The position numbers were made by a program, and so were the translations under genes. A stretch of DNA of 64,000 bases. Origin: Micrococcus endophyticus. GTDB lineage: Bacteria; Actinomycetota; Actinomycetes; Actinomycetales; Micrococcaceae. The notes beneath the pieces are model-generated. The model was not told the origin of the DNA and searched no databases. It was given only the letters and a program-made list of their open reading frames with translations. Location of the stretch: the NCBI RefSeq assembly GCF_014205115.1, contig NZ_JACHMW010000001.1, positions 1,488,001 to 1,552,000 on the forward strand. The letters are read 5' to 3'. Positions 1 through 64,000 of the stretch are shown piece by piece; the first letter of the stretch is position 1, and every line of letters starts with the position of its first letter.

Positions 1-1018
1 CCTCGTTGGTGGCCAGCAGGTCGTCGGCGCGGCCGCGCAGCCGCTCGGGCTCCACGAGGACGGTCAGTGAGCCGGTGGGCAGCATGCGGGGCAGCGACGT
101 CATGGCCTCGGCCAGCAGCGGCGAGAGGGACTCCATGCCCTCCACGGCCACGCCCTCGGCGATCCGGTCCAGCATGTCCGCGGCGGCGGGCATGGCCGGG
201 ATCAGCTCCTTCGCGCGCCGGCGCACGTGGTCCGTGATGAGCAGCTCGCGGCACGGGGGCGCGTACAGCTCGGTGGGGTGGCCCGAGCCGTCCTCCGTGG
301 TGTCCTCGAGGGAACGCTGGTCCGCCACGGAGAACCAGCGCATCTGCTCCACCTCGTCGCCGAAGAACTCGATGCGCACGGGGTGGTCCTCGGTGGGCGG
401 GAAGACGTCGATCAGCCCGCCGCGCACGGCGAACTCGCCGCGTCGGCTGACCATGTCCACACGTGAGTAGGCGGCGTCCGCGAGTGCGGCCACCACGCCG
501 TCGAAGTCCCGCTCCTCCCCCGTCCGCAGGGTCACGGGGCTCAGCTCGCCGAGCCCGGCCACCAGGGGCTGCAGCACGGCACGCACGGGGGCGACGACGA
601 CGCGCAGCGGCTCCCCGAGCTCCTCCGGGTGGGCGAGGCGGCGCAGCACGGCCAGCCGCGCGCCCACGGTGTCCGAGCGCGGGGACAGGCGCTCGTGCGG
701 CAGCGTCTCCCAGGACGGGAACAGCGCGGCGGCACCGGCGGGGGCCCAGGCGGCGAGGTCGGTCACGAGGTCCTCGGCCTCGCGGGTGGTCGCGGTGACC
801 ACGAGGACGGCGGCACGCTCGCCGTGGCCCTCGGCCAGCGCCTCGGCCAGGACGGTCAGCAGGGGCGCGCGGGCGCCGTCGGGCAGGCCGATCTCCAGCT
901 CGACGCCCCGGGACTCGAGCGGCCGGGAGGCGGAGGCGACGGCCGCCTCGAGCGCGCGTTCGGCGCGCAGGCGCGGCAGCAGCGAGGCGAGGACGGGGAC
1001 GGTGTGCGATGCGCTCAC
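1..1018 (-). CDS. mfd: Transcription-repair coupling factor Mfd (N-terminal part, cut by window edge)
   Basis: Reading from GTG at 1018 down to base 1 gives about 339 residues of the Mfd N-terminus. This is the UvrB-homology module that recruits UvrA when Mfd displaces stalled RNA polymerase. Recognisable stretches are LFPSWETLPHERLSP, the DMVSRRGEFAVRGGLIDVF segment and IEFFGDEVE, as in the UvrB/Mfd family. The RNA polymerase-binding and helicase domains lie beyond the window. The GTG overlaps the TGA of the upstream gene by four bases (GTGA, 1015-1018), implying translational coupling. The family is certain from these motifs; only the missing C-terminus cannot be judged. Confidence 0.93.
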   Translation of the reverse strand, partial: MSASHTVPVLASLLPRLRAERALEAAVASASRPLESRGVELEIGLPDGARAPLLTVLAEALAEGHGERAAVLVVTATTREAEDLVTDLAAWAPAGAAALFPSWETLPHERLSPRSDTVGARLAVLRRLAHPEELGEPLRVVVAPVRAVLQPLVAGLGELSPVTLRTGEERDFDGVVAALADAAYSRVDMVSRRGEFAVRGGLIDVFPPTEDHPVRIEFFGDEVEQMRWFSVADQRSLEDTTEDGSGHPTELYAPPCRELLITDHVRRRAKELIPAMPAAADMLDRIAEGVAVEGMESLSPLLAEAMTSLPRMLPTGSLTVLVEPERLRGRADDLLATNE

Positions 1019-2157
1019 GCGCGGACCTCCGGGGTCGGGGTGTCGGATGCGGGGGATGGGACGGGCGCGGCGGGCGCCTCGGCGGCCATGATGTCCCGGA
1101 TCTCCTCGAGGAAGGCCAGGACGTCGTCGGCGCCGCCCACGGGGCCGCCGGCGGTGAGCAGGTCGGTGCCCAGCAGCACGGCCATGGGGTAGGAGGTGAG
1201 GCCCAGCCCGCGGGCCGCGGCGCCGTTCGGGTCGTCCGCCACGAGGTCCGCGGGGATGGCGCCGGTCGACGCCGAGGGCGCGGCCCCGGCCTCGTGCTGC
1301 GGCATGAGCACTCGGAGGCGCACGGGGCCGAGCGACGCGCGGAACTCGTCCAGGCGTGCGATCACCTGGGAGCACGAGCCGCAGCCCGTGGAGAGGCGCA
1401 GGGCCACCACGGCGCCCCGGGAGGCGAGGGCGTGCAGGCCGGTGTAGCGGCCGTCCTCGATCACGAGGGCGTCCGGGAACGGCAGACGCTCCGGCCCGTC
1501 CGGGTCCTCGGCGACGGTCTCGACCGCAGTGGGGCCGGCGGGCGGCGCGGGGACCGCGCCGGGCGTGCCGGCGACGGCGTCCGGGTGCGCCCCCGTGGCG
1601 GCCACGGGGCCCGCGGCCAGCACGGGGTCCGCGGCCGGCACGGACTCGCGGCCCACGAGGAAGGCGGAGACGGCGAGCAGCACGGCGACGAGCAGCGCCC
1701 ACGCCCACGCGCCCGAGCCGAAGGCGGTGAGCGGCTGCCAGGCCAGGCCCGCGCCGTGCACCGCCAACGAGACGATCCCCTCGGCCAGCGCCAGGACAGC
1801 GAGGACCAGGAAGACGACGTTGCGGACCACGGTCCACCGGGAGATCGGGGCGGCCGAGGCCTCGCCGAAGCAGCCGCACGAGACGCCGTCGCCCTTCGCG
1901 CGGACCACGAGGACGAGGAACGCGGCGAACAGGGCGACGGCGGCCAGGCCCACCACGGGGCGCAGCACGGTGAACGGGAGCACGAGCGCCGCGGCGAGCA
2001 GCAGCTCGAGCCACGGGAACGCGCGGGCCAGGGCGGGGGCCGCGAGCGGACGGGGCACCTTCAGGCGCGTGAACGTGGCCTCCACGTCCTCGCCCGAGCG
2101 GAGCTTGGCCGTCCCGCTCAGGAGCAGGATGAGGGCCACGGCCCAGAGTGCCGGCAT
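1015..2157 (-). CDS. MauE/DoxX-like membrane protein fused to a thioredoxin-like domain
   Basis: Predicted 380 residues. Residues 1-165 contain about four or five hydrophobic segments with the MauE/DoxX-like signature CGCFGEA near residue 94. A flexible Ala/Pro-rich linker follows (about 170-225). Residues 230-375 look like a periplasmic thioredoxin/TlpA fold with a CGSC redox pair at 259-262 and a cis-Pro-like SYPMAV segment. The inferred role is membrane-linked disulfide exchange; the exact partner is unknown. ATG 2157 is chosen over upstream in-frame starts because GGAAGG lies about ten bases before it and the hydrophobic domain begins at once. The stop overlaps the mfd start. Confidence 0.75.
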   Translation of the reverse strand: MPALWAVALILLLSGTAKLRSGEDVEATFTRLKVPRPLAAPALARAFPWLELLLAAALVLPFTVLRPVVGLAAVALFAAFLVLVVRAKGDGVSCGCFGEASAAPISRWTVVRNVVFLVLAVLALAEGIVSLAVHGAGLAWQPLTAFGSGAWAWALLVAVLLAVSAFLVGRESVPAADPVLAAGPVAATGAHPDAVAGTPGAVPAPPAGPTAVETVAEDPDGPERLPFPDALVIEDGRYTGLHALASRGAVVALRLSTGCGSCSQVIARLDEFRASLGPVRLRVLMPQHEAGAAPSASTGAIPADLVADDPNGAAARGLGLTSYPMAVLLGTDLLTAGGPVGGADDVLAFLEEIRDIMAAEAPAAPVPSPASDTPTPEVRA

Positions 2158-2347
2158 GGCGGACGCACCTTCCAGAAGGGGGTTCTCGCAGGGATCTCGC
2201 GGCTCGGCCGGGCGCGCAGCGGGCGGCCGGGGTCGCGGAGGCCAGCATATAAGGTGGGACATCGACGCCCATCGCCGTCGGCGAACCGGCGCGGAGCCGC
2301 GAGGCCGCCCCGCCGGGCGGGCCGTTCCGAGATCCCGAGGAGACACC

Positions 2348-2863
2348 GTGGCCTTTTCCGCTCAGCAGTCCATCCCGCACCCGCCGGCCGCCGTGGCCGC
2401 GGCCCTCGCGTCCGAGGAGTTCCACCGGTCCGTGGTGGAGCAGCTCGGCGGCTCCCTGGTCTCGTTCCGCGTGGAGGGCTCCCCCGAGGGCCCCATGACC
2501 GTCACCACCGTGCGCTCGGCCCCGGCCGACCGCCTGCCGGAGATGGCGCGGAAGTTCATCGGCTCCTCCCTGCAGGTGGAGCAGGTGGAGCGGTGGGAGG
2601 CCCCGGCCGCGGATGGCTCCCGCGTGGGCACCACCACCATCACCGTGCCGGCCGCCAAGGCCACCGCGGAGGGCGCCCAGCGCCTGACCGCCGCCGGCGA
2701 GGGCTCGCAGTACTCCGTGGATGGCACCGTGACCTGCAAGATCCCGCTCGTGGGCTCCAAGCTCGCCGCGAAGGCCGAGCCCATGGTCGGCAAGGTCGTG
2801 AACCGCCAGGCGCGCGCCCTGACCTCGTGGATCGGGCGTGACGGCGGGGCCGCAGGCGCCTGA
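2348..2863 (+). CDS. DUF2505 family protein
   Basis: A 171-residue protein beginning MAFSAQQSIPHPPAAVAAAL, with a START/SRPBCC-like lipid- or ligand-binding pattern. It has a conserved tryptophan-containing strand after EQVERWEAP and a closing amphipathic segment ending SWIGRDG. The DUF2505 family is common in actinobacteria and has no established function. GTG 2348 is selected because GAGGAG sits six bases upstream; reading further upstream gives low-complexity shadow sequence. It is transcribed convergently with pth, with a strong hairpin between them. Confidence 0.75.
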   Translation: MAFSAQQSIPHPPAAVAAALASEEFHRSVVEQLGGSLVSFRVEGSPEGPMTVTTVRSAPADRLPEMARKFIGSSLQVEQVERWEAPAADGSRVGTTTITVPAAKATAEGAQRLTAAGEGSQYSVDGTVTCKIPLVGSKLAAKAEPMVGKVVNRQARALTSWIGRDGGAAGA

Positions 2864-2886
2864 CCCGCCCCCTCCCCCCGCAACGC

Positions 2887-2922
2887 GTCGGCCCCGGCCC
2901 CCTGGAGGGGGCCGGGGCCGAC
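2887..2922. terminator. Bidirectional hairpin terminator between DUF2505 gene and pth
   Basis: A perfect 16-bp G+C-rich inverted repeat with a four-base TGGA loop (arms 2887-2902 and 2907-2922) lies between two convergent genes. No U-tract follows, as is common for actinobacterial hairpin terminators. Confidence 0.7.
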
Positions 2923-2952
2923 TGCTGTCGTCAACCGGTGAGGGCGCGACCC

Positions 2953-2971
2953 GCCCGGCCGGAGGCCGGGC
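2953..2971 (-). terminator. Short hairpin directly after pth stop
   Basis: GCCCGGCC-GGA-GGCCGGGC, an 8-bp perfect stem with a three-base loop, abuts the pth stop codon at 2972. It probably adds to termination of the mfd-side minus transcript. Confidence 0.45.
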
Positions 2972-3547
2972 TCAGTGGAAGGCCTGCTGGGCCGCCTCCA
3001 GCCCGTCCGTGACGAGCTTCTCGACGGCGTCGGCCGCGCGGTCCACGTGCAGGGGCAGGGCGTCCTGCTCGGGCTTGGAAAAGGAGCGCAGCACGAAGTC
3101 GGCCACGTCCATGCGGCCCGGAGGCCTGCCGATGCCCACGCGCACGCGGGCGTAGTCCTTGGTGCCGAGGGAGGCGGTGATGGACTTGAGCCCGTTGTGG
3201 CCGCCCTCGCCGCCGCCGCGCTTGAGGCGCAGGGCGTCGAACGGGATGTCCAGCTCGTCGTGCACCACCACCAGGTCCTCGGGGCCCACCCCGTAGAAGG
3301 ACGCCAGGGCGGAGACCGGACGGCCGGAGACGTTCATGTATCCGGTGGATTTCGCGAGCACCACCCGCGGTCCCCCGATGCCGAGGCGGCCCGTGGCCAC
3401 CACGGCGCCGGCCCGGTGGCGGGTGAACCCGGCTCCCATGCGGGAGGCGAGCTCATCCGCCACCATCTGGCCGACGTTGTGCCGGGTGCGCTCGTACTCG
3501 GGCCCGGGATTGCCGAGCCCGACGATGAGCGTGGTCCCCGCACTCAT
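2972..3547 (-). CDS. pth: Peptidyl-tRNA hydrolase
   Basis: A 191-residue enzyme that frees tRNA from peptidyl-tRNAs dropped by ribosomes. The N-terminal signature [18 protein letters not shown] holds the catalytic His (in RHNVG). [20 protein letters not shown] and [14 protein letters not shown] are the other conserved blocks of the family. Length is normal. ATG 3547 lies just 7 bases after the rplY stop (3555), with GAGGA about 11 bases upstream. The rplY-pth pair is a conserved actinobacterial arrangement, so the two are probably co-transcribed. Confidence 0.96.
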
Positions 3548-3554
3548 GGCGTGA

Positions 3555-4193
3555 TCAGTCCTCGGAGCCCTCGGACTCGCCCTCAGCGGACTCGCCCTCG
3601 GCGGCCTCGCCCTCGGCGGCCTGCTCCTCCTGGACGGACTCGTCGCCCAGGTCCTGCTCCACGACCTCGGAGACGGTCGCGATGACGATCTCGTCCTCGA
3701 GCTGCAGGGTGGTGCCGGCCGGGACCTGCACGTCGGTGGCGTACACGTGCTCGCCGGCCTCGCGGCCCTCCACGGAGATGGTGACGGACTCGGGCAGGTG
3801 GGTGGCCTCGGCCTCGACGGGCACGGTGACGTGGTCCAGCACGTACTCGTTGCCCTGGGCGACCTCGCCCTCCACGTGCACGGTGACGTCCACGACGACC
3901 TTCTCGCCACGGCGGACCTCGATGAGGTCCAGGTGCTCCACGGTGTCCTTGAGGGCGTGGCGCTGGATGTCCTTGGGGAGCACCATGTGCTCCTCGCCGG
4001 CCTCGTTCACCACGGTGAGCAGGGCGTTGGGGTTGCGGACGGCCAGGGTGGTCTCCTGGGCCGGCAGCAGCAGGTGGATGGGGTCCTGGCCGTGGCCGTA
4101 GACGACGGCGGGGATCAGGCCGGCGCGGCGGGCCTGGCGGGCGGCGCCCTTGCCGAAGTCGGTGCGGCGGGTGACCTTGATCTTGTCAGACAT
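3555..4193 (-). CDS. rplY: 50S ribosomal protein L25/general stress protein Ctc
   Basis: A 212-residue long-form L25 (CTC family) that binds 5S rRNA. Residues 1-95 form the L25 domain ([31 protein letters not shown]). Residues about 100-190 form the TL5/CTC C-terminal beta domain. An acidic tail of repeated AEGES-type units follows, from a 15-base DNA repeat at 3574-3618. The start ATG 4193 has a strong AGGAGG site 7 bases upstream, so upstream in-frame ATGs are rejected. Its normal upstream neighbour prs lies 25 kb away beyond the polysaccharide island. Confidence 0.94.
3574..3618 (-). repeat. 15-bp tandem repeat encoding the acidic tail of L25
   Basis: Three near-identical in-frame copies of gactcgccctcggcg (plus-strand view) encode the AEGES-like units at the L25 C-terminus. 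Copy number could vary between strains without a frameshift. Confidence 0.75.
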
Positions 4194-4348
4194 GATGCGT
4201 CCTCCTCTGGTGTGCGGCCGCGTCCCCGGTGGGGGGCGCGGGTGTGGCCAGGAAGGGTGCGACGCGCGGGGAGCGGGGCTCACCTCTTGCGCGGTCGCGG
4301 CCTCGTCGATCACGGAGTGGGAGACTCCCTCGCCTGGGCAACCCCCCG

Positions 4349-4354
4349 AGGATA
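4349..4354 (-). promoter_or_regulatory. Possible -10 element for rplY-pth
   Basis: TATCCT on the minus strand, about 150 bases before the rplY start and at the edge of the rfbC-rfbD gene. No clear -35 box. A separate promoter for rplY is expected because the island has cut it off from prs. Confidence 0.25.
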
Positions 4355-4368
4355 CCACCGGCGGCGGG

Positions 4369-5790
4369 TCAGCCGCGCGCGAGGTGCTCCCGCAGCCGCG
4401 CGCGCTGGTCCGGGGCGCGGTAGCCGACGGCGGCCAGCGGCCCGAGGTCCAGGGCGCTGTTGGCGGGTCGGGGGGCGATGCCCTCCTTGCCGTCCAGGTA
4501 CTCGGCCGTGGTCACCGGACGCACGCGGCCGGCGTCGTGCCCGGTGTCCTCGAACACCCACCGGGCCACCTGGTGCCACGTGACCACGTCGCCGCCGTTG
4601 GTCATGTGGAACGTGCCCGTGGGCGCGTCCGTGGTGACCAGGTGCAGCAGGGCGTCGGCGAGGTCCTCGGCGAAGGTGAGGCGGCCGTGCTGATCGGCGA
4701 CGACGGCCGGGTCGATCCCGCGCTCGGCGAGGGAGGCCATCGTGGCCACGAAGTTCTTCCCCTCCCCGATCACCCAGGAGGTCCGCACGATCCAGTGGGC
4801 GTCCAGCGCGCGGACCGCGGACTCCCCCGCGGCCTTGGACTGGCCGTAGACCCCGAGCGGGGCGAGCGGGTGGTCCACCGGGTGCTCCTCGCCCACGGGC
4901 AGAGCGCCGTCGAACACGTAGTCCGTGGAGACGTGCGCGAGCGGCACGCGGGCGTCCGCGCAGCGGCGGGCGAGCTCGGCCACGGCGGTGGCGTTGACGG
5001 CCCATGCCTGGGCGCGGCCCTCCGGGGTCTCGGCGGCGTCCACCGCGGTCATGGCGGACGCGTTGACCACGGCGCGCAGGCCGCGGAAGTGCTCGCGCGG
5101 CCAGGACGCCGGATCGGTCATGTCCCACGTGTCCCGGCCGTGGGCCTCGACCGGGATCCCCGCGGCCTCGGCGCGGGCCACCAGGGCACGGCCGAGCTGG
5201 CCGCCGGCGCCGAGCACGAGGATCGGGGCGGGCGGCATGGGGGTGACGTCCGCGAGCATCGGGTGGGCGCGGTCCTTGTCCGAGAGCTCGGCGTCCTCGA
5301 GCGGGATGGGCCAGGCGATGGCCGCCGTCGGGTCCGCGAGGTTGAGGAACGTGTACCGCCCCTGGGCGTCGGCGGACCAGTGGTCGTTCACCAGGTACGT
5401 GTAGGCCGTGTCCGGCTCGAGGGTCTGGTAGGAGTTGCCGACGCCGCGGGGCACGAACACGGCCTTCTCCGGGCCGAGCTCCACGGTGGCGACGGCGCCG
5501 AAGGACTCCCCCGCGCGCAGGTCCACCCAGGCGCCGAAGATGCGCCCGTGCGCCACGGAGACGTACTTGTCCCAGGGCTCGGCGTGGATGCCGCGGGTGG
5601 TGCCGACGGCGTCGTTGAAGGACACGTTGTTCTGCACGGGGCCGAGGTCCGGCAGGCGGACGCCCGCCTCGGCCGCGGCAGCCCGGAGCTTCTCGCGCTG
5701 CCAGTTCTCCTTGAACCAGCCGCGGTTGTCCCCGTGGACGTCCAGGTCAATGACGAGCAGGCCGGGGATGGCGGTCTCGGTGATCTTCAT
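4369..5790 (-). CDS. rmlCD: Bifunctional dTDP-4-dehydrorhamnose 3,5-epimerase/reductase (RmlC-RmlD fusion)
   Basis: A 473-residue fusion catalysing the last two steps of dTDP-L-rhamnose synthesis. Residues 1-185 are the cupin epimerase (GDNRGWFKENW, RGIHAEPWDKY with the catalytic His). Residues about 190-473 are the short-chain dehydrogenase reductase, with nucleotide motif ILVLGAGGQLGRAL, VSTDYVFDG and the YGQSK active site. The usual genes are separate. GGGAG lies upstream of ATG 5790. It follows rfbB by 41 bases on the same strand, so the two are probably one transcript with the rest of the pathway. Confidence 0.93.
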   Translation of the reverse strand: MKITETAIPGLLVIDLDVHGDNRGWFKENWQREKLRAAAAEAGVRLPDLGPVQNNVSFNDAVGTTRGIHAEPWDKYVSVAHGRIFGAWVDLRAGESFGAVATVELGPEKAVFVPRGVGNSYQTLEPDTAYTYLVNDHWSADAQGRYTFLNLADPTAAIAWPIPLEDAELSDKDRAHPMLADVTPMPPAPILVLGAGGQLGRALVARAEAAGIPVEAHGRDTWDMTDPASWPREHFRGLRAVVNASAMTAVDAAETPEGRAQAWAVNATAVAELARRCADARVPLAHVSTDYVFDGALPVGEEHPVDHPLAPLGVYGQSKAAGESAVRALDAHWIVRTSWVIGEGKNFVATMASLAERGIDPAVVADQHGRLTFAEDLADALLHLVTTDAPTGTFHMTNGGDVVTWHQVARWVFEDTGHDAGRVRPVTTAEYLDGKEGIAPRPANSALDLGPLAAVGYRAPDQRARLREHLARG

Positions 5791-5803
5791 GCGTGCGCTC
5801 CCG

Positions 5804-7734
<1,931 letters not shown>

Positions 7735-7762
7735 AGCTCCGCCTCCCTCGCTACCTCGGCTC

Positions 7763-7768
7763 AGACTA
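7763..7768 (-). promoter_or_regulatory. -10-like box for the fucosyltransferase-rfbB-rmlCD transcript
   Basis: TAGTCT on the minus strand, 28 bases before ATG 7734, leaving a short leader that carries the GGGAGG ribosome-binding site. Confidence 0.4.
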
Positions 7769-7801
7769 CTTGTCGAGGTCATGACACGAGCGTCCGACGC
7801 C

Positions 7802-7807
7802 TACGCT
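7802..7807 (+). promoter_or_regulatory. TANNNT -10 box of a leaderless transcript
   Basis: TACGCT ends six bases before ATG 7814. No Shine-Dalgarno sequence is present, which fits transcription starting at the ATG itself. Confidence 0.5.
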
Positions 7808-7813
7808 GGCCCC

Positions 7814-8803
7814 ATGAGCGTCGACGTCGTCTACATCCGGCCGGGCGGCACCGGCTGGGGCCCGGTCGCCGAGCTAGCCCGGCTCTCGGCGCGGCTGCTC
7901 GGCGGGACGCTGAGAGAGATCGCGGACCGGGGGCACTCCTCCCCGCTGGCGCGAGGCGCGGTGCTCCTCCCCCGGGGGAGGCGCGCGCGCGGGCGACGCC
8001 TGTTGGTCCTTGCCGGCAATCCCGCCGCACTCTCCTTCGCCGCGCGGCCCAGCATGTGGTTCCCGGGTTACGAGTCCACCGCCGCGTGGGTCATCGATTC
8101 GTTCTGGTCGGACAGGATCGCAGGCGTCGCCAAACACCGTCCGCACTTCGACCACCTGTTCATCACCGACCCGGAACTGGGAGATGAATGGCGGGAACGT
8201 ACGGGACGTCCTGTAGACGTCCTCCCCTGGGGCTCGGACACGCTCGCGTTCCCCCCGGTCGACACAACGAAGCCCGTCGATTTGCTGCGGCTGGGCCGCC
8301 AGCCGTCCGCCTGGGCGGATGACAGCCTGACAGCGCAGGAAGCAGCCCGGCGGGGTCTGACCTTCGGTGGCCGACCTCCGGCCTCCGTCGATGCGCTGAC
8401 CAACCAGCAGAACGTCCGCACGGCCCTCCTCGAGTCGAAGATCGTCCTGGCCTTCTCCAATCGCGTCAGCCCTGCGGCGTACACCCACCCGACCCGCGAG
8501 TACCTGACAGGTCGTTGGATGGACGCCCTCGCGGCGGGCTGCCTGGTGGCAGGTGTGGCCCCGCGCAGCGCCGCGCAGCTCCTCTGGGGCGGCGCCACCA
8601 TGGACATCTCCCCCCACTCCCGCGCCGACGCATGGCCGGTCCTCGTGGAGGCGGCTGCGGGCTGGAGCATCGAGGCCGCTACCCGACAACAGGAGTTGGC
8701 CCGTCGGACAGTCGACTGGAGGCACCGACTGCGGCGTCTCGTCGACATCATGGGCTGGCCCCACACCGAGCAGCTCACCACCGAGTCCCACCGGCTGACC
8801 TGA
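7814..8803 (+). CDS. Putative glycosyltransferase (GT-B/CgeB-like)
   Basis: About 329 residues beginning MSVDVVYIRPGGTGWGPVAEL. The later part resembles GT-B glycosyltransferases of the CgeB type: LAFSNRVSPAAYTHP then EYLTGRWMDALAAGCLVAGV, the region that binds the nucleotide sugar in such enzymes. Sugar and acceptor cannot be told. ATG 7814 is preferred over ATG 7781 because a TACGCT box lies six bases upstream (leaderless) and neither start has a good ribosome-binding site. It is followed 47 bases later by a GT2 gene, so they may be co-transcribed. Confidence 0.6.
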   Translation: MSVDVVYIRPGGTGWGPVAELARLSARLLGGTLREIADRGHSSPLARGAVLLPRGRRARGRRLLVLAGNPAALSFAARPSMWFPGYESTAAWVIDSFWSDRIAGVAKHRPHFDHLFITDPELGDEWRERTGRPVDVLPWGSDTLAFPPVDTTKPVDLLRLGRQPSAWADDSLTAQEAARRGLTFGGRPPASVDALTNQQNVRTALLESKIVLAFSNRVSPAAYTHPTREYLTGRWMDALAAGCLVAGVAPRSAAQLLWGGATMDISPHSRADAWPVLVEAAAGWSIEAATRQQELARRTVDWRHRLRRLVDIMGWPHTEQLTTESHRLT

Positions 8804-8850
8804 CCCCACGGCCAGGCACCAACGATCACATTCCGCCCCAGGAGCCGACC

Positions 8851-9789
8851 ATGCCCTCCCCCCTCGATCTCGCCCGCCGCCTCAAGCATCAGGCGTTCCT
8901 TCAGAAGAAGGGCCGAGAGCTGACCCAAGAATCCCGCGCGCTGCGGGCGACAGAGAGGTTCAGCCGCGAATACGAGATGGCCTCCCGCGGCATCGTCCTG
9001 CCCGACCTTCCTGCGATGTCCGGGCCGTGTGCGATCGCCATGGTGCGGGAGGAGGCGGACGTGATCGAGCGCTCCGTCCGCCATCTCGCGGACCAGGGGA
9101 TCCCGCACATCGTCGTCGTGGACAACGGGTCGAAGGACGCGACGCCGGACATCCTGCGCCGGCTGACCGGGGAGATCCCGGGGCTCGTCGTCGGCGCGGA
9201 CCGGGAGCCGGCCTACGTGCAATCCGCCAAGATGACCCGGTTGGCCGACCTGGCCTCCGCCGCCGGCGCCACGTGGGTGGTCCCGTTCGATGCAGACGAG
9301 CTCTGGTTCGGCGCCGAGGGCACGCTCGCCGAGGCCCTGGCCGCCGCCGACGCACCCGTGCTGCGCGCCGTCATGCACAACGCGTTCCCGGCGGCGGACG
9401 GTTCCGGCCCGTTGCTGGACACGACCGCGCACTTCGACGTCAAGGTCGCGTTCCGACCGCGCTCCGGGGCCGTCCTTGAGATGGGCAACCACGAGGTCCT
9501 GCGTCCGGGCGTCCGCGCGGAGGGCCTGCGGATCCTGCACCTGCCGTGGCGCTCCTTCGAGCAGTTCGCCCGCAAGAGCCGCACCGGCGCGCAGGCGATC
9601 GCGCTCGCCGACACCTCCGAGGACAAGGCGTACCACTGGCGCCGGCTCGGGGCCCTCGACGACGACGCCCTGCGCGCCGCCTGGGAGGCCCTCCTGGCCG
9701 GGCAGCCGCTCACGGACGCGGCCTGGTACCCGCGCGGCACGCTGCGCCCGCTGCGCGCGGACGCCCCGACCCGCTGGGACGAGGTCTGA
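8851..9789 (+). CDS. Glycosyltransferase family 2 protein
   Basis: A 312-residue protein. The GT-A core starts near residue 58 (CAIAMVREEADVIERSVRHL). It continues with IVVVDNGSKDATPDIL and the metal-binding VVPFDADELWFG segment (DxD-type). The C-terminal half has a conserved HNAFP and GNHEVL arrangement seen in GT2 proteins from surface-polysaccharide clusters. AGGAG seven bases upstream fixes ATG 8851. The substrate is unknown. It ends four bases before the convergent galE stop. Confidence 0.8.
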   Translation: MPSPLDLARRLKHQAFLQKKGRELTQESRALRATERFSREYEMASRGIVLPDLPAMSGPCAIAMVREEADVIERSVRHLADQGIPHIVVVDNGSKDATPDILRRLTGEIPGLVVGADREPAYVQSAKMTRLADLASAAGATWVVPFDADELWFGAEGTLAEALAAADAPVLRAVMHNAFPAADGSGPLLDTTAHFDVKVAFRPRSGAVLEMGNHEVLRPGVRAEGLRILHLPWRSFEQFARKSRTGAQAIALADTSEDKAYHWRRLGALDDDALRAAWEALLAGQPLTDAAWYPRGTLRPLRADAPTRWDEV

Positions 9790-9792
9790 GCC

Positions 9793-10761
9793 TCAGCGCG
9801 TTTCGGGCGGCCGTCGGGCCTCCCACGCGGAGCGGACCATGTTCTCGACCGTGTGGCGGTTCTCCCACCCGAGGTCGCGCGCGGCCAGGGAGCCGTCCGC
9901 CACGATGCGCGCGGGGTCCCCGGGACGGCGCGGCTCCACGACCGGGTCGACGTCGCGCCCGGTGACCCGGCCGACGGCCTCCATGATCTGCCGGACTGAC
10001 GTGCCGGCCCCGGAGCCGAGGTTGTAGACCGGGGCCAGGGCGCGGCCCTCCGCGAGCGCCCGGGCGGCGGTCACATGGGCCCGGGCGACGTCGGCCACAT
10101 GGACGTAGTCGCGCACGCACGTGCCGTCGGGCGTGGGGTGGTCGGCGCCGAACAGCCGCGGGCGCTCGCCGCGGTCCAGGGCGCGGAACACGAGCGGGAA
10201 GAGATTGTGGGGGCTCGTGTCGGACAGCGCCGGATCCGCGGAGCCGACCACGTTGAAGTAGCGCAGGCTCGTGTGCCGGAGTCCCATGGCCCGGCCCTGG
10301 TCCGCCAACAGCCACTCCCCGATCAACTTGCTCTCCCCGTAGGGGGACTCCGGGGCGGTGGGGGTGGCTTCGGTGACCCGGTCATCATGTGGCGTGCCGT
10401 AGACGGCCGCGGACGAGGAGAACACAAGGCGGCGAATGCCGGCACGGTCCATCGCTTCCAGGACGCTCATCGTGCCTTGGACGTTGACGCGGTAGGTGTG
10501 GAGAGGCATCCGCACGGATTCGCCCGCGAACTTGTAGCCGGCCACGTGGATGACCCCCGTGGCGTCATGGTCCCGGAGGAACTCGGCGAGACGATCCGTC
10601 TCCAGGATGTCGGCCTCGAGGAACGGCACGCGGGCGGGCACGACATGTGCATGCCCGGTGGACAGGTCGTCCACCACCGCCACCGACAGACCCTCATCAC
10701 TGAGGGCCCGGACCACGTGGGCCCCGATGTATCCCGCCCCACCGGTCACCACCCAGGTCAT
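9793..10761 (-). CDS. galE: UDP-glucose 4-epimerase
   Basis: A 322-residue extended SDR enzyme interconverting UDP-glucose and UDP-galactose. It has the GGAGYIGAHVV dinucleotide motif, FSSSAAVYG and the YGESKLIGE catalytic Tyr/Lys. VRDYVHVADVA and YNLGSGAGTSV are typical of GalE. Its ATG overlaps the preceding gene's TGA (ATGA, 10758-10761), so it is translationally coupled to the double glycosyltransferase. It would supply UDP-galactose to the island. Confidence 0.93.
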   Translation of the reverse strand: MTWVVTGGAGYIGAHVVRALSDEGLSVAVVDDLSTGHAHVVPARVPFLEADILETDRLAEFLRDHDATGVIHVAGYKFAGESVRMPLHTYRVNVQGTMSVLEAMDRAGIRRLVFSSSAAVYGTPHDDRVTEATPTAPESPYGESKLIGEWLLADQGRAMGLRHTSLRYFNVVGSADPALSDTSPHNLFPLVFRALDRGERPRLFGADHPTPDGTCVRDYVHVADVARAHVTAARALAEGRALAPVYNLGSGAGTSVRQIMEAVGRVTGRDVDPVVEPRRPGDPARIVADGSLAARDLGWENRHTVENMVRSAWEARRPPETR

Positions 10762-12713
10762 GCCGCGGTCCCGCCGTCGGAGCCGGGACGTCGGGTGCGG
10801 AGGAGGGCCGGGCGGCGGTAGCGCGCCATGCCCTCGAGCGCCCCGACGTGGGCACCGACGGTGTACGCCCAGGCGAGGGCCCGCCCGCGGTCGCGCTGAA
10901 GGAACGGCCACATCGGCATGTGTCGCGAAATCGCGAAGACCGACGCCGTCACGCTGGGGACGCTCATTCCCCGGTCTCGGTACCGCGTCCAGAGATACAT
11001 GCGACCACGCTGTTGGTTTCGTTGCTGCCGGAAAATCGCGGCAGGAGTCGTCCGCAGCCGGTAGTACACGACCGCGCCGACAGCCTGAACGACGGTGAAA
11101 CCAGCTTCCTGAGCCCGCCAGACGAAGTCGGTCTCCTCCGACCCACCGGGATACGCGAGGTCCATGCCTCCGAGTTCGAGGTAGTCATCTCGACGGATGG
11201 CAAAATTGTTGCCCGGGACCGTCGCAAGGTAGCCGGCGAATCCGTCGGAGATCGTCTCTATCCGAGGGGAGTCCTCGGTGTCTTGGAGATCCTGTGCCGG
11301 GTCGATCCGATAAGCCGCCAAGACGTCCACATCATTGAATCGGCTGTGCTCCAGGACGCCGCGGGCGACCACCTGAGGCCCCGAGGTGACGGCCCGGTAG
11401 AGCTCACCCACCCAACGATCGCCGACAAAGTCATCGGCGTCGCAGAACAACAACACGTGGCCTCGGGCCAGACGTGCCCCGACATTTCTCGCGTGCGACG
11501 CGCTGGGGACACCGGATGCGTCGACAACCCGGACATGGAACGGTGCCGGGTGAGAGAGAGCGATCTGTGCGGTCCGGTCGTCGCTGCCGTTGTCGGCCAC
11601 GACGACTTCGAAGAGCGGGGCGTCGCACTGGGCGGCGAGAGAATCGAGCTGTTCGGCGATCCAACTCTCAGCATTGCGGGCCGGGATGACCACGCTGGCT
11701 ACGGGGACCTCTTCGCTGGTCTCCCGGGCCCCTGCCGCGTCTGCTTGTGAGAATGCAGAGGAATCAGCTCGCCTGTAGCCCAGCCCGATCTGCGGCTGGG
11801 GGCCGCGTCTCATCCACCGGTACTCCACACGACCCGCCGCGGCTCCCGCCGCGATCTGGGCACGAAGCCGCACCCCTTCCCAGTCCGGAGTCGTGCAGCC
11901 GAGGGCCATCAGAGCAGCGCTGGCCCCCGTTCGTACGAATTCCACCCACGGGTTGGGAAAATGGGACTGCCGTCCGAGCTCGTACCGGGTGGTGACGAGG
12001 CTGTGAGCCTTGGCCGATCGCCGAGCGAGGCGGGTCCGGACCCGCATGTCCCACTTGCCTCGGTAAGCGATCCGGACGGCTGCAGCCCCGTCCACGCGGA
12101 TACCTTTGAGGTGCGCTCGCACGCCGAAGTCGTTGTCTTCATAGACAGTTCCCAGGGAGTGATCGAATCCACCGACCCGTTCGAACACCTCCCGCGTCAC
12201 ACCGAAGTCTCCCCCCATCAGCACGGGAAACGCGTTCCGGAGATCCCCTGGCACCGGCGCATGCCATTCGTCGCTGTCATCGAAGGCGCACCGGGCGCCT
12301 TCGACGCCCTCGCGCATCTGCTCATCGGTCATGAACGGTGCGCCGCCGGACCACAGGTCCGAGGATTCGAAGGCCCGAGCACCATTGCGCACCCACCACC
12401 GGGACACCACATCGTCCGCGTCGGCGAACATGAGGAGATCGGCGTGAGCATGCGCCGCCCCCACGTTTCGTGCGAATCCCGGGCCTTGGTGCTCGGGTGC
12501 GCTAACCAGACGCAACGGGTATGAGACCTCCCGAGCCAGCCGGTGGACCACGGAGGCAGTTCCGTCGGTGGAGGCGTTGTCCACGACCACGACCTCGTAG
12601 GAAGGAGCTCCGCTCTGAGCGTCCAGGGCCTCCAACTGCAGAGGGAGGAAGCGCTCGGCATTGAAGGCGGGGATGATCACGCTGATTTCTGGCAGCGCGC
12701 TTGTCTGGCTCAC
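10758..12713 (-). CDS. Tandem-domain glycosyltransferase (two GT2 domains)
   Basis: 651 residues holding two complete GT-A domains. The first starts [18 protein letters not shown], with [11 protein letters not shown] and the DxD-type [12 protein letters not shown]. The second begins near residue 340 ([18 protein letters not shown]), with [11 protein letters not shown] and [12 protein letters not shown]. Each copy also keeps a GGFD or GGMD acceptor-loop motif, so both could be active, perhaps adding two sugars in turn. The start is GTG 12713, with TAGGAT six bases upstream and only a weak Shine-Dalgarno. The A+T content looks higher by eye than in the housekeeping genes, suggesting transfer. 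Confidence 0.85.
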
Positions 12714-12719
12714 AGCTCG

Positions 12720-12725
12720 ATCCTA
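12720..12725 (-). promoter_or_regulatory. TANNNT -10 box (leaderless) for the double GT2-galE unit
   Basis: TAGGAT on the minus strand ends six bases before GTG 12713. Confidence 0.45.
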
Positions 12726-12730
12726 TCCCG

Positions 12731-12736
12731 GTAGGG
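12731..12736 (+). promoter_or_regulatory. Possible -10 box for rfbA
   Basis: TAGGGT lies about 52 bases before ATG 12788 in the 74-base divergent gap. No clear -35 is seen. Confidence 0.3.
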
Positions 12737-12787
12737 TGCCCGGTAGACACGCACTCACCGAGCGTTGAAGGGACGTCGAAGTCGCAT

Positions 12788-13657
12788 ATGAAAGGCATCA
12801 TCCTGGCCGGCGGCACCGGCTCCCGGCTGCACCCCATCACCCATGGCATCTCGAAGCAGCTCGTGCCCGTCTATGACAAGCCGATGATCTACTACCCGCT
12901 GTCCACGCTGATCTTGGCGGGCATCAGCGACATCCTGGTCATCACCACCCCGCACGACGCGCAGCAGTTCCAGCGGCTCCTGGGCGACGGCTCCCAGTTC
13001 GGGATCTCGCTCAGCTACGTCCAGCAGCCCTCCCCCGACGGCCTGGCACAGGCGTTCATCCTCGGGGAGGACCACATCGGCGGCGAGCATGTCGCGCTCG
13101 TCCTGGGGGACAACATCTTCTACGGCCCCGGAATGGGCCAGCAGCTGCGTCGTCACACCCAAGTCGACGGAGCCACCGTGTTCGGCTACTGGGTGGCAGA
13201 CCCCAGCGCCTATGGCGTGGTGGAGTTCGACGACGCCGGCAAGGCCGTCTCACTGGAGGAGAAGCCTGAGGAGCCCAAGAGCAACTATGCGGTGCCCGGG
13301 CTGTACTTCTACGACAACGACGTCGTCGAGATTGCGAAGAGCCTCAAGCCGTCGGCTCGCGGCGAGCTGGAGATCACCGACGTGAACCGCACCTACCTGG
13401 AACGCGGCACCCTGAACGTAGAGGTCCTCCCCCGCGGCACCGCATGGCTGGACACTGGCACCTTCCATGACCTGAACGACGCCTCCAACTTCATCCGCAC
13501 CATCGAGTCCCGTCAGGGCCTCAAGGTCGGCTCTCCCGAGGAGGTCGCCTGGCGGCAGGGCCTTCTCACCGACGACGAGCTGCGCGAGCGCGCCGAGCCG
13601 CTCGTGAAGTCGGGGTACGGACGGTACCTCCTGGAGCTGCTCGAGTCCCCTCGCTGA
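12788..13657 (+). CDS. rfbA: Glucose-1-phosphate thymidylyltransferase
   Basis: A 289-residue first enzyme of dTDP-L-rhamnose synthesis, joining dTTP and glucose-1-phosphate. [19 protein letters not shown] is the nucleotide-binding signature, followed by [22 protein letters not shown] carries the metal-binding Asp, and [10 protein letters not shown] is the C-terminal conserved block. Length is normal. With rfbB and rmlCD it completes the pathway, although it sits on the opposite strand about 7 kb away. GAAGGGA lies upstream of ATG 12788. Confidence 0.96.
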
Positions 13658-13693
13658 GCATGGCGGAGTCCACCCGGGCGGCCGCCCGATCTG

Positions 13694-13713
13694 CCCTTCC
13701 GTGAAAAGAAGGG
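13694..13713. terminator. Weak hairpin between convergent rfbA and the 12-gene operon
   Basis: CCCTTC and GAAGGG form a 6-bp stem with an eight-base loop in the 104-base convergent gap. The stem is weak; position is the main support. Confidence 0.3.
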
Positions 13714-13761
13714 TCAGAGGGACTCAGGGGATTCAGTGCGAGTATCGGCCGGTCACTGCGG

Positions 13762-14664
13762 TCAGCGATGCCCCCACAGTTGGGGCTTCAGCCGCGGATC
13801 GATCCGGATGTGCTCGCGATACTTCAGGGTGAGGGGTTCGAACACCTGTGACCCGATGCGTGTCCAGGGCACCGGATACCCGGGATTGTCTCCGTAGACG
13901 TTGCCCGGCACCTGGGCCAGCAGCGAACCGTAGTAGTCGAGCCGGCGCTCCACCTCTGCCAGCCACTCCGACGTCAGCGGGCTTCCCGGTCGGACGATCT
14001 TGCCGCTGAATCCGAGGAGGAGATTGAAGTTCTTGCGGACATCCCTTCCGAGCGGGCCGTGGAAGTACGCCGCTTCGGAGGACCGTGGCACGCGATATCC
14101 GGTGACCCACGCGTCCACGTCCTCCTGCATATCCTCGATGAGCGGTGACCACGTGTGGTGGTGCTTCTTGAGGCCCGTGAACGCGCCGCCGTGATGGTGC
14201 ATCAGATATGCGTGGAGGTAATCCGACCGATGGACATCCGACAGGTGCTCATAGGACGGATGGAGCGGGTGACCATCCACCACTACCTCGTGCAAGGTGT
14301 CAGGAGTGACCAGCCGGACGTCCAGATCGTGCTGGACTTCGCGGATGGACTGCAGGCAGGCGCCGCGATTGGCGGACATGGCGTTCGTCCCAGACCAGAC
14401 GCACCACACCACACGGGGAATCGGCCGGTCGGACTTCCAGGACGTGTTGCGACCCGTGAGGGCCGTGAAGTCCAGCTCATATCGGGCGGCGTCGTAGCGG
14501 GCAGGAGACACCGCCGATCTCATCCGGTAGATGAGGTCCCGCCCCTCGGTCACCACATGTGCTCCGTGCTTCTGCGCCAGCCAGAGACGGTGCTTGAGCC
14601 GACGAGCGGAATGGAGAAGGTCCATGCGTCCTGCCTTTCGAATCTTGTCGATCACTGCGTGCAT
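13762..14664 (-). CDS. Capsular-polysaccharide-type glycosyltransferase (GT32/Caps_synth-like)
   Basis: About 300 residues. IPRVVWCVWSGTN followed by NRGACLQSIREV resembles the start of GT32/capsular synthesis glycosyltransferases. DVHRSDYLHAYLMHHHGGAF matches their core, where an acidic DxD or SDIK segment normally follows; here it reads TGLKKHHH, so the usual aspartate is absent. The end WTRIGSQVFEPLT is also typical. ATG 14664 lies just after the upstream stop (14669); ATG 14625, with a GCAGGA site, is an alternative. It is the last gene of the 12-gene operon. Confidence 0.65.
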   Translation of the reverse strand: MHAVIDKIRKAGRMDLLHSARRLKHRLWLAQKHGAHVVTEGRDLIYRMRSAVSPARYDAARYELDFTALTGRNTSWKSDRPIPRVVWCVWSGTNAMSANRGACLQSIREVQHDLDVRLVTPDTLHEVVVDGHPLHPSYEHLSDVHRSDYLHAYLMHHHGGAFTGLKKHHHTWSPLIEDMQEDVDAWVTGYRVPRSSEAAYFHGPLGRDVRKNFNLLLGFSGKIVRPGSPLTSEWLAEVERRLDYYGSLLAQVPGNVYGDNPGYPVPWTRIGSQVFEPLTLKYREHIRIDPRLKPQLWGHR

Positions 14665-14668
14665 CTCG

Positions 14669-15811
14669 CTATTGCCTGCCTCGATGTGTGGGCCCAGCGG
14701 GCAGTTCCGCGACCAACGCACGGATCCGCCGACCGAATTGGGTCTCGGAGAACCGCTCAGCGTGCGCCTGCATCGCCGCCCGGTCCCAGTCATGCGCCAG
14801 CAGACGTTCCACCCCCTCGGCCACCGCATCCACCGTCGGGGCGTCCACGAAAACCCCGTTGACGCCTTCCACGATGGTGTCCAGGTAACCGCCGGCCCGC
14901 AGCGCCACGGTGGGCACGCCCCACGTACTCGCCTCGAGCGGCGTGATGCCGAAGTCCTCGTGGCTCGCAGCGATCAGTGCCGTCGCGTGTGCGTACGCCC
15001 AGCGCAGCTGCGCGTCGGAGAGGTCCTGGCCGAACACCACGTCCTCCCCCGCCATCGCCCGCAACCGGGCCTCCTCCGGACCCTTGCCGATCACCACGAG
15101 CGGCCGCCCCGCGCGGGCCGCTGCCTCGATCGCCACGTCCACGTGCTTGTACGGCATGAGCCGCGCGACCGACAGCAGGAAACCGTCCTCCGCCAGCCGC
15201 TCGGCACCGGGGATCGGCTCCTGCGGGCCCTCCGTGCTCACGGAGTGCGGCGGGAACACGAGGTCCACACCGTCAAGCCCGTAGACGTCTTCGATCCGCT
15301 CCTTCACCACCGTGGAGTTGGCCACATAGCGTGATCGACGCCGGACGGCCGCGCGGTCCCACCTCCGCAGACCCGGGCGCAGCACGCGGGCGATCCGGCC
15401 CTTGATGCTGTTCCGGCCTCCCTCGCCCAGGTAGTCGTCCAGCAGATACACCCAGCGCGCCGGGGTGTGGCAGTAGACGAGCGTGGCGCCGACGTAACGG
15501 AATCCGTGCGCCCAGCCGGACGTCGAGACGACGGCGATCGGCTCCTTCACATGCATCAGCGAGGAGGTCAGAGGCAGGAGCGGAAGGGCCCGCCGCGGGT
15601 CCTTCCGCAGCAGCCCCACCCGGTTGAGCGGTGAGGTGATGATGTGCGCGTCCTTGAATTCGGGGAACGTGCCCTCGGGGTCGTAGAACGTGGTGTAGAT
15701 GGGCGCGTCCGGCCACATCCGGTGCAGGGCGAGCACCACCCGTTCCGCCCCGCCCTTCTGGGTGAGGTAGTCGTGGGCGATGGCGATCCGGCCGCGTGTC
15801 ATGTCGGTCAT
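14669..15811 (-). CDS. Glycosyltransferase family 4 protein
   Basis: 380 residues with a GT-B fold. The N-terminal RIAIAHDYLTQKGGAERVVL is the classic GT4 opening. VYCHTPARWVYLLDDY is found in mannosyl/rhamnosyltransferases of this family. The C-terminal donor site has FLLSVARLMPYKHVDVAIEA and SHEDFGITPLEASTWGVPTV, which contains the E-x7-E pattern. ATG 15811 has GAGGGGAG about five bases upstream. Substrate unknown. It sits between two other glycosyltransferases in the operon. Confidence 0.88.
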   Translation of the reverse strand: MTDMTRGRIAIAHDYLTQKGGAERVVLALHRMWPDAPIYTTFYDPEGTFPEFKDAHIITSPLNRVGLLRKDPRRALPLLPLTSSLMHVKEPIAVVSTSGWAHGFRYVGATLVYCHTPARWVYLLDDYLGEGGRNSIKGRIARVLRPGLRRWDRAAVRRRSRYVANSTVVKERIEDVYGLDGVDLVFPPHSVSTEGPQEPIPGAERLAEDGFLLSVARLMPYKHVDVAIEAAARAGRPLVVIGKGPEEARLRAMAGEDVVFGQDLSDAQLRWAYAHATALIAASHEDFGITPLEASTWGVPTVALRAGGYLDTIVEGVNGVFVDAPTVDAVAEGVERLLAHDWDRAAMQAHAERFSETQFGRRIRALVAELPAGPTHRGRQ

Positions 15812-15821
15812 GGTGCTCCCC

Positions 15822-16784
15822 TCAGAACTGTCGGCGGGCACGCCCCGGCCGGGTGCGTCCGGTCTCCGCTGCGGCTTCGACCTGCAAGGCGATCAGCTTT
15901 CGTGCGATCGGGGCTGGCAACACGGCAGCAGCACGCTCGACGACGGCGGAGCTGTACTTGATCGTGCGCTCCGTGCTCAGAGCAGCCACCGCCCGCACGG
16001 CGGCGCCCCACGGCCCGCCCGGGGCCCGGTCCCCGCCGAGTGCGTCCGCCCCGTGCTTGGCGATGAAGATCTGCCGGGCGGACCCCGAATGCAGAGCCCG
16101 GCGCGCCTTGGTGTAGGTGGTGACCGCTGCTGCGTGGTGACGGGTCTCCAACTCCGGCCGGATCTCCACCGGATACCCGGCGGCGTGGAGGCGGTAGCCG
16201 AAGTCCACATCCTCCCAGCCATAGCGGCGGTAGTCGGGGTCGTAGCCGCCCAGCTCCTCGTGGAGGGTGCGGGGGACGGACACGTTGCCGGCCCAGTGCC
16301 GCCACTGCTGCTCTGCCGGAAGGGCGTAGGCATGACGACGGTGCGCTTCGTCCTGGGCATCCCCGTAGACGCGCTGATAGACCGAGTCTGGGAGGACGTT
16401 GGCCGTCACTCCGATCACGCCGCGTGGCCCGCCCGAGTGGGCGGCCACGTGGTCCCGGATGTAGTGGGGCCCGGGCTCCAGGTCGTCGTCCGCGCGGATG
16501 AGGACGCGGCCGGACGTCGCGTCGGCACCTGCATTCAGCGCGGCGACCCGCCCGCGGTTTTCGCCGAAGACGGTCCAGCTCAGGTCCAGGCCCGGATGCT
16601 CCGCGGTCAACTGCGCGAGCATCCCTTCGGACCCGTCCACATCCCCGTCCACGACCACGTGGACCTCGAAGGCCGGGGCGTCCTCCTGCGCGGCGAGCGC
16701 GCCGATCAGGCGCGGCAACCGCTGAGCGCCGCCCCGGCTGGGGACGATCACGCTGGCCTCGTGGGTCAGGGGGTTCTCGGTCAT
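15822..16784 (-). CDS. Glycosyltransferase family 2 protein
   Basis: 320 residues. It has a GT-A fold with ASVIVPSRGGAQRLPRLIGA, the metal-binding LIRADDDLEPGP and a GWEDVDFGYRL motif (the ED-type acceptor/catalytic block). ATG 16784 is supported by GGAGGA five bases upstream, so the longer upstream reading is rejected. It lies 10 bases before the following GT4 start. Likely adds one residue to the repeat unit; donor unknown. Confidence 0.88.
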   Translation of the reverse strand: MTENPLTHEASVIVPSRGGAQRLPRLIGALAAQEDAPAFEVHVVVDGDVDGSEGMLAQLTAEHPGLDLSWTVFGENRGRVAALNAGADATSGRVLIRADDDLEPGPHYIRDHVAAHSGGPRGVIGVTANVLPDSVYQRVYGDAQDEAHRRHAYALPAEQQWRHWAGNVSVPRTLHEELGGYDPDYRRYGWEDVDFGYRLHAAGYPVEIRPELETRHHAAAVTTYTKARRALHSGSARQIFIAKHGADALGGDRAPGGPWGAAVRAVAALSTERTIKYSSAVVERAAAVLPAPIARKLIALQVEAAAETGRTRPGRARRQF

Positions 16785-16800
16785 GAGTCCTCCGCAGGTG

Positions 16801-17838
16801 TCATAGGGACAGGTCATCCAGGAGCTCGGCGACGGCGGCGCGGCCGGCCTCGGGTGAGAACAGCGACGCCCAGCGGCGCCGCTGGGAGTGGGCCACCGCG
16901 CCCAGATCGCCCGCTCGTACCGCCCGCAGGCAGTCCGCGAGCGCGGCAGCGTCCCGCTGCGGAAAAACGAAGGGGTGATCGTTGCCGACCACCTCGGGAA
17001 CGGCCCCCGCATCGGAGGCCACCACCGGAACGCCCGCGGCCATCGCCTCGGCCGTCACCAGGCCGAAGACCTCGGCCCACTGCGACGGCACGGCCAGCAC
17101 GTCCACGGAAGCCAGGAACTCGGCGGTGTCCTGCCAGCCGAGCACCTGGACGTCCTCACCCGCCGCCTTCAGGGCGGTAGCAAGCCGCTCGGCCTCGTCC
17201 TCCGCCACGAACCGGCTCTCCCCCGCGACGCGGACCACGAAAGCACCCGGGTCGGTCTTCCGCAGCAGCGCGACGGCCTCGAGCAGGGTCACGATGCCCT
17301 TGTCTTCGGACAGCCGGCCGAGGAAGCCCACGGTCACCGGCTCAGCGGCATCGCGGGCCCGCCCTGCCTGCGGCGTCGTCGGACCCGGAACCCAGTCGTG
17401 GAGCACGCGGGCCCCGCGGATGCGGTCCGCCGCGAATCGGGACGGCGCGAGGACCGCGAGTGCGCCGGGACGCGCCAGGGCGGAGAACACGCGCAGAAGC
17501 GGCTTCTCGGGCACCTGGTGCAGGTGCACGATCCGGCGCGGCCGGCCGGCCAGCGCCGTGGCCGGCAGCAGCCCGTTGCACCAGGCGACGTCGTCGCCGC
17601 CGCGGCCGCGGTCCCAGGCCCGGAGAGCGCGCATATAACCCAGTCGTCCGGGCCCACCCACGCGGACCACGTCGAAGCCGTCCGCGGCCAGGCGATCGGC
17701 GGTCTCGGCCGGGTGGGCCGGGGCCACGACGCTCACGTCCCGCCCCAGCTCGCGCAAGGCCGTGGCGAGGTGGTGGAGCATCACCTCGCCGCCGCCCACC
17801 TCGCCCTGGTTCGCCAGGATCCAGATGCGGCCGGTCAT
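16801..17838 (-). CDS. Glycosyltransferase family 4 protein
   Basis: 345 residues. It opens RIWILANQGEVGGGEVMLHHL, a GT4 N-terminal nucleotide-sugar fold. The donor half has VTVGFLGRLSEDKGIVTLLEA and PSQWAEVFGLVTAEAMAAGV, with the conserved E-x7-E. ATG 17838 overlaps the upstream TGA (ATGA, 17835-17838). Specificity cannot be inferred. Confidence 0.88.
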   Translation of the reverse strand: MTGRIWILANQGEVGGGEVMLHHLATALRELGRDVSVVAPAHPAETADRLAADGFDVVRVGGPGRLGYMRALRAWDRGRGGDDVAWCNGLLPATALAGRPRRIVHLHQVPEKPLLRVFSALARPGALAVLAPSRFAADRIRGARVLHDWVPGPTTPQAGRARDAAEPVTVGFLGRLSEDKGIVTLLEAVALLRKTDPGAFVVRVAGESRFVAEDEAERLATALKAAGEDVQVLGWQDTAEFLASVDVLAVPSQWAEVFGLVTAEAMAAGVPVVASDAGAVPEVVGNDHPFVFPQRDAAALADCLRAVRAGDLGAVAHSQRRRWASLFSPEAGRAAVAELLDDLSL

Positions 17839-18965
17839 CCCGAGGTCTTCCCCACCCGGCGCCCGAGCACCTCGAGGGTCGCCTCGGCGGTCGCCCGGGC
17901 CATGGTCGCCACATCGCCCACGCGCACCTCGCCCGGACCCTCGACCGCGGCCCGCATGACGGCGTCGGCGATGGCCGCCGGAGTGGTCTCGTGGACCAGG
18001 CGCTCGGGCGGCAGGATCTCCCCGTTGCCGCCCACGTCCGTGGCGACGGCGGGCAGGCCCGCGGCCGCGGCGTCGAGCAAGGTGTAGCTGAGGTTCTCCC
18101 ACGCGGAGAGCTGCACCAGCACGTCGTGCTCGGCCATGGCCCCCCACGGTTCCACGAAACCGGGCAGGTCCACCGCATCCGCGACACCGAGCGCCTCGGC
18201 CTGGGCGCGCAGCTCCCCCTCCAGGGGGCCAGCGCCGGCCAGCGTCAACCGCGTCCCGGGGTCCCGCTCCAGCAGGGCGGGCAGCGCGGCGATCAGCCGG
18301 TCGAGGTTCTTCTCGGGCGCCAGCCGAGACAGGGAGAGGAGCCGCAGCCCCTCCCCCGGTGTGCGCCGCTGCCCCGCGGCCGCGGCCCGCACCGCGGACA
18401 CATCCACCCCGTTGCGCCCGACGGTGATAGGCGCCCCCGTGCCCCACTTGCGCCGGAGCACGTCCGCGGTGGACTGCGCCACCGCAATCACGACGTCCGT
18501 GCCGCGCAACCGGGCGCGGTGCGCGGCGTTCTTCACCCGGGCCGCCGCGGCGCGGTTGTACAGCCCATCGTCCGGGGCGATCCCGTGCTCGGTGCTGAGC
18601 AGCGCCGGCGCACCGGCCCGCTGCCGGGCCCGCCCCGGGCCGAACGCGGCGAACGCCGCGAGGTCGGCGTAGGCCAGGTGCGTGTGGACCGCGGCCGGGC
18701 GCAGGGTGCGCACCGCCGTCCGGAGCGTCCGCACCGAGGCGGCCAGGCCGGCGTCGGGACCGACGTCCCCGGTGAACACCGCCGCACCCTGCTCGCGCAG
18801 GCGCTCGGCGAGCGGGCCCTCGGGGCACAGCACCGCCAGACGCAGGCCGGGCAGGCCCACGCGCGCGACGTCGAGGACGTGCCGGGCCACGCCGCCGAGG
18901 TCGGCGACGGGCACCACCCAGAGCGTCAGCGGGGCCGGGGCGGGCGTCGTCACGTCCGGGGTCAC
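17835..18965 (-). CDS. Glycosyltransferase family 4 protein
   Basis: 376 residues with a GT-B fold. LWVVPVADLGGVARHVLDVA forms the N-terminal acceptor domain. LRLLSLSRLAPEKNLDRLIA and QLSAWENLSYTLLDAAAAGL form the donor domain. The start is GTG 18965, which overlaps the TGA of the NeuB fusion gene (GTGA); the upstream extension is shadow sequence. The coupling to the NeuB fusion suggests, but does not prove, use of a related product. Confidence 0.85.
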   Translation of the reverse strand: MTPDVTTPAPAPLTLWVVPVADLGGVARHVLDVARVGLPGLRLAVLCPEGPLAERLREQGAAVFTGDVGPDAGLAASVRTLRTAVRTLRPAAVHTHLAYADLAAFAAFGPGRARQRAGAPALLSTEHGIAPDDGLYNRAAAARVKNAAHRARLRGTDVVIAVAQSTADVLRRKWGTGAPITVGRNGVDVSAVRAAAAGQRRTPGEGLRLLSLSRLAPEKNLDRLIAALPALLERDPGTRLTLAGAGPLEGELRAQAEALGVADAVDLPGFVEPWGAMAEHDVLVQLSAWENLSYTLLDAAAAGLPAVATDVGGNGEILPPERLVHETTPAAIADAVMRAAVEGPGEVRVGDVATMARATAEATLEVLGRRVGKTSG

Positions 18966-21205
18966 AGCCACTGCTCCAGGCGGTCCAGGGCCGTCCAGAA
19001 GCCCTCGCCGTTGTTGATGTGGCCCTGCCAGATCTCCGGGATGAAGCTCACCCCGGGGGCCAGGCGGTCCAGCTGCTCGCACAGCACGGGCCAGTCCACG
19101 TCACCCTCCCCGATCTGCGGTCCCTCCCCGTCCACACCGGTGGCGTCCACCAGGTGCAGGTGGATGGTGTGCGGGGCCAGCTTCTCCACCATCTCCGAGA
19201 AGGGGATCCCCAGGAACGTGGCCGAGAGCTTGGAGTGGGAGATGTCCAGGCACAGGGGCACCCCCGTGGCCTCCACGAACGCCACGGTGTCGTCCGGGTC
19301 CATGAAGAGGTTGTGGTACTGCTGACCGCCCATCAGCCACGGGAACGGCGGCAGCGTCTGCGCGGCGATCCGAATGCCGGAGGTGTCCAGGCGCTTCACG
19401 GCCTCGGCGATGCGCTCATACTTCGGCAGCCGCTCCTCCGGGCGGATGTGCCGATCCAGGGTGAAGCCGCCCATGGTGATGACCATGATGGGCGCCTCCT
19501 CCTTCGGGAACCAGCGCTTGAGGTCGCGGGTGATGTCGATGGTGCGCTGCACCTCGGCGATCGAGCGCTCCCACACGGCGTCGTCGTCGCTGGCCAAGTC
19601 CACGAGGAAGTCACCGGAGAAGATGTCCGGCAGGTGGGTGGTGAAGCCCATCGGCATGGGCTCGGTGAACACCGAGTCGATGTCGATCTCGAGGTCCTTG
19701 TAGGAGAAGTGGAACTCCAGGAAGTCCGGGGTGCAGTCCTTCGTCAGCGCCGCGACGTCGTGGTAGCGCACCGGCAGGCCCCAGGGGCGCCGGAACTGAA
19801 ACTGGCGCCCGGTGGGCACCGTGTCCGTGAGGTCGCCGGCGAAGAAGAAGTCGCCCTCGGCCATGTCGCGCTGGATGGTGCGGCCCACGAGGCGGGGCAG
19901 CTCGTTGGGCTGCAGGCCGCGGCCGGGCGACTTCACGGTGACGGCGTCCTCCGTGACGGTCTCCCCCGCGGCCAGCGGCCGGGCGGCCACGAGCGACTTG
20001 GCCAGGTTGATGCGGTTCATCGCCTCGCCCGTGGAGACCACGCGCTCGTTCCCGACGCCGATCGACTCCTCGATGTCCCGCGTCTGCCGGACCATCTGCG
20101 CGAACTCCTCCGGCAGGAGGGAGACCTTGTGGTCGTTGCCCTCGAGCCCCCGGTCCACGGTGAAGTGCTTCTCGATGATCGAGGCGCCGCGCGCCACGGC
20201 GGCCAGCGGCACGTGGAAGCCGCGCTCGTGGCCGGAGTAGCCGACCGGGGTCTGCGCGATCTCGGCCAGGCGGTCCAGGTACGCGAGGTTCACGTCCTTG
20301 TAGGGGGCGGGGTACGTGGACTGGGCGTGCAGCATCGCGAAGGGGACGCCGAAGGAGCGCACCAGGGCCACCGACTCGCGGATCTCCTCCTCCCGGGACA
20401 TGCCGGTGGAGAGCACCATCGGCAGGCCGGAGGCGGCCGCGTCCCGCAGCAGACCGTGGTTCGTCAGATCCGCCGAGGCGATCTTCACGCCGTCCACCGG
20501 GTACTGGGCGAGCACCCGCATGGACGGGGCGTCCCACGGGGTGCACATCAACGCCACGCCCGCGTCCCGGACGTGGTCGAACACCCGCACCATGTCGTCC
20601 GCGGACAGGGAGAACTTGGCCAGCTCGTCCAGGGTGCGCTGGGCCCCCAGGTCCTCACCGGCGGTGGCCGCGCCGGACTGCCGGTACAGGGCGTCCATGT
20701 CCCTCAGCTGGAACTTCACGGCGTCCGCGCCCGCCTCCACGGCCAGGTCCACCAGCTCGCGGGCCAGATCCACGCTGCCCTGGTGGTTGTTGCCGATCTC
20801 CGCGATCAGGAAGGCCGGGCGGCCGGGGCCGATCCGGTGCTCGCCGATGCGCAGCTCGGATTCCCGGTTGATGGCCAGGGCGGCGAGTCGGCCTCGCTCG
20901 TCCAGCAGGGGCAGGTGCAGGGCGCCGGCGGGCAGGGCGGCGAGCACTTCGGCGGGGGACGCGCCCACGGGACCGGTGGCGGGCGTCCGGTTGGCGGCCT
21001 CGACGGCGGCCACCTCCAGGGAGGCTCCCGGATTGGCCAGAAGCCACCGGCGGAAGTCGCCGTCCGTGAGCGAGCCGGCCAGGAAGCCGTGCGAGTCCAC
21101 CACGAAGACGATCCGCTCGCGGTTGTCCGTCATCTTCTGCAGGGCCACGAGGAGGGAGTCCTCCGGGAAGACGAGGTACGGAGTGAGGTGGCGTTCGGTG
21201 ATCAC
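18962..21205 (-). CDS. Three-domain protein: CBS pair, NeuB-type nonulosonate synthase with SAF domain, xylose isomerase-like TIM barrel
   Basis: 747 residues. Residues 1-118 resemble a CBS pair (RIVFVVDSHGFLAGSLTDGD). Residues 125-390 are a NeuB/sialic acid synthase barrel that condenses PEP with a sugar. It has EIGNNHQGS (136-144), KFQLRDMD, CTPWDAPS, YSGHE (323-327) and the EKHFT-D block (345-351). A SAF/antifreeze-like domain follows (about 397-460). Residues about 480-747 form a sugar isomerase/endonuclease-IV-type TIM barrel with LCLDISHSK (652-659), IHLHLVDATG and FIPEIW. GTG 21205 overlaps the CMP-synthetase stop. Substrates are inferred only: hexose or HexNAc plus PEP. Confidence 0.85.
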   Translation of the reverse strand: MITERHLTPYLVFPEDSLLVALQKMTDNRERIVFVVDSHGFLAGSLTDGDFRRWLLANPGASLEVAAVEAANRTPATGPVGASPAEVLAALPAGALHLPLLDERGRLAALAINRESELRIGEHRIGPGRPAFLIAEIGNNHQGSVDLARELVDLAVEAGADAVKFQLRDMDALYRQSGAATAGEDLGAQRTLDELAKFSLSADDMVRVFDHVRDAGVALMCTPWDAPSMRVLAQYPVDGVKIASADLTNHGLLRDAAASGLPMVLSTGMSREEEIRESVALVRSFGVPFAMLHAQSTYPAPYKDVNLAYLDRLAEIAQTPVGYSGHERGFHVPLAAVARGASIIEKHFTVDRGLEGNDHKVSLLPEEFAQMVRQTRDIEESIGVGNERVVSTGEAMNRINLAKSLVAARPLAAGETVTEDAVTVKSPGRGLQPNELPRLVGRTIQRDMAEGDFFFAGDLTDTVPTGRQFQFRRPWGLPVRYHDVAALTKDCTPDFLEFHFSYKDLEIDIDSVFTEPMPMGFTTHLPDIFSGDFLVDLASDDDAVWERSIAEVQRTIDITRDLKRWFPKEEAPIMVITMGGFTLDRHIRPEERLPKYERIAEAVKRLDTSGIRIAAQTLPPFPWLMGGQQYHNLFMDPDDTVAFVEATGVPLCLDISHSKLSATFLGIPFSEMVEKLAPHTIHLHLVDATGVDGEGPQIGEGDVDWPVLCEQLDRLAPGVSFIPEIWQGHINNGEGFWTALDRLEQWL

Positions 21206-21975
21206 AGGGCGTCTCCCAGGGTGGTGGTGGAGGTGCCGTGGAGCTGAGTCCGGTCCGGCACCCGCTGGAGGACCTTGTGCACCGCCAGGTACTGGTCCAT
21301 CTGCTGCTCGGCGAGGGCGAAGTCCAGCTCGGTGTCGATGTCCACGCCCTCGAGGTCGTCGAGCTCGAACATCCCGATCCGCCCGCCCAGGCGGTTGTGC
21401 AGCTCGTCGTACACCCACGGGCGGGTCACGTACAGCGAGCCGTTCTCGCGGAACCGCAGGTCCGTGCGGTCCATGTCCTGCCGCCGCTTGCGGTGGGCCA
21501 CGTCGAAGTCGCACACCGGCGGGTCGGCCGGATCCGCGGCGTGGCGCCACAGGAAGGGCGAGACCGGCACGACGCCGACGAGCGAGTCCACGCCCGTCTC
21601 CCGGAACTGCGCGACGGCGCGGTCCAGGGTGCCGGGCAGGCGCAGCGGGCTGGTGGCCTGCAGGAGCATGACGCCCTCGGGCTCGACGCCGGCCGCGCGC
21701 TCGGCGGCGAGGGCGTGATTCACCACGGGCTCGGTGGGGGTCTCGTCCTGCGCCAGCTCCGCCGGGCGCAGGCCGGGCACGTCCGCGCCGTAGCGGAGGG
21801 CGACCTCGGCGATCTCGGCCGAGTCCGTGGAGACCACCACGTGCAGGTCCTCCTCCGCCTCGAGGGCGGCCTGGATGGTCCACGCCACGAGCGGGTGGCC
21901 GCCCAGGAGGCGGATGTTCTTGCCGGGCAGCCCCCGGGACCCGCCGCGCACGGGAATGACGCACAGGATGCTCAC
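21202..21975 (-). CDS. CMP-nonulosonate (acylneuraminate) cytidylyltransferase-like protein
   Basis: 257 residues of the NeuA/KdsB-type family, activating a nonulosonic or related acid with CTP. VIPVRGGSRGLPGKNIRLL is the nucleotide-binding signature. LLQATSPLR, VSTDSAEIAEVA and GVDIDTELDFALAE are the other family blocks. It starts at GTG 21975 overlapping the upstream stop (GTGA). Its partner is the NeuB-domain protein immediately downstream. Whether the sugar is sialic, legionaminic or Kdn-like cannot be seen. Confidence 0.88.
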   Translation of the reverse strand: MSILCVIPVRGGSRGLPGKNIRLLGGHPLVAWTIQAALEAEEDLHVVVSTDSAEIAEVALRYGADVPGLRPAELAQDETPTEPVVNHALAAERAAGVEPEGVMLLQATSPLRLPGTLDRAVAQFRETGVDSLVGVVPVSPFLWRHAADPADPPVCDFDVAHRKRRQDMDRTDLRFRENGSLYVTRPWVYDELHNRLGGRIGMFELDDLEGVDIDTELDFALAEQQMDQYLAVHKVLQRVPDRTQLHGTSTTTLGDAL

Positions 21976-23042
21976 GCGGACTCCTCTCCAAAGATGTCAC
22001 GGGCGATGGCCCGCGCAGGCTCGATCACGGGGCGGACCGGGGCGGGAGTGCGCTCGGGCTGCTCGGAGGCCGAACGCCCGGGCGTCCATGGCGTCATGCC
22101 GTAGCGCTCCCAGAACTCTCGGAGCCAGGCGGGAGGGGCGGTGTGGTACACCCAGCCGCCGCGTCCCTGGGCTGCCGCTTCGAGGACACCCGTCGAGAAC
22201 AGTGCGACGACGTCGGGTCCCACCTCGGGCAGAGGACGCCCGCTGGTCTCGAAGCGGGTGCCGCCGCGGTGCATGAGGCGGTGGGTGGCTCGGCTCAGCA
22301 TGTCCCGTTCCGAAGGGTGCGGTCGGTAGAGCACGTGCGGCTCGGCACGAAGGAACGCCAGCGTCTGCTGAGTGGCGGGCCACCGGCCCAGCTCTCGCCC
22401 GTGGAGCTGTCCCAGGAACACCGTCGGGCCCGGCTGGGCGGCCGGAAAATAGGGGTCCGCGGCTTCCCACAGCATCTGGGAGCCCACTACCCTGACGGTC
22501 CGCCCCGGACGGCCACCGGTCCAGAAGGCCCCGTCCTCGTGCGAAAACGCGTACAGCGTCACCTCGTCAGGCAGAGGCGGCGCGAACGGTGTGAGCAGGC
22601 CGTGTTGCACGACGACGTATTCCACGCCCCGTGCCGCGGCCCACTCCAGGGCCAGTTCCCCGGCCCGCAGGTAGTGGCCGAGCGAAAGCACCGTGCCGAC
22701 CGTGCCGTCGAGGGCGGACAGGTCGTCAGCGGAGGTGATCGACCGGTCTTCGACGGGGTCTCCGACCACGGCCTGGACCGCAGGGACCAGGTGCGGAGGA
22801 CACAGGACCGCCACGTTGACACGCGGCCCCAACGCCACCGGGCGAAGCCCGGCCGCGATGCCGGAAAGCGTCGCGGAGTCGAGGGCAGCGAGCACCGTCG
22901 GCGCCGTTCCGTAGAGAAGGAGACGAAGGGCGCGGTCTGCTGGACGGCCGCGACCGCGCACTGCAGCGACGGCGCGCCGGAGCGTGGAGGGCCGTGCCCA
23001 CCGACGCCAGTCCGCGAGGGAATCGGGATGGTTCAGGCCCAC
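21972..23042 (-). CDS. Putative GT-B glycosyltransferase with HP motif (candidate nonulosonate transferase)
   Basis: 356 residues, not confidently assigned to a named family. It contains YVVVQHGLLTPFAPPLP and LYRPHPSERDML, an HP motif like that in bacterial sialyl- and polysialyltransferases and in some CDP-glycerol or Kdo transferases. VVALFSTGVLEAAAQG follows, resembling the conserved Ser-containing donor segment. Position directly upstream of the CMP-sugar synthetase makes a CMP-sugar transferase plausible. Start GTG 23042 overlaps the previous gene's end by ten bases. No membrane segment seen. Confidence 0.5.
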   Translation of the reverse strand: MGLNHPDSLADWRRWARPSTLRRAVAAVRGRGRPADRALRLLLYGTAPTVLAALDSATLSGIAAGLRPVALGPRVNVAVLCPPHLVPAVQAVVGDPVEDRSITSADDLSALDGTVGTVLSLGHYLRAGELALEWAAARGVEYVVVQHGLLTPFAPPLPDEVTLYAFSHEDGAFWTGGRPGRTVRVVGSQMLWEAADPYFPAAQPGPTVFLGQLHGRELGRWPATQQTLAFLRAEPHVLYRPHPSERDMLSRATHRLMHRGGTRFETSGRPLPEVGPDVVALFSTGVLEAAAQGRGGWVYHTAPPAWLREFWERYGMTPWTPGRSASEQPERTPAPVRPVIEPARAIARDIFGEESA

Positions 23043-24019
23043 AGCGCTTCCACCTCTCGCATCCGGTGCACGAGGGTGTGTTCGGCCAGGGCCCGGCGTC
23101 GCCCTGCTTCGGCGATGCCGCGGGCCCACTTCGGTTCGCGGATCGCCCGCTCCGCGTGCTCGGCCAATTCGTCGCCATCGGCGAACACCAGGACTTCTCT
23201 GCCCGGCTCGAAGTGCACGTCGACGTCCGCGCGGTCCACCAACTGGAGGGCGCCCACTCCACACGCTTCGAAGGTGCGCATTGTGAAGCCGTCCTGGTGA
23301 CCGTGAATATTGACAGTGGCCTCGCTGCCGGCCATCACCCCGTATGCCTCGTCACGCGCCAAGGTGCGTCCCGCAGGAACACCCGGAGGTCGCCAGTGAC
23401 GCGACGCGAGCACATCCGCGGGATGCCTGGACCAATCCCGCCCATAGGCGCGCACAGGGATGCCGGCGGCGACGAGACCGGCCAGCAGGGCTTTGCGTTG
23501 CGGGTAACGGGCCCCGATGAATGTCACAGCACCGGTCGGGCGCCGGTGGAACGCCAGCAGTGAGTCGTGGCCCAGCGGCAGGTGACGCACCGTATCCGCC
23601 GTTCCCGCCAGCGACGCCGCGTCGGCCGCACTGTAGGTGGCGACGACGGGCATCGCGGCGAGCTGTTCGCGGGTATAGGCCATGCGGTCGATCTCGTCGT
23701 AGAGCCAAGTCACCCGAGGCCCGTTCCACCGGTCAACGGCAGCCCACCAATCGTCCCCCAGACGATCGCCCTTCACCACCAGGAGGGCGTCCGGGCGTTC
23801 ACGATTCAGAACCGCCGCCGCACGCCGGCCCTCCCAGCCCGCCCAGCGTGCGGTCCACCTCCCCGGCAGGTCGTGCAGAGCCTTGTTGCGGACGCGCTCA
23901 GCCAGAGTGTCTGCCGCGTCGTACGCGTGCACGGAGACGCCATGGCCCAGGTGTTCCAGGGCGGCACCCATGGCGGCCAGATAGCCGTGGAATCGAGGCC
24001 CGACGATGAGGACGCGCAT
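23033..24019 (-). CDS. CgeB-like glycosyltransferase
   Basis: 328 residues. MRVLIVGPRFHGYLAAMGAAL starts a GT-B N-domain. WLYDEIDRMAYTREQLA and VTFIGARYPQRKALLAGL match the CgeB-type family seen in surface-glycan loci. VNIHGHQDGFTMRTFEACGV is the C-terminal donor region. ATG 24019 lies three bases after the upstream stop, with GGAGAG before it. Sugar unknown. Confidence 0.72.
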   Translation of the reverse strand: MRVLIVGPRFHGYLAAMGAALEHLGHGVSVHAYDAADTLAERVRNKALHDLPGRWTARWAGWEGRRAAAVLNRERPDALLVVKGDRLGDDWWAAVDRWNGPRVTWLYDEIDRMAYTREQLAAMPVVATYSAADAASLAGTADTVRHLPLGHDSLLAFHRRPTGAVTFIGARYPQRKALLAGLVAAGIPVRAYGRDWSRHPADVLASRHWRPPGVPAGRTLARDEAYGVMAGSEATVNIHGHQDGFTMRTFEACGVGALQLVDRADVDVHFEPGREVLVFADGDELAEHAERAIREPKWARGIAEAGRRRALAEHTLVHRMREVEALWA

Positions 24020-24021
24020 GC

Positions 24022-25083
24022 TCAACTCTCCGTGAGCCCGCGCTCGGTCAGCTCTTCCAGTGCACGGTCCCACAGCCGCGGATCAGCGGCCTCCAAGTCC
24101 CATGAATGGGAGATGAAGTCCGCGACAGCCTCCTGGGAGGTCAGGCGTGGGCGCGGCATGCCCAGGCTCCACGCGTGCGTCATGTCCGCGCATGCATGGT
24201 CGATGTCACCTGCCCGGTGGACCTCCACATGAGTGATCTCGACCGCTGCACCGCGGCCCGCAGCTCGCGCGGTCTCGGCCAGCTCGTCCAGATCCATACG
24301 GGCCCCTGTGCCGACGTTGGCGATCACGGGCTCTCCGCGGCGGGGGGCTTCTAGCGCCCAGACGATGGCCGCGGCGACGTCCGACACATGCACGAAGTCC
24401 CGCGTCGCCGTGCCGTCCCCGTAGACGGTGAGCGGCAGCCCCGCCTTGAGGCGGGCTAGGAACGCCGCCAGCACACCCGTGTAGGGGTTGTGGAGCGCCT
24501 GCCCCAAACCGACGACGTTCTGCGGGCGCAGAATGGTGAGGCGGCCGTCCGCGAGGGCGGTGCGGGCAATCTCCTCGGCCTCGGACTTGGTTTCCCCGTA
24601 CACGGAGAGGGGCGCGTGCGGCTGGTCTTCGCCCGAGGGCACGAACAGCCCGTCCGGGCCGTAATCCCTGCCGTCCGAGGACGCCATCGGCGACGTGGCC
24701 ACGAGGCCCTCGCCGTACACGGCGCGAGAGCTCAAGAACACGAGAGGAACTCCTCGCGAAGCGGCGAACTCGGCTGCGAGCCGCGTCCCCTCCACATTGA
24801 CCCGTCGGTAGCGGTCCTGCTCGTACATCGACTGAGCCGTCCCTGTCTCCGCCGCCAGGTGGATGACACCTCTGACCTCCGGCAGATCTGCCCAGGACGC
24901 CGGATCGCTCACGTCGCGGCGCAGGACGTCCCCGGGGAACCGCGCGGCCGCCCCTTGAGGATCGGCGTGCACCTGCTGTTCGAGTGTGTCAAGCGCGACC
25001 ACCTCGTCGCCGCGTCGCGTCAGCGCCCGAGCCACGTACTGACCGATGAAACCCGCCCCACCGGTGATGAGGTACTTCGTCAT
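24022..25083 (-). CDS. NAD-dependent epimerase/dehydratase family protein
   Basis: 353 residues, an extended SDR. GGAGFIGQYVARALTRRGDE binds NAD(P). FLSSRAVYGEG and the YGETKSEAEE catalytic Tyr/Lys are intact. TRDFVHVSDVAAAIVWAL is the usual substrate-binding strand. It may be a nucleotide-sugar 4-epimerase, reductase or dehydratase; the exact reaction cannot be told. It could make an unusual sugar for this operon. ATG overlaps the acyltransferase stop (ATGA). Confidence 0.8.
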   Translation of the reverse strand: MTKYLITGGAGFIGQYVARALTRRGDEVVALDTLEQQVHADPQGAAARFPGDVLRRDVSDPASWADLPEVRGVIHLAAETGTAQSMYEQDRYRRVNVEGTRLAAEFAASRGVPLVFLSSRAVYGEGLVATSPMASSDGRDYGPDGLFVPSGEDQPHAPLSVYGETKSEAEEIARTALADGRLTILRPQNVVGLGQALHNPYTGVLAAFLARLKAGLPLTVYGDGTATRDFVHVSDVAAAIVWALEAPRRGEPVIANVGTGARMDLDELAETARAAGRGAAVEITHVEVHRAGDIDHACADMTHAWSLGMPRPRLTSQEAVADFISHSWDLEAADPRLWDRALEELTERGLTES

Positions 25084-25661
25084 GACTGCTGCTCTTCTCT
25101 GTTCGCTGGGGTGTGGTCGACACCGTTCTTGAGAATCCTCGCAGGGACACCCGCGACGACCGCTCCGGCAGGGACATCCTTCGTGACGACGGACCTCGCT
25201 CCGACCACAGCGCCTGCTCCCACTGTGACTCCCCCAAGAATCGTGGCGCCCTGGCCGACGAAGACGTCATCACCGATCACGATCGGTGCGCCAGGCGTGA
25301 TCGCCATCCCTGCCGACGGGTCGTGTCCTCCGTTCCCAATGTGAACGTCGTCTGTCACCATCACGCCTCGCCCAAGTACCACTGAGCCGACTGCGTGGAG
25401 ATGCACCCTGTGGCCCAAATAGACGCGATCCCCGATGCGTAGATCCCCGCGTTGCTCCGCCGCAAGCCAGACTCCGGGGTGGAAAGCGCAATGTGCTCCC
25501 ACTGAGATGCGCTCAGCACCCTGGACTTTCAATGGGCCAACCATCACGCTGCCCTGGCCCCAGTCGCGGAAGGCTCGGCGGTACAGCGTCGCAGACAGCA
25601 CCTGTCCGCGTTTCCATGCGAGCCGAGGTGGCAACTCCACGAGGCGAGAGGCGAATGTCAT
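25080..25661 (-). CDS. Hexapeptide-repeat acyltransferase (left-handed beta helix)
   Basis: 193 residues. It has repeated hexapeptide units (ISVGAH, LRIGDR, IVIGDD, VTVGAGAVVGARSVV) and the end VPAGAVVAGVPARILK, typical of WbbJ/LacA-type O-acetyltransferases. IGNGGHD carries the likely catalytic His. It probably O-acetylates a sugar of the glycan or an intermediate. Both ends overlap neighbours by four bases. Confidence 0.85.
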   Translation of the reverse strand: MTFASRLVELPPRLAWKRGQVLSATLYRRAFRDWGQGSVMVGPLKVQGAERISVGAHCAFHPGVWLAAEQRGDLRIGDRVYLGHRVHLHAVGSVVLGRGVMVTDDVHIGNGGHDPSAGMAITPGAPIVIGDDVFVGQGATILGGVTVGAGAVVGARSVVTKDVPAGAVVAGVPARILKNGVDHTPANREEQQS

Positions 25662-26581
25662 CGGTGGCTCCCCTTCCAGACCAGAGCGTGTTCGTCCCGG
25701 AGCACGGCGCGGGCGTCCACGTCCACACCCCGGACCTGCCGGACCGCGTTGACGAGGAAGTTCACGCCCGTGGCAGCTGTCAAAGCTGCCTTGAGTACTC
25801 CCGGGTGGCCGAACTTCCGGGCGTAGCGGTACCGGGAGTCCACCAGCCAGCCGCGCCGGCGCAGCGGATCGGAGGATCCGCCGGAGGCGTGCGGCACACG
25901 GACGACCGGCACCACGATCGACGGCACACCGCGCTCGCGCAGGCGACGCTGCAGATCGACCTCCTCGGAATTCATGAAGTACCCCTCATCGAACCCGCCG
26001 ACGGCGCGGACCTGTGTCATCGGCAGGAGCAGCACGGCGCCCATCACCCAGTCGACCGGCACGGGCGAGGCAGACCGGGCCGCCGCGACGTCGTGCCCCA
26101 CGGCCTCGTGGAGCACGTCCAGGTGACGGAACCGGGCCAGCGGGGTCAGCCACTCGACGGTCTGGTGCAGGACCGTGGGGAAGTGCCGGCCGGACCACTG
26201 CGGCGTGCCGTCCTCGTTGACGACCTGCGGGCTGACCACGGCCGGCTGGTACGGAGCGGCCGCGGCCACCAGCGCGTCGATCTGCGCCCCCGTGATCTCC
26301 GCGTCCGAGTTGAGGACCAGGGCCAGCTCGGTCGTGACCGCGGCCAGGCCGGTGTTCACGTTCGCCCCGAACCCGCCGTTGCGCTCACGGCGCACCACGG
26401 TCAGACGCGGATCGTGCGCCTCGGGGTACGGGGTGGGCGAGGCGTCGTCCGAGACCACGACGGCGGCCAGCGCGTCCCCGGGGTCGGCCAGCAGGCGGTC
26501 GACGAGGGTGAGAGTGGGGGCCGGATCGCCGTAGTGCGGGATCACCACGGTCACGGCCGTCGTGGGCGACTGGGCTGCCAT
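25658..26581 (-). CDS. Glycosyltransferase family 2 protein (rhamnosyltransferase-like)
   Basis: 307 residues. VTVVIPHYGDPAPTLTLVD starts the GT-A fold, with VVSDDASP, NGGFGANVNTGL and the DxD-like LVLNSDAEIT. GGFDEGYFMNSEEVDLQRRL is the motif seen in dTDP-rhamnosyltransferases such as WbbL. The nearby rhamnose pathway makes dTDP-rhamnose a plausible donor. This is the first gene of the 12-gene operon. ATG 26581 has GGGAG seven bases upstream and a TATACT -10 box at 26640-26645. Confidence 0.85.
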   Translation of the reverse strand: MAAQSPTTAVTVVIPHYGDPAPTLTLVDRLLADPGDALAAVVVSDDASPTPYPEAHDPRLTVVRRERNGGFGANVNTGLAAVTTELALVLNSDAEITGAQIDALVAAAAPYQPAVVSPQVVNEDGTPQWSGRHFPTVLHQTVEWLTPLARFRHLDVLHEAVGHDVAAARSASPVPVDWVMGAVLLLPMTQVRAVGGFDEGYFMNSEEVDLQRRLRERGVPSIVVPVVRVPHASGGSSDPLRRRGWLVDSRYRYARKFGHPGVLKAALTAATGVNFLVNAVRQVRGVDVDARAVLRDEHALVWKGSHR

Positions 26582-26639
26582 GCGGGTTGCTCCCTCGGCT
26601 CGGATGGAGGGCGCACTCAGCGCCCGAGAACCTGTGTCG

Positions 26640-26645
26640 AGTATA
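26640..26645 (-). promoter_or_regulatory. Promoter -10 box of the 12-gene polysaccharide operon
   Basis: TATACT on the minus strand, 59 bases before ATG 26581, in a 200-base divergent gap. No convincing -35 at 16-18 bases. Confidence 0.45.
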
Positions 26646-26712
26646 GGGACGGACTGGCGATGACCCGTGCCGAGCGGTGGGGCGGCCCCGTGGCCGCCCG
26701 CGCGGCTCTCAG

Positions 26713-26718
26713 TACACT
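26713..26718 (+). promoter_or_regulatory. Possible -10 box for the HprK-PqqD gene
   Basis: TACACT with a poor -35 (TGGCCG at 26691-26696, 16-base spacing). It lies about 70 bases before ATG 26782. Confidence 0.35.
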
Positions 26719-26781
26719 GACCGGACAGCCACGGGAAGGAAAGGGTGGTCCATGCCCGGCGCCCAGGGGGAGGACGAAGCC

Positions 26782-27879
26782 ATGAGCGAGACCACCGCGT
26801 TGCGCATCGGCACCGGTCTCGATGCCGTGACGGTCAGCGGCCTCACAGGAGACGAGCGCGCGGAGGTCATCGAGTCCTGGGCCCGGTGTGGCGTGGAGGC
26901 CGTGGAGCCGCCCACCGACGCGGATGCGCACCGCGACGCCGACACCGCGCGTCCGTGGCTCCAGTGGCACGAGGACCTGGTGTTCCTGGCGACCTCACGG
27001 ACGATCGAGTCCGCCCGCGGCACCCACCTGCTGTTCCATGCCGCCTGCCTCGCCGCACCGGACACCGGCGCGGCGATCGTCCTGGTGGCCGCGTCCGGCA
27101 CGGGCAAGACGACGGCCACCCGCCGGCTCGGCCCCCACTTTGCCTATCTCACCGACGAGACGGCGATCATCGACCCGGACAGCCTGGCCGTCACGCCCTA
27201 CCCCAAGCCGCTGTCCGTGCTGGAGGCCCGGGGGGTGCGGCCCAAGACCCAACGGGGCCCGGACGACCTGGGCCTCGGCCCGACCCTCCCCGCCGCCCGG
27301 CTGGCCCGGATCGCCGTGCTGGACCGTGTGCGCGATCCGGCAGGCCCGGTGCTGCCGCGGGCGGAGGCCATGGAACTCGTGGCCGCGCTCAAGGAGCTCG
27401 TCCCCCAAACATCCTCCCTCTCCCGACTCCCCCGAGGCCTCGTGACGCTCTGCCGCGTCCTCGACGCGGCCGGCGGCGCTCAACGCCTCGTCTACGCCGA
27501 GGCGGAGGACCTGCGGGACGTCGTCGCGGACCTGCTGGCGGCCCCGCCCACGCCCGTCACCCCCGCCTGGGAGGCGCTCACCGACGAGGAGCTGCGGGCC
27601 TCCGCCGGTGCAGCCGGCCCGGGCGCGGGGGCCCGCTGCGCCGTCGACGACGGCATCCTGACCGACCAAGGCCACCTGGTCCTGCTCGCCGCGGACCGCC
27701 TGGTCATGCTCGAGGGTCTGGGCCCGGCCGTCTGGCTCCTGCTGGACGAGCCCCGGACGGCCGCCGACGTGGTGGCCCATCTCCGCGCCGAAGGAGCCGT
27801 GCCCGAGGACGCCGAGGCCCGGGTGGCCGCCGCCCTGGCCGCACTGGCCGAGCACGGGCTCGTCGACGTCATGCTCTGA
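26782..27879 (+). CDS. HPr kinase-like P-loop domain fused to a PqqD-like domain
   Basis: About 365 residues. The middle holds a P-loop AASGTGKTT (103-111) then LTDETAII, as in HprK/serine-kinase-like domains. The C-terminal 75 residues (GILTDQGHLVLLAADRLVML, then AVWLLLDEPRTAADVV) look like a PqqD/RiPP-recognition domain. Such proteins usually act in peptide modification, yet no radical SAM, cyclase or obvious precursor lies nearby. ATG 26782 has GGAGGA seven bases upstream; ATG 26752, with AAGGAAAGG, is an alternative. It diverges from the operon. Confidence 0.75.
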   Translation: MSETTALRIGTGLDAVTVSGLTGDERAEVIESWARCGVEAVEPPTDADAHRDADTARPWLQWHEDLVFLATSRTIESARGTHLLFHAACLAAPDTGAAIVLVAASGTGKTTATRRLGPHFAYLTDETAIIDPDSLAVTPYPKPLSVLEARGVRPKTQRGPDDLGLGPTLPAARLARIAVLDRVRDPAGPVLPRAEAMELVAALKELVPQTSSLSRLPRGLVTLCRVLDAAGGAQRLVYAEAEDLRDVVADLLAAPPTPVTPAWEALTDEELRASAGAAGPGAGARCAVDDGILTDQGHLVLLAADRLVMLEGLGPAVWLLLDEPRTAADVVAHLRAEGAVPEDAEARVAAALAALAEHGLVDVML

Positions 27880-27978
27880 CCCGGGCCTCCCCACAGCCGC
27901 TCCGACGACGCTCCCGTACTACGCGTTCCGCGGGATGTCGCTGGATAAGGGCGTGTACAGATCCCCGGGCAACCCGTC

Positions 27979-28836
27979 TTACCCTCTCCGCTCCGTGGAC
28001 AACTCTCGATGAAGTCCACGCAGCCCATCTTCAAGGAGGTCCTGGACCGCGACGATCTTCGAGTCGTCTGGCGTCAAAGCACGCTCGAGGGCGTCGTCTA
28101 CGGTGGCGGTTTCCAGGTCCACGAACCGGTCGCCAGGATCCAGACCAATGGCGGTGTGATGGTCGCGGAACTTGTGATCGGATCCCAGGAGAATCGGCGT
28201 GGGGAGCCCCCATACTGCTGGGACACCGTAGGCGTCCGCAACGATCAGGCCGTGCAGGGACGACGTGATGATCGCCGTGCAGGCACCGATTTGGCGGCAC
28301 ACTGTGTGGGGCGAACGGCGAACGTCGATGACCTCGATCCGGTTGTCGGCGCGCAAGCACTCGACCCACTCGCTGCCCCGATGGGATAGGTGCGGAATCA
28401 AACCGATGTGCGGGACGCGGGCTGATCTGCCGAACACCCGTGGAGCAAGCAGACCCAGGTCACCCAGAGGAGTGTCGGGTGGGGCCCCCGCACCGACACG
28501 CGTCAGCTCCCCCCGCACGGCAGTGAAACGCGCGTCGCGGAGAGGCCTCTCCAATGTCTCCAACGAGCCTGAGCCGAGCACATACCCGTTGAAGCTCGAA
28601 TCCTGCCAGCCAAGAACTGACCCAACGCCGACGGCTCGAACGGGTTTCCTGCCGGGACGACGGGGAAGAATCCCGTAGGCCGGAAGAATCCATTGAGTCA
28701 GGCGATCTCCGAAGTTCGGGTGGAGGTCAAACCAAGAGGTTTCCAACCACTGTCCGTGCCCCCTTAACCGTACGGCTTCAGCCGCCACATGGGCGTCATC
28801 GACGAGCCTCGCCAACCTCTGGCGCGGTTTCGTCAT
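27979..28836 (-). CDS. Polysaccharide pyruvyltransferase family protein
   Basis: About 285 residues of the PF04230 type. WFDLHPNFGDRLTQWILPAYG is the N-terminal NxGD-type block. IGLIPHLSHRGSEWV precedes a C-terminal ITSSLHGLIVADAYGVPAV, the family's SxHG motif. Members transfer pyruvate from PEP onto sugars as a ketal. ATG 28836 is used because a TATAGT -10 box sits at 28859-28864; a GTG at 28860 falls inside that box. It is convergent with the HprK-PqqD gene. A+T richness by eye suggests transfer. Confidence 0.78.
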   Translation of the reverse strand: MTKPRQRLARLVDDAHVAAEAVRLRGHGQWLETSWFDLHPNFGDRLTQWILPAYGILPRRPGRKPVRAVGVGSVLGWQDSSFNGYVLGSGSLETLERPLRDARFTAVRGELTRVGAGAPPDTPLGDLGLLAPRVFGRSARVPHIGLIPHLSHRGSEWVECLRADNRIEVIDVRRSPHTVCRQIGACTAIITSSLHGLIVADAYGVPAVWGLPTPILLGSDHKFRDHHTAIGLDPGDRFVDLETATVDDALERALTPDDSKIVAVQDLLEDGLRGLHRELSTERRG

Positions 28837-28858
28837 GCCCCTCAACCGATGAAGACCC

Positions 28859-28864
28859 ACTATA
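28859..28864 (-). promoter_or_regulatory. -10 box for the pyruvyltransferase-like gene
   Basis: TATAGT on the minus strand, 22 bases before ATG 28836, five of six matches to TATAAT. Confidence 0.4.
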
Positions 28865-28901
28865 TCGGCGCCCTTTCGCTGGATTTCGCCCCCTGCGGGC
28901 G

Positions 28902-29654
28902 TCATTGGCCGCCCCAGTTGCTCGGGGGCCAGATGGTCACGAACACCTCGCCCACCACGTCCTCCCGGGCGACGAAGCGGGCGCAGCCCTCCGCCTGCTC
29001 CGCGGGGAGGCCGCGGCATCCGATCACGGAGTCGGCGGAGTTGGAGCGGTGGTCGCCCAGCACGAGCATCGAGTCCTCCGGCACGGTCACCGGGCCGAAG
29101 CAGCGCGCGGACATGACGTCCGACTCGCAGTCCAGCCGGCCCGGGGCGAACGGCAGGTCGTTGTGGAGGTAGGGCTCCTCCAGAGGCTCCCCGTCCACCG
29201 TCACGCGGCCCTCGGAGGTGCAGCACTCCACGGTCTGGCCCTCGGTGCCGAGGACGCGCTTGACCAGTGCCTGGTCGTGCGAGCGACCGATGCCGGTGAT
29301 GTCGCCGAAGGTGCGGACCGCGTTCTCCACGGGGCCCTCCGGCGGCAGAGGCTGCGCCCAGTCCTCGTTCGCGTTGAACACCACGACGTCCTGGTCCTCG
29401 GCCATGCCGTCGGGGTACGCGGTCCGGTTGACGAGCATCCGGTCCCCCACCTCGAGGGTCTGCTCCATGGAGCCGGAGGGGACCGAGTAGACCTTCACCC
29501 ACAGGGCCTGCACCACGGCGACGACGGCGATCGCCACCACCACGTTCAGCAGCACGGAGGCCCAGCCCGGCAGGCGGGCCCGCCGACGCTCCGGGGCGGC
29601 GACGGACCCGCCGTCGCCGTCCTCCCCGCGAACGGGCTCGACGCGCTCGGCCAT
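28902..29654 (-). CDS. lepB: Signal peptidase I
   Basis: 250 residues. One N-terminal transmembrane segment (about 32-52) precedes the catalytic SVPSGSMEQTL, with nucleophile Ser62. LVKRVLG holds the general-base Lys132. VLGDHRSNSADS is box E. It cleaves signal peptides on the outer face of the membrane. ATG 29654 is two bases after the prs stop, so it is coupled to prs. This is an unusual partner; it marks the island boundary. Confidence 0.94.
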   Translation of the reverse strand: MAERVEPVRGEDGDGGSVAAPERRRARLPGWASVLLNVVVAIAVVAVVQALWVKVYSVPSGSMEQTLEVGDRMLVNRTAYPDGMAEDQDVVVFNANEDWAQPLPPEGPVENAVRTFGDITGIGRSHDQALVKRVLGTEGQTVECCTSEGRVTVDGEPLEEPYLHNDLPFAPGRLDCESDVMSARCFGPVTVPEDSMLVLGDHRSNSADSVIGCRGLPAEQAEGCARFVAREDVVGEVFVTIWPPSNWGGQ

Positions 29655-29656
29655 GC

Positions 29657-30637
29657 TCAGGCGTCGCCGTCGAACAGGCTGGTGACCGAGCCATCCTCGA
29701 AGACCTCGCGGATCGCGCGGGCGATCAGAGGGGCGATCGAGAGCACCGTGAGGGTCTCGAAGCGCTTCTCCTCCAGGATGGGCAGGGTGTTGGTCACCAC
29801 GACCTCACGGGCACCGCACTCGCCGAGACGCTGGGCGGCCGGCTCCGAGAACACCGCGTGCGTGGCGGCGATGATGACGTCCTTCGCGCCGGCCTCCTTG
29901 AGGATGCTCACGGCGCCGGCGATCGTGCCGCCCGTGTCGATCATGTCGTCGATCAGCACGCAGACGCGGCCCTCGACGTCCCCGACCACGGTCTTGGACT
30001 CGGCCTTGTTCGGGACGGTGAGGTCCCGGCTCTTGTGCACGAAGCCCAGCGGCACGCCGCCGAGGCGGTCCGCCCACTGCTCCGCCACGCGCACGCGGCC
30101 GGTGTCCGGGGACACCACGGTGACCTCCTCGCCCTCCACCCGGGTGCGGATGTAGTCCGCGAGCAGCGGGATGGCGAACAGGTGGTCCACCGGGCCGTCG
30201 AAGAAGCCCTGGATCTGCGCGGTGTGCAGGTCCACGCTCATCACACGGGAGGCGCCGGCGGTCTTGTAGAGGTCCGCCACCAGGCGGGCCGAGATCGGCT
30301 CGCGGCCGCGGCCCTTCTTGTCCTGGCGGGCGTACGGGTAGAACGGGGAGACCACGGTGATGCGGCGGGCGGAGGCGCGCTTCATGGAGTCCACCATGAT
30401 CAACTGCTCCATGAGGTGGTTGTTCAGCGGCGCCGGGTGGGACTGGATGATGAAGACGTCCTTGCCGCGCACCGACTCGCCCGAGCGCACGTAGATCTCG
30501 CCGTTGGCGAAGTCGTACGCGCTCATGGGCAGCAGCTCCGTGCCCAGCTCCTCGGCGATCTCCTGCGCGAGCTCCGGGTGGGCCCGGCCCGTGGCCAGCA
30601 CCAGTCGCTTGTCCTCGCTGCGGCTCAGCTCCGTCAT
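29657..30637 (-). CDS. prs: Ribose-phosphate pyrophosphokinase
   Basis: 326 residues making PRPP from ribose-5-phosphate and ATP. VSPFYPYARQDKKGRGREPI is the catalytic flexible loop region. SVDLHTAQIQGFFD and the PRPP-binding CVLIDDMIDTGGTI are intact. AGAGGAC upstream supports ATG 30637. A TAGGAT box 100 bases upstream could drive prs-lepB. In related actinobacteria prs lies between glmU and rplY; glmU is still next door here. Confidence 0.97.
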   Translation of the reverse strand: MTELSRSEDKRLVLATGRAHPELAQEIAEELGTELLPMSAYDFANGEIYVRSGESVRGKDVFIIQSHPAPLNNHLMEQLIMVDSMKRASARRITVVSPFYPYARQDKKGRGREPISARLVADLYKTAGASRVMSVDLHTAQIQGFFDGPVDHLFAIPLLADYIRTRVEGEEVTVVSPDTGRVRVAEQWADRLGGVPLGFVHKSRDLTVPNKAESKTVVGDVEGRVCVLIDDMIDTGGTIAGAVSILKEAGAKDVIIAATHAVFSEPAAQRLGECGAREVVVTNTLPILEEKRFETLTVLSIAPLIARAIREVFEDGSVTSLFDGDA

Positions 30638-30736
30638 GACGTCCTCTTCATCCTCGGTGGTCTCACGGTCCGTGCCCGGCTCCGGCTGGCGGCCGGCCTC
30701 CGGCGGGCCGCCTCGCGGAGCCCGGTCTTCACACCC

Positions 30737-30742
30737 ATCCTA
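30737..30742 (-). promoter_or_regulatory. Possible -10 box for prs-lepB
   Basis: TAGGAT on the minus strand in the 117-base glmU-prs gap, about 100 bases before the prs start. Confidence 0.35.
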
Positions 30743-30754
30743 GGGCGCGCGGGG

Positions 30755-32248
30755 TCAGCCCTGCGGGGCGTCTACCTGGGCGTCGGCGGCCTGGGCCGCC
30801 TGCGCCGACGAGGTGCCGGGCCGCTTGGCCGGCACCCAGCCCTCGATGGTGCGCTGGCTCACGGCGTTCAGCGCCAGGGCACCGGCGGGGACGTCCTCGC
30901 GGACCACGGCGCCGGCGCCGGTGTAGGCGCCGTCGCCCACGGTCACCGGGGCGGTGAACACCGTGTTGGAGCCGGTGCGCACGTGTGCCCCGATCACCGT
31001 GCGGTGCTTCTTCTCGCCGTCGTAGTTGGCGGTGATGTTGCCGCAGCCGATGTTGGTGTACTCGCCGATCTCCGCGTCCCCGGCGTAGCCGAGGTGGGAG
31101 AGCTTGGCGCCGCGGCCGATGGTGACCTTCTTGGTCTCGTAGAACGCCCCGATCTTGCCCTCCTCGCCGAGCACGGTGCCCGGGCGCAGGTAGGTGAAGG
31201 GGCCCACGACGGCGTCCGCGCCGATCACGGCCTCGGTGGCGTCCGTGCGCTTCACCACGGCGCGCTCGCCGACGCGGGTGTCCGTGAGCGTGGTGTCCGG
31301 GCCGACGACGGCGCCGGTGGCCACCTGCGTGGCGCCGTGCAGCTGGGTGCCGGGCTTGAGGGTGACGTCCGAGGCCAGGGTGACGGTGACGTCCACCCAG
31401 GTGGAGGCGGGGTCGACGACCGTCACGCCCTCCTTCATCCAGTGGCGCAGGACGCGGTCGTTGAGGCGGCGGCCGAGGTCGGAGAGCTGGCGGCGGTCGT
31501 TGGCGCCCTCCACCTCCCACACGTCGTCCGTGCCCACGGAGGCCACGCGGCCGCCCTCGGCGCGGGCCATGCCCAGCACGTCCGTGAGGTACTTCTCGCC
31601 CTGCACGTTGTCCGTGGAGATCGCCGGCAGGGTGCGGCGCAGCAGGGCGGCGTCGAAGGCGTAGATGCCGGAGTTGACCTCGCGGATCTCCACGAAGGAG
31701 GAGTCCCCGGTGGACTCGGCGTGGGCCAGGGCGTCCTTGTGCTCCATGATGCGCTCCACGAGGCCCTCGCCGTCGCGGACGATGCGGCCGTAGCCGGTGG
31801 CGTCCTCGAGGGCGGCGGTGAGGACGGTGACGGCGTTGCCGTCCGCCTCGTGGGCGGCCACCAGGCGCTCGAGGGTCTCGGGGGTGAGCAGCGGGACGTC
31901 GCCGTAGGTGACCACCACGGTGCCCTCGAGGTCCTCGGGCAGGGCGGCCAGGCCCAGCTCCACCGCGCGGCCGGTGCCGGGCACCTCGTCCTGGTCCGCG
32001 ATCGCCAGGGAGGCGATGCCCAGGCCCTCGGCCACGGACTCGATGTGCTCCGCCACGCGGTCCCGCTCGTGGCGGACCACGGCCACCAGGTGCTCCGGCG
32101 CCAGCGAGTGGGCGGCCGCGAGGGCGTGGCCCACGAGGGAGCGCCCGCCGATGGGGTGCATGATCTTCGGCGTCGTCGACTTCATGCGCGTGCCCTGGCC
32201 CGCGGCCAGCACGATCACGGCGGAGGGACGGACGGACGACTGCGGCAT
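30755..32248 (-). CDS. glmU: Bifunctional UDP-GlcNAc pyrophosphorylase/glucosamine-1-phosphate acetyltransferase
   Basis: 497 residues. The N-terminal uridylyltransferase has VIVLAAGQGTRMKS. The C-terminal left-handed beta helix has GPFTYLRPGTVLGEEGKIGA, ETKKVTIGRGAKLSHLGYAG and NYDGEKKHRT, the acetyl-CoA site. It makes UDP-GlcNAc for peptidoglycan and the surface glycan. AGGAG eight bases upstream fixes ATG 32248. Confidence 0.97.
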   Translation of the reverse strand: MPQSSVRPSAVIVLAAGQGTRMKSTTPKIMHPIGGRSLVGHALAAAHSLAPEHLVAVVRHERDRVAEHIESVAEGLGIASLAIADQDEVPGTGRAVELGLAALPEDLEGTVVVTYGDVPLLTPETLERLVAAHEADGNAVTVLTAALEDATGYGRIVRDGEGLVERIMEHKDALAHAESTGDSSFVEIREVNSGIYAFDAALLRRTLPAISTDNVQGEKYLTDVLGMARAEGGRVASVGTDDVWEVEGANDRRQLSDLGRRLNDRVLRHWMKEGVTVVDPASTWVDVTVTLASDVTLKPGTQLHGATQVATGAVVGPDTTLTDTRVGERAVVKRTDATEAVIGADAVVGPFTYLRPGTVLGEEGKIGAFYETKKVTIGRGAKLSHLGYAGDAEIGEYTNIGCGNITANYDGEKKHRTVIGAHVRTGSNTVFTAPVTVGDGAYTGAGAVVREDVPAGALALNAVSQRTIEGWVPAKRPGTSSAQAAQAADAQVDAPQG

Positions 32249-32300
32249 GGCGGGGACTCCTGCACCTGGGGGACGGGGTTCGAGGGGTGGGGACGGGGCG

Positions 32301-32375
32301 TGGTTCCGCCCCTAGGATTCGAACCTAGACTGCACGGCTCCAAAGGCCGGCGTGCTGCCATTACACCAGGGCGGA
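32301..32375 (-). tRNA. tRNA-Gln (anticodon TTG)
   Basis: The minus strand folds as a cloverleaf. The acceptor TCCGCCC/GGGCGGA is perfect. The D-stem is GTGT/GCAC. The anticodon loop CTTTGGA reads TTG. The T-arm TCTAG-GTTCGAAT-CCTAG is intact. A discriminator A and an encoded CCA end the gene at 32301. The outermost anticodon-stem pair is a mismatch. Confidence 0.92.
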
Positions 32376-32441
32376 GCGCCGGGCCCGAAGGGGGCGGCGA
32401 CGACGGCCCATTCTTCCACACGGCCCGCGGCGGGCCCGGGG

Positions 32442-33935
32442 TCAGTAGGCGCCGTCGGCGGCCGTCACGGCCTTGACGGTGCGGCCGAGGATCACGAGGT
32501 CGCCGAGGATGGACCAGTTCTCCACGTAGTAGAGGTCCAGGCGGACGGCCTCCTCCCAGGAGAGGTCCGAGCGGCCGGAGACCTGCCACAGCCCGGTGAT
32601 GCCCGGCTGGACGAGGAAGCGGCGGTGCACGTGCTGCTCGTAGGCCTCGACCTCGTGCGGCAGGTGCGGACGCGGGCCCACGAGGGACATGTCCCCCCGC
32701 AGCACGTTCACGAGCTGGGGCAGCTCGTCGATGCTGGTGCGGCGGATGAATTTGCCGACCTTCGTGATGCGCGGGTCGTCCTTCATCTTGAACAGCACGT
32801 CCGCGTCCCCGCCGTCCGAGACCAGCCGCTGCTTGATCTCCTCCGCGTTCACCACCATGGAGCGGAACTTCAGCATGGTGAAGGGCTTGCCACCGAGGCC
32901 GATGCGCTCCTGCCGGAACAGCACCGGGCCGTGGTCTGTGGCCTTGACCGCGATCGCGACGGCGATCAACAGCGGCGAGATGGCGATCAGACCCAGACCC
33001 GACGCGATGACGTCGAACGCCCGCTTGGCGAACGCCTTGCCCTCGGAGAGACGGGGGGTGGAGAGGTGGATGAGCGGCAGGCCGGCCAGCGGCTGCGTGT
33101 GCAGGCGGGGCCCGGCCACGTCCACGAGGGCCGGCGCCATGATGAGGGAGATTTCGCGCTCCTGCAGCTCCCAGCCGAGCCGGCGGACGTCTGCGGGGAC
33201 GAGGGTGTGGCCGGAGGTGATGACGACGGCCTCGATGTCCCGGTGCTCCACGTGGGCCACGAGCTCCTCCACGGTGGCCACGTCCGTGGTGACGGGGATC
33301 GGCAGGAAGTCCTCCTCGCGCGCCCGGTACCCGGGCAGCGCGGCCGCGACGGGGGCGTAGCCGGCGCCGGCCTCGGAGTCGAGCGCCTGGAAGATGTGCC
33401 GGACCGCCTTCGGGCCGCCGACGAGCAGGAGCCGCCGCCGGAACCTGCCGAGGTGGCGCTGCCGCGCCACCCACCCGCGCACGAGGAACCGGCCCAGCAG
33501 GAGCAGGAGCACGCCCAGCGGCAGAGCCAGGCCCACGTAGCCGCGCGCCACTTCTAGGCCTGCCGCATAGGCGAGGATCGCGACGGTGCCGAAGAGGTAC
33601 AGGGTGCCCTGCAGGACCCGCTTGTACTCCTCGCTGCCCACTCCCAGGATCCGGATGTCCCGCGAGCCCTGGATGCTCAGCGCGAGCACCCACGCCGCGC
33701 TCAGCGCGAGGCTGATGACGCTGTAGTCGATGACTTCGGTGCCGGGGAGGGTGATGCGCCGCGGTCCGCCGAAGCGGAGCTGGGCCGAGACGAAGGTGGC
33801 GAGCAGGACTGCGACGACGTCCACGATGAAGACGAGCAGCGGAAGGCCCCGCTCCCAAGGCCGGCCCAGGAGGCGGCCGCGGGCAGTCGAGCCCGTGCGG
33901 AGCGCGGGCGACTCGTCACCGGGGCTCGAGAACAC
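32442..33935 (-). CDS. Polyprenyl-phosphate sugar-1-phosphate transferase (WbaP/exopolysaccharide initiating type)
   Basis: 497 residues. The N-terminal half has about four or five hydrophobic segments and a CoA-binding-like region (RRRLLLVGGPKAVRHI). The C-terminal catalytic domain shows KRAFDVIASGLGL, PFTMLKFRSMVVNAEE, SIDELPQLVNVLRGDMSLVG and PGITGLWQVSGRS, all hallmarks of bacterial sugar transferases. It starts glycan assembly on a lipid carrier in the membrane. GTG 33935 has GGAGGA upstream and a perfect TATAAT at 34014-34019. It is probably the first step for the island's glycan. Confidence 0.93.
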   Translation of the reverse strand: MFSSPGDESPALRTGSTARGRLLGRPWERGLPLLVFIVDVVAVLLATFVSAQLRFGGPRRITLPGTEVIDYSVISLALSAAWVLALSIQGSRDIRILGVGSEEYKRVLQGTLYLFGTVAILAYAAGLEVARGYVGLALPLGVLLLLLGRFLVRGWVARQRHLGRFRRRLLLVGGPKAVRHIFQALDSEAGAGYAPVAAALPGYRAREEDFLPIPVTTDVATVEELVAHVEHRDIEAVVITSGHTLVPADVRRLGWELQEREISLIMAPALVDVAGPRLHTQPLAGLPLIHLSTPRLSEGKAFAKRAFDVIASGLGLIAISPLLIAVAIAVKATDHGPVLFRQERIGLGGKPFTMLKFRSMVVNAEEIKQRLVSDGGDADVLFKMKDDPRITKVGKFIRRTSIDELPQLVNVLRGDMSLVGPRPHLPHEVEAYEQHVHRRFLVQPGITGLWQVSGRSDLSWEEAVRLDLYYVENWSILGDLVILGRTVKAVTAADGAY

Positions 33936-34013
33936 GCTCTGTTCCTCCGTCCTGACGCGGGGGGATGGTCCACGTCATGTGGGGTCGAGCATGTTGCTGT
34001 GCCCCAGCCCCCA

Positions 34014-34019
34014 ATTATA
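34014..34019 (-). promoter_or_regulatory. Promoter -10 box (TATAAT) for the initiating transferase
   Basis: A perfect TATAAT on the minus strand, rare in such GC-rich DNA, 79 bases before GTG 33935. A TTCACA lies 20 bases further upstream, which is long for a -35. Confidence 0.55.
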
Positions 34020-34077
34020 GGAGGGAAATTGTGAATGGCTGTGAAGGCCGCCGCACCCTCCTGTGCGAGCCCGCCGG

Positions 34078-35928
34078 TCAGTCCCCTTCGGTGAGTTCAG
34101 CGGCCTGCAGCCACTCCTCCTCCAGGACGTCCAGCTGCGCGTCGAGGTCCTTCAGGTCGGCGGAGGCCGCGGTGAGGGCGTCGAAGTCCTGCGCCTGCCC
34201 CAGCTCGGCCATCCGCGCCTCGAGGACGGACCTGCTGTCCCGGAGCCGGGTCATCTGCTTCTCGAGCCGGGCCATCTCCTTGCGGGCCAGCCGACGCTCC
34301 GCCTCGGTGGGTCCGGTGTCCTCCTCCGGCCCGCCCATGCCCGCGCATGTCCCGACGACGTCGTTGCGGCCTCGCGCCGCGCCGGCTCCCCGGGCCGGGC
34401 CGCCGGAGGCGCCCGCCGCGTCCATGGCGGCCCGCAGCTCGAGGTACTGGTCCACCCCGCCGGGCAGGCCGCGGACCTTGCCGTCCCCGAGCAGGGCGAC
34501 CTGGTGGTCGGTGACGCGCTCGAGCAGGTAGCGGTCGTGCGAGACCACCACGAGGGTCCCCGGCCACCCGTCCAGCACGTCCTCGACGGCGGCCAGGGTG
34601 TCCGTGTCCAGGTCGTTGGTCGGCTCGTCGAGCATGAGGACGTTGGGCTCGCCCACGAGCAGGCGCAGCAACTGCAGGCGCCGGCGCTCGCCGCCCGAGA
34701 GCTCGGAGACCTGAGTCCACTGCCGGGACGTGCCGAAGCCGAGCATCTCCAGCAGCTGGCCGGCGGACATCTCCTTGTCCCCCACCTGGAAGGCGGAGCC
34801 CTCCCGGGCCATCACCTCGGCGACCCGCAGGTGGGCCACCTCGTCCAGCTCCTTCACGTCCTGGGTGAGGGTCGCGGTCACCACGGTCTTGCCGCGCTTG
34901 ACGCGGCCGGAGTCCGGCTCGAGGCGCCCGTCGAGCAGGCGCAGCAGGGTGGACTTGCCGGCGCCGTTGACACCCACCACGCCGAGGCGCTCGCCCGGGG
35001 CGAGGCGGAGGGTGACGTCGTCGAGGATCCGCTTCTCCCCCAGGGACAGGCCGACGTGCTCGAGGTCCAACACGTCCTTGCCGAGGCGCGCGGTGGCGGT
35101 CTTGGCCAGGGACACGGAGTCGCGGGGCTCGGGCACGTCCGCGATGATCGCGTTGGCCGCCTCGATGCGGAACTTCGGCTTCGAGGTGCGCGCGGGGGCC
35201 CCGCGGCGCAGCCACGCCAGCTCCTTCTTCATGAGCTGCTGGCGCTTCTGCTCCACCACGGCCGCCTGCCGGGCGCGCTCGGCGCGGGCGAGGATCCAGG
35301 CCGCGTAGCCGCCGTCGAAGGGGTCCACGGTGGCGTCGTGGACCTCCCAGGTGCGGGTGCAGACCTCGTCCAGGAACCAGCGGTCGTGGGTGACCACCAC
35401 GAGGCCGCCGTCCGTGGGCCGCCAGCGGTCCTTCAGATGCCGGGCCAGCCAGGCGACGCCCTCCACGTCCAGGTGGTTGGTGGGCTCGTCCAGGAACAGG
35501 ACGTCGTCGTCCCCGGCGAGCAGGCGGGCCAGGGCGACGCGGCGCCGCTGGCCGCCGGAGAGCCCCTCCACCGTCTGCTCGAGGTCCAGGCCGTCCAGCA
35601 GGCCGCCGAGCACGTCCCGGACCTTGGGGTCGGAGGCCCACACGTGGTCCTCGACGTCCCCCACCACGGCCTGGCGCACGGTGTGCGTCGGGTCGAGCCG
35701 GTCCTGCTGGTCGAGCACGCCGACGCGGACGCCGCCGCGGCGGGTGACCCGCCCGGTGTCCGGCTCCTGGAGCCCGGCGAGGATCCGCATGAGGGTGGAC
35801 TTGCCGTCGCCGTTGCGGCCGACCAGGCCGATCCGGTCCCCCTCGTCCACGCCGAGGGACAGCCCCTCCAGGACGGTGCGGGTGCCGAAGGCGATGCCGA
35901 TGTTCTCGGCGCCGAGCAGGTGGGCCAT
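34078..35928 (-). CDS. ABC-F family ATP-binding protein (Uup-like)
   Basis: 616 residues with two ATPase domains and no membrane segments. Domain 1 has Walker A GLVGRNGDGKST and signature LSGGQRRRVAL. Domain 2 has VVGVNGAGKST and LSGGERRRLQL. A basic/acidic linker joins them. A C-terminal coiled coil (about 545-610, LARKEMARLEKQMTRLRDS) is like that of Uup. ABC-F proteins act on the ribosome; whether this one is housekeeping or gives antibiotic protection cannot be told. GGAAGG lies about 10 bases before ATG 35928. Confidence 0.9.
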   Translation of the reverse strand: MAHLLGAENIGIAFGTRTVLEGLSLGVDEGDRIGLVGRNGDGKSTLMRILAGLQEPDTGRVTRRGGVRVGVLDQQDRLDPTHTVRQAVVGDVEDHVWASDPKVRDVLGGLLDGLDLEQTVEGLSGGQRRRVALARLLAGDDDVLFLDEPTNHLDVEGVAWLARHLKDRWRPTDGGLVVVTHDRWFLDEVCTRTWEVHDATVDPFDGGYAAWILARAERARQAAVVEQKRQQLMKKELAWLRRGAPARTSKPKFRIEAANAIIADVPEPRDSVSLAKTATARLGKDVLDLEHVGLSLGEKRILDDVTLRLAPGERLGVVGVNGAGKSTLLRLLDGRLEPDSGRVKRGKTVVTATLTQDVKELDEVAHLRVAEVMAREGSAFQVGDKEMSAGQLLEMLGFGTSRQWTQVSELSGGERRRLQLLRLLVGEPNVLMLDEPTNDLDTDTLAAVEDVLDGWPGTLVVVSHDRYLLERVTDHQVALLGDGKVRGLPGGVDQYLELRAAMDAAGASGGPARGAGAARGRNDVVGTCAGMGGPEEDTGPTEAERRLARKEMARLEKQMTRLRDSRSVLEARMAELGQAQDFDALTAASADLKDLDAQLDVLEEEWLQAAELTEGD

Positions 35929-36033
35929 GGGGCGGGGTGTCCTTCCGGGACGGGGGCTGACGGACGGGGGGCTGACGGTCGGGGTGGCGGGGAGAGGGGG
36001 TGCGGGCGGGCCGCCGACGGGGGCGGCCGGGCC

Positions 36034-37002
36034 TCAGAGGACGTGCGCGCCGGCCACCGGGCCGTGCACGGGCAGGGCGCGCACGCCCGTGCGCTCCTCC
36101 ACTGCCGTGGCCAGGCTGAGGGCGGAGTGCTCGTCCGGCACCACGAAGAGCAGGGTGGGGCCGGAGCCGGAGACCATGCCGCGCAGAGCGCCCTCGTCCA
36201 GGCCGAGGTCCAGGACGTCTCCGAGGTCCGGGAACAGCGCGACGGCGGGGGTCTGCAGGTCGTTGTCCATGGCCGTGGCCAGGGCGAGCGGGTCGGCCGC
36301 GGTGAGCGCGCGGACCACCTCCTGGTTCACCTCCGGGTGGGCCGGGCCTTCGGGGACGTGGCCGTCCCGGCGGAGCTCGTCCAGGGTGCCGAACACCACC
36401 GGCGTGGACAGCCCGGCGTCCGCCGGCACGAGCACGAGATGCACGGGGGTGCGCGCGGCCACGGGGGTCAGCTCGGCGCCGGTGCCGAGCCCGACGGCGG
36501 CCCCGCCGAGCACGGCGAAGGGCACGTCCGCGCCGAGCGGGGCGGCGAGCTCCGCGAGCTCGGAGCGGGTGTGGCCGGTCTCCCAGAGCACGCTGCAGGC
36601 CAGCAGCGCGGCGGCGGCGTCGGCCGACCCGCCGCCCATGCCTCCGGCCACGGGCACCTGCTTGGCCACGTCCAGGTGGACGCCGTGCGTCGCCTCGTCC
36701 AGGCCGAGCGCGGTGCGCAGGTGGACGGCGGCCCGGTGGGCGAGGTTGCGCTCGTCCCACGGGACGTCGTGGGCGTCCACGAGGCTGACCTGCCGGGGGC
36801 AGGGGCCCACGGTCACGCGGCCGTCCGTGCGCGCGATGGCGGTGACGGTCTCCCGCAGGCTGACGGCCAGGTAGACGGTGGCCACGGGGTGGTAGCCGTC
36901 CGCGCCGGGCGGGCCCACGCGCAGCGAGAGGTTCACCTTGCCGGGGGCGCTCACGGTGACGTGCCGGGCGGTGCCGGACAGTCCGGCGCGGGCCTCGCTC
37001 AT
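36034..37002 (-). CDS. ispE: 4-diphosphocytidyl-2-C-methyl-D-erythritol kinase
   Basis: 322 residues, a GHMP kinase of the MEP isoprenoid pathway. It has [13 protein letters not shown] near the start, the ATP-loop [17 protein letters not shown] and the closing [15 protein letters not shown] 37002 overlaps the rsmA stop (ATGA), the conserved rsmA-ispE coupling of actinobacteria. Isoprenoid output also feeds lipid carriers used by the glycan genes nearby. Confidence 0.96.
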
Positions 37003-37922
37003 GCCGAGCCCTCCCCGGCCGCGCGGCGCGGGCCGTGCTCGGCGATCCGGGCGAAGGCCTCGATGCCCAGGGCCTCGCCGCGGGTGCGGGGATCCACCCC
37101 GGCGGCCACGAGGGCGTCCTCCGCGGCCTGCGGGGACCCGGCCCAGCCGGCGAGGGCGGCGCGCAGGGTCTTGCGCCGCTGGGCGAAGGCGGCGTCCACC
37201 ACCGCGAAGGCCTCGGCGCGGGACACGGCGGTGGTGGGCGGCTCGCGGCGGGTGAAGGCGACGAGCCCGGAGTGGATGCGCGGGGCGGGCCAGAACACCT
37301 GGGTGCCGATGGTGCCGGCCTTGTCCACCTGCGCGTACCAGGCCGCCTTGGCCGAGGGCACGCCGTACACGCGGGAGCCGGGGCCGGCGGCGAGGCGGTC
37401 CGCCACCTCCTCCTGCACCATGACCAGGCCGTGCCGCAGTCCGGGGAGCTCGGCGAGCGCGTGCAGGAGCACGGGCACGGCCACGTTGTAGGGCAGGTTG
37501 GCCACGAGGGCGGTGGGCCCTCCCGGGGCGGCGGCGGGGCGGACGGCGTCCAGGTCCGCGGCCGTCATGCGCAGGGCGTCCGCGTGGAGCACCGCCAGCG
37601 CGTCCGCGGACGCGGGGCGGAACTCCTGGACGGTCTGTGGCAGCCGTTCGGCGGTCACGGGGTCGATCTCCACCGCCGTGACGGCGGCGGCCGCGTCCAG
37701 CAGGCCGAGGGTGAGGGAGCCGAGGCCGGGACCGATCTCCAGGACGTGCTCGTCTGGCCCGACGCCGGCGGCCTGCACGATCCGACGGATGGTGTTGGGG
37801 TCGATCACGAAGTTCTGGCCCCACTGCTTGGTGGGGCGCAGGTCCAGCTCGGCCGCGATGCGCCGCACGTCCGCGGCGCTCAGGAGCGGGGCGGGGGCGG
37901 GGGCGTCGGGGGTGGGGACCAT
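36999..37922 (-). CDS. rsmA: 16S rRNA dimethyladenosine transferase
   Basis: 307 residues that methylate A1518/A1519 of 16S r[35 protein letters not shown] (SAM site) and the catalytic NLPYN are present, with RRKTLRAAL near the end. The ATG has no Shine-Dalgarno; TAGACT ends seven bases upstream, so the mRNA is probably leaderless. Confidence 0.96.
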
Positions 37923-37929
37923 GCGGGCG

Positions 37930-37935
37930 AGTCTA
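37930..37935 (-). promoter_or_regulatory. TANNNT -10 box (leaderless) for rsmA-ispE
   Basis: TAGACT on the minus strand ends seven bases before ATG 37922. Confidence 0.5.
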
Positions 37936-37994
37936 TCGGGGGCGGCGGACGCGATAGGGCGGGCAGGCCCGCACCGTGCTCGGGGCGTGGGCTC

Positions 37995-39806
37995 TCAGGC
38001 CGAGAGGTCACCGAGCCGCACGAGCTCCTGGAACTCCGGGCTGGTCTCCTGCAGACCGCGGAAGGTGCCCTGGCCGATGATCCGACCCTGGTCCATCAGG
38101 ACGATCTGGTCGCAGTGCTTCACGGTGGAGAGACGATGGGCCACCACGAGAACCGTGATGCGGCCCTTGAGGGAGTCGATCACCTCGGTGACGCGGCGCT
38201 CCGTCAGGTTGTCCAGGGCCGACGTCGCCTCGTCCAGCACGAGCAGCCGCGGGCGCCGGTAGAGGGCCCGGGCGATGCCGAGCCGCTGCCGCTGGCCGCC
38301 GGAGACGCCCACGGCGCCCTCGCCGACCACCGTGTCCAGCCCCTCGGGAAGGGCGTCCAGCCACTCGCCCAGCTGCGCGTCCCGCAGCACCTGCTCCACG
38401 ACGGCACGGTCCGCGGTCTCGGCCGCCTCCAGGTCCAGCACCACGTTGTGCAGGACCGAGCCGTTCACCACCGTGACGGACTGCGGCACGAACGCCACGT
38501 TGTCCCACCAGCCGCGCGGGTTGGCCTCGAGCTCCACCCCGTCCACGAGGACGGCGCCGTCCTGGGCGTGGTGGAAGCCGATGAGCAGGTCCACCAGCGT
38601 GGTCTTGCCGGCACCGCTGCCACCCACGAAGGCGTAGGAGGTGCCGAACGGGATCGTCAGGTCGATGTCCCGCAGCACCGGCTCGTCGGATCCGGGGTAG
38701 GTGTAGGAAGCGCCCCGGACCTCGATGGACTCCTTGAATGCGAGGCGCTCGTAGGGCCGGTCCGCGGCCTGCAGGACCGGCTGTGCGGCGGCGAGCTCCG
38801 CCGTCGTGCGCTCGAAAGCCGGCCAGGAGGTGCGGATCTCGTTGGTGGTGGCCATGAGCGCGGCCATGGACGGAAGCACGCGGAAGCCGGCCATCGCGAG
38901 CAGCGCGAGCGAGCCGAACGCCTCCCCGCCGCGACCCTGGATGAAGGCCACGGCCACGAGCGCCGCGATGGCGGCCACGAAGGCGACCTCGAGCACGTAG
39001 CGCGGCATCATCGTGAGGATCATCTTGAGCCGCATGGCTTGGGCGCTCTCCGCGCGGGCGGCCCGGTACTCCTCCATGAAGGCCGAGTCGTTGCCGCGGA
39101 TCTTCACGTCCTTGTAGTTCTCCAGGCCCTGCAGCGCCGCGGTGTTGGCCCGCTCCCCCGTGGTCACCAGGGTCCAGCCCAGACGCGAGGCCGGGCGGCG
39201 GATGACGGCCTTGATCACCCAGGCGACGGCGAGGAAGTACAGGGCCATCCCAAGCCCCGTCAGCGGCATGGAGACACCCACCACGACCGCCACCGCGACC
39301 AGCGTCACGGCCTCCGTGAGGAACGTGACGGACGCGTTCACCACGCCCGTGTACGCCATGCTGGAGGTGCCGGTGACGTTGTTCACCAGCGTGCCCACCG
39401 TGCGCGTCAGGTGCAGGCCGTAGTCGGCCCGCAGGTAGTAGCGCAGCAGCGTGGCGGACGTGCGGATGAGGTTCTGATTGGTGAAGCCCATGGTCCACCA
39501 GCGGAACGCGAGCACCAGGATCGCCTTGAGCAGGAAGGCCAGCACGATCACGACGGCGAAGGCCACCGTCTGCTCCGGCACCGTCACGGCCCCGAACCGG
39601 GCCAGCAGCCCTTCCAGCGCCGGCGAGCCCAGCTCCCCCGAGGTCAGCAGGCTGACCAGCGGGAGGATCGAGGCGAGCGCCACCATCTCGAGGCCGGCCA
39701 CGAGGACGGACCCGAGGACCACGAACACGAGGCGGATCCGCATGGGGCGGTCCACCAGGTACTGCGTTCCCTCGGGCAGCCGGGCTTTGAGGAGTCGGGT
39801 CAGCAC
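37995..39806 (-). CDS. ABC transporter, fused permease/ATPase, PglK-like
   Basis: About 603 residues. The N-terminal half has six hydrophobic segments. The C-terminal ATPase has Walker A FVGGSGAGKTTLVDLL, signature GVSGGQRQRLGIARAL and LLVLDEATSALDN. Overall layout and the VGVSGGQRQR variant resemble PglK-type flippases of lipid-linked oligosaccharides, so flipping the island's glycan is plausible. GTG 39806 is taken as start because TAGGAT (39814-39819) ends seven bases before it and overlaps the alternative ATG 39815. Confidence 0.85.
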   Translation of the reverse strand: MLTRLLKARLPEGTQYLVDRPMRIRLVFVVLGSVLVAGLEMVALASILPLVSLLTSGELGSPALEGLLARFGAVTVPEQTVAFAVVIVLAFLLKAILVLAFRWWTMGFTNQNLIRTSATLLRYYLRADYGLHLTRTVGTLVNNVTGTSSMAYTGVVNASVTFLTEAVTLVAVAVVVGVSMPLTGLGMALYFLAVAWVIKAVIRRPASRLGWTLVTTGERANTAALQGLENYKDVKIRGNDSAFMEEYRAARAESAQAMRLKMILTMMPRYVLEVAFVAAIAALVAVAFIQGRGGEAFGSLALLAMAGFRVLPSMAALMATTNEIRTSWPAFERTTAELAAAQPVLQAADRPYERLAFKESIEVRGASYTYPGSDEPVLRDIDLTIPFGTSYAFVGGSGAGKTTLVDLLIGFHHAQDGAVLVDGVELEANPRGWWDNVAFVPQSVTVVNGSVLHNVVLDLEAAETADRAVVEQVLRDAQLGEWLDALPEGLDTVVGEGAVGVSGGQRQRLGIARALYRRPRLLVLDEATSALDNLTERRVTEVIDSLKGRITVLVVAHRLSTVKHCDQIVLMDQGRIIGQGTFRGLQETSPEFQELVRLGDLSA

Positions 39807-39813
39807 GTCGCCC

Positions 39814-39819
39814 ATCCTA
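39814..39819 (-). promoter_or_regulatory. TANNNT -10 box (leaderless) for the PglK-like gene
   Basis: TAGGAT on the minus strand, seven bases before GTG 39806; it includes two bases of the rival ATG. Confidence 0.4.
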
Positions 39820-39839
39820 GGGGCCTGGTCTGGATCGGC

Positions 39840-40793
39840 TTAGAACGAGCCGTACACCCGGGCGGTGTTCTCCGCCACGGCCCGGCCCAGCTCGGCCACG
39901 TCCACCCCGCGGGTCTCGGCCATGCCGCGCAGGGTGAGCGGGATGAGGTACGGGGCGTTGGGGCGCCCGCGGTGCGGATGCGGGGTGAGGAACGGGGCGT
40001 CCGTCTCCACGAGCAGCAGCTCGGCCGGGGCGATCCGCAGGGCCTCGCGCAGCTCGTCGTTGGCCTTGAACGTGACCGGCCCGGCGAAGGACATCAGCCA
40101 GCCGTGCTCCGTGCAGGTGCGGGCCAGGTCCGGGCCGCCGGAGAAGCAGTGGAACACTACGTGCGGGGGCAGGCCGCCGGCGGCCTCCTCCTCGAGCAGG
40201 ATGCGGACCACGTCGTCGTGGGCGTCGCGGTCGTGGATCTGGAGGGCCTTGCCGAGCTCGCGGGCGAGACGGATGTGGCGGCGGAAGGACTCGTGCTGGG
40301 CGGCGTGCCCCGCCTCCTCGCGGGTCCGGTAGTAGTCGAGGCCGGTCTCCCCCACGGCGCGCACGCGCGGGTGGGCGGCCAGCTCCTCGATGACGGCGAA
40401 CGCTTCCTCGAACGCGCCCCGCTCGGCGAGGCGGGCGGCGTCGTTGGGGTGCAGGGCCACCGCGCCCAGCAGGCGCGGCTCGGCCTCGATCGCCTCGATC
40501 GTGAAGCGGGCCGAGTCGACGTCGCAGCCCACCTGGACGGCGCCCACGACGCCGAGCGCCTCGGCCGCGTCCATGGCCTGGTGCACGTCCACGCGCACGA
40601 GGCCGTCGCGGAAGTCCAGGTGCGTGTGGTTGTCCACCACGGGGACCGGCAGCGGCTCGGGAGCCGGGGGGAACTCGAGGCGGCGCCTCCGCCCTGACTT
40701 CTCCTCCCGCGCGTCGCGGCGGGGGCCGCCGTCGTCGTCCGGCTGCTGGGCGGGGGCGCGGTAGGCGAGCGGGGTCTCGGATGCGTGGGCCAT
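39840..40793 (-). CDS. tatD: TatD family DNase
   Basis: 317 residues, a metal-dependent amidohydrolase-fold nuclease. VVDNHTHLDF holds the first metal ligands. AVGETGLDYYR, QIHDRDAHDD, VVFHCFSGG and LLVETDAPFLTP are the other ligand blocks. It has an N-terminal extension of about 45 hydrophilic residues before the domain. ATG 40793 is supported by TAGAGT seven bases upstream; GTG 40802 lies inside that box's neighbourhood. Confidence 0.93.
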   Translation of the reverse strand: MAHASETPLAYRAPAQQPDDDGGPRRDAREEKSGRRRRLEFPPAPEPLPVPVVDNHTHLDFRDGLVRVDVHQAMDAAEALGVVGAVQVGCDVDSARFTIEAIEAEPRLLGAVALHPNDAARLAERGAFEEAFAVIEELAAHPRVRAVGETGLDYYRTREEAGHAAQHESFRRHIRLARELGKALQIHDRDAHDDVVRILLEEEAAGGLPPHVVFHCFSGGPDLARTCTEHGWLMSFAGPVTFKANDELREALRIAPAELLLVETDAPFLTPHPHRGRPNAPYLIPLTLRGMAETRGVDVAELGRAVAENTARVYGSF

Positions 40794-40800
40794 GCACCCC

Positions 40801-40806
40801 ACTCTA
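40801..40806 (-). promoter_or_regulatory. TANNNT -10 box (leaderless) for tatD
   Basis: TAGAGT on the minus strand ends seven bases before ATG 40793. Confidence 0.5.
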
Positions 40807-40837
40807 GGGAGCCGAGCCCGGGCCGCTGATACGCCTC

Positions 40838-40886
40838 GGGGCGGTATCGGGCGGTATCCACGTCGGATACCGCCCGATACCGCCCC
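40838..40886. repeat. Perfect 22-bp inverted repeat built of paired GGCGGTATC units
   Basis: Arms 40838-40859 and 40865-40886 are exact reverse complements around a five-base loop. Each arm contains two copies of the unit GGCGGTATC in direct repeat. It follows the gabD stop (40912) and lies about 32 bases upstream of the tatD -10 box. It may be the gabD terminator, a dimer-dimer operator, or both. Confidence 0.85.
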
Positions 40887-40911
40887 CGGAGGGCACGGCC
40901 CGGCGCGACGG

Positions 40912-42399
40912 TCAGGCCTTCACGGCCGCCCACGGGTCGGCGATGCCGATGTACTGCACCGTGGTGTACTCCTCGATGCCCTCGGCGCCGCCCTCGCGGC
41001 CCAGGCCCGACTGCTTGACGCCGCCGAACGGCGCGGCCGGGTTGGAGATGACGCCCACGTTGTAGCCCATGAGGCCGAACTCGATGCTCTCTGCCACGCG
41101 GTACATGCGGGCCTGATCCTTCGTGAACACGTAGGAGGCGAGGCCGTACTCGGTGTCGTTGGCCATCTCGATGGCCTCCTCCTCGGAGGAGAAGGTCACG
41201 ATCGGGGCCACGGGGCCGAAGATCTCCTGCTGGAGGATCGGGTTGCCCTTCTCCACCTTGATCGCGGTCGGCGCGTAGAAGTAACCGTCGCCCTCGACCT
41301 TGTGGCCGCCGGTGAGCACCTCGCCGCCGGCCGCCACGGCGTCCTGGACGAGCTGGTCGATGTCGTCGCGCGCGCCCTCGTCCACGATCGGACCGAGGGT
41401 GGACTCCGGGTCGGTGCCGCGCAGGGGCTTGAGCGCCTCGAGCTTGGCCACGAACTTCTGCGTGAACTCCTCGGCCACGTCCTCGTGCACGAGGAAGCGG
41501 TTGGCGGCGGTGCAGGCCTCACCCATGTTGCGCATCTTCGCGGCGAAGGCGCCCTCGACGGCGGCGTCCAGGTCCGCATCCTCGAAGACGATGAGCGGGG
41601 CGTTGCCGCCAAGCTCCATCGAGGTGCGCAGCACGTTGTCCGCCGCGTCCTTCATGAGGCGCACACCGACCGGCGTGGAACCGGTGAAGGACACCTTGCG
41701 CAGCCGCCGGTCCTGCAGGATCGGACCGGAGATCGACGAGGCCGAGGAGCCCGCGACGACGTTGAGCACGCCCTTGGGCAGGCCGGCCTCCTGCATGACC
41801 TGCGCGAACAGCTGGGTGGTCAGCGGGGTCAGCTTGGCGGCCTTGATCACCATGGTGCAGCCGGCGGCGACGGCGGGGCCCACCTTGCGGGTGGCCATGG
41901 CCAGCGGGAAGTTCCACGGGGTGATCAGCAGGCACGGGCCCACCGGGCGATGGTGCACCTGCATGCGCAGGGTGCCCTCGGGCACGGTCAGGGTGCGGCC
42001 GTAGTGGCGGCCCGCCTCCTCGGAGAACCAGCGCAGGAAGCCGTTGCCGTACGTGACCTCGCCGCGGGCCTCGGCGAGCGGCTTGCCCATCTCGAGGGTC
42101 ATCAGCAGCGCGAAGTCCTCGGCGCGCTCGTTGATCAGGTCGTAGGCGCGGCGCAGGATGTCGGCGCGCTCCTTGGCCGGGGTGCGGGCCCAGTCGGCCT
42201 GCGCGGCGCAGGCGGCGTCGAAGGCGGCCATGGCGTCATCGGAGTTCGCGTCCTGCAGGCTCGCGATGACCTTGCCGGTGGCCGGGTCCTTCACGTCGAA
42301 GGTTTTGCCGGAGGAGGCATCACGCCACTCGCCGTCGATCAGCAGACCGGTGGGGACGGACTCCAGCAGCGCCTTCTCGCGCTCAGCGGTCACGGTCAT
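40912..42399 (-). CDS. gabD: NAD(P)-dependent succinate-semialdehyde dehydrogenase
   Basis: 495 residues of the aldehyde dehydrogenase superfamily. FTGSTPVGVRL is the nucleotide site. MELGGNAPLIVFED holds the general-base Glu. GEACTAANRFLVH holds the catalytic Cys. PWNFPLAM and the C-terminal PFGGVKQSGLGREGG are as in GabD-type enzymes. The substrate is inferred from these motifs. GAAAGAGGTG upstream fixes ATG 42399. Confidence 0.87.
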   Translation of the reverse strand: MTVTAEREKALLESVPTGLLIDGEWRDASSGKTFDVKDPATGKVIASLQDANSDDAMAAFDAACAAQADWARTPAKERADILRRAYDLINERAEDFALLMTLEMGKPLAEARGEVTYGNGFLRWFSEEAGRHYGRTLTVPEGTLRMQVHHRPVGPCLLITPWNFPLAMATRKVGPAVAAGCTMVIKAAKLTPLTTQLFAQVMQEAGLPKGVLNVVAGSSASSISGPILQDRRLRKVSFTGSTPVGVRLMKDAADNVLRTSMELGGNAPLIVFEDADLDAAVEGAFAAKMRNMGEACTAANRFLVHEDVAEEFTQKFVAKLEALKPLRGTDPESTLGPIVDEGARDDIDQLVQDAVAAGGEVLTGGHKVEGDGYFYAPTAIKVEKGNPILQQEIFGPVAPIVTFSSEEEAIEMANDTEYGLASYVFTKDQARMYRVAESIEFGLMGYNVGVISNPAAPFGGVKQSGLGREGGAEGIEEYTTVQYIGIADPWAAVKA

Positions 42400-42572
42400 G
42401 ATGCACCTCTTTCGGGGTCGGTGGTCGGAGGCGGCACGCCCCGCGTCCGCGAAGGGAACGGGTGGAAGGCCACGGGTATTCCGACGCCGTCCGGCGGCGG
42501 CTCCACGGCTGATCCTAGCCAGGCCCCGGGGCCGCGCTCTCGCACATGAGCATCTGTGTAGCCGGGGACGGG

Positions 42573-43433
42573 TCAGCCCCGGGCCGCCAGCACCGCCTGG
42601 TACAGGGTCCGCGAGCGCAGCCCGTGGGCGGCGGCCACGGTGGCCACAGCCTCCTTCAGGCGCGTCCCGGAGTGCACGAGCACGCCGACCTCGGCGACGG
42701 CGTCCGCCTCCGTGGCGCCGCCGGCGGACGCCGCGTGCGGGGACGCCGGTCCGATCACGAGCACGATCTCCCCGCGGATCCCCTCCCCCGCGTGCCGCTC
42801 TGCAGCCCAGGCATGCACCTCGGCCGCGGTGCCGCGCACCACCTCCTCGTGCAGCTTGGTGAGCTCGCGGGCCACGCACACCGGCCGCTCCGCACCGAGG
42901 ACCTCCACGACGACGGCCAGCGCGTCCGCCAGACGCTGCGGCGACTCGAAGGCGACCACGGTGCGCGCCTCGGTCAGCAGCGAGGTGAGCCATCGTCGTC
43001 GTTCCCCGTCCTTGCGGGGGACGAAGCCGTCGAAGGCGAACCGGTCCGTCGGCAGGCCGGAGAGGGCGAGCGCGGTGGTCACGGCGGAGGGGCCGGGCGC
43101 GCAGGTCACGGGCAGCCCTGCGGACACCGCGGCCGCCACTAGCCGGTACCCCGGGTCCGAGACCGTGGGCATGCCCGCGTCCGAGACCACCGCCACCGTG
43201 GCACCGCCCCGCACCTGGTCCAGCAGCCCCTGGGTGGAGGCCGCCTCGTTGTGCTCGTGATGGGCCACCACCCTGCCCGTCGGGGTGACGCCCAGGCCGG
43301 CGCACAGGCGCCGCGCGGTCCGGGTGTCCTCGGCGGCGATCACGTCCGCCTCCGCCAGCAGCTCACGCAGGCGCGCGGATGCGTCCCCGAGGTTGCCAAT
43401 GGGGGTGGCGGCCAGGACGATGCGGCCGGTCAC
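42573..43433 (-). CDS. rsmI: 16S rRNA (cytidine(1402)-2'-O)-methyltransferase
   Basis: 286 residues. AATPIGNLGDASARLRELL starts the tetrapyrrole-methylase-type fold. AEDTRTARRL, VVSDAGMPTVSDPG and APGPSAVTTALALSGLP are family blocks. It methylates the ribose of C1402 in 16S rRNA. GTG 43433 overlaps the upstream GT2 stop (GTGA), so it is translationally coupled to a glycosyltransferase, an odd partner. Confidence 0.95.
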   Translation of the reverse strand: MTGRIVLAATPIGNLGDASARLRELLAEADVIAAEDTRTARRLCAGLGVTPTGRVVAHHEHNEAASTQGLLDQVRGGATVAVVSDAGMPTVSDPGYRLVAAAVSAGLPVTCAPGPSAVTTALALSGLPTDRFAFDGFVPRKDGERRRWLTSLLTEARTVVAFESPQRLADALAVVVEVLGAERPVCVARELTKLHEEVVRGTAAEVHAWAAERHAGEGIRGEIVLVIGPASPHAASAGGATEADAVAEVGVLVHSGTRLKEAVATVAAAHGLRSRTLYQAVLAARG

Positions 43434-44350
43434 GCCGCGCCGCCTCGCCCGTCGAGGAACGGCAGACGAGGTTCGCCCGCCTTGCCGGTCTTCACCCATC
43501 TTCGGTAGCCCCGCCAGCGGCCGGTCCGCACCGCGGCCTCGCGGAGGATCCATTTCGGGAGGCTCCGAAGCCCCGCCGCACGCGCCGTGCGGACGGCGTC
43601 GGCTGGCAAGGCCGCCAGTGCAACCACGAACTGCGACTCAGCCAGAGGGGTGCCCTGGGCCTCATGACCGCGTGACCAGAGGACGGCCTCCGCATGGCCG
43701 GACGAATGGATCTTGCGAAGCTTCGCCTTCAGCCCGGTCGTCTCACGGAAATAGAGGACCAGCCCCGGGTGGGGCGCGATCGTGTACCCCGCTGCCAGGA
43801 CACGAGCGGAAAGGTCCGAGTCTTCAACACCGTAAGGCGGCAGAGACTCGTCGAAGCCTCCGGACGCCAAGAAGACATCACGTCGTACCGCCGCGTTGCA
43901 CGTCTGGGCGCCTCGCCCGTGCAGGATCCGTGGGTTCAGGAGAGGTGCGTCCGGACGTTGCGGATGACTCAGAAGACGGTTCGCCCCCGCCACCATCGGG
44001 GCGATCTCCCGCACTCCACGGAACGCCTGCTCCACCCAGTCGGGAGCGACCCGGTCATCGGCGTCGCACATCGCCAGTACCTCGCCTCGGGCGGCGGCCG
44101 CGGCTGCGTTCCGGGCGTGGCTGGCGCCCTGCACCCGGAACGCGTCAACCACCGTCAGTGGGGCGGGGAACGAGTCCGCACGCGCGCGTACCGCGTCCGG
44201 GCTGCCGTCCGTGGAGCGGTTGTCCCCCACGATCACCTCCCAATTGAGGTCGGTGCGCTGGGCGGCCAGCGCGTCGAGCTGCTCATGGATGAGCTCGCCC
44301 CCGTTGTGCATCGGAATGATGACGCTGACGTCCACGGATTCCACGGTCAT
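43430..44350 (-). CDS. Glycosyltransferase family 2 protein
   Basis: 306 residues. VSVIIPMHNGGELIHEQL, VIVGDNRSTDGS and the metal-binding MCDADDRVAPDW define the GT-A fold. GGFDESLPPYGVEDSDLSAR is the acceptor block. It resembles each half of the double GT2 at 10758-12713 (FxDADD, GGFD). It lies between rsmI and the divergent mannosyltransferase. TAGGCT six bases before ATG 44350 suggests a leaderless mRNA. More A+T than its neighbours by eye. Confidence 0.86.
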   Translation of the reverse strand: MTVESVDVSVIIPMHNGGELIHEQLDALAAQRTDLNWEVIVGDNRSTDGSPDAVRARADSFPAPLTVVDAFRVQGASHARNAAAAAARGEVLAMCDADDRVAPDWVEQAFRGVREIAPMVAGANRLLSHPQRPDAPLLNPRILHGRGAQTCNAAVRRDVFLASGGFDESLPPYGVEDSDLSARVLAAGYTIAPHPGLVLYFRETTGLKAKLRKIHSSGHAEAVLWSRGHEAQGTPLAESQFVVALAALPADAVRTARAAGLRSLPKWILREAAVRTGRWRGYRRWVKTGKAGEPRLPFLDGRGGAA

Positions 44351-44356
44351 GCCCCC

Positions 44357-44362
44357 AGCCTA
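44357..44362 (-). promoter_or_regulatory. TANNNT -10 box (leaderless) for the GT2-rsmI pair
   Basis: TAGGCT on the minus strand ends six bases before ATG 44350, back to back with the promoter of the divergent gene. Confidence 0.5.
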
Positions 44363-44381
44363 GAGAGTCCTTGCGTCCCCC

Positions 44382-44387
44382 TAGCAT
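44382..44387 (+). promoter_or_regulatory. TANNNT -10 box (leaderless) for the mannosyltransferase gene
   Basis: TAGCAT ends seven bases before GTG 44395 and covers part of the rival ATG 44386. Confidence 0.4.
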
Positions 44388-44394
44388 GGAGCCC

Positions 44395-46002
44395 GTGCCC
44401 GCCACCGCCCTCGCCACCCGCCCCGCCGCCGTCGACGACGGCCCCTACGGCGCGGCCACGCTGCGTGCGCGCCTGGGCGTGGCCACGGCGCCCCTCACGC
44501 GGTGGCACTGGATCCTGCCGCTGCTGGTCACCGCGCTGGCCGGCGTCCTGCGGTTCACGAACCTGGCCCACCCGGATCAGCTGATCTTCGACGAGACCTA
44601 CTACCCCAAGGACGCCTACTCGCTCCTGCAGTCCGGCTACGAGCGCCGGTGGGAGGAGGACGTCAACGACGCGTTCGTCCGCGGCGAGGCGGAGCCGCTC
44701 GAGTCCGCCGCCTACGTGGTGCACCCGCCGCTGGGCAAGTGGCTGATCGGCCTGGGCATGCTCGCCTTCGGCACGGACAACGGGGTGGGCTGGCGGTTCA
44801 GCGCCGCCGTGGCCGGCACCCTGTCTGTGCTGCTGGTGGCCCTCGTGGCCCAGCACCTGCTGCGCTCCGTGTCCCTGGGCGCCGTCGCCGGACTGCTGCT
44901 GGCCGTGGAGGGCCACCACCTGGTGATGTCCCGCATCGGGCTGCTGGACATCTTCCTCTCGTTCTTCGTCCTCGCGGCCTTCGCCGCGCTCCTGGCGGAC
45001 CGCGCCCACGGGCGGCGACTGCTGGCCGAACGCCTGGCCCGCGACGCCGCCCGGCGCGGCTACGACGCCCTGGCCACCGGGCCGTGGCTCGGCTGGCGGC
45101 CGTGGCGGCTGCTCGCCGGCGTGCTGCTCGGCGCCGGCTGCGCCGTGAAGCTCTCCGGGCTGGCCTTCATGGCGGCCTTCGGCCTGCTCACGGTGCTGTG
45201 GGACATGGCCGCGCGCCGGGACGCGGGCGTCCGCGACTGGGCGCGGGCCGGCGTCGTGAAGGACGGCCTGCTCGCCTTCGTGGCCGTGGTGGGCGGCGGC
45301 CTGGTCGCCTATCTCGCGTCCTGGACCGGCTGGTTCGCCACCGAGGGCGGCTACTACCGGATGTGGCACCGGGACAACCTGCCCGAGGGCCCGCTGGCGG
45401 GGCTCGTGCCCGGCCCCCTGCGGTCGCTGTGGCACTACCACGTGGAGTCCACGACCTTCCACGAGGGCCTCACCAGCCCCCACGACTACGCCGCCAGCCC
45501 GTGGACCTGGCCCTTCATGGGCCGGCCCGTGAGCTACTACTACCGCGGCGGCGAGCCCGGGCAGGAGGTCTGCCCCGCCGACGCCCCGAGCGCCTGCTCC
45601 GCCGCCATCACGGACATCGCCAACCCGCTGCTGTGGTGGACCGGCCTGATCGCGGTCCTCGTGTGCCTGTGGCTGCTGATCCGCCACCGGGACTGGCGCG
45701 CCGGCGCCCTCCTCGGCGCCTACCTCGCCGGGCAGGTCGTGTGGTTCCTGTGGCCCGAGCGCACCATGTTCTTCTTCTACACGGTCGCCTACGAGCCCTT
45801 CCTCATCCTGATGATCGTGCTGGCCCTGTCCCTGCTGCTGCGCCCCGGCCGCCGGCCCGGGCCCCGCTGGGGCTCGGCACTGGTGCTGGCGTACGCGGCC
45901 GCCGTCGTCGGGGTGTCCCTGTTCTTCCTGCCCGTGTGGATCGGGGACGTCATCCCCTACGACCAGTGGCGCTGGCGCATGTGGTTCAACAGCTGGATCT
46001 GA
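44395..46002 (+). CDS. Dolichyl-phosphate-mannose--protein mannosyltransferase (PMT family)
   Basis: About 535 residues and roughly eleven membrane segments. LIFDETYYPKDAYSLL carries the catalytic acidic pair of GT39 enzymes just after the first transmembrane segment. VVHPPLGKWLIGLGM, RIGLLDIFLSFFVLAAF and the C-terminal YTVAYEPFLILM are typical of actinobacterial PMTs. It transfers mannose from polyprenyl-phosphate mannose to secreted proteins at the membrane. GTG 44395 fits a leaderless start; ATG 44386 would add three residues. Confidence 0.93.
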   Translation: MPATALATRPAAVDDGPYGAATLRARLGVATAPLTRWHWILPLLVTALAGVLRFTNLAHPDQLIFDETYYPKDAYSLLQSGYERRWEEDVNDAFVRGEAEPLESAAYVVHPPLGKWLIGLGMLAFGTDNGVGWRFSAAVAGTLSVLLVALVAQHLLRSVSLGAVAGLLLAVEGHHLVMSRIGLLDIFLSFFVLAAFAALLADRAHGRRLLAERLARDAARRGYDALATGPWLGWRPWRLLAGVLLGAGCAVKLSGLAFMAAFGLLTVLWDMAARRDAGVRDWARAGVVKDGLLAFVAVVGGGLVAYLASWTGWFATEGGYYRMWHRDNLPEGPLAGLVPGPLRSLWHYHVESTTFHEGLTSPHDYAASPWTWPFMGRPVSYYYRGGEPGQEVCPADAPSACSAAITDIANPLLWWTGLIAVLVCLWLLIRHRDWRAGALLGAYLAGQVVWFLWPERTMFFFYTVAYEPFLILMIVLALSLLLRPGRRPGPRWGSALVLAYAAAVVGVSLFFLPVWIGDVIPYDQWRWRMWFNSWI

Positions 46003-46045
46003 GCGCCCCGGGCCGCAGGGCCGCGCGTCTCGGCCACGTTCTCGA

Positions 46046-46051
46046 TACGCT
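46046..46051 (+). promoter_or_regulatory. TANNNT -10 box (leaderless) for the acyl-CoA ligase
   Basis: TACGCT ends six bases before GTG 46058, where no Shine-Dalgarno is visible at proper distance. Confidence 0.45.
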
Positions 46052-46057
46052 CAGGGA

Positions 46058-47902
46058 GTGCAGAACCAGATCCCCATCACCGAGTCCGCCACCGAGCTCG
46101 ACTGGATGCCGCCCGCGGACTCCAACATCACGGACCTCATCCTGTCCTCCCTCCAGCAGGACCCGATGGCGCCCGTGTACGCCCTGCGCAACGGCACCGG
46201 GGGCTGGACGGACGTGCGCTTCGAGGCCTTCATCGACCAGGTCCGCGCCGCCGCGCGCGGCCTGATCGCCCACGGCGTGGCCCCCGGCGACCGCGTGGGC
46301 CTGTTCGCCGCCACCTCCTACGAGTGGGCCGTACTGGACCAGGCCGTGTGGTTCGCCGGGGCCGTCTCCGTGCCGATCTACGAGACCTCCTCCGTCCACC
46401 AGGTGGAGCACATCCTCACCGACTCCGGCGCCCGCGCGGTGGCCTGCGGGACCGAGGCGCTCGCCGCCCGCGTGAAGGAGGCCGCCGCGGCCCAGGGCCT
46501 GGACGTGGCCACGTTCCCCATGACCGCGGACGGGCTGGCCGAGCTCGCCGAGGCCGGTGCCTTCGTGGCCGAGGACGCGGTGGAGCACGCCCGCTCGCTG
46601 GCCACGCTCGCCGACCCCGCCTCGATCGTCTACACGTCCGGCACCACCGGCCGGCCCAAGGGCGCCGTCATCACCCACGGCAACCTCGCCGGCGCCTCGA
46701 TCAACGTGCTCTCCTTCGCCCGCGAGGTGGTCCAGTGGACCCCCGCCGGCACCGCCTCCCGCACCCTGATGTTCCTCCCCCTGGCCCACGTGCTCGCGCA
46801 CGCCGTCCAGGTCATCTGCCTGTACGCGCGGATCCAGGTGGCCCACGCCCCCTCCCCCGCCACCCTGCTGCGGGACCTGGCCTCCTTCCACCCCACCTGG
46901 CTGCTGGCCGTGCCGCGCGTGTTCGAGAAGGTCGAGTCCGGCGTCGCCACCAAGGCGCAGAAGGCCGGCACCGGCACGGTGTACCAGGCGGCCCGCAGCA
47001 CCGCCATCGCCTGGTCCAAGGCCCTCGAGGAGAAGAAGTTCGGCTCCGGGCGCGGGCCCTCCCCCGCGCTGCGCGCCCGCCACGCCCTGTTCGACCGGCT
47101 CGTCTACCGCAAGATCCGCGAGGCCCTCGGCGGCGAGGTGCGCACCTGCGTGTCCGGCGCGTCCGCGCTCTCCGAGGAGCTCGTGCACTTCTTCCGCGGC
47201 GCCGGCGTGCCCATCGTGGAGGGCTACGGCCTCACCGAGAGCACCGCCCCCGCCACCGTGAACATCCCCGGCGCCCACCGCGTGGGCACCGTGGGCCTGC
47301 CCGTGCCCGGCGTCACCGTGAAGATCGCCGAGGACGGCGAGGTCCTGCTGCGCGGCCCCGTGATGTTCAGCGGCTACCACGGCATGCCCGAGGCCTCCGC
47401 CGAGTCCCACGCCGATGACGGGTTCTTCCGCACCGGGGACATCGGATCCCTGGACGAGCACGGCTACCTGCGCATCACCGGCCGCAAGAAGGACGTCATC
47501 ATCACCGCCGGCGGCAAGAACGTGTACCCCACCCCCATGGAGGAGGCGCTGCGCCAGCACCGGCTGATCGAGCACGTGGTGGTGGTCGGTGAGAACCGCC
47601 CGTTCGTGGGCGCCCTCGTGACCCTGGACGAGGAGGAGCTCACCCGCTGGAGCCTGGACCGCGAGCGCAGCCTCACCCCCGCCGAGGCCGCCCAGGACCC
47701 CGCCGTGCTGGAGACCATCCAGGAGGCCGTGGACCGCGTGAACGAGGACGTCTCCCGCGCCGAGTCCATCCGCCGCATCCGCATCCTGGACCACGCCTTC
47801 ACCGAGGACTCCGGCTACGTCACTCCGTCCCAGAAGCTCAAGCGCGCGAAGGTCATCGAGGACTACGCCGAGGACGTGGACGCGCTCTACCGCGGACGCT
47901 GA
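46058..47902 (+). CDS. Long-chain fatty-acid--CoA ligase (AMP-forming)
   Basis: 614 residues of the ANL superfamily, FadD15-like. IVYTSGTTGRPKGAVITHGN is the AMP-binding motif. EGYGLTESTAPATVN, FRTGDIGSLDEHGYLRITGR and the C-terminal catalytic Lys region (TPSQKLKRAKV) are intact. It activates fatty acids to acyl-CoA. GTG 46058 follows the mannosyltransferase gene by 55 bases. Confidence 0.93.
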   Translation: MQNQIPITESATELDWMPPADSNITDLILSSLQQDPMAPVYALRNGTGGWTDVRFEAFIDQVRAAARGLIAHGVAPGDRVGLFAATSYEWAVLDQAVWFAGAVSVPIYETSSVHQVEHILTDSGARAVACGTEALAARVKEAAAAQGLDVATFPMTADGLAELAEAGAFVAEDAVEHARSLATLADPASIVYTSGTTGRPKGAVITHGNLAGASINVLSFAREVVQWTPAGTASRTLMFLPLAHVLAHAVQVICLYARIQVAHAPSPATLLRDLASFHPTWLLAVPRVFEKVESGVATKAQKAGTGTVYQAARSTAIAWSKALEEKKFGSGRGPSPALRARHALFDRLVYRKIREALGGEVRTCVSGASALSEELVHFFRGAGVPIVEGYGLTESTAPATVNIPGAHRVGTVGLPVPGVTVKIAEDGEVLLRGPVMFSGYHGMPEASAESHADDGFFRTGDIGSLDEHGYLRITGRKKDVIITAGGKNVYPTPMEEALRQHRLIEHVVVVGENRPFVGALVTLDEEELTRWSLDRERSLTPAEAAQDPAVLETIQEAVDRVNEDVSRAESIRRIRILDHAFTEDSGYVTPSQKLKRAKVIEDYAEDVDALYRGR

Positions 47903-47932
47903 CGAGGACGCGCCCCACCGCGGACGCGGACG

Positions 47933-47971
47933 ACGACGGCCCGCCACCGTGGAGAGGTGGCGGGCCGTCGT
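47933..47971. terminator. Strong bidirectional hairpin terminator
   Basis: A perfect 16-bp stem (47933-47948 with 47956-47971) and a seven-base loop lie between the convergent acyl-CoA ligase and DUF1461 genes. Confidence 0.75.
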
Positions 47972-48032
47972 GCTCCCGGCCGCAGGGCCGGCGCGGCTCG
48001 GCGCCGGTTCGGCTCGGCGCAGCGCGGTCGGA

Positions 48033-49268
48033 TCAGCGCACCTGCGAGTCCTCCTCGCGGGCCCAGCGCAGGCGGGTGTCCAACAGCTGGCCGCGGCGGT
48101 CCGCGGACATCTCCCGACGCCGGCGGGTGGGCCACGTGAACACGAGCGTCACCAGCGAGGCGATCAGGGCGATCGCCCCGACCACGAGGGCCGCGTCCAC
48201 CCAGAACTGCTCCGGGTAGAGGCGGATGAGGGCGTCGCGCGCGGAGAACGTCCAGGTGCCGTCCGCGAAGAACAGCGAGTGGAAGCCGGCGAAGAAGGTC
48301 TCCCAGCCGAGCACCGCCAGCACCGCGAGCGCGATCAGCGCGAGCGGCAGCCACAGGGCGCCGGCGAACAGGGCGCGGCGCACCCCGCCGGGGCTGGTCC
48401 GCAGCAGGTGGGCGATCAGCAGGGCGCAGACCACCACGAGCGCCACGAGCGCCGCCAGGGCGATCCACAGGACCACCTTGACGTCCGTCATGTGCGAGAC
48501 CTCGGCCTCGGTGAACAGCGGCTCGCCCTGGTGGGTGAGGCTGCTCAGGTACCGCGACCCGGCCAGGTTGGTCACGTAGTCCAGCCCGGCGGAGCCGTAG
48601 TGCATGCGGTCGCCCGTGTCGAAGCCGAACCGGTCCGCGGGGAAGCCGGGCCGGTGGTACTCGAGCCACAGGAAGGCCGGGCTCGCCACGAACCGCACGG
48701 CGGTCAGCAGCAGGGCCAGCGGGGCCAGGATCGCCAGCAGCACCTGGGCGACGCGCGGGCCCGCCTTGGGCAGGCGCGCCCGCTCCTCGGGGGTGGGGCC
48801 CTGCAGGGCCACGGACGAGCTCGCCGCGTAGGCCGCCGAGGCGTCCTGCGGGTAGCGGTCCGCCGGGTCGGCCGCGCTGGAGCCCGAGGCGGAGCGGGCG
48901 CCCACGGCCGCGCTCAGCGGGCCGAGCTCGTCGGCCCCGGGCAGCGGGCGCCGGTCCGAGGACGGCACCGCGCGCGAGGCCACGATGTCCCGCTCCCGCG
49001 CGTCGGGCATCCCCCGCTCGGCCGGCCGCTCGGCGCGGCCGTCCGCCGCGGCGGCGTCCCCGCCGCGCAGCGCGGCGAGGTCCTCCGGACTGAGCGCGGA
49101 GGTGTGCTGCACCCCGGCGTCGTCGCGCCCGGAAGCGGGCAGCGCCTGGGTGCGGTTCGGGTCCTCCGCGGCGTCGTCCTCCGCGAACGCGCCGTAGTCC
49201 AGTCCGGACTCGAAGTCCTCTGCCCCGGCGCGCTCCTCGCGCCCGCGGCCGGCCTGATGCGAAGCCAT
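48033..49268 (-). CDS. TIGR01906/DUF1461 integral membrane protein
   Basis: 411 residues. The first 165 are hydrophilic and disordered-looking (Ala/Asp/Arg-rich). After that come about five membrane segments with an extracellular stretch containing YHRPGFPADRFGFDTGDRMH and LTHQGEPLFTEAEVSHM, then LFFADGTWTFSARDALIRLYP. These match the DUF1461 family, whose function is unknown to me. GAGGAGGGAC fixes ATG 49268. Confidence 0.8.
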   Translation of the reverse strand: MASHQAGRGREERAGAEDFESGLDYGAFAEDDAAEDPNRTQALPASGRDDAGVQHTSALSPEDLAALRGGDAAAADGRAERPAERGMPDARERDIVASRAVPSSDRRPLPGADELGPLSAAVGARSASGSSAADPADRYPQDASAAYAASSSVALQGPTPEERARLPKAGPRVAQVLLAILAPLALLLTAVRFVASPAFLWLEYHRPGFPADRFGFDTGDRMHYGSAGLDYVTNLAGSRYLSSLTHQGEPLFTEAEVSHMTDVKVVLWIALAALVALVVVCALLIAHLLRTSPGGVRRALFAGALWLPLALIALAVLAVLGWETFFAGFHSLFFADGTWTFSARDALIRLYPEQFWVDAALVVGAIALIASLVTLVFTWPTRRRREMSADRRGQLLDTRLRWAREEDSQVR

Positions 49269-49311
49269 GCTCGTCCCTCCTCGGGTGGGTCCGTCCGCGG
49301 GTGCGCGGCGG

Positions 49312-50871
<1,560 letters not shown>

Positions 50872-50878
50872 GCGCCCC

Positions 50879-50884
50879 AGCCTA
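50879..50884 (-). promoter_or_regulatory. TANNNT -10 box (leaderless) for ahcY
   Basis: TAGGCT on the minus strand ends seven bases before ATG 50871. Confidence 0.5.
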
Positions 50885-50964
50885 CCGATGCCGCCCGTCG
50901 GGAACGCGGCCCGCGGTCCCCGGGCGACCCGGTCCGGTCCCGGCCCCCGCTCGGCCGGGGTCCC

Positions 50965-51036
50965 GTAACGCGTGCGTCACGAACGTGGACACCCTCACGT
51001 CACCGTGCAATCTATCTTCTAGAGGTTAGGTGTTAC
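50965..51036 (+). promoter_or_regulatory. Candidate nitrogen-control operator region before amtB
   Basis: GTNAC-type pentamers occur at 50965 (GTAAC), 50976 (GTCAC), 50999 (GTCAC) and 51032 (GTTAC). The first two are 11 bases apart and the last two 33 apart, multiples of the helical repeat used by GlnR boxes. TATCTT at 51013-51018 could be the -10. No regulator gene is in the window. Confidence 0.35.
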
Positions 51037-51074
51037 CGATCCTCCCCCCATCCCCCCACACAGAGGAGACGCGC

Positions 51075-52316
51075 ATGCAACCGGCAGACATCGCCTGGAT
51101 ACTCGCGGCGGCGGCCATGGTGCTGCTCATGTTCCCCGGACTGGCATTCCTGTACGGCGGAATGCTCGACGACCGCAACGTCCTCAACATGCTCATGATG
51201 GTGATGAGCGGCCTCGCGGTCGGCGGCGTGGCCTACGTCGTCCTGGGCCACGGCCTGGTGTTCGGCGACTCGGTGGGCGGGCTCCGCCTGATCGGCAACC
51301 CCGCGGAGTTCGCCTTCTTCGACGCCTTCGTCGCCGACGACGGGGCCGGCGGGACGATCTCCGCCGCCTTCTTCATCCTCTTCGCCGCCATCAGCGTCTC
51401 GCTCGTCGCCTCGGGCGCGGCCGGGCGCATGAAGTTCGGCGCCTGGCTCGTGTTCGCCGCCCTCTGGGTGCTCCTGGTCTACAGCCCGCTGGCCCACTGG
51501 GTGTTCGCGTTCGACGACGAGGAGACCGGCGTCGTCGGCGGCTGGATGGCCAACGTCCTCGGCCTGCACGACTACGCCGGCGGCACCGCCATCCACATGA
51601 ACGCCGGCGCCGCGGGCCTCGCCCTGGCGATGGTGCTGGGCCGGCGGCACACGGGCACCGCGATGCGCCCGCACAACCTGCCGCTGATGCTCATCGGCGT
51701 CGGCATGCTCATGATGGGCTGGATCGGCTTCAACGGCGGCACCGCCGCCGGGGCGAACCACGTCGCGGAGTACGCCGTGATGACCACCATCCTCGCCACG
51801 TGCGGAGGCATGCTCGGCTTCATCGCCGTCGAACGGGTCCGTGACGGCCACGCCACCCTCCTGGGCATGGGCACCGGCATCATCGCCAGCCTCGTGGCCA
51901 TCACCCCGGTGGCCGACGCCGTGCACCCCATCGGCGCGATCCTCGTCGGCTTCCTCGGCGCCGCGGCCGCCGCGTGGGCCATCACCTGGAAGCGCCGGCA
52001 CCGGATCGACGACTCCATGGACGTGTTCGCCGTGCACGGGATCGCCGGCATCGCCGGGGCCATGTTCGCCGTCTTCTTCGCCACCGCGGCGGCCCCGGCC
52101 GGGATGGCGGGCGTCGTGTTCGGCGGCGATCCGAGCATGATCTGGCGCGAAGCGCTCGCGATCGTCGTGACGCTCGTGTACTCGTTCGGCATGACCTACG
52201 CCATCGCCTGGGTCATGGACCGGATCCACCCCATCCGCGTCCCCGAGGAGGGCGAGGAGCTCGGGCTCGACCGGGCCCTGCACGCCGAGTCCGCGTACGA
52301 CGGCGGCATCATCTGA
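51075..52316 (+). CDS. amtB: Ammonium transporter
   Basis: 413 residues with about eleven membrane segments and no signal extension. FPGLAFLYGGMLDDRNVLNM is the Amt signature near the N-terminus. DYAGGTAIHMNAGAAGL and FAVHGIAGIAGAMF carry the two pore histidines. GAGGAG seven bases upstream fixes ATG 51075. PII follows 38 bases later, the normal amtB-glnK pair. It imports ammonium and is gated by PII. Confidence 0.96.
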   Translation: MQPADIAWILAAAAMVLLMFPGLAFLYGGMLDDRNVLNMLMMVMSGLAVGGVAYVVLGHGLVFGDSVGGLRLIGNPAEFAFFDAFVADDGAGGTISAAFFILFAAISVSLVASGAAGRMKFGAWLVFAALWVLLVYSPLAHWVFAFDDEETGVVGGWMANVLGLHDYAGGTAIHMNAGAAGLALAMVLGRRHTGTAMRPHNLPLMLIGVGMLMMGWIGFNGGTAAGANHVAEYAVMTTILATCGGMLGFIAVERVRDGHATLLGMGTGIIASLVAITPVADAVHPIGAILVGFLGAAAAAWAITWKRRHRIDDSMDVFAVHGIAGIAGAMFAVFFATAAAPAGMAGVVFGGDPSMIWREALAIVVTLVYSFGMTYAIAWVMDRIHPIRVPEEGEELGLDRALHAESAYDGGII

Positions 52317-52354
52317 CCACCCCGCACATCCGCGGCAGCAGCAGGAGGAACACC

Positions 52355-52702
52355 ATGAAGCTCATCACCGCCGTCATCCGACCGAGCCGGCTCAAGAAGG
52401 TCGGCAACGCCCTCGAGGCCGCCGGCCTCACCGGCCTCACGGCCACCGAGGTCCAGGGACGGGGCGCCCAGGGCGGCCGCACCGAGTACTACCGCGGAGA
52501 GGCCCACGACGTCGTCTTCCGCACCAAGGTCCGCCTCGAGATGGTCGTCGCCGACGAACAGCTGGAGGACGCCATCGACGTGCTGGTCGCCGCGGCGCGC
52601 TCCGACGACGAGGGAACGATCGGCGACGGCAAGGTCTGGGTGACCGACGTCGTCCGCGTCGTCCGCGTCCGCACCGGCGAGACCGGCCCCGAGGCCGTCT
52701 GA
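52355..52702 (+). CDS. glnK: PII nitrogen regulatory protein with His at position 51
   Basis: 115 residues, normal PII length. MKLITAVIRPSRLKKVGNAL opens the fold. GDGKVWVTDVVRVVRVRTGE is the C-terminal ATP/2-oxoglutarate signature. The T-loop reads GGRTEYYRGEAHDVVF. Aligned to the usual TELYRGAEY, Tyr51, the uridylylation/adenylylation site, is replaced by His (codon CAC 52505-52507). AGGAGG lies upstream. It follows amtB; no glnD follows, unlike many actinobacteria. Confidence 0.93.
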   Translation: MKLITAVIRPSRLKKVGNALEAAGLTGLTATEVQGRGAQGGRTEYYRGEAHDVVFRTKVRLEMVVADEQLEDAIDVLVAAARSDDEGTIGDGKVWVTDVVRVVRVRTGETGPEAV

Positions 52703-52779
52703 GCCGGCCCCGAAGCCGTCCGACCCGACTCCGACCGCCCACCCCCGCGACCACCTCACCCCCAAGAAAGAGGAGCCCC

Positions 52780-53916
52780 ATGTCCACCGAGATCAACTTC
52801 CGCTACCTCAGCGAGCCCGACATGATCGAGGCCGGCGTCGGCGACCTCGTGCGCTGCACCGACGTCATGGAGGAGGCCCTCGTGCTGATGCGCAAGGGCG
52901 ACTACATGATGGCCGGAGAGAACGGCAACTCGCACGGCGCCATGATCACCTTCCCCGGCGATCCCGAGCACGAGGGCATGCCCAAGGACGGCCCGGACCG
53001 CCGCTTCATGGCCATGCCCGCCTACCTCGGCGGGCGCTTCGGCACCACCGGCGTGAAGTGGTACGGCTCGAACGCGGAGAACCGCGCCAAGGGCCTGCCC
53101 CGCTCCATCCACGTGTTCGTCCTCAACGACCGTGACACGGGCGCCCCGCTGGCGATCATGAGCGCGAACCTGCTCAGCGCGTACCGCACCGGCTCCGTGC
53201 CCGGCGTGGGGGTCAAGCACCTCGCCAAGGAGGACGCGAAGACCGTGGCGGTGGTGGGCCCCGGCGTCATCGCCCGCTCCACGCTGGAGACCACGCTCGC
53301 TCTGCGCCCGTCCATCGACACCCTCACCGTGAAGGGCCGGGGCGCGGCCAGCACCCAGGCGTTCGTCGACTGGGCCACCGCGACGTTCCCGCAGCTCACG
53401 AGCGCCACGGTCTGCGAGAGCATCGAGGAGGCCATCGCGGACGCCGACATCGTCATGGCGACCACCACCACCGACGCCGCCGGCAGCTCCGCCTTCCCCT
53501 ACTTCCCGAAGTCGGCGATCAAGCCCGGCGCGCTGCTGCTGCTGCCCGCCGCGGCCCGCTTCGACGACGACTTCCTCGCCGGCGACGACGCCCGCCTCGT
53601 GATCGACGCCCAGGGCCTCTACGACGCGTGGCTCGAGGAGTACGGCGCGCAGGCGTACCAGATCCTCGGCATCCCCGGCTCGCACTGGTTCGGCCTGGTG
53701 GAGCAGGGCGTGCTACCCGCGGAGAAGATCGAGGAGATCGCGGACATCGCCACCGGCGCCCTGCCCGCCCGCCGGAACGACGAGGAGATCATCCTCTACT
53801 CCGTGGGCGGCATGCCGATCGAGGACGTCGCGTGGGCCACGGACCTCTACCGCACGGCCGAGGAGAAGGGCATCGGCACGGTGCTGAACCTCTGGGAGAC
53901 CCCGGCCCTGGCCTGA
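52780..53916 (+). CDS. Ornithine cyclodeaminase/mu-crystallin family protein
   Basis: 378 residues. VKWYGSNAENRAKGLPRSIH and IMSANLLSAYRTGSVPGVGV are substrate-site blocks of the family. VAVVGPGVIARSTLETTL is the NAD(P) site. The end VEDVAWATDLY type (IEDVAWATDLYRTAEEKG) is normal. Some databases call close relatives tyramine oxidase subunit B; I cannot test that. It may release ammonia from an amino acid. GAGGAG upstream of ATG 52780. It lies 77 bases after PII. Confidence 0.85.
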   Translation: MSTEINFRYLSEPDMIEAGVGDLVRCTDVMEEALVLMRKGDYMMAGENGNSHGAMITFPGDPEHEGMPKDGPDRRFMAMPAYLGGRFGTTGVKWYGSNAENRAKGLPRSIHVFVLNDRDTGAPLAIMSANLLSAYRTGSVPGVGVKHLAKEDAKTVAVVGPGVIARSTLETTLALRPSIDTLTVKGRGAASTQAFVDWATATFPQLTSATVCESIEEAIADADIVMATTTTDAAGSSAFPYFPKSAIKPGALLLLPAAARFDDDFLAGDDARLVIDAQGLYDAWLEEYGAQAYQILGIPGSHWFGLVEQGVLPAEKIEEIADIATGALPARRNDEEIILYSVGGMPIEDVAWATDLYRTAEEKGIGTVLNLWETPALA

Positions 53917-53925
53917 GCCCTCCCG

Positions 53926-53964
53926 GGACGGGCCCCGCGCCCCAGGACGGCGCGCGGCCCGTCC
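53926..53964. terminator. Bidirectional hairpin terminator
   Basis: GGACGGGCC and GGCCCGTCC close a stem with a further internal GC-rich pairing, between the convergent cyclodeaminase and HutD genes. Confidence 0.6.
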
Positions 53965-53975
53965 GCGCGCCGGCG

Positions 53976-54521
53976 TCAGGACAGCACGAGCAGCGCCCAC
54001 GTCCCCGCCCGCGCGGCCGTCCACGCGTCGGCCTCGGAGCACCTGAGCAGGTCGAAGGGCCCGACGTCGCCCGCCGGCTCGAGCGCCACCGCGAGCGTCT
54101 CGCCCGCGGGGGCGGGCGACCCGGACGTCGGCGACCACAGCCGAGGGAGCGGCGGGGCAGGCTCCCCGGTCCGCTCCACCATGAGGTTCACCGCGTGGCA
54201 GGGCGTCGGCAGGTCCACAAGGTCGACGGTCGCGCCGCCGTCGAACTCGCACACGGTCCCGGCCTGCACTGGGGTGCGCATCCCGTCCACGGTCAGGACC
54301 ACGTCCCCGCCGACGGGCAGGAACCGGCGGTGGCGGCCGGGCAGTGGCGAGAACGGCGCCGCCCGCTCGAGCGAGGCCACGCTGAGGCGCCAGCGGGGCA
54401 GGCCCGGCGTGAGGATCGCGGACTCCTGAGGGGAGACCAGCTCCACCGTGGTGCCGGCTCCGTTCGCCCACCGCACCGACGGCCGGTCCCGGTGTCGCGC
54501 GATCAGCGTTCCGATGCCCAT
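53976..54521 (-). CDS. HutD/Ves family protein
   Basis: 181 residues with a cupin-like fold. VRWANGAGTTVELVSP, PRWRLSVASLERAAPFSPLPG and RRFLPVGGDVVLTVDG match HutD. Family members are linked to histidine utilisation and nitrogen metabolism but lack a firm biochemical role. No hut genes lie in the window. TACGCT six bases before ATG 54521 suggests a leaderless mRNA. Confidence 0.85.
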   Translation of the reverse strand: MGIGTLIARHRDRPSVRWANGAGTTVELVSPQESAILTPGLPRWRLSVASLERAAPFSPLPGRHRRFLPVGGDVVLTVDGMRTPVQAGTVCEFDGGATVDLVDLPTPCHAVNLMVERTGEPAPPLPRLWSPTSGSPAPAGETLAVALEPAGDVGPFDLLRCSEADAWTAARAGTWALLVLS

Positions 54522-54527
54522 CGGCCC

Positions 54528-54533
54528 AGCGTA
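54528..54533 (-). promoter_or_regulatory. TANNNT -10 box (leaderless) for hutD-like gene
   Basis: TACGCT on the minus strand ends six bases before ATG 54521, close after the lysR-type gene's stop. Confidence 0.45.
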
Positions 54534-54558
54534 GCCAGGCCGCGCCGGCGGATCGGCA

Positions 54559-55458
54559 TCACGTCGCCTCGCTCGGCGGGGGCTCCGCGCCGGCTTCGAG
54601 GACGTGGTCGGCGAAGGCGCGGGCCGCGGCGCCCATCGTCCCGTGCCAGACCACGGAGAGCTCCGTGGTCGGTCGGGCGTCCAGCGGCCGCGCGACCACG
54701 CCCGGCATGCGCAGGCGGGCGACGGACTCGGGCAGGATCGACAGCCCCACGCCCGCCGCGACGAGGCCCAGCACGGTCTCCTGGTGCACGGTGCGCTGCA
54801 CCACGTCCATCGTCGCGCCGCCGGACTCGAGGGCCTCGGTGATCCGTGCGAGGTAGCCGGGCATGAGCTCGGCGGGGAAGAGGACGAGGGGCTCCCCCAC
54901 GAGCTCGGCGATCGGCACCTCCGCGTGGGAGGCCAGCCGGTGCCGCTCCGGCAGCACCGCGACCAGCCCCTCGCTGAGGACGTGCTCGCGACGCACTCCG
55001 GGCGTGGGGACGAGGTCCCTGACGATCCCGACGTCGAGCCTCCCCTCCGCCAGCCCGGCCAGCTGCTCGGCGCTCGTGAGAGGGCTCAGCGTCAGCTCCA
55101 CCTGCGGGAAGCGGCCCTGGAAGGCGTGGACGGCCCGCGGGAGGATCGAGTAGCTCGCGGAGCTGACGTAGCCGATCCGCAGCCGCCCCCGGATCCCCCG
55201 GTGCACCTCGGAGAGCTCCGCGACGGCCGCGTCGAGCCCCTCGAGCAGCTCCCGCACCTGGGCGCGGAACGCCTCGCCCTCGGGGGTGAGCCCGACCCGG
55301 CGCGAGGTGCGCTCGAACAGGGTGACGCCCAGCTCCTTCTCGAGGGACTTGACCGCCACGGACAGCGGGGGCTGGGAGACGTGGAGCCGAGCGGCGGCCC
55401 GGCCGAAGTGCAGCTCCTCGGCGACCGCGAGGAAGTAGCGCAGCTGACGCAGTTCCAT
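54559..55458 (-). CDS. LysR family transcriptional regulator
   Basis: 299 residues. The N-terminal winged helix-turn-helix reads LRQLRYFLAVAEELHFGRAA then VSQPPLSVAVKSLEKELG. The effector domain follows (about 90-295). It diverges from the flavin oxidase gene, so it probably controls it and itself. TAGGGT six bases before ATG 55458 lies inside an inverted repeat (55469-55491 flank), fitting autoregulation. Confidence 0.94.
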   Translation of the reverse strand: MELRQLRYFLAVAEELHFGRAAARLHVSQPPLSVAVKSLEKELGVTLFERTSRRVGLTPEGEAFRAQVRELLEGLDAAVAELSEVHRGIRGRLRIGYVSSASYSILPRAVHAFQGRFPQVELTLSPLTSAEQLAGLAEGRLDVGIVRDLVPTPGVRREHVLSEGLVAVLPERHRLASHAEVPIAELVGEPLVLFPAELMPGYLARITEALESGGATMDVVQRTVHQETVLGLVAAGVGLSILPESVARLRMPGVVARPLDARPTTELSVVWHGTMGAAARAFADHVLEAGAEPPPSEAT

Positions 55459-55464
55459 AGGGCG

Positions 55465-55470
55465 ACCCTA
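55465..55470 (-). promoter_or_regulatory. TANNNT -10 box (leaderless) for the LysR gene
   Basis: TAGGGT on the minus strand ends six bases before ATG 55458. Confidence 0.5.
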
Positions 55471-55491
55471 TCGCTTCCCCCGCATTCGATA
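55469..55491. promoter_or_regulatory. Candidate LysR operator
   Basis: TATCG-N13-CGATA inverted repeat in the divergent gap, overlapping the LysR gene's -10 box and lying about 80 bases before the oxidase start. Confidence 0.4.
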
Positions 55492-55571
55492 TTGGACCGC
55501 ACCACGGATCGCGGGTGGACTGGAGTCGTGCCGGACCCCGGGCACGCACCATCACGAACCCAGGAGCGCAC

Positions 55572-56732
55572 ATGTCTTCCTCCGACTTCATCGTCATCGG
55601 CGCCGGACTCGCCGGGGCGGCCGCCGCCTGGCACCTCGCCGAGGCCGGCCACCACGTGAGCGTCCTCGAGCGCACGACCCCCGGCAACCACGAGGGCAGC
55701 TCCCACGGCTCCGCCCGCATCTTCCGCTACGCCTACCCCGAGAAGGCCTACACGGACCTCGTGGTGCGCGCCCGGCAGGGCTGGGACCAGCTGGAGGCCG
55801 CGAGCGGCCGCCGGCTCATCACCCCCACCGGCTCCGTGGACTTCGGAGACCTGCGCGATCCCAGGGGCCTCGCCGCGGTGCTCGAGGCCTCGGGCGTGGC
55901 GCACGAGCTGCTCTCCGCCGACGCGGCCCGGGAGCGCTTCCCGCAGATCGCCTTCGACACCGAGGTGCTCTACCACCCCGACGCGGGGGTCCTCGACGCG
56001 CTGGGCACGATCGAAGCGATGCTCGAGCTCGCGCAGGCCACCGGCCGCGCCGAGGTCCACACCCACTGGGAGGCGGCCGGCATCCGCCGCACCGCCGGCG
56101 GCTTCGAGGTGCGCTCGGCGGACGGGCGCAGCGTGACCGGGGCGAAGGTCATCGTGGCCGCCGGCGGCTGGCTGCCGGCCCTGCTCGGCGACCTGGCCCT
56201 GCCCGCGGGCTTCCTGGAGTCCGTCCCCGCGTTCGAGGTGCGCGAGGAGCAGGCCTTCCACCTGCCGTGGCGCGAGGCCGACGAGTCCGGCGCCGCCTAC
56301 CCGGCCTGGCCCACGTTCATCCACAAGCGCTCCGAGATGCAGACCTACGGCCTGCCCGGGGGCCGGGACGCGGGATTCAGCGGGCAGAAGATGGCGCAGT
56401 ACAAGGGCGGGCCGGTCCTGCCCTCCGCCCGGGACCAGTCCGGGCTCATCACCGAGGAGATGCGCCGCAGGGTCCAGGACTACGCCATGCGGTACCTGCC
56501 CGGCGTCGTGCCCGAGCCCTACGCCGAGGCCACGTGCCTGTTCACCATGACCCCGAACGAGGACTTCGTGATCGACGAGGCCGACGGCGTCGTCCTCCTC
56601 TCCGCCTGCTCCGGCCACGGAGGCAAGTTCGCCCCGCTGCTGGGCGAGCTGGCCGCGGGCCTGGCCACGGGCGCGGGAACCGTGCCCGACCGGTTCCGCG
56701 TCGCCCACCACCGGGCGGAGGCCCAGCGGTGA
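55572..56732 (+). CDS. solA: FAD-dependent N-methyl amino acid (sarcosine-type) oxidase
   Basis: 386 residues of the monomeric sarcosine/N-methyltryptophan oxidase family. FIVIGAGLAGAAAAWHLAEA binds FAD. SSHGSARIFRYAYPEKAY is the flavin-contacting block. TCLFTMTPNEDFVIDEAD contains the Cys that usually holds FAD covalently. SGHGGKFAPLLGELAA is the C-terminal block. It oxidises an N-methyl or secondary amine, giving hydrogen peroxide. CAGGAG lies five bases before ATG 55572. Exact substrate unknown. Confidence 0.87.
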   Translation: MSSSDFIVIGAGLAGAAAAWHLAEAGHHVSVLERTTPGNHEGSSHGSARIFRYAYPEKAYTDLVVRARQGWDQLEAASGRRLITPTGSVDFGDLRDPRGLAAVLEASGVAHELLSADAARERFPQIAFDTEVLYHPDAGVLDALGTIEAMLELAQATGRAEVHTHWEAAGIRRTAGGFEVRSADGRSVTGAKVIVAAGGWLPALLGDLALPAGFLESVPAFEVREEQAFHLPWREADESGAAYPAWPTFIHKRSEMQTYGLPGGRDAGFSGQKMAQYKGGPVLPSARDQSGLITEEMRRRVQDYAMRYLPGVVPEPYAEATCLFTMTPNEDFVIDEADGVVLLSACSGHGGKFAPLLGELAAGLATGAGTVPDRFRVAHHRAEAQR

Positions 56733-57961
56733 CCGCGCCCGCGACCCGCCGGGTCACCTCCCTGATGGCCGCCATCGCGGACACGGGCCGGGACAGGACG
56801 CGCGGCGGCTACACCCGCCCCGTCTACTCCACGGCCGAGCTCGACCTGCGCGGCTGGTTCGTCGCAGAGGCGCAGGCCCGCGGTCTGGACGTGGAGACCG
56901 ACCGCAACGGCGTGATCTGGGCCTGGTGGGACCTGCCCTCGCGGGACCGTGCCGGGGCGATCGTCACCGGCAGCCACCTGGACTCGGTCCCCGGCGGCGG
57001 CGCCTTCGACGGGCCGCTGGGCGTGGCCTCGGCCCTGGCCGCCGTCGACGTGCTGCGCGAGCAGGGCCGCCGGCCGGACCGCGCGCTGGCGATCGCGGTC
57101 TTCCCCGAGGAGGAGGGCTCCCGCTACGGCATCGCCTGCCTCGGCTCCCGGATCCTCACGGGCGCCATCGCCGTCGAGAAGGCCCTGGCCCTCAAGGACG
57201 AGGACGGCGGCACCTTCGCCGAGCACTCGCGCGCGGCGGGCCTCGACCCGGAGCGCATGGGCCCGGACGCCGAGCGCCTGGCGCAGATCGGCGCGTTCAT
57301 CGAGCTCCACGTCGAGCAAGGCCGGGGGCTGATCGACCTCGGGCAGCCGGTCGCCATCGGGTCATCGATCCTCGGCCACGGCCGGTGGCGGCTCACCTTC
57401 ACCGGCCAGGGCAACCACGCCGGCACCACGCTCATGCGCGACCGGCACGACCCGCTCGTCGCCGCGGCGGGCGTGATCGCCCAGATCCCGGGCATCGCGG
57501 CCCGGCACGAGGGCGCCCGCGCCACCGTGGGGCGCCTGCAGCCGGTCCCCGGCGGCACCAACGTGATCGCCTCGCGCGTGGACGTGTGGCTGGACGTGCG
57601 CCACCCCGAGGACGCCGTCACGGCCCTCGTGGTGGAGCAGATCGCCGCGCTCGCCCGGGACCTGGCGGCAGGCCAGGGATGCGGGGTCGACCTCCGCGAG
57701 GAGTCGCTCTCCCCGACCACGCACTTCGACCCGGGGCTGCGCCGCCGCCTGGAGGACGCCCTGCCGGACGCCCCCGTGCTCGACACGGGCGCGGGACACG
57801 ACGCCGGCATCCTCGCCGCGCACGTCCCGACGGCGATGCTGTTCGTGCGCAACCCCACCGGCGTCTCCCACGCACACGAGGAGCACGTCGAGGACGACGA
57901 TGCGGAGACCGGCGCCGAGGTGCTGGCCGACGCGCTGATGGGCGACCTGGGCATCGCCTGA
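56729..57961 (+). CDS. M20 family Zn-dependent amidohydrolase (hydantoinase/carbamoylase type)
   Basis: 410 residues. GSHLDSVPGGGAFDGPLGV and FPEEEGSRYGIACLGSR carry metal ligands. ELHVEQGRGLIDLG and GQGNHAGTTLMRDRHDPL are lid/dimer blocks shared by N-carbamoyl-L-amino acid hydrolases, allantoate amidohydrolases and beta-ureidopropionases. GAGHDAGILA ends the active site. It releases ammonia or carbamate from an N-carbamoyl or ureido substrate. GTG 56729 overlaps the oxidase stop (GTGA), so the two work together. Confidence 0.88.
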   Translation: MTAPATRRVTSLMAAIADTGRDRTRGGYTRPVYSTAELDLRGWFVAEAQARGLDVETDRNGVIWAWWDLPSRDRAGAIVTGSHLDSVPGGGAFDGPLGVASALAAVDVLREQGRRPDRALAIAVFPEEEGSRYGIACLGSRILTGAIAVEKALALKDEDGGTFAEHSRAAGLDPERMGPDAERLAQIGAFIELHVEQGRGLIDLGQPVAIGSSILGHGRWRLTFTGQGNHAGTTLMRDRHDPLVAAAGVIAQIPGIAARHEGARATVGRLQPVPGGTNVIASRVDVWLDVRHPEDAVTALVVEQIAALARDLAAGQGCGVDLREESLSPTTHFDPGLRRRLEDALPDAPVLDTGAGHDAGILAAHVPTAMLFVRNPTGVSHAHEEHVEDDDAETGAEVLADALMGDLGIA

Positions 57962-57976
57962 CGAGGGGCCGCCGAC

Positions 57977-58001
57977 GCCGGGAGGGACCCTCCCTCCCGG
58001 C
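57977..58001 (+). terminator. Hairpin terminator after the oxidase-amidohydrolase operon
   Basis: GCCGGGAGGGA-CCC-TCCCTCCCGGC, an 11-bp perfect stem 15 bases after the stop codon. Confidence 0.6.
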
Positions 58002-58045
58002 CTCGGGGCGGTCGGACCGTCCGGGTCCGAGCAGGATCCCAAAAA

Positions 58046-58057
58046 TACCTATAGGGT
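58046..58057 (+). promoter_or_regulatory. Promoter/operator of the GntR gene
   Basis: The palindrome CCTATAGG (58048-58055) and overlapping TAGGGT (58052-58057) sit 4-6 bases before ATG 58062, which has no Shine-Dalgarno. A repressor bound here would block its own start. Confidence 0.4.
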
Positions 58058-58061
58058 CTGC

Positions 58062-58886
58062 ATGTATATGGACACCATCGATCTCCCCCTCCCCCCGGCC
58101 GCCCTGCGGATCGGCGCCGACGAGGTGTACGCCGCGCTCATCGAGGCCATCTCCACCGGGCGCATCCCGGCCGGCGAGCGGCTGCCCTCCGAGGAGGCGA
58201 TGGCCGCGCACTTCAAGGTGGCCGCCATGACGCTGCGCCAGGCCCTGGCCCGGCTGCGCGGCGACGGATACGTGGCGACGAGCCGCGGGCGCCACGGCGG
58301 CACGCGCGTGGTCGCGGACATCGCGGAGAAGCTCGAGGCCGAGGCGCTGCGCCACCACGTCACCATCGACGAGCTGCGCGTCCTCACGGACTGGCGCCGG
58401 GCTGTCTCGGGCGAGGCCTCCCACCTCGCGGCGCTGCGCGCCCGCGAGACCGAGATCGCCGACCTGCGCCGCCTCGAGGACGAGTACCTGCAGGTCATCG
58501 AGAGCACCAGCGGCCGGCGGTTCGCCGACGCGCGGCTGCACATCCACGTGGCGAAGATGTCCGGCAATCCCCGGCTGGTCCAGGCCGAGCGCGAGATCCA
58601 GGAGCAGCTCACCCGGTTCATCCGCGTCACGTCCCTGCCGGAGGTCAAGGCCGCCCACGAGGACATGGACCACCGCGAGCTCCTGGGCGCGATCCTCGCC
58701 GGCGATGCCGAGGCGGCCCGGACCGCGCTCCTGCACCACGTGGAGGTCACGTACTTCTGGGGCACCCTGCAGCCACACATCGTGGGCGGGGACCACGGCG
58801 CCACCGTGCTGCGGATCGAGCCGGGGGCCCTGGAGGCCGGCGTGGCACGGCGCCCGGACCCCGACGCCGCGGCCTCCGGGAGCTGA
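58062..58886 (+). CDS. GntR family transcriptional regulator (FadR/FCD subfamily)
   Basis: 274 residues. The winged helix reads EVYAALIEAISTGRIPAGER with LPSEEAMAAHFKVAAMTLRQ. The helical C-terminal FCD domain includes DARLHIHVAKMSGNPRL with likely metal/ligand residues. It follows the amidohydrolase by 100 bases and probably controls this catabolic cluster. ATG 58062 is chosen; ATG 58068 would remove two residues. Confidence 0.88.
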   Translation: MYMDTIDLPLPPAALRIGADEVYAALIEAISTGRIPAGERLPSEEAMAAHFKVAAMTLRQALARLRGDGYVATSRGRHGGTRVVADIAEKLEAEALRHHVTIDELRVLTDWRRAVSGEASHLAALRARETEIADLRRLEDEYLQVIESTSGRRFADARLHIHVAKMSGNPRLVQAEREIQEQLTRFIRVTSLPEVKAAHEDMDHRELLGAILAGDAEAARTALLHHVEVTYFWGTLQPHIVGGDHGATVLRIEPGALEAGVARRPDPDAAASGS

Positions 58887-58910
58887 CGGCCGCGCAGGAC
58901 CGGCGGCCCC

Positions 58911-59327
58911 TCAGTCGTCGTCGCGGACCAGGCGCAGGCCGGGGCGGGCCGGCGGACGGGGCACCGCGGGCTCGTCGTCTCCGGCGGCGGAGGCGGACAG
59001 GACGACGCGCGGCGCCGTGCGGGCGGGCCGGGGGGCGACGTCGGAGGGCTCCGCCGCCGGGACGGCGCGCGGAGCGGTGGGCACCGTGTGCACGGTGCCG
59101 TCCGGCGCGGTCGTCTCGTAGTGCTCGGGCAGCTCCAGGCGCAGCACCTCCCAGCCGCGGGGGGCCGTGGTGCGGCGCGCGTGCTCGGCGCAGAGGTCGT
59201 AGGTGTGCGGCTCGGCGCGCTGCGCCAGGGGGCCGATCACCACCTGGGAGTCGGCGTAGTTGTACGTCAGCGTGGCCAGGGCCGGGCTCTGGCATCCGGT
59301 CTTGCTGCAGCGTCGCATGGGTCCCAC
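58911..59327 (-). CDS. DUF3499 family protein
   Basis: About 138 residues. MRRCSKTGCQSPALATLTYN with a later YDLCAEHARRT gives a three-cysteine-plus-His zinc-ribbon-like N-terminus of DUF3499. The C-terminal half is Pro/Arg-rich and disordered-looking. The family sits beside the metallopeptidase-like gene and whiB in many actinobacteria, as here. GTG 59327 is used because TAGGGT ends eight bases upstream; ATG 59318 is an alternative. Confidence 0.82.
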   Translation of the reverse strand: MGPMRRCSKTGCQSPALATLTYNYADSQVVIGPLAQRAEPHTYDLCAEHARRTTAPRGWEVLRLELPEHYETTAPDGTVHTVPTAPRAVPAAEPSDVAPRPARTAPRVVLSASAAGDDEPAVPRPPARPGLRLVRDDD

Positions 59328-59335
59328 GGCAGACC

Positions 59336-59341
59336 ACCCTA
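59336..59341 (-). promoter_or_regulatory. TANNNT -10 box for the DUF3499 gene
   Basis: TAGGGT on the minus strand ends eight bases before GTG 59327. Confidence 0.4.
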
Positions 59342-59368
59342 CTCGGCCCTCCCGCCCGCGCGGTGGCC

Positions 59369-59374
59369 TACCAT
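59369..59374 (+). promoter_or_regulatory. TANNNT -10 box (leaderless) for the metallopeptidase-like gene
   Basis: TACCAT ends seven bases before ATG 59382 and overlaps the rival ATG 59373. Confidence 0.4.
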
Positions 59375-59381
59375 GGCGCGC

Positions 59382-59957
59382 ATGACCGCGCCCGCCTCCC
59401 CCGACCCCCTCGCCCCCCTGCCCGCCGGGGAGGGCGACGCGGCGGGGGCCGAGCCGGGCGCGTCCGGCGGCCCGGCCGAGACGGGAGCCGCCAGGCCGGG
59501 CGCCGCCGCGTCCGGCGCGGGCGACCACGGCGCGCGGCGCACGCGCGACCGCCGGGGCCGCGGGCTGCGCCACCCCCGTCCCTTCGGGATGCGTTCGGAG
59601 CGGGGCCGCGGCGAGGCGCTGCTCACCGCCGTGGAGAAGGCCGTGGACCGGCTGGCCGCCCTCGAGGCGCCCGGGCTGCGGCACGTGACCGCGCGCGTGG
59701 AGCGGATCCCGGACCGCCTGGACGAGCGGCTGCATGCGCTGCGCGCCGGGGCGGAGCGGGACGAGGAGACGCTGTTCGCCCGGGCCGAGCGCCAGGGCGG
59801 GGACGGGGTGGTGATCACCCTCTTCGAGCGGCCCCTGCGGGAGGCCGCCGAGCCGGACGACCTCGAGGGGGCCGTCTACGGGGTCGCGCTGAGCCGCTGC
59901 GCCGACGCGCTCGGGGTGGACCCGCGCGTGCTGGACCCGGAATGGGGCCGCGGCTGA
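59382..59957 (+). CDS. Metallopeptidase-family protein lacking the HExxH motif
   Basis: 191 residues. The first 75 are low-complexity and Gly/Ala/Arg-rich. The rest matches the PF06262-type minimal zincin fold (VEKAVDRLAALEAPGLRHVT, ITLFERPLREAAEP). At the active-site helix the sequence reads YGVALSRCADALGVDP, with no HExxH. Related actinobacterial proteins are also degenerate here, so catalysis is doubtful. Position next to DUF3499 and whiB is conserved. Confidence 0.75.
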   Translation: MTAPASPDPLAPLPAGEGDAAGAEPGASGGPAETGAARPGAAASGAGDHGARRTRDRRGRGLRHPRPFGMRSERGRGEALLTAVEKAVDRLAALEAPGLRHVTARVERIPDRLDERLHALRAGAERDEETLFARAERQGGDGVVITLFERPLREAAEPDDLEGAVYGVALSRCADALGVDPRVLDPEWGRG

Positions 59958-60011
59958 GCCGGGGCCGTTGACGCCGCCGTCGTCCCCCGCCGGGAGGGCA
60001 GGGCCGAGGCG

Positions 60012-60542
60012 TCAGGCGCGGGCGCGGCGCAGCCGGCGGCGCTCCCGCTCCGAGAGGCCGCCCCAGATGCCGAAGCGCTCGTCGTTCTCCATGGCGTACT
60101 CGAGGCACTGGTCCTTGACCACGCAGGCCTCGCACACGCGCTTGGCGTCCCGCGTGGAGCCGCCCTTCTCCGGGAAGAACGCCTCGGGGTCCGTCTGGGC
60201 GCACAGCGCGTCCACCTGCCAGGCCAGCTCGCCCTCGACGGGCTCGGTGACCAGGCCCGCGATCGCGACCCAGTCGTCCGCGACGGGCGCGGCCTCGACC
60301 GGCCGGCCGGCGTCGCCCGGGAAGAGGGCGGTGACGGTGGCGGACGGGGTGCCGGCCTCGTCCTCGAGGTCGTGGGCGGAGAGCAGGGCGGTGGCCTGGT
60401 CCTCCAGGGTGGCGGCGTCGGCGCCGGCCAGCGGATCGGCCGGGTCCAGGAACCAGTCACTGGGGACTCCGCGCGGGCGAGGCGCCGCCGCCTGCGCCGA
60501 CTCGGCGCGGTGCGTGTCCTCGACTCGCTGCGTGTGCTCCAT
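60012..60542 (-). CDS. WhiB family transcriptional regulator (WhiB2-like)
   Basis: 176 residues. The C-terminal 70 are a WhiB domain: LCAQTDPEAFFPEKGGSTRD then CEACVVKDQCLEYAMEND give the four iron-sulfur Cys. GIWGG and ERRRLRRARA end it. The first 100 residues are an acidic extension. Its place beside DUF3499 and the metallopeptidase fits WhiB2, a cell-division regulator. ATG 60542 is preceded by AAGAGG. A clear promoter lies at 60661-60690. Confidence 0.92.
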   Translation of the reverse strand: MEHTQRVEDTHRAESAQAAAPRPRGVPSDWFLDPADPLAGADAATLEDQATALLSAHDLEDEAGTPSATVTALFPGDAGRPVEAAPVADDWVAIAGLVTEPVEGELAWQVDALCAQTDPEAFFPEKGGSTRDAKRVCEACVVKDQCLEYAMENDERFGIWGGLSERERRRLRRARA

Positions 60543-60660
60543 GTGAGACGCCTCTTCCCAGGCTCGACGTGGCTGACGCGGGATCCCGTTCTCCTGCCGG
60601 TCCGCGCGGGCCCCGGACAAGCCGGTGCGGCGCCTGTGAGAGGCCGCTGACCCGGCCTTC

Positions 60661-60690
60661 ATTACATCGGTGTGATTCGTGTCCCGTCAA
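60661..60690 (-). promoter_or_regulatory. Promoter of whiB (TTGACG-N18-TGTAAT)
   Basis: On the minus strand TTGACG (60685-60690) and TGTAAT (60661-60666) are 18 bases apart, each five of six to consensus. It gives a leader of about 110 bases before ATG 60542. Confidence 0.65.
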
Positions 60691-60784
60691 GCCGAGCACG
60701 GGCCCGCCGGGGCCCCGGACCTCGGCCCCGGGGCCGACCCCGGGGGGCCGCCGCGGCGCGGGATCGGGGTGCCAGACTGGGTGC

Positions 60785-61438
60785 ATGGTCTCCCTCTCCG
60801 CGCCCCGCTCCACCGGCCCCCTCGTGCTGCGCCTGGCCTCCTCGCCGCGCCCCGCGCTCGTGCAGGAGCCGGGCGCCCCCGGCGAGCACGGCGCCGTGGA
60901 CCAGCGCATCGAGCTCTCCGGTCGCGTCACCGTGAACTGGGCGGCCAAAACGGCCGGCCTGCTGGCGGACGAGGGCGTCGGCCCCGGCGACCCGGTGGCC
61001 CTGGACCTGCCCGCCCACTGGCTCTCCCACGCCCTGGCCCTCGGCGTACTCTGCGCCGGCGCCGAGCCCGCCGAGGACGGCGCCGCCCCCGCGGCCGTCC
61101 TGACCGACCGCCCGGAGCGCTGGACCGACCCGGCCACTGCGGTGTTCGTCGTCGCGCTGCCCCGCGGGCTCGAGCTCCCGACCGGCGGCGCCGTGGCCGA
61201 CCCGCCCGCGGTGGACGTGGCCGCCGAGATCCTCGGCCAGCCCGACGCCCTGCCCGGCCCCGTGGACCACGTGCGCCCCGAGGCCCTGCCGGCCGCCGAC
61301 GTCGCCGCGGCGGACGGGGACGCCCGAACTGACGAAGACCAGGACGACGACGGCCCGCGCCCCCGCCTCACGTGGGCGGGGATGCGGGCCGTGCTGGAGG
61401 CGTGGGACGCCGGGCGGGCGGTACAGGTGCGCCCCTGA
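60785..61438 (+). CDS. TIGR03089 family protein
   Basis: 217 residues resembling a shortened AMP-binding-enzyme N-domain (VTVNWAAKTAGLLADEGVGP, then DLPAHWLSHALALGVLCAGA). This is the TIGR03089 family of actinobacteria, of unknown function. It lacks the AMP motif and the C-terminal domain of true ligases. ATG 60785 has no Shine-Dalgarno; CAGACT ends six bases upstream. It is convergent with gtrA. Confidence 0.8.
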   Translation: MVSLSAPRSTGPLVLRLASSPRPALVQEPGAPGEHGAVDQRIELSGRVTVNWAAKTAGLLADEGVGPGDPVALDLPAHWLSHALALGVLCAGAEPAEDGAAPAAVLTDRPERWTDPATAVFVVALPRGLELPTGGAVADPPAVDVAAEILGQPDALPGPVDHVRPEALPAADVAAADGDARTDEDQDDDGPRPRLTWAGMRAVLEAWDAGRAVQVRP

Positions 61439-61470
61439 CCGGGCGCAGCCTGCGGACCCGCGAGCCGGGC

Positions 61471-62079
61471 TCAGGAGGCGCGGTGGCGGGCCGGGCCGTC
61501 GTCCCGGCGGACGTGGCGCTCGGCCGGGCGGCCCCGCGCCTCGTGGCGGCCGTGCGGGTGCAGCTGCTCGTCGCGCAGCACGGGCATCTGGCCGGTGATG
61601 ATCGCGATGTCGTTGGCGAAGCCGGGCTCCACGTCCAGCTCCTCCTTGAACACCCAGAACCGGTAGGCGAAGTAGCGGAACACGGTGCCGAAGAACAGGC
61701 CCACCACGTTGCCGGCGATGAACAGGCCGCCCGGGTCAGTCACGCCCATGAAGTACTGCGCGATGAACACGCAGCCCGCCTGGATGCCCAGGCCGATCGC
61801 GTTCATCAGCAGGAACATGACGAGCTCGCGGGTCTTGTTGGACGAGCGCTTCTCGCGGAACGTCCAGTAGCGGTTGGCGACCCAGCTGAACAGGGTGGCC
61901 ACCACGCCGGCCACGATCTTGGCCTTGACGTTCGAGCCCTCGAGCGGGCCCGTCATCATCCACCAGAACACCAGGGAGTCGATGACGAACGCGGCCGCGC
62001 CGACGGTGCCGAACTTGGCGACCTCACGCCACAGCATCGACACCAGGCCGGTCAGACGGCTCCAGAGATCGGACAGCAT
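61471..62079 (-). CDS. GtrA family membrane protein
   Basis: 202 residues with four membrane segments: FGTVGAAAFVIDSLVFWWMM, then a segment ending SWVANRYWTFREKRS, and two more to FRYFAYRFWVFKEE. The NRYWTF and YRFWVF repeats are the GtrA signature. GtrA proteins move lipid-linked sugars or help cell-wall polysaccharide synthesis, so a link to the glycan genes is possible. ATG 62079 follows a GAGGTC site. A hydrophilic 50-residue tail ends the protein. Confidence 0.88.
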   Translation of the reverse strand: MLSDLWSRLTGLVSMLWREVAKFGTVGAAAFVIDSLVFWWMMTGPLEGSNVKAKIVAGVVATLFSWVANRYWTFREKRSSNKTRELVMFLLMNAIGLGIQAGCVFIAQYFMGVTDPGGLFIAGNVVGLFFGTVFRYFAYRFWVFKEELDVEPGFANDIAIITGQMPVLRDEQLHPHGRHEARGRPAERHVRRDDGPARHRAS

Positions 62080-62176
62080 GGGCGGGAGACCTCGGTTCGG
62101 GACGGGAACGGGGACCGCGCGGACGCGGGGCGTGCGGGGCCGCCCGAAGGGGCCGGGCCCGCAACGGGCTGGGAAC

Positions 62177-62182
62177 ACTGTA
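62177..62182 (-). promoter_or_regulatory. Possible -10 box for gtrA
   Basis: TACAGT on the minus strand, 98 bases before ATG 62079, in a 191-base divergent gap with purK. Confidence 0.35.
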
Positions 62183-62258
62183 GCCCCGGGGACCCCCGAT
62201 TCCGGGCGGGTCCCGGGACTCGTCAGGGATCCGTGACCGAGTTCTCAGGCGACGCGAC

Positions 62259-62264
62259 TAGCCT
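62259..62264 (+). promoter_or_regulatory. TANNNT -10 box (leaderless) for purK-purE
   Basis: TAGCCT ends six bases before GTG 62271, with no Shine-Dalgarno. Confidence 0.5.
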
Positions 62265-62270
62265 GGACCG

Positions 62271-63509
62271 GTGACTTCCCCTCGACTCGGTGTGATCGGC
62301 GGCGGGCAGCTGGCCCGCATGATGGCGGGCCCCGCCGCGGAGCTCGGCGTGCCCTTCCGCGTGCTCGCGGAGGCCCCGGACGCGTCCGCGGCCCAGGTGG
62401 CCCCGCATGTGGTCGGCGACCACACGGACCTGGCGGACCTGCGCGCCTTCGCCGCCACGGTGGACGTGGTGACCTTCGACCACGAGCACGTGCCCACCGA
62501 GCACCTGCGCGTGCTGCAGGAGGCCGGCGTCGCCGTGCGCCCCGGCCCCGAGGCCCTGCAGCACGCCCAGGACAAGCTGGTGATGCGCGCCGCCGTCGAG
62601 CGCCTCGGCCTGCCGAACCCGGCCTGGGCCGCGGTGCGGGACCTCGACGAGGTCCTCGCGTTCGGCGACGAGCACGGCTGGCCCATGATCCTGAAGACCC
62701 CGCGCGGCGGCTACGACGGCAAGGGCGTCCTGAAGCTCGACGACGCCGACGACGCCCGCGCCTCCGCCGCGGATGGCACCCTGGGCACGTGGCTGGGCGC
62801 CGGCATCGCCCCGCTGCTCGCCGAGGCCCTCGTGCCGTTCGCCCGCGAGCTCTCCGCTCAGGTGGCCCGCACCCCCTTCGGGCGGGTCGCGGCCTACCCC
62901 GTGGTGGACTCCGTGCAGGTGGCCGGGGTCTGCGACCTCGTGGTCGCCCCCGCCCGGGACCTGGACCCGGCCGTTGCCGAGGCCGCCACCGCCGCCGCCG
63001 TGCTGCTGGCCGAGGAGCTGGACGTCACCGGCATGCTCGCCGTCGAGCTCTTCGAGACCCCCGGCGTGGGCCCCGGCTTCCAGGTCAACGAGCTGGCCAT
63101 GCGCCCGCACAACTCCGGGCACTGGTCCATGGACGGGGCCGTCACCGGACAGTTCGAGCAGCACGTGCGCGCCGTCCTGGACCTGCCGCTGGGCGAGACC
63201 GCCCCGCGCGGGGCCGGCGTCGTCATGAAGAACCTGCTCGGCGGCGCCCGCGAGGACCTGCACGCCGGCCTCTCCGACGCCCTCGCCGCCCACCCGCAGG
63301 CCAAGGTCCACCTCTACGGCAAGGCCGTGCGGCCCGGCCGCAAGGTGGGCCACGTCAACGTCGTCGCCGACCACGGACTCACCCTCGAGCAGGCCGTGCG
63401 GGCCGCCGAGTCCGCCGCCGCCGTGCTGCGCGACGGCGCCGCCCCGGACGCCGTCGGCGCGTCCCCCTCCTCCCCCGCCACCCCCACCCCGCCGGAGGCC
63501 CGCCCATGA
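62271..63509 (+). CDS. purK: 5-(carboxyamino)imidazole ribonucleotide synthase
   Basis: 412 residues, an ATP-grasp enzyme of purine synthesis. [20 protein letters not shown] is the N-terminal signature. [25 protein letters not shown] and [16 protein letters not shown] hold ATP and metal sites. An unusual Pro/Ala/Ser tail of about 20 residues closes it. The TGA overlaps the purE ATG (ATGA). Confidence 0.97.
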
Positions 63510-64000
63510 CCGCCACGCCCCAGAACCCCGCCCAGCCCCTGCAGGACGACGCGCCCGTCGTCTCCGTGGTGATGGGCTCCGACTCCGACTGGCCCGTGAT
63601 GAGCGCCGCCGCCGAGGCGCTGCGCGAGCTCGACGTGCCCGTGGAGGTCGGCGTCGTCTCCGCCCACCGCATGCCCCACGAGATGGTGGAGTTCGGGGCC
63701 CGCGCCCACGAGCGCGGCATCCGGGTGATCGTGGCCGGCGCCGGCGGCGCCGCGCACCTGCCCGGCATGCTCGCCTCCGTCACGCCGCTGCCCGTGATCG
63801 GCGTGCCCGTGAAGCTCAAGAGCCTCGACGGCCTGGACTCCCTGCTCTCCATCGTGCAGATGCCCGCCGGCGTCCCCGTGGCCACCGTGTCCGTGGACGG
63901 CGCCCGCAACGCCGGCCTGCTGGCCGCCCGCATCCTCGCCTCCGCGGACACAGCGGAGGGCGAGCGCCTGCGCGCCGCCCTGACCGAGCACGCCGCCGAG
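63506..64000 (+). CDS. purE: N5-carboxyaminoimidazole ribonucleotide mutase (cut by window edge)
   Basis: 165 residues visible. [19 protein letters not shown] is the PurE signature. [14 protein letters not shown] contains the catalytic His, and [18 protein letters not shown] follows. Only the last residues lie beyond the window. It is coupled to purK by a four-base overlap. Confidence 0.95.

Follow-up and report, generated by a model that had tools for sequence, protein, structure and literature searches.

A CBS–NeuB–SAF–TIM barrel fusion protein of Micrococcus endophyticus as a candidate Kdn-type synthase

In the window, which is the whole 64,000-nucleotide stretch of Micrococcus endophyticus DNA analyzed here, a single gene joins a CBS part, a NeuB synthase barrel with its SAF cap and a second, xylose isomerase-like TIM barrel. 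On balance, the evidence leans toward a NeuB-type 3-deoxy-ulosonic acid synthase, which would catalyze the condensation of PEP with a sugar of manno configuration that has no N-acetyl group at position 2; the most likely product is Kdn (or a close relative). The C-terminal metal-dependent barrel would most likely supply the free acceptor, either through isomerization or by hydrolyzing a precursor of mannose, and the CBS part would most likely adjust activity to nucleotide levels. The overlapping upstream gene (21202..21975) would make the CMP-sugar, which glycosyltransferases of the same run would transfer into a cell-surface polysaccharide. We observed the domains, the NeuB metal ligands, the changed acceptor-site residues, the gene linkage and the conservation, and from these we infer the product and the roles of the second barrel and the CBS part. 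The features concerned are as follows.

18962..21205, minus strand: fusion gene CBS–NeuB–SAF–TIM barrel, 747 aa (open frame, Pfam, one frame at 78 of 82 loci)
20864..21205, minus strand: CBS part, residues 1-114, second repeat degenerate (one Pfam repeat and half-versus-half profile comparison)
20018..20854, minus strand: NeuB barrel, residues 118-396 (Pfam NeuB 2e-72; meningococcal NeuB residues mapped)
19820..20017, minus strand: SAF cap, residues 397-462, with Ser426 at the Arg314 position (Pfam SAF 3e-10)
18965..19819, minus strand: xylose isomerase-like TIM barrel, residues 463-747 (Pfam AP_endonuc_2; 27 invariant columns in 51 sequences)
21202..21975, minus strand: CMP-ulosonate-synthetase-like gene directly upstream, with a 4-base overlap with the fusion gene (CTP_transf_3 5.5e-20)
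21972..23042 (start inferred), minus strand: unnamed protein, candidate CMP-sugar transferase (same cluster at most actinobacterial loci)
23033..24073 (ORF bounds), minus strand: glycosyltransferase gene of the same run (Pfam Glyco_trans_1_2 1.1e-27)
17835..19082 (ORF bounds), minus strand: glycosyltransferase family 4 type gene directly downstream (Pfam Glycos_transf_1 2e-24)

Translation of the fusion gene from its GTG start gave 747 residues with no internal stop. The open frame can be extended 5΄ as far as 22000; however, a start at 21205 leaves a four-base overlap with the upstream gene, and alignment A1 shows the same first two residues (Met, Ile) in each of its six sequences, so 747 residues is the likely length. 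Four Pfam matches exceeded their curated cut-offs: CBS (residues 10-56, E 2.1e-5), NeuB (PF03102, residues 151-385, 2e-72), SAF (PF08666, antifreeze-like, residues 403-458, 3e-10) and AP_endonuc_2 (residues 526-743, 3.1e-20). The open frame and these matches bear out the sequence-only reading, which had proposed one 747-residue chain with a NeuB barrel, a SAF domain and a xylose isomerase-like barrel. Of its CBS pair, the first repeat held. The other, at about 61-114, is degenerate and has no Pfam match; a profile comparison of the two halves gave a probability of 74% (E 2.7e-5) in local mode but only 6-10% in global mode. The protein is the sole NeuB match of the genome.

The fusion is a conserved family, far beyond chance. 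NeuB and the TIM barrel lie within one open frame at 78 of 82 loci, the exceptions being one locus with two overlapping frames (L055), two incomplete loci (L078 and L086) and one frame-broken copy (L092), which we rejected as a genuine two-gene split on that account. A full-length relative (61-94% identity) is carried by 8 of the 58 other near genomes, and within the genus 6 of 11 species genomes have the locus, this one included. The loci come from Actinomycetota, Bacillota, Cyanobacteriota, Pseudomonadota, Chlorobiota, Bacteroidota and other groups. The fused synthase family is rare yet widespread.

We mapped the active site of Neisseria meningitidis NeuB/SiaC (PDB 1xuu, 4ipi), which shares the NeuB barrel and cap with the fusion protein but has neither a CBS part nor a second barrel. 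Among 16 mapped residues, 12 are identical, including both metal-binding His (ligand assignments follow PMC6795526 in part). The sequence-only reading had named loss of metal or PEP ligands as evidence against it; the metal ligands and most PEP-site residues are kept, but the PEP-site residue Asn184 is replaced by Ser296. Glu134 corresponds to Asp246, a change that is not peculiar to fused proteins, since this position is Asp in one and Ser in two of 13 stand-alone relatives. A further change concerns Arg314, which according to a published account helps position the N-acetyl group. It corresponds to Ser426 here, and among 78 fused proteins the position is occupied by Ser (72), Gly (3), Cys (2) or Ala (1) and never by Arg; in the stand-alone relatives it is Arg in all 11 that cover the site (13 examined, 2 gapped). 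An acceptor without an N-acetyl group is therefore indicated.

The neighborhood is consistent with transfer of a CMP-activated product. A member of the CMP-synthetase-like cluster occurs at 63 of 82 loci and is adjacent at 44; the best NCBIfam model for the product of 21202..21975 is PseF (125 bits, under its cut-off of 206). This gene was absent from the account in the sequence-only reading. Three further clusters are found at most actinobacterial loci: that of 21972..23042 (18/20, and 0/62 other loci), that of the glycosyltransferase at 23033..24073 (17/20) and that of the downstream glycosyltransferase at 17835..19082 (17/20), whose true start probably lies near 18971. For the first of these, no glycosyltransferase match was obtained in Pfam (15 members) or PDB. 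The earlier statement that no nonulosonic acid set lies nearby stood in part: no 2-epimerase or aminotransferase family was matched among the ORFs scanned, which were part of the window's ORFs, but an acetyltransferase-like gene of the hexapeptide type is present at 25080-25661, and its nearest models are O-acetyltransferases, below cut-off.

A precedent comes from Serratia marcescens KL1/KL2, whose NeuB is described in the available text of PMC9000132 as carrying an added COG1082 isomerase/epimerase domain and as needed for sialic acid production; the capsule polysaccharide there contains Kdn over Neu5Ac at about 20:1. The likeness, which we matched by domain label only (Pfam equivalents), comprises NeuB, the isomerase/epimerase domain and a CMP-synthetase gene. 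Among likely members of the fused family, the Serratia protein is the best studied. It differs in that the term 'cbs' has no occurrence in the available text of that study, whereas our protein has a CBS part, and in that it serves a Gram-negative capsule and not an actinobacterial locus. The sequence-only reading knew of no established product and had named a published role for the exact domain order as evidence against it. In titles and abstract starts of the open-licence literature, no recognizable description of the CBS–NeuB–TIM order was found; the question of the product, however, is partly answered by the Serratia Kdn work as available in PMC9000132.

We therefore favor a Kdn-type product because the ligands are kept, Arg314 is lost, the Serratia precedent exists, a CMP-synthetase gene is linked, 7 of 28 searched fusion-bearing genomes lack a UDP-GlcNAc 2-epimerase-family gene, and manA is present in the genome itself. 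The Kdn-like acid that had earlier been suggested is the best supported of the candidates through the loss of Arg314 in 78/78 fused proteins and the Serratia precedent. Against it stand the replacement of Asn184 by Ser, the presence of some Neu5Ac in the Serratia capsule (available text of PMC9000132) and the 2-epimerase-family genes. One such gene lies about 455 kb from the fusion gene and 21 of the 28 genomes carry one, so ManNAc could still be an acceptor here.

The second barrel leaves room for a different role. Its best match among solved structures by profile was MJ1311 of Methanocaldococcus jannaschii (PDB 3wqo, E 1.1e-11), a 293-residue chain named uncharacterized, for which our search of the open-licence literature found no paper. 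MJ1311 has Glu and His where the fusion barrel has Gln616 and Thr577. In AP_endonuc_2 sugar epimerases, a Glu is expected at the first metal/base position. This position is Gln in 71 of 78 relatives, including Gln616 here, and Glu in seven, which would disfavor a two-base epimerase. Alternatively, the true acceptor might be Man-6-phosphate, in which case the second barrel would not supply the acceptor but work at a step that follows condensation, such as dephosphorylation of Kdn-9-phosphate. The Kdn-9-phosphate synthases of Bacteroides thetaiotaomicron and Prymnesium parvum, which share PEP condensation toward Kdn and which we liken by description only, start from Man-6-P and require a separate phosphatase (available text of PMC6200933). 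In line with such a role, no phosphatase domain was matched in the scanned part of the window's ORFs, and endonuclease IV, a phosphoesterase, gave a weak alignment with the barrel profile in the region of the D..H and H..D motifs. However, the endonuclease IV-ligand-like pair His577/Glu616, a putative motif match, is present in 7 of 78 relatives and absent in this protein. The epimerase UlaE aligned about as well, for which reason we dropped an endonuclease IV-like hydrolase as the first-choice reading of the barrel; the tests run fit an isomerase and a hydrolase alike. We regard the Man-6-phosphate route as unlikely.

More doubtful still is an acceptor that is some other non-acetylated sugar (e.g. 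a heptose or deoxysugar), leading to a different ulosonic acid. The family includes 51 CBS-fused loci, the class to which the window's locus belongs, and 28 CBS-less loci. A CBS-GHMP-kinase-type gene lies directly upstream at 19 of the 28 CBS-less loci, and its best model is the heptose kinase HddA (one member scanned), so acceptors may differ within the family. At the CBS-fused loci, however, this kinase occurs in 0/51, HddC-like genes in 3/51 and SIS genes in 2/51. The CBS-less sister class often adjoins heptose-pathway-like genes, a link that hints at a longer ulosonic acid and can be put to a direct test; a ten-carbon ulosonic acid may be conceivable for that class, and no match for such an acid was found in the open-licence literature. 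A speculative and rather improbable extension is that NeuB–SAF–TIM is self-contained throughout the family: the barrel would free a manno-aldose from an activated or phosphorylated precursor for use by the NeuB barrel. In the CBS-fused class this would turn mannose into Kdn; in the heptose-linked class, D-glycero-D-manno-heptose would yield an undescribed ten-carbon ulosonic acid, with the CBS module on the synthase or on the adjoining kinase. Bradyrhizose is a ten-carbon sugar of the Bradyrhizobium O-antigen. An eleven-gene cluster has been proposed for it (PMC4743980), and we dropped it as a candidate for the heptose-linked class, as 'neuB' has no occurrence in the available text of that paper.

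Finally, it is very unlikely that the protein is an ordinary synthase of Neu5Ac (or another N-acetylated nonulosonic acid) with decorative extra domains: its nearest NCBIfam model is indeed the N-acetylneuraminate synthase equivalog TIGR03569, the genome has a 2-epimerase-family gene and the Serratia capsule contains some Neu5Ac, but the score (296 bits) is far under the cut-off of 400, none of the 78 fused relatives has the Arg that positions the N-acetyl group, a quarter of the fusion-bearing genomes (7/28) lack the 2-epimerase-family gene, and 27 invariant columns in 51 sequences argue against a merely ornamental second barrel. Family members are likely annotated as N-acetylneuraminate synthase from the NeuB domain, despite the missing N-acetyl-reading residue. 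If the Kdn-type reading is true, genomes with the fused synthase would be predicted as makers of Kdn-type acids and not of Neu5Ac.

Among Enterobacterales, the second barrel was found in 2 of 394 genomes, namely that of locus L038 and one with a partial match; Serratia identity was established for neither. A PADLOC run gave no match. A search of phage records returned three matches, which covered the NeuB part only.

Kdn, or a sugar close to it, is the most likely product of the window's fusion protein. The fusion gene and the two genes directly upstream are as follows:

18962-21205, minus strand: fusion gene (CBS-NeuB-SAF-TIM), 747 residues with no internal stop
21202-21975: cytidylyltransferase gene (CTP_transf_3, 5.5e-20), directly upstream of the fusion gene with a 4-base overlap
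21972-23042, minus strand: gene for an unnamed protein, directly upstream of the CMP-synthetase-like gene

The sequence-only reading had joined a CBS pair, a NeuB/SAF part and a xylose isomerase-like TIM barrel in one 747-residue chain, and the open frame and Pfam agree with this arrangement. All matches exceeded the curated cut-offs (CBS 10-56, NeuB 151-385, SAF 403-458 and, at the C-terminus, the xylose-isomerase-like TIM barrel at 526-743). The CBS pair was borne out in part: Pfam recovers one repeat, at 10-56, and repeat 2 is degenerate. No further NeuB match at E 0.001 was found elsewhere in the window's genome (one contig, 2.71 Mb).

We collected relatives by scanning named genomes with a six-sequence alignment, which gave at least 591 pattern matches and at least 569 relatives; the best 80 of these, an Ensifer plasmid copy and the window made up 82 loci. 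One open frame spans NeuB and TIM in 78 of the 82; the incomplete or frame-broken loci L055, L078, L086 and L092 were excluded from residue counts. L055 and L092, the latter from a metagenome assembly, are frame-broken copies of the fusion gene, for which sequencing error and decay are candidate causes. A CBS part was detected in 50 of the 78 fused proteins, a count that diverged CBS parts may escape because the BLAST query was the window's own, and the missing CBS of L053 is uninformative because this locus starts at a contig end. A tree was built from 67 of the 78 proteins after near-copies had been dropped. On it the CBS label required four changes, compared with a shuffled mean of 19.4, and a single clade of 45 rows, with support 100/99, took in 43 of 44 CBS-fused rows; L056, counted as CBS-fused, was placed within the sister clade. 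Under midpoint rooting, used for drawing only, the deepest branches were seven CBS-less rows. Across the 78 sequences, NeuB and TIM distances had a correlation of 0.89, a value that none of 999 permutations reached, as expected for one unit evolving together. Of 396 genomes sampled across the phylum, 4 had the TIM barrel, and of 11 genomes from the genus, 6 had the whole fusion protein (both counts include the window's genome); each match lay in an open frame of at least 575 residues. Among 394 genomes of the Enterobacterales, the order of the genome bearing locus L038, two had a TIM barrel match, that genome included; the match in the other, G165, was incomplete and lay in a frame of 197 residues. 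The fusion is a real and conserved family, rare yet widespread.

We mapped NeuB residues by alignment to the meningococcal enzyme (Neisseria meningitidis numbering). Glu25, Lys53, Gln55, Thr110, Lys129, Ser132, Tyr186, Ser213, His215, Glu234, His236 and Asp247 are kept, whereas Asn74 falls in a gap, and Glu134, Asn184 and Arg314 are replaced by Asp246, Ser296 and Ser426 of the window protein; Phe288 corresponds to Asn400, where the alignment is unsure. The Arg314 position is Ser in 72, Gly in 3, Cys in 2 and Ala in 1 of the 78 fused proteins, compared with Arg in the meningococcal enzyme and in all 11 stand-alone relatives covering the site (13 examined, L013 and L014 being gapped there; only 2 of the 13 are annotated, as pseI and neuB). 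Position 246 is Asp in all 78 fused proteins, which is weaker evidence because the stand-alone relatives vary there (10 Glu, 1 Asp, 2 Ser). In the meningococcal enzyme, Arg314 is reported to be the sole cap residue contributing directly to the active site, and it may place the N-acetyl group. Judged from these alignments, the family-wide loss of this Arg points to an acceptor that would lack an N-acetyl group.

The window's genome contains manA and a single UDP-GlcNAc 2-epimerase-family gene, ~455 kb from the locus. Such a gene was found in 21 of 28 fusion-bearing genomes searched and was absent from seven (G012 and the genomes of loci L020, L028, L031, L035, L045 and L080), although the absence may partly reflect draft genomes, completeness being given for one of the seven (G012, 100%). 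The UDP-GlcNAc 2-epimerase route to ManNAc is thus not a requirement of the family. The explanation that we consider best, and on balance probable, is that the protein condenses PEP with a manno-configured sugar lacking the 2-N-acetyl group, the product, most likely Kdn, then passing through a CMP-sugar into a surface polysaccharide.

The second barrel has 27 invariant columns among 51 sequences, and Asp654, His657, His684, Glu694 and Glu724 occur in all 78 fused proteins. Position 616, a metal-site Glu in other superfamily members, is Gln in 71 of the 78; the remaining seven, the deep branches (L072, L082, L083, L085, L088, L090 and L091), hold both Glu616 and His577, and the 71 lack both. 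By profile, the nearest solved relative is MJ1311, on which no publication was found in the open-licence literature; Endonuclease IV, UlaE and Hyi of E. coli aligned weakly. The barrel is likely to be an active metal enzyme, with isomerase, hydrolase and phosphatase as predicted candidate activities. On mechanistic grounds, replacement of the first Glu by Gln would count against a two-base epimerase. The acceptor could instead be Man-6-P and the barrel could act after condensation, for example as a Kdn-9-phosphate phosphatase; we regard this as rather unlikely.

The cytidylyltransferase gene, absent from the sequence-only reading of the fusion gene, has PseF as its best NCBIfam model (125 bits, below the cut-off of 206). 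Its CMP-synthetase-like cluster was present at 63 of the 82 loci, adjoining the fusion at 44, and at 18 of 20 actinobacterial loci. The cluster of the unnamed neighbour was found at 18 of 20 actinobacterial loci (relatives at L015-L025, L027-L029, L031, L080 and L094) and at none of the 62 others. Its family conserves QHG and RPHP-E motifs, which are reminiscent of GT-B type transferases; it had no Pfam match, and none of the libraries supported that identity. The protein is a candidate transferase for the CMP-sugar. Farther upstream, beyond the gene for this protein, are glycosyltransferase, NAD-dependent epimerase-family, hexapeptide acetyltransferase-like and family 2 glycosyltransferase genes, and downstream are glycosyltransferases and, at greater distance, the following:

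4369-5790, 5832-6863 (minus), 12701-13657 (plus): dTDP-rhamnose-synthesis domain genes (RmlC-RmlD fusion type, RmlB type, NTP transferase), flanking glycosyltransferases

We infer a surface-polysaccharide locus. Adjoining the polysaccharide genes, on the opposite strand, is a PqqD-domain gene (3.3e-9; 26677-27879, plus), and the frame at 27979-29694 (minus, ORF bounds) has a polysaccharide pyruvyl transferase match (6.7e-9) in its C-terminal part.

The CBS-less sister class differs in its neighbours. The directly upstream gene belonged to one kinase-type cluster at 19 of 28 CBS-less loci (L059-L068, L070, L071, L074-L077, L079, L081 and L093), and 14 of these 19 genes had a CBS match (13 by BLAST and L062 by Pfam). 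L062, the one member scanned, combines CBS with a GHMP kinase (best model the heptose kinase HddA, 247 bits; cut-off 600). An HddC-like cluster was present at 16 of the 28 loci, a GmhA-like SIS cluster at 12 and a second TIM barrel gene at 14, the scanned HddC-like and GmhA-like members scoring below the equivalog cut-offs. The corresponding counts at the 51 CBS-fused loci (31 plus 20 actinobacterial) were kinase 0, HddC-like 3, SIS 2 and second TIM 0. These results suggest a heptose as a candidate acceptor in the sister class, or as a partner sugar of the same glycan; a longer ulosonic acid is a possible product.

The fusion family is new in form, though its general kind is already known. The NeuB of Serratia marcescens likewise has an extra isomerase/epimerase domain (COG1082). 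In a KL1 strain of this species, neuB deletion, alone or with neuA, lowered sialic acid fourfold (PMC9000132), complementation brought it back (PMC9000132; follow-up PMC12077157), and the KL1 and KL2 polysaccharides contained Kdn and Neu5Ac at ~20:1 (PMC9000132). The fusion protein is likened to Serratia NeuB by domain label, not by sequence, and the term CBS appears nowhere in the PMC9000132 text on that NeuB. Streptomyces wall teichulosonic acid is reported to hold Kdn (PMC11481543), SCO4873-SCO4882 being the genes named for the polymer (PMC13011467), and an Accumulibacter enrichment is reported to have contained a small amount of Kdn alongside other nonulosonic acids, an observation that concerns the sugar and not its producing enzyme (PMC8053191). 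One Accumulibacter MAG bears a heptose-linked member of the family, L075.
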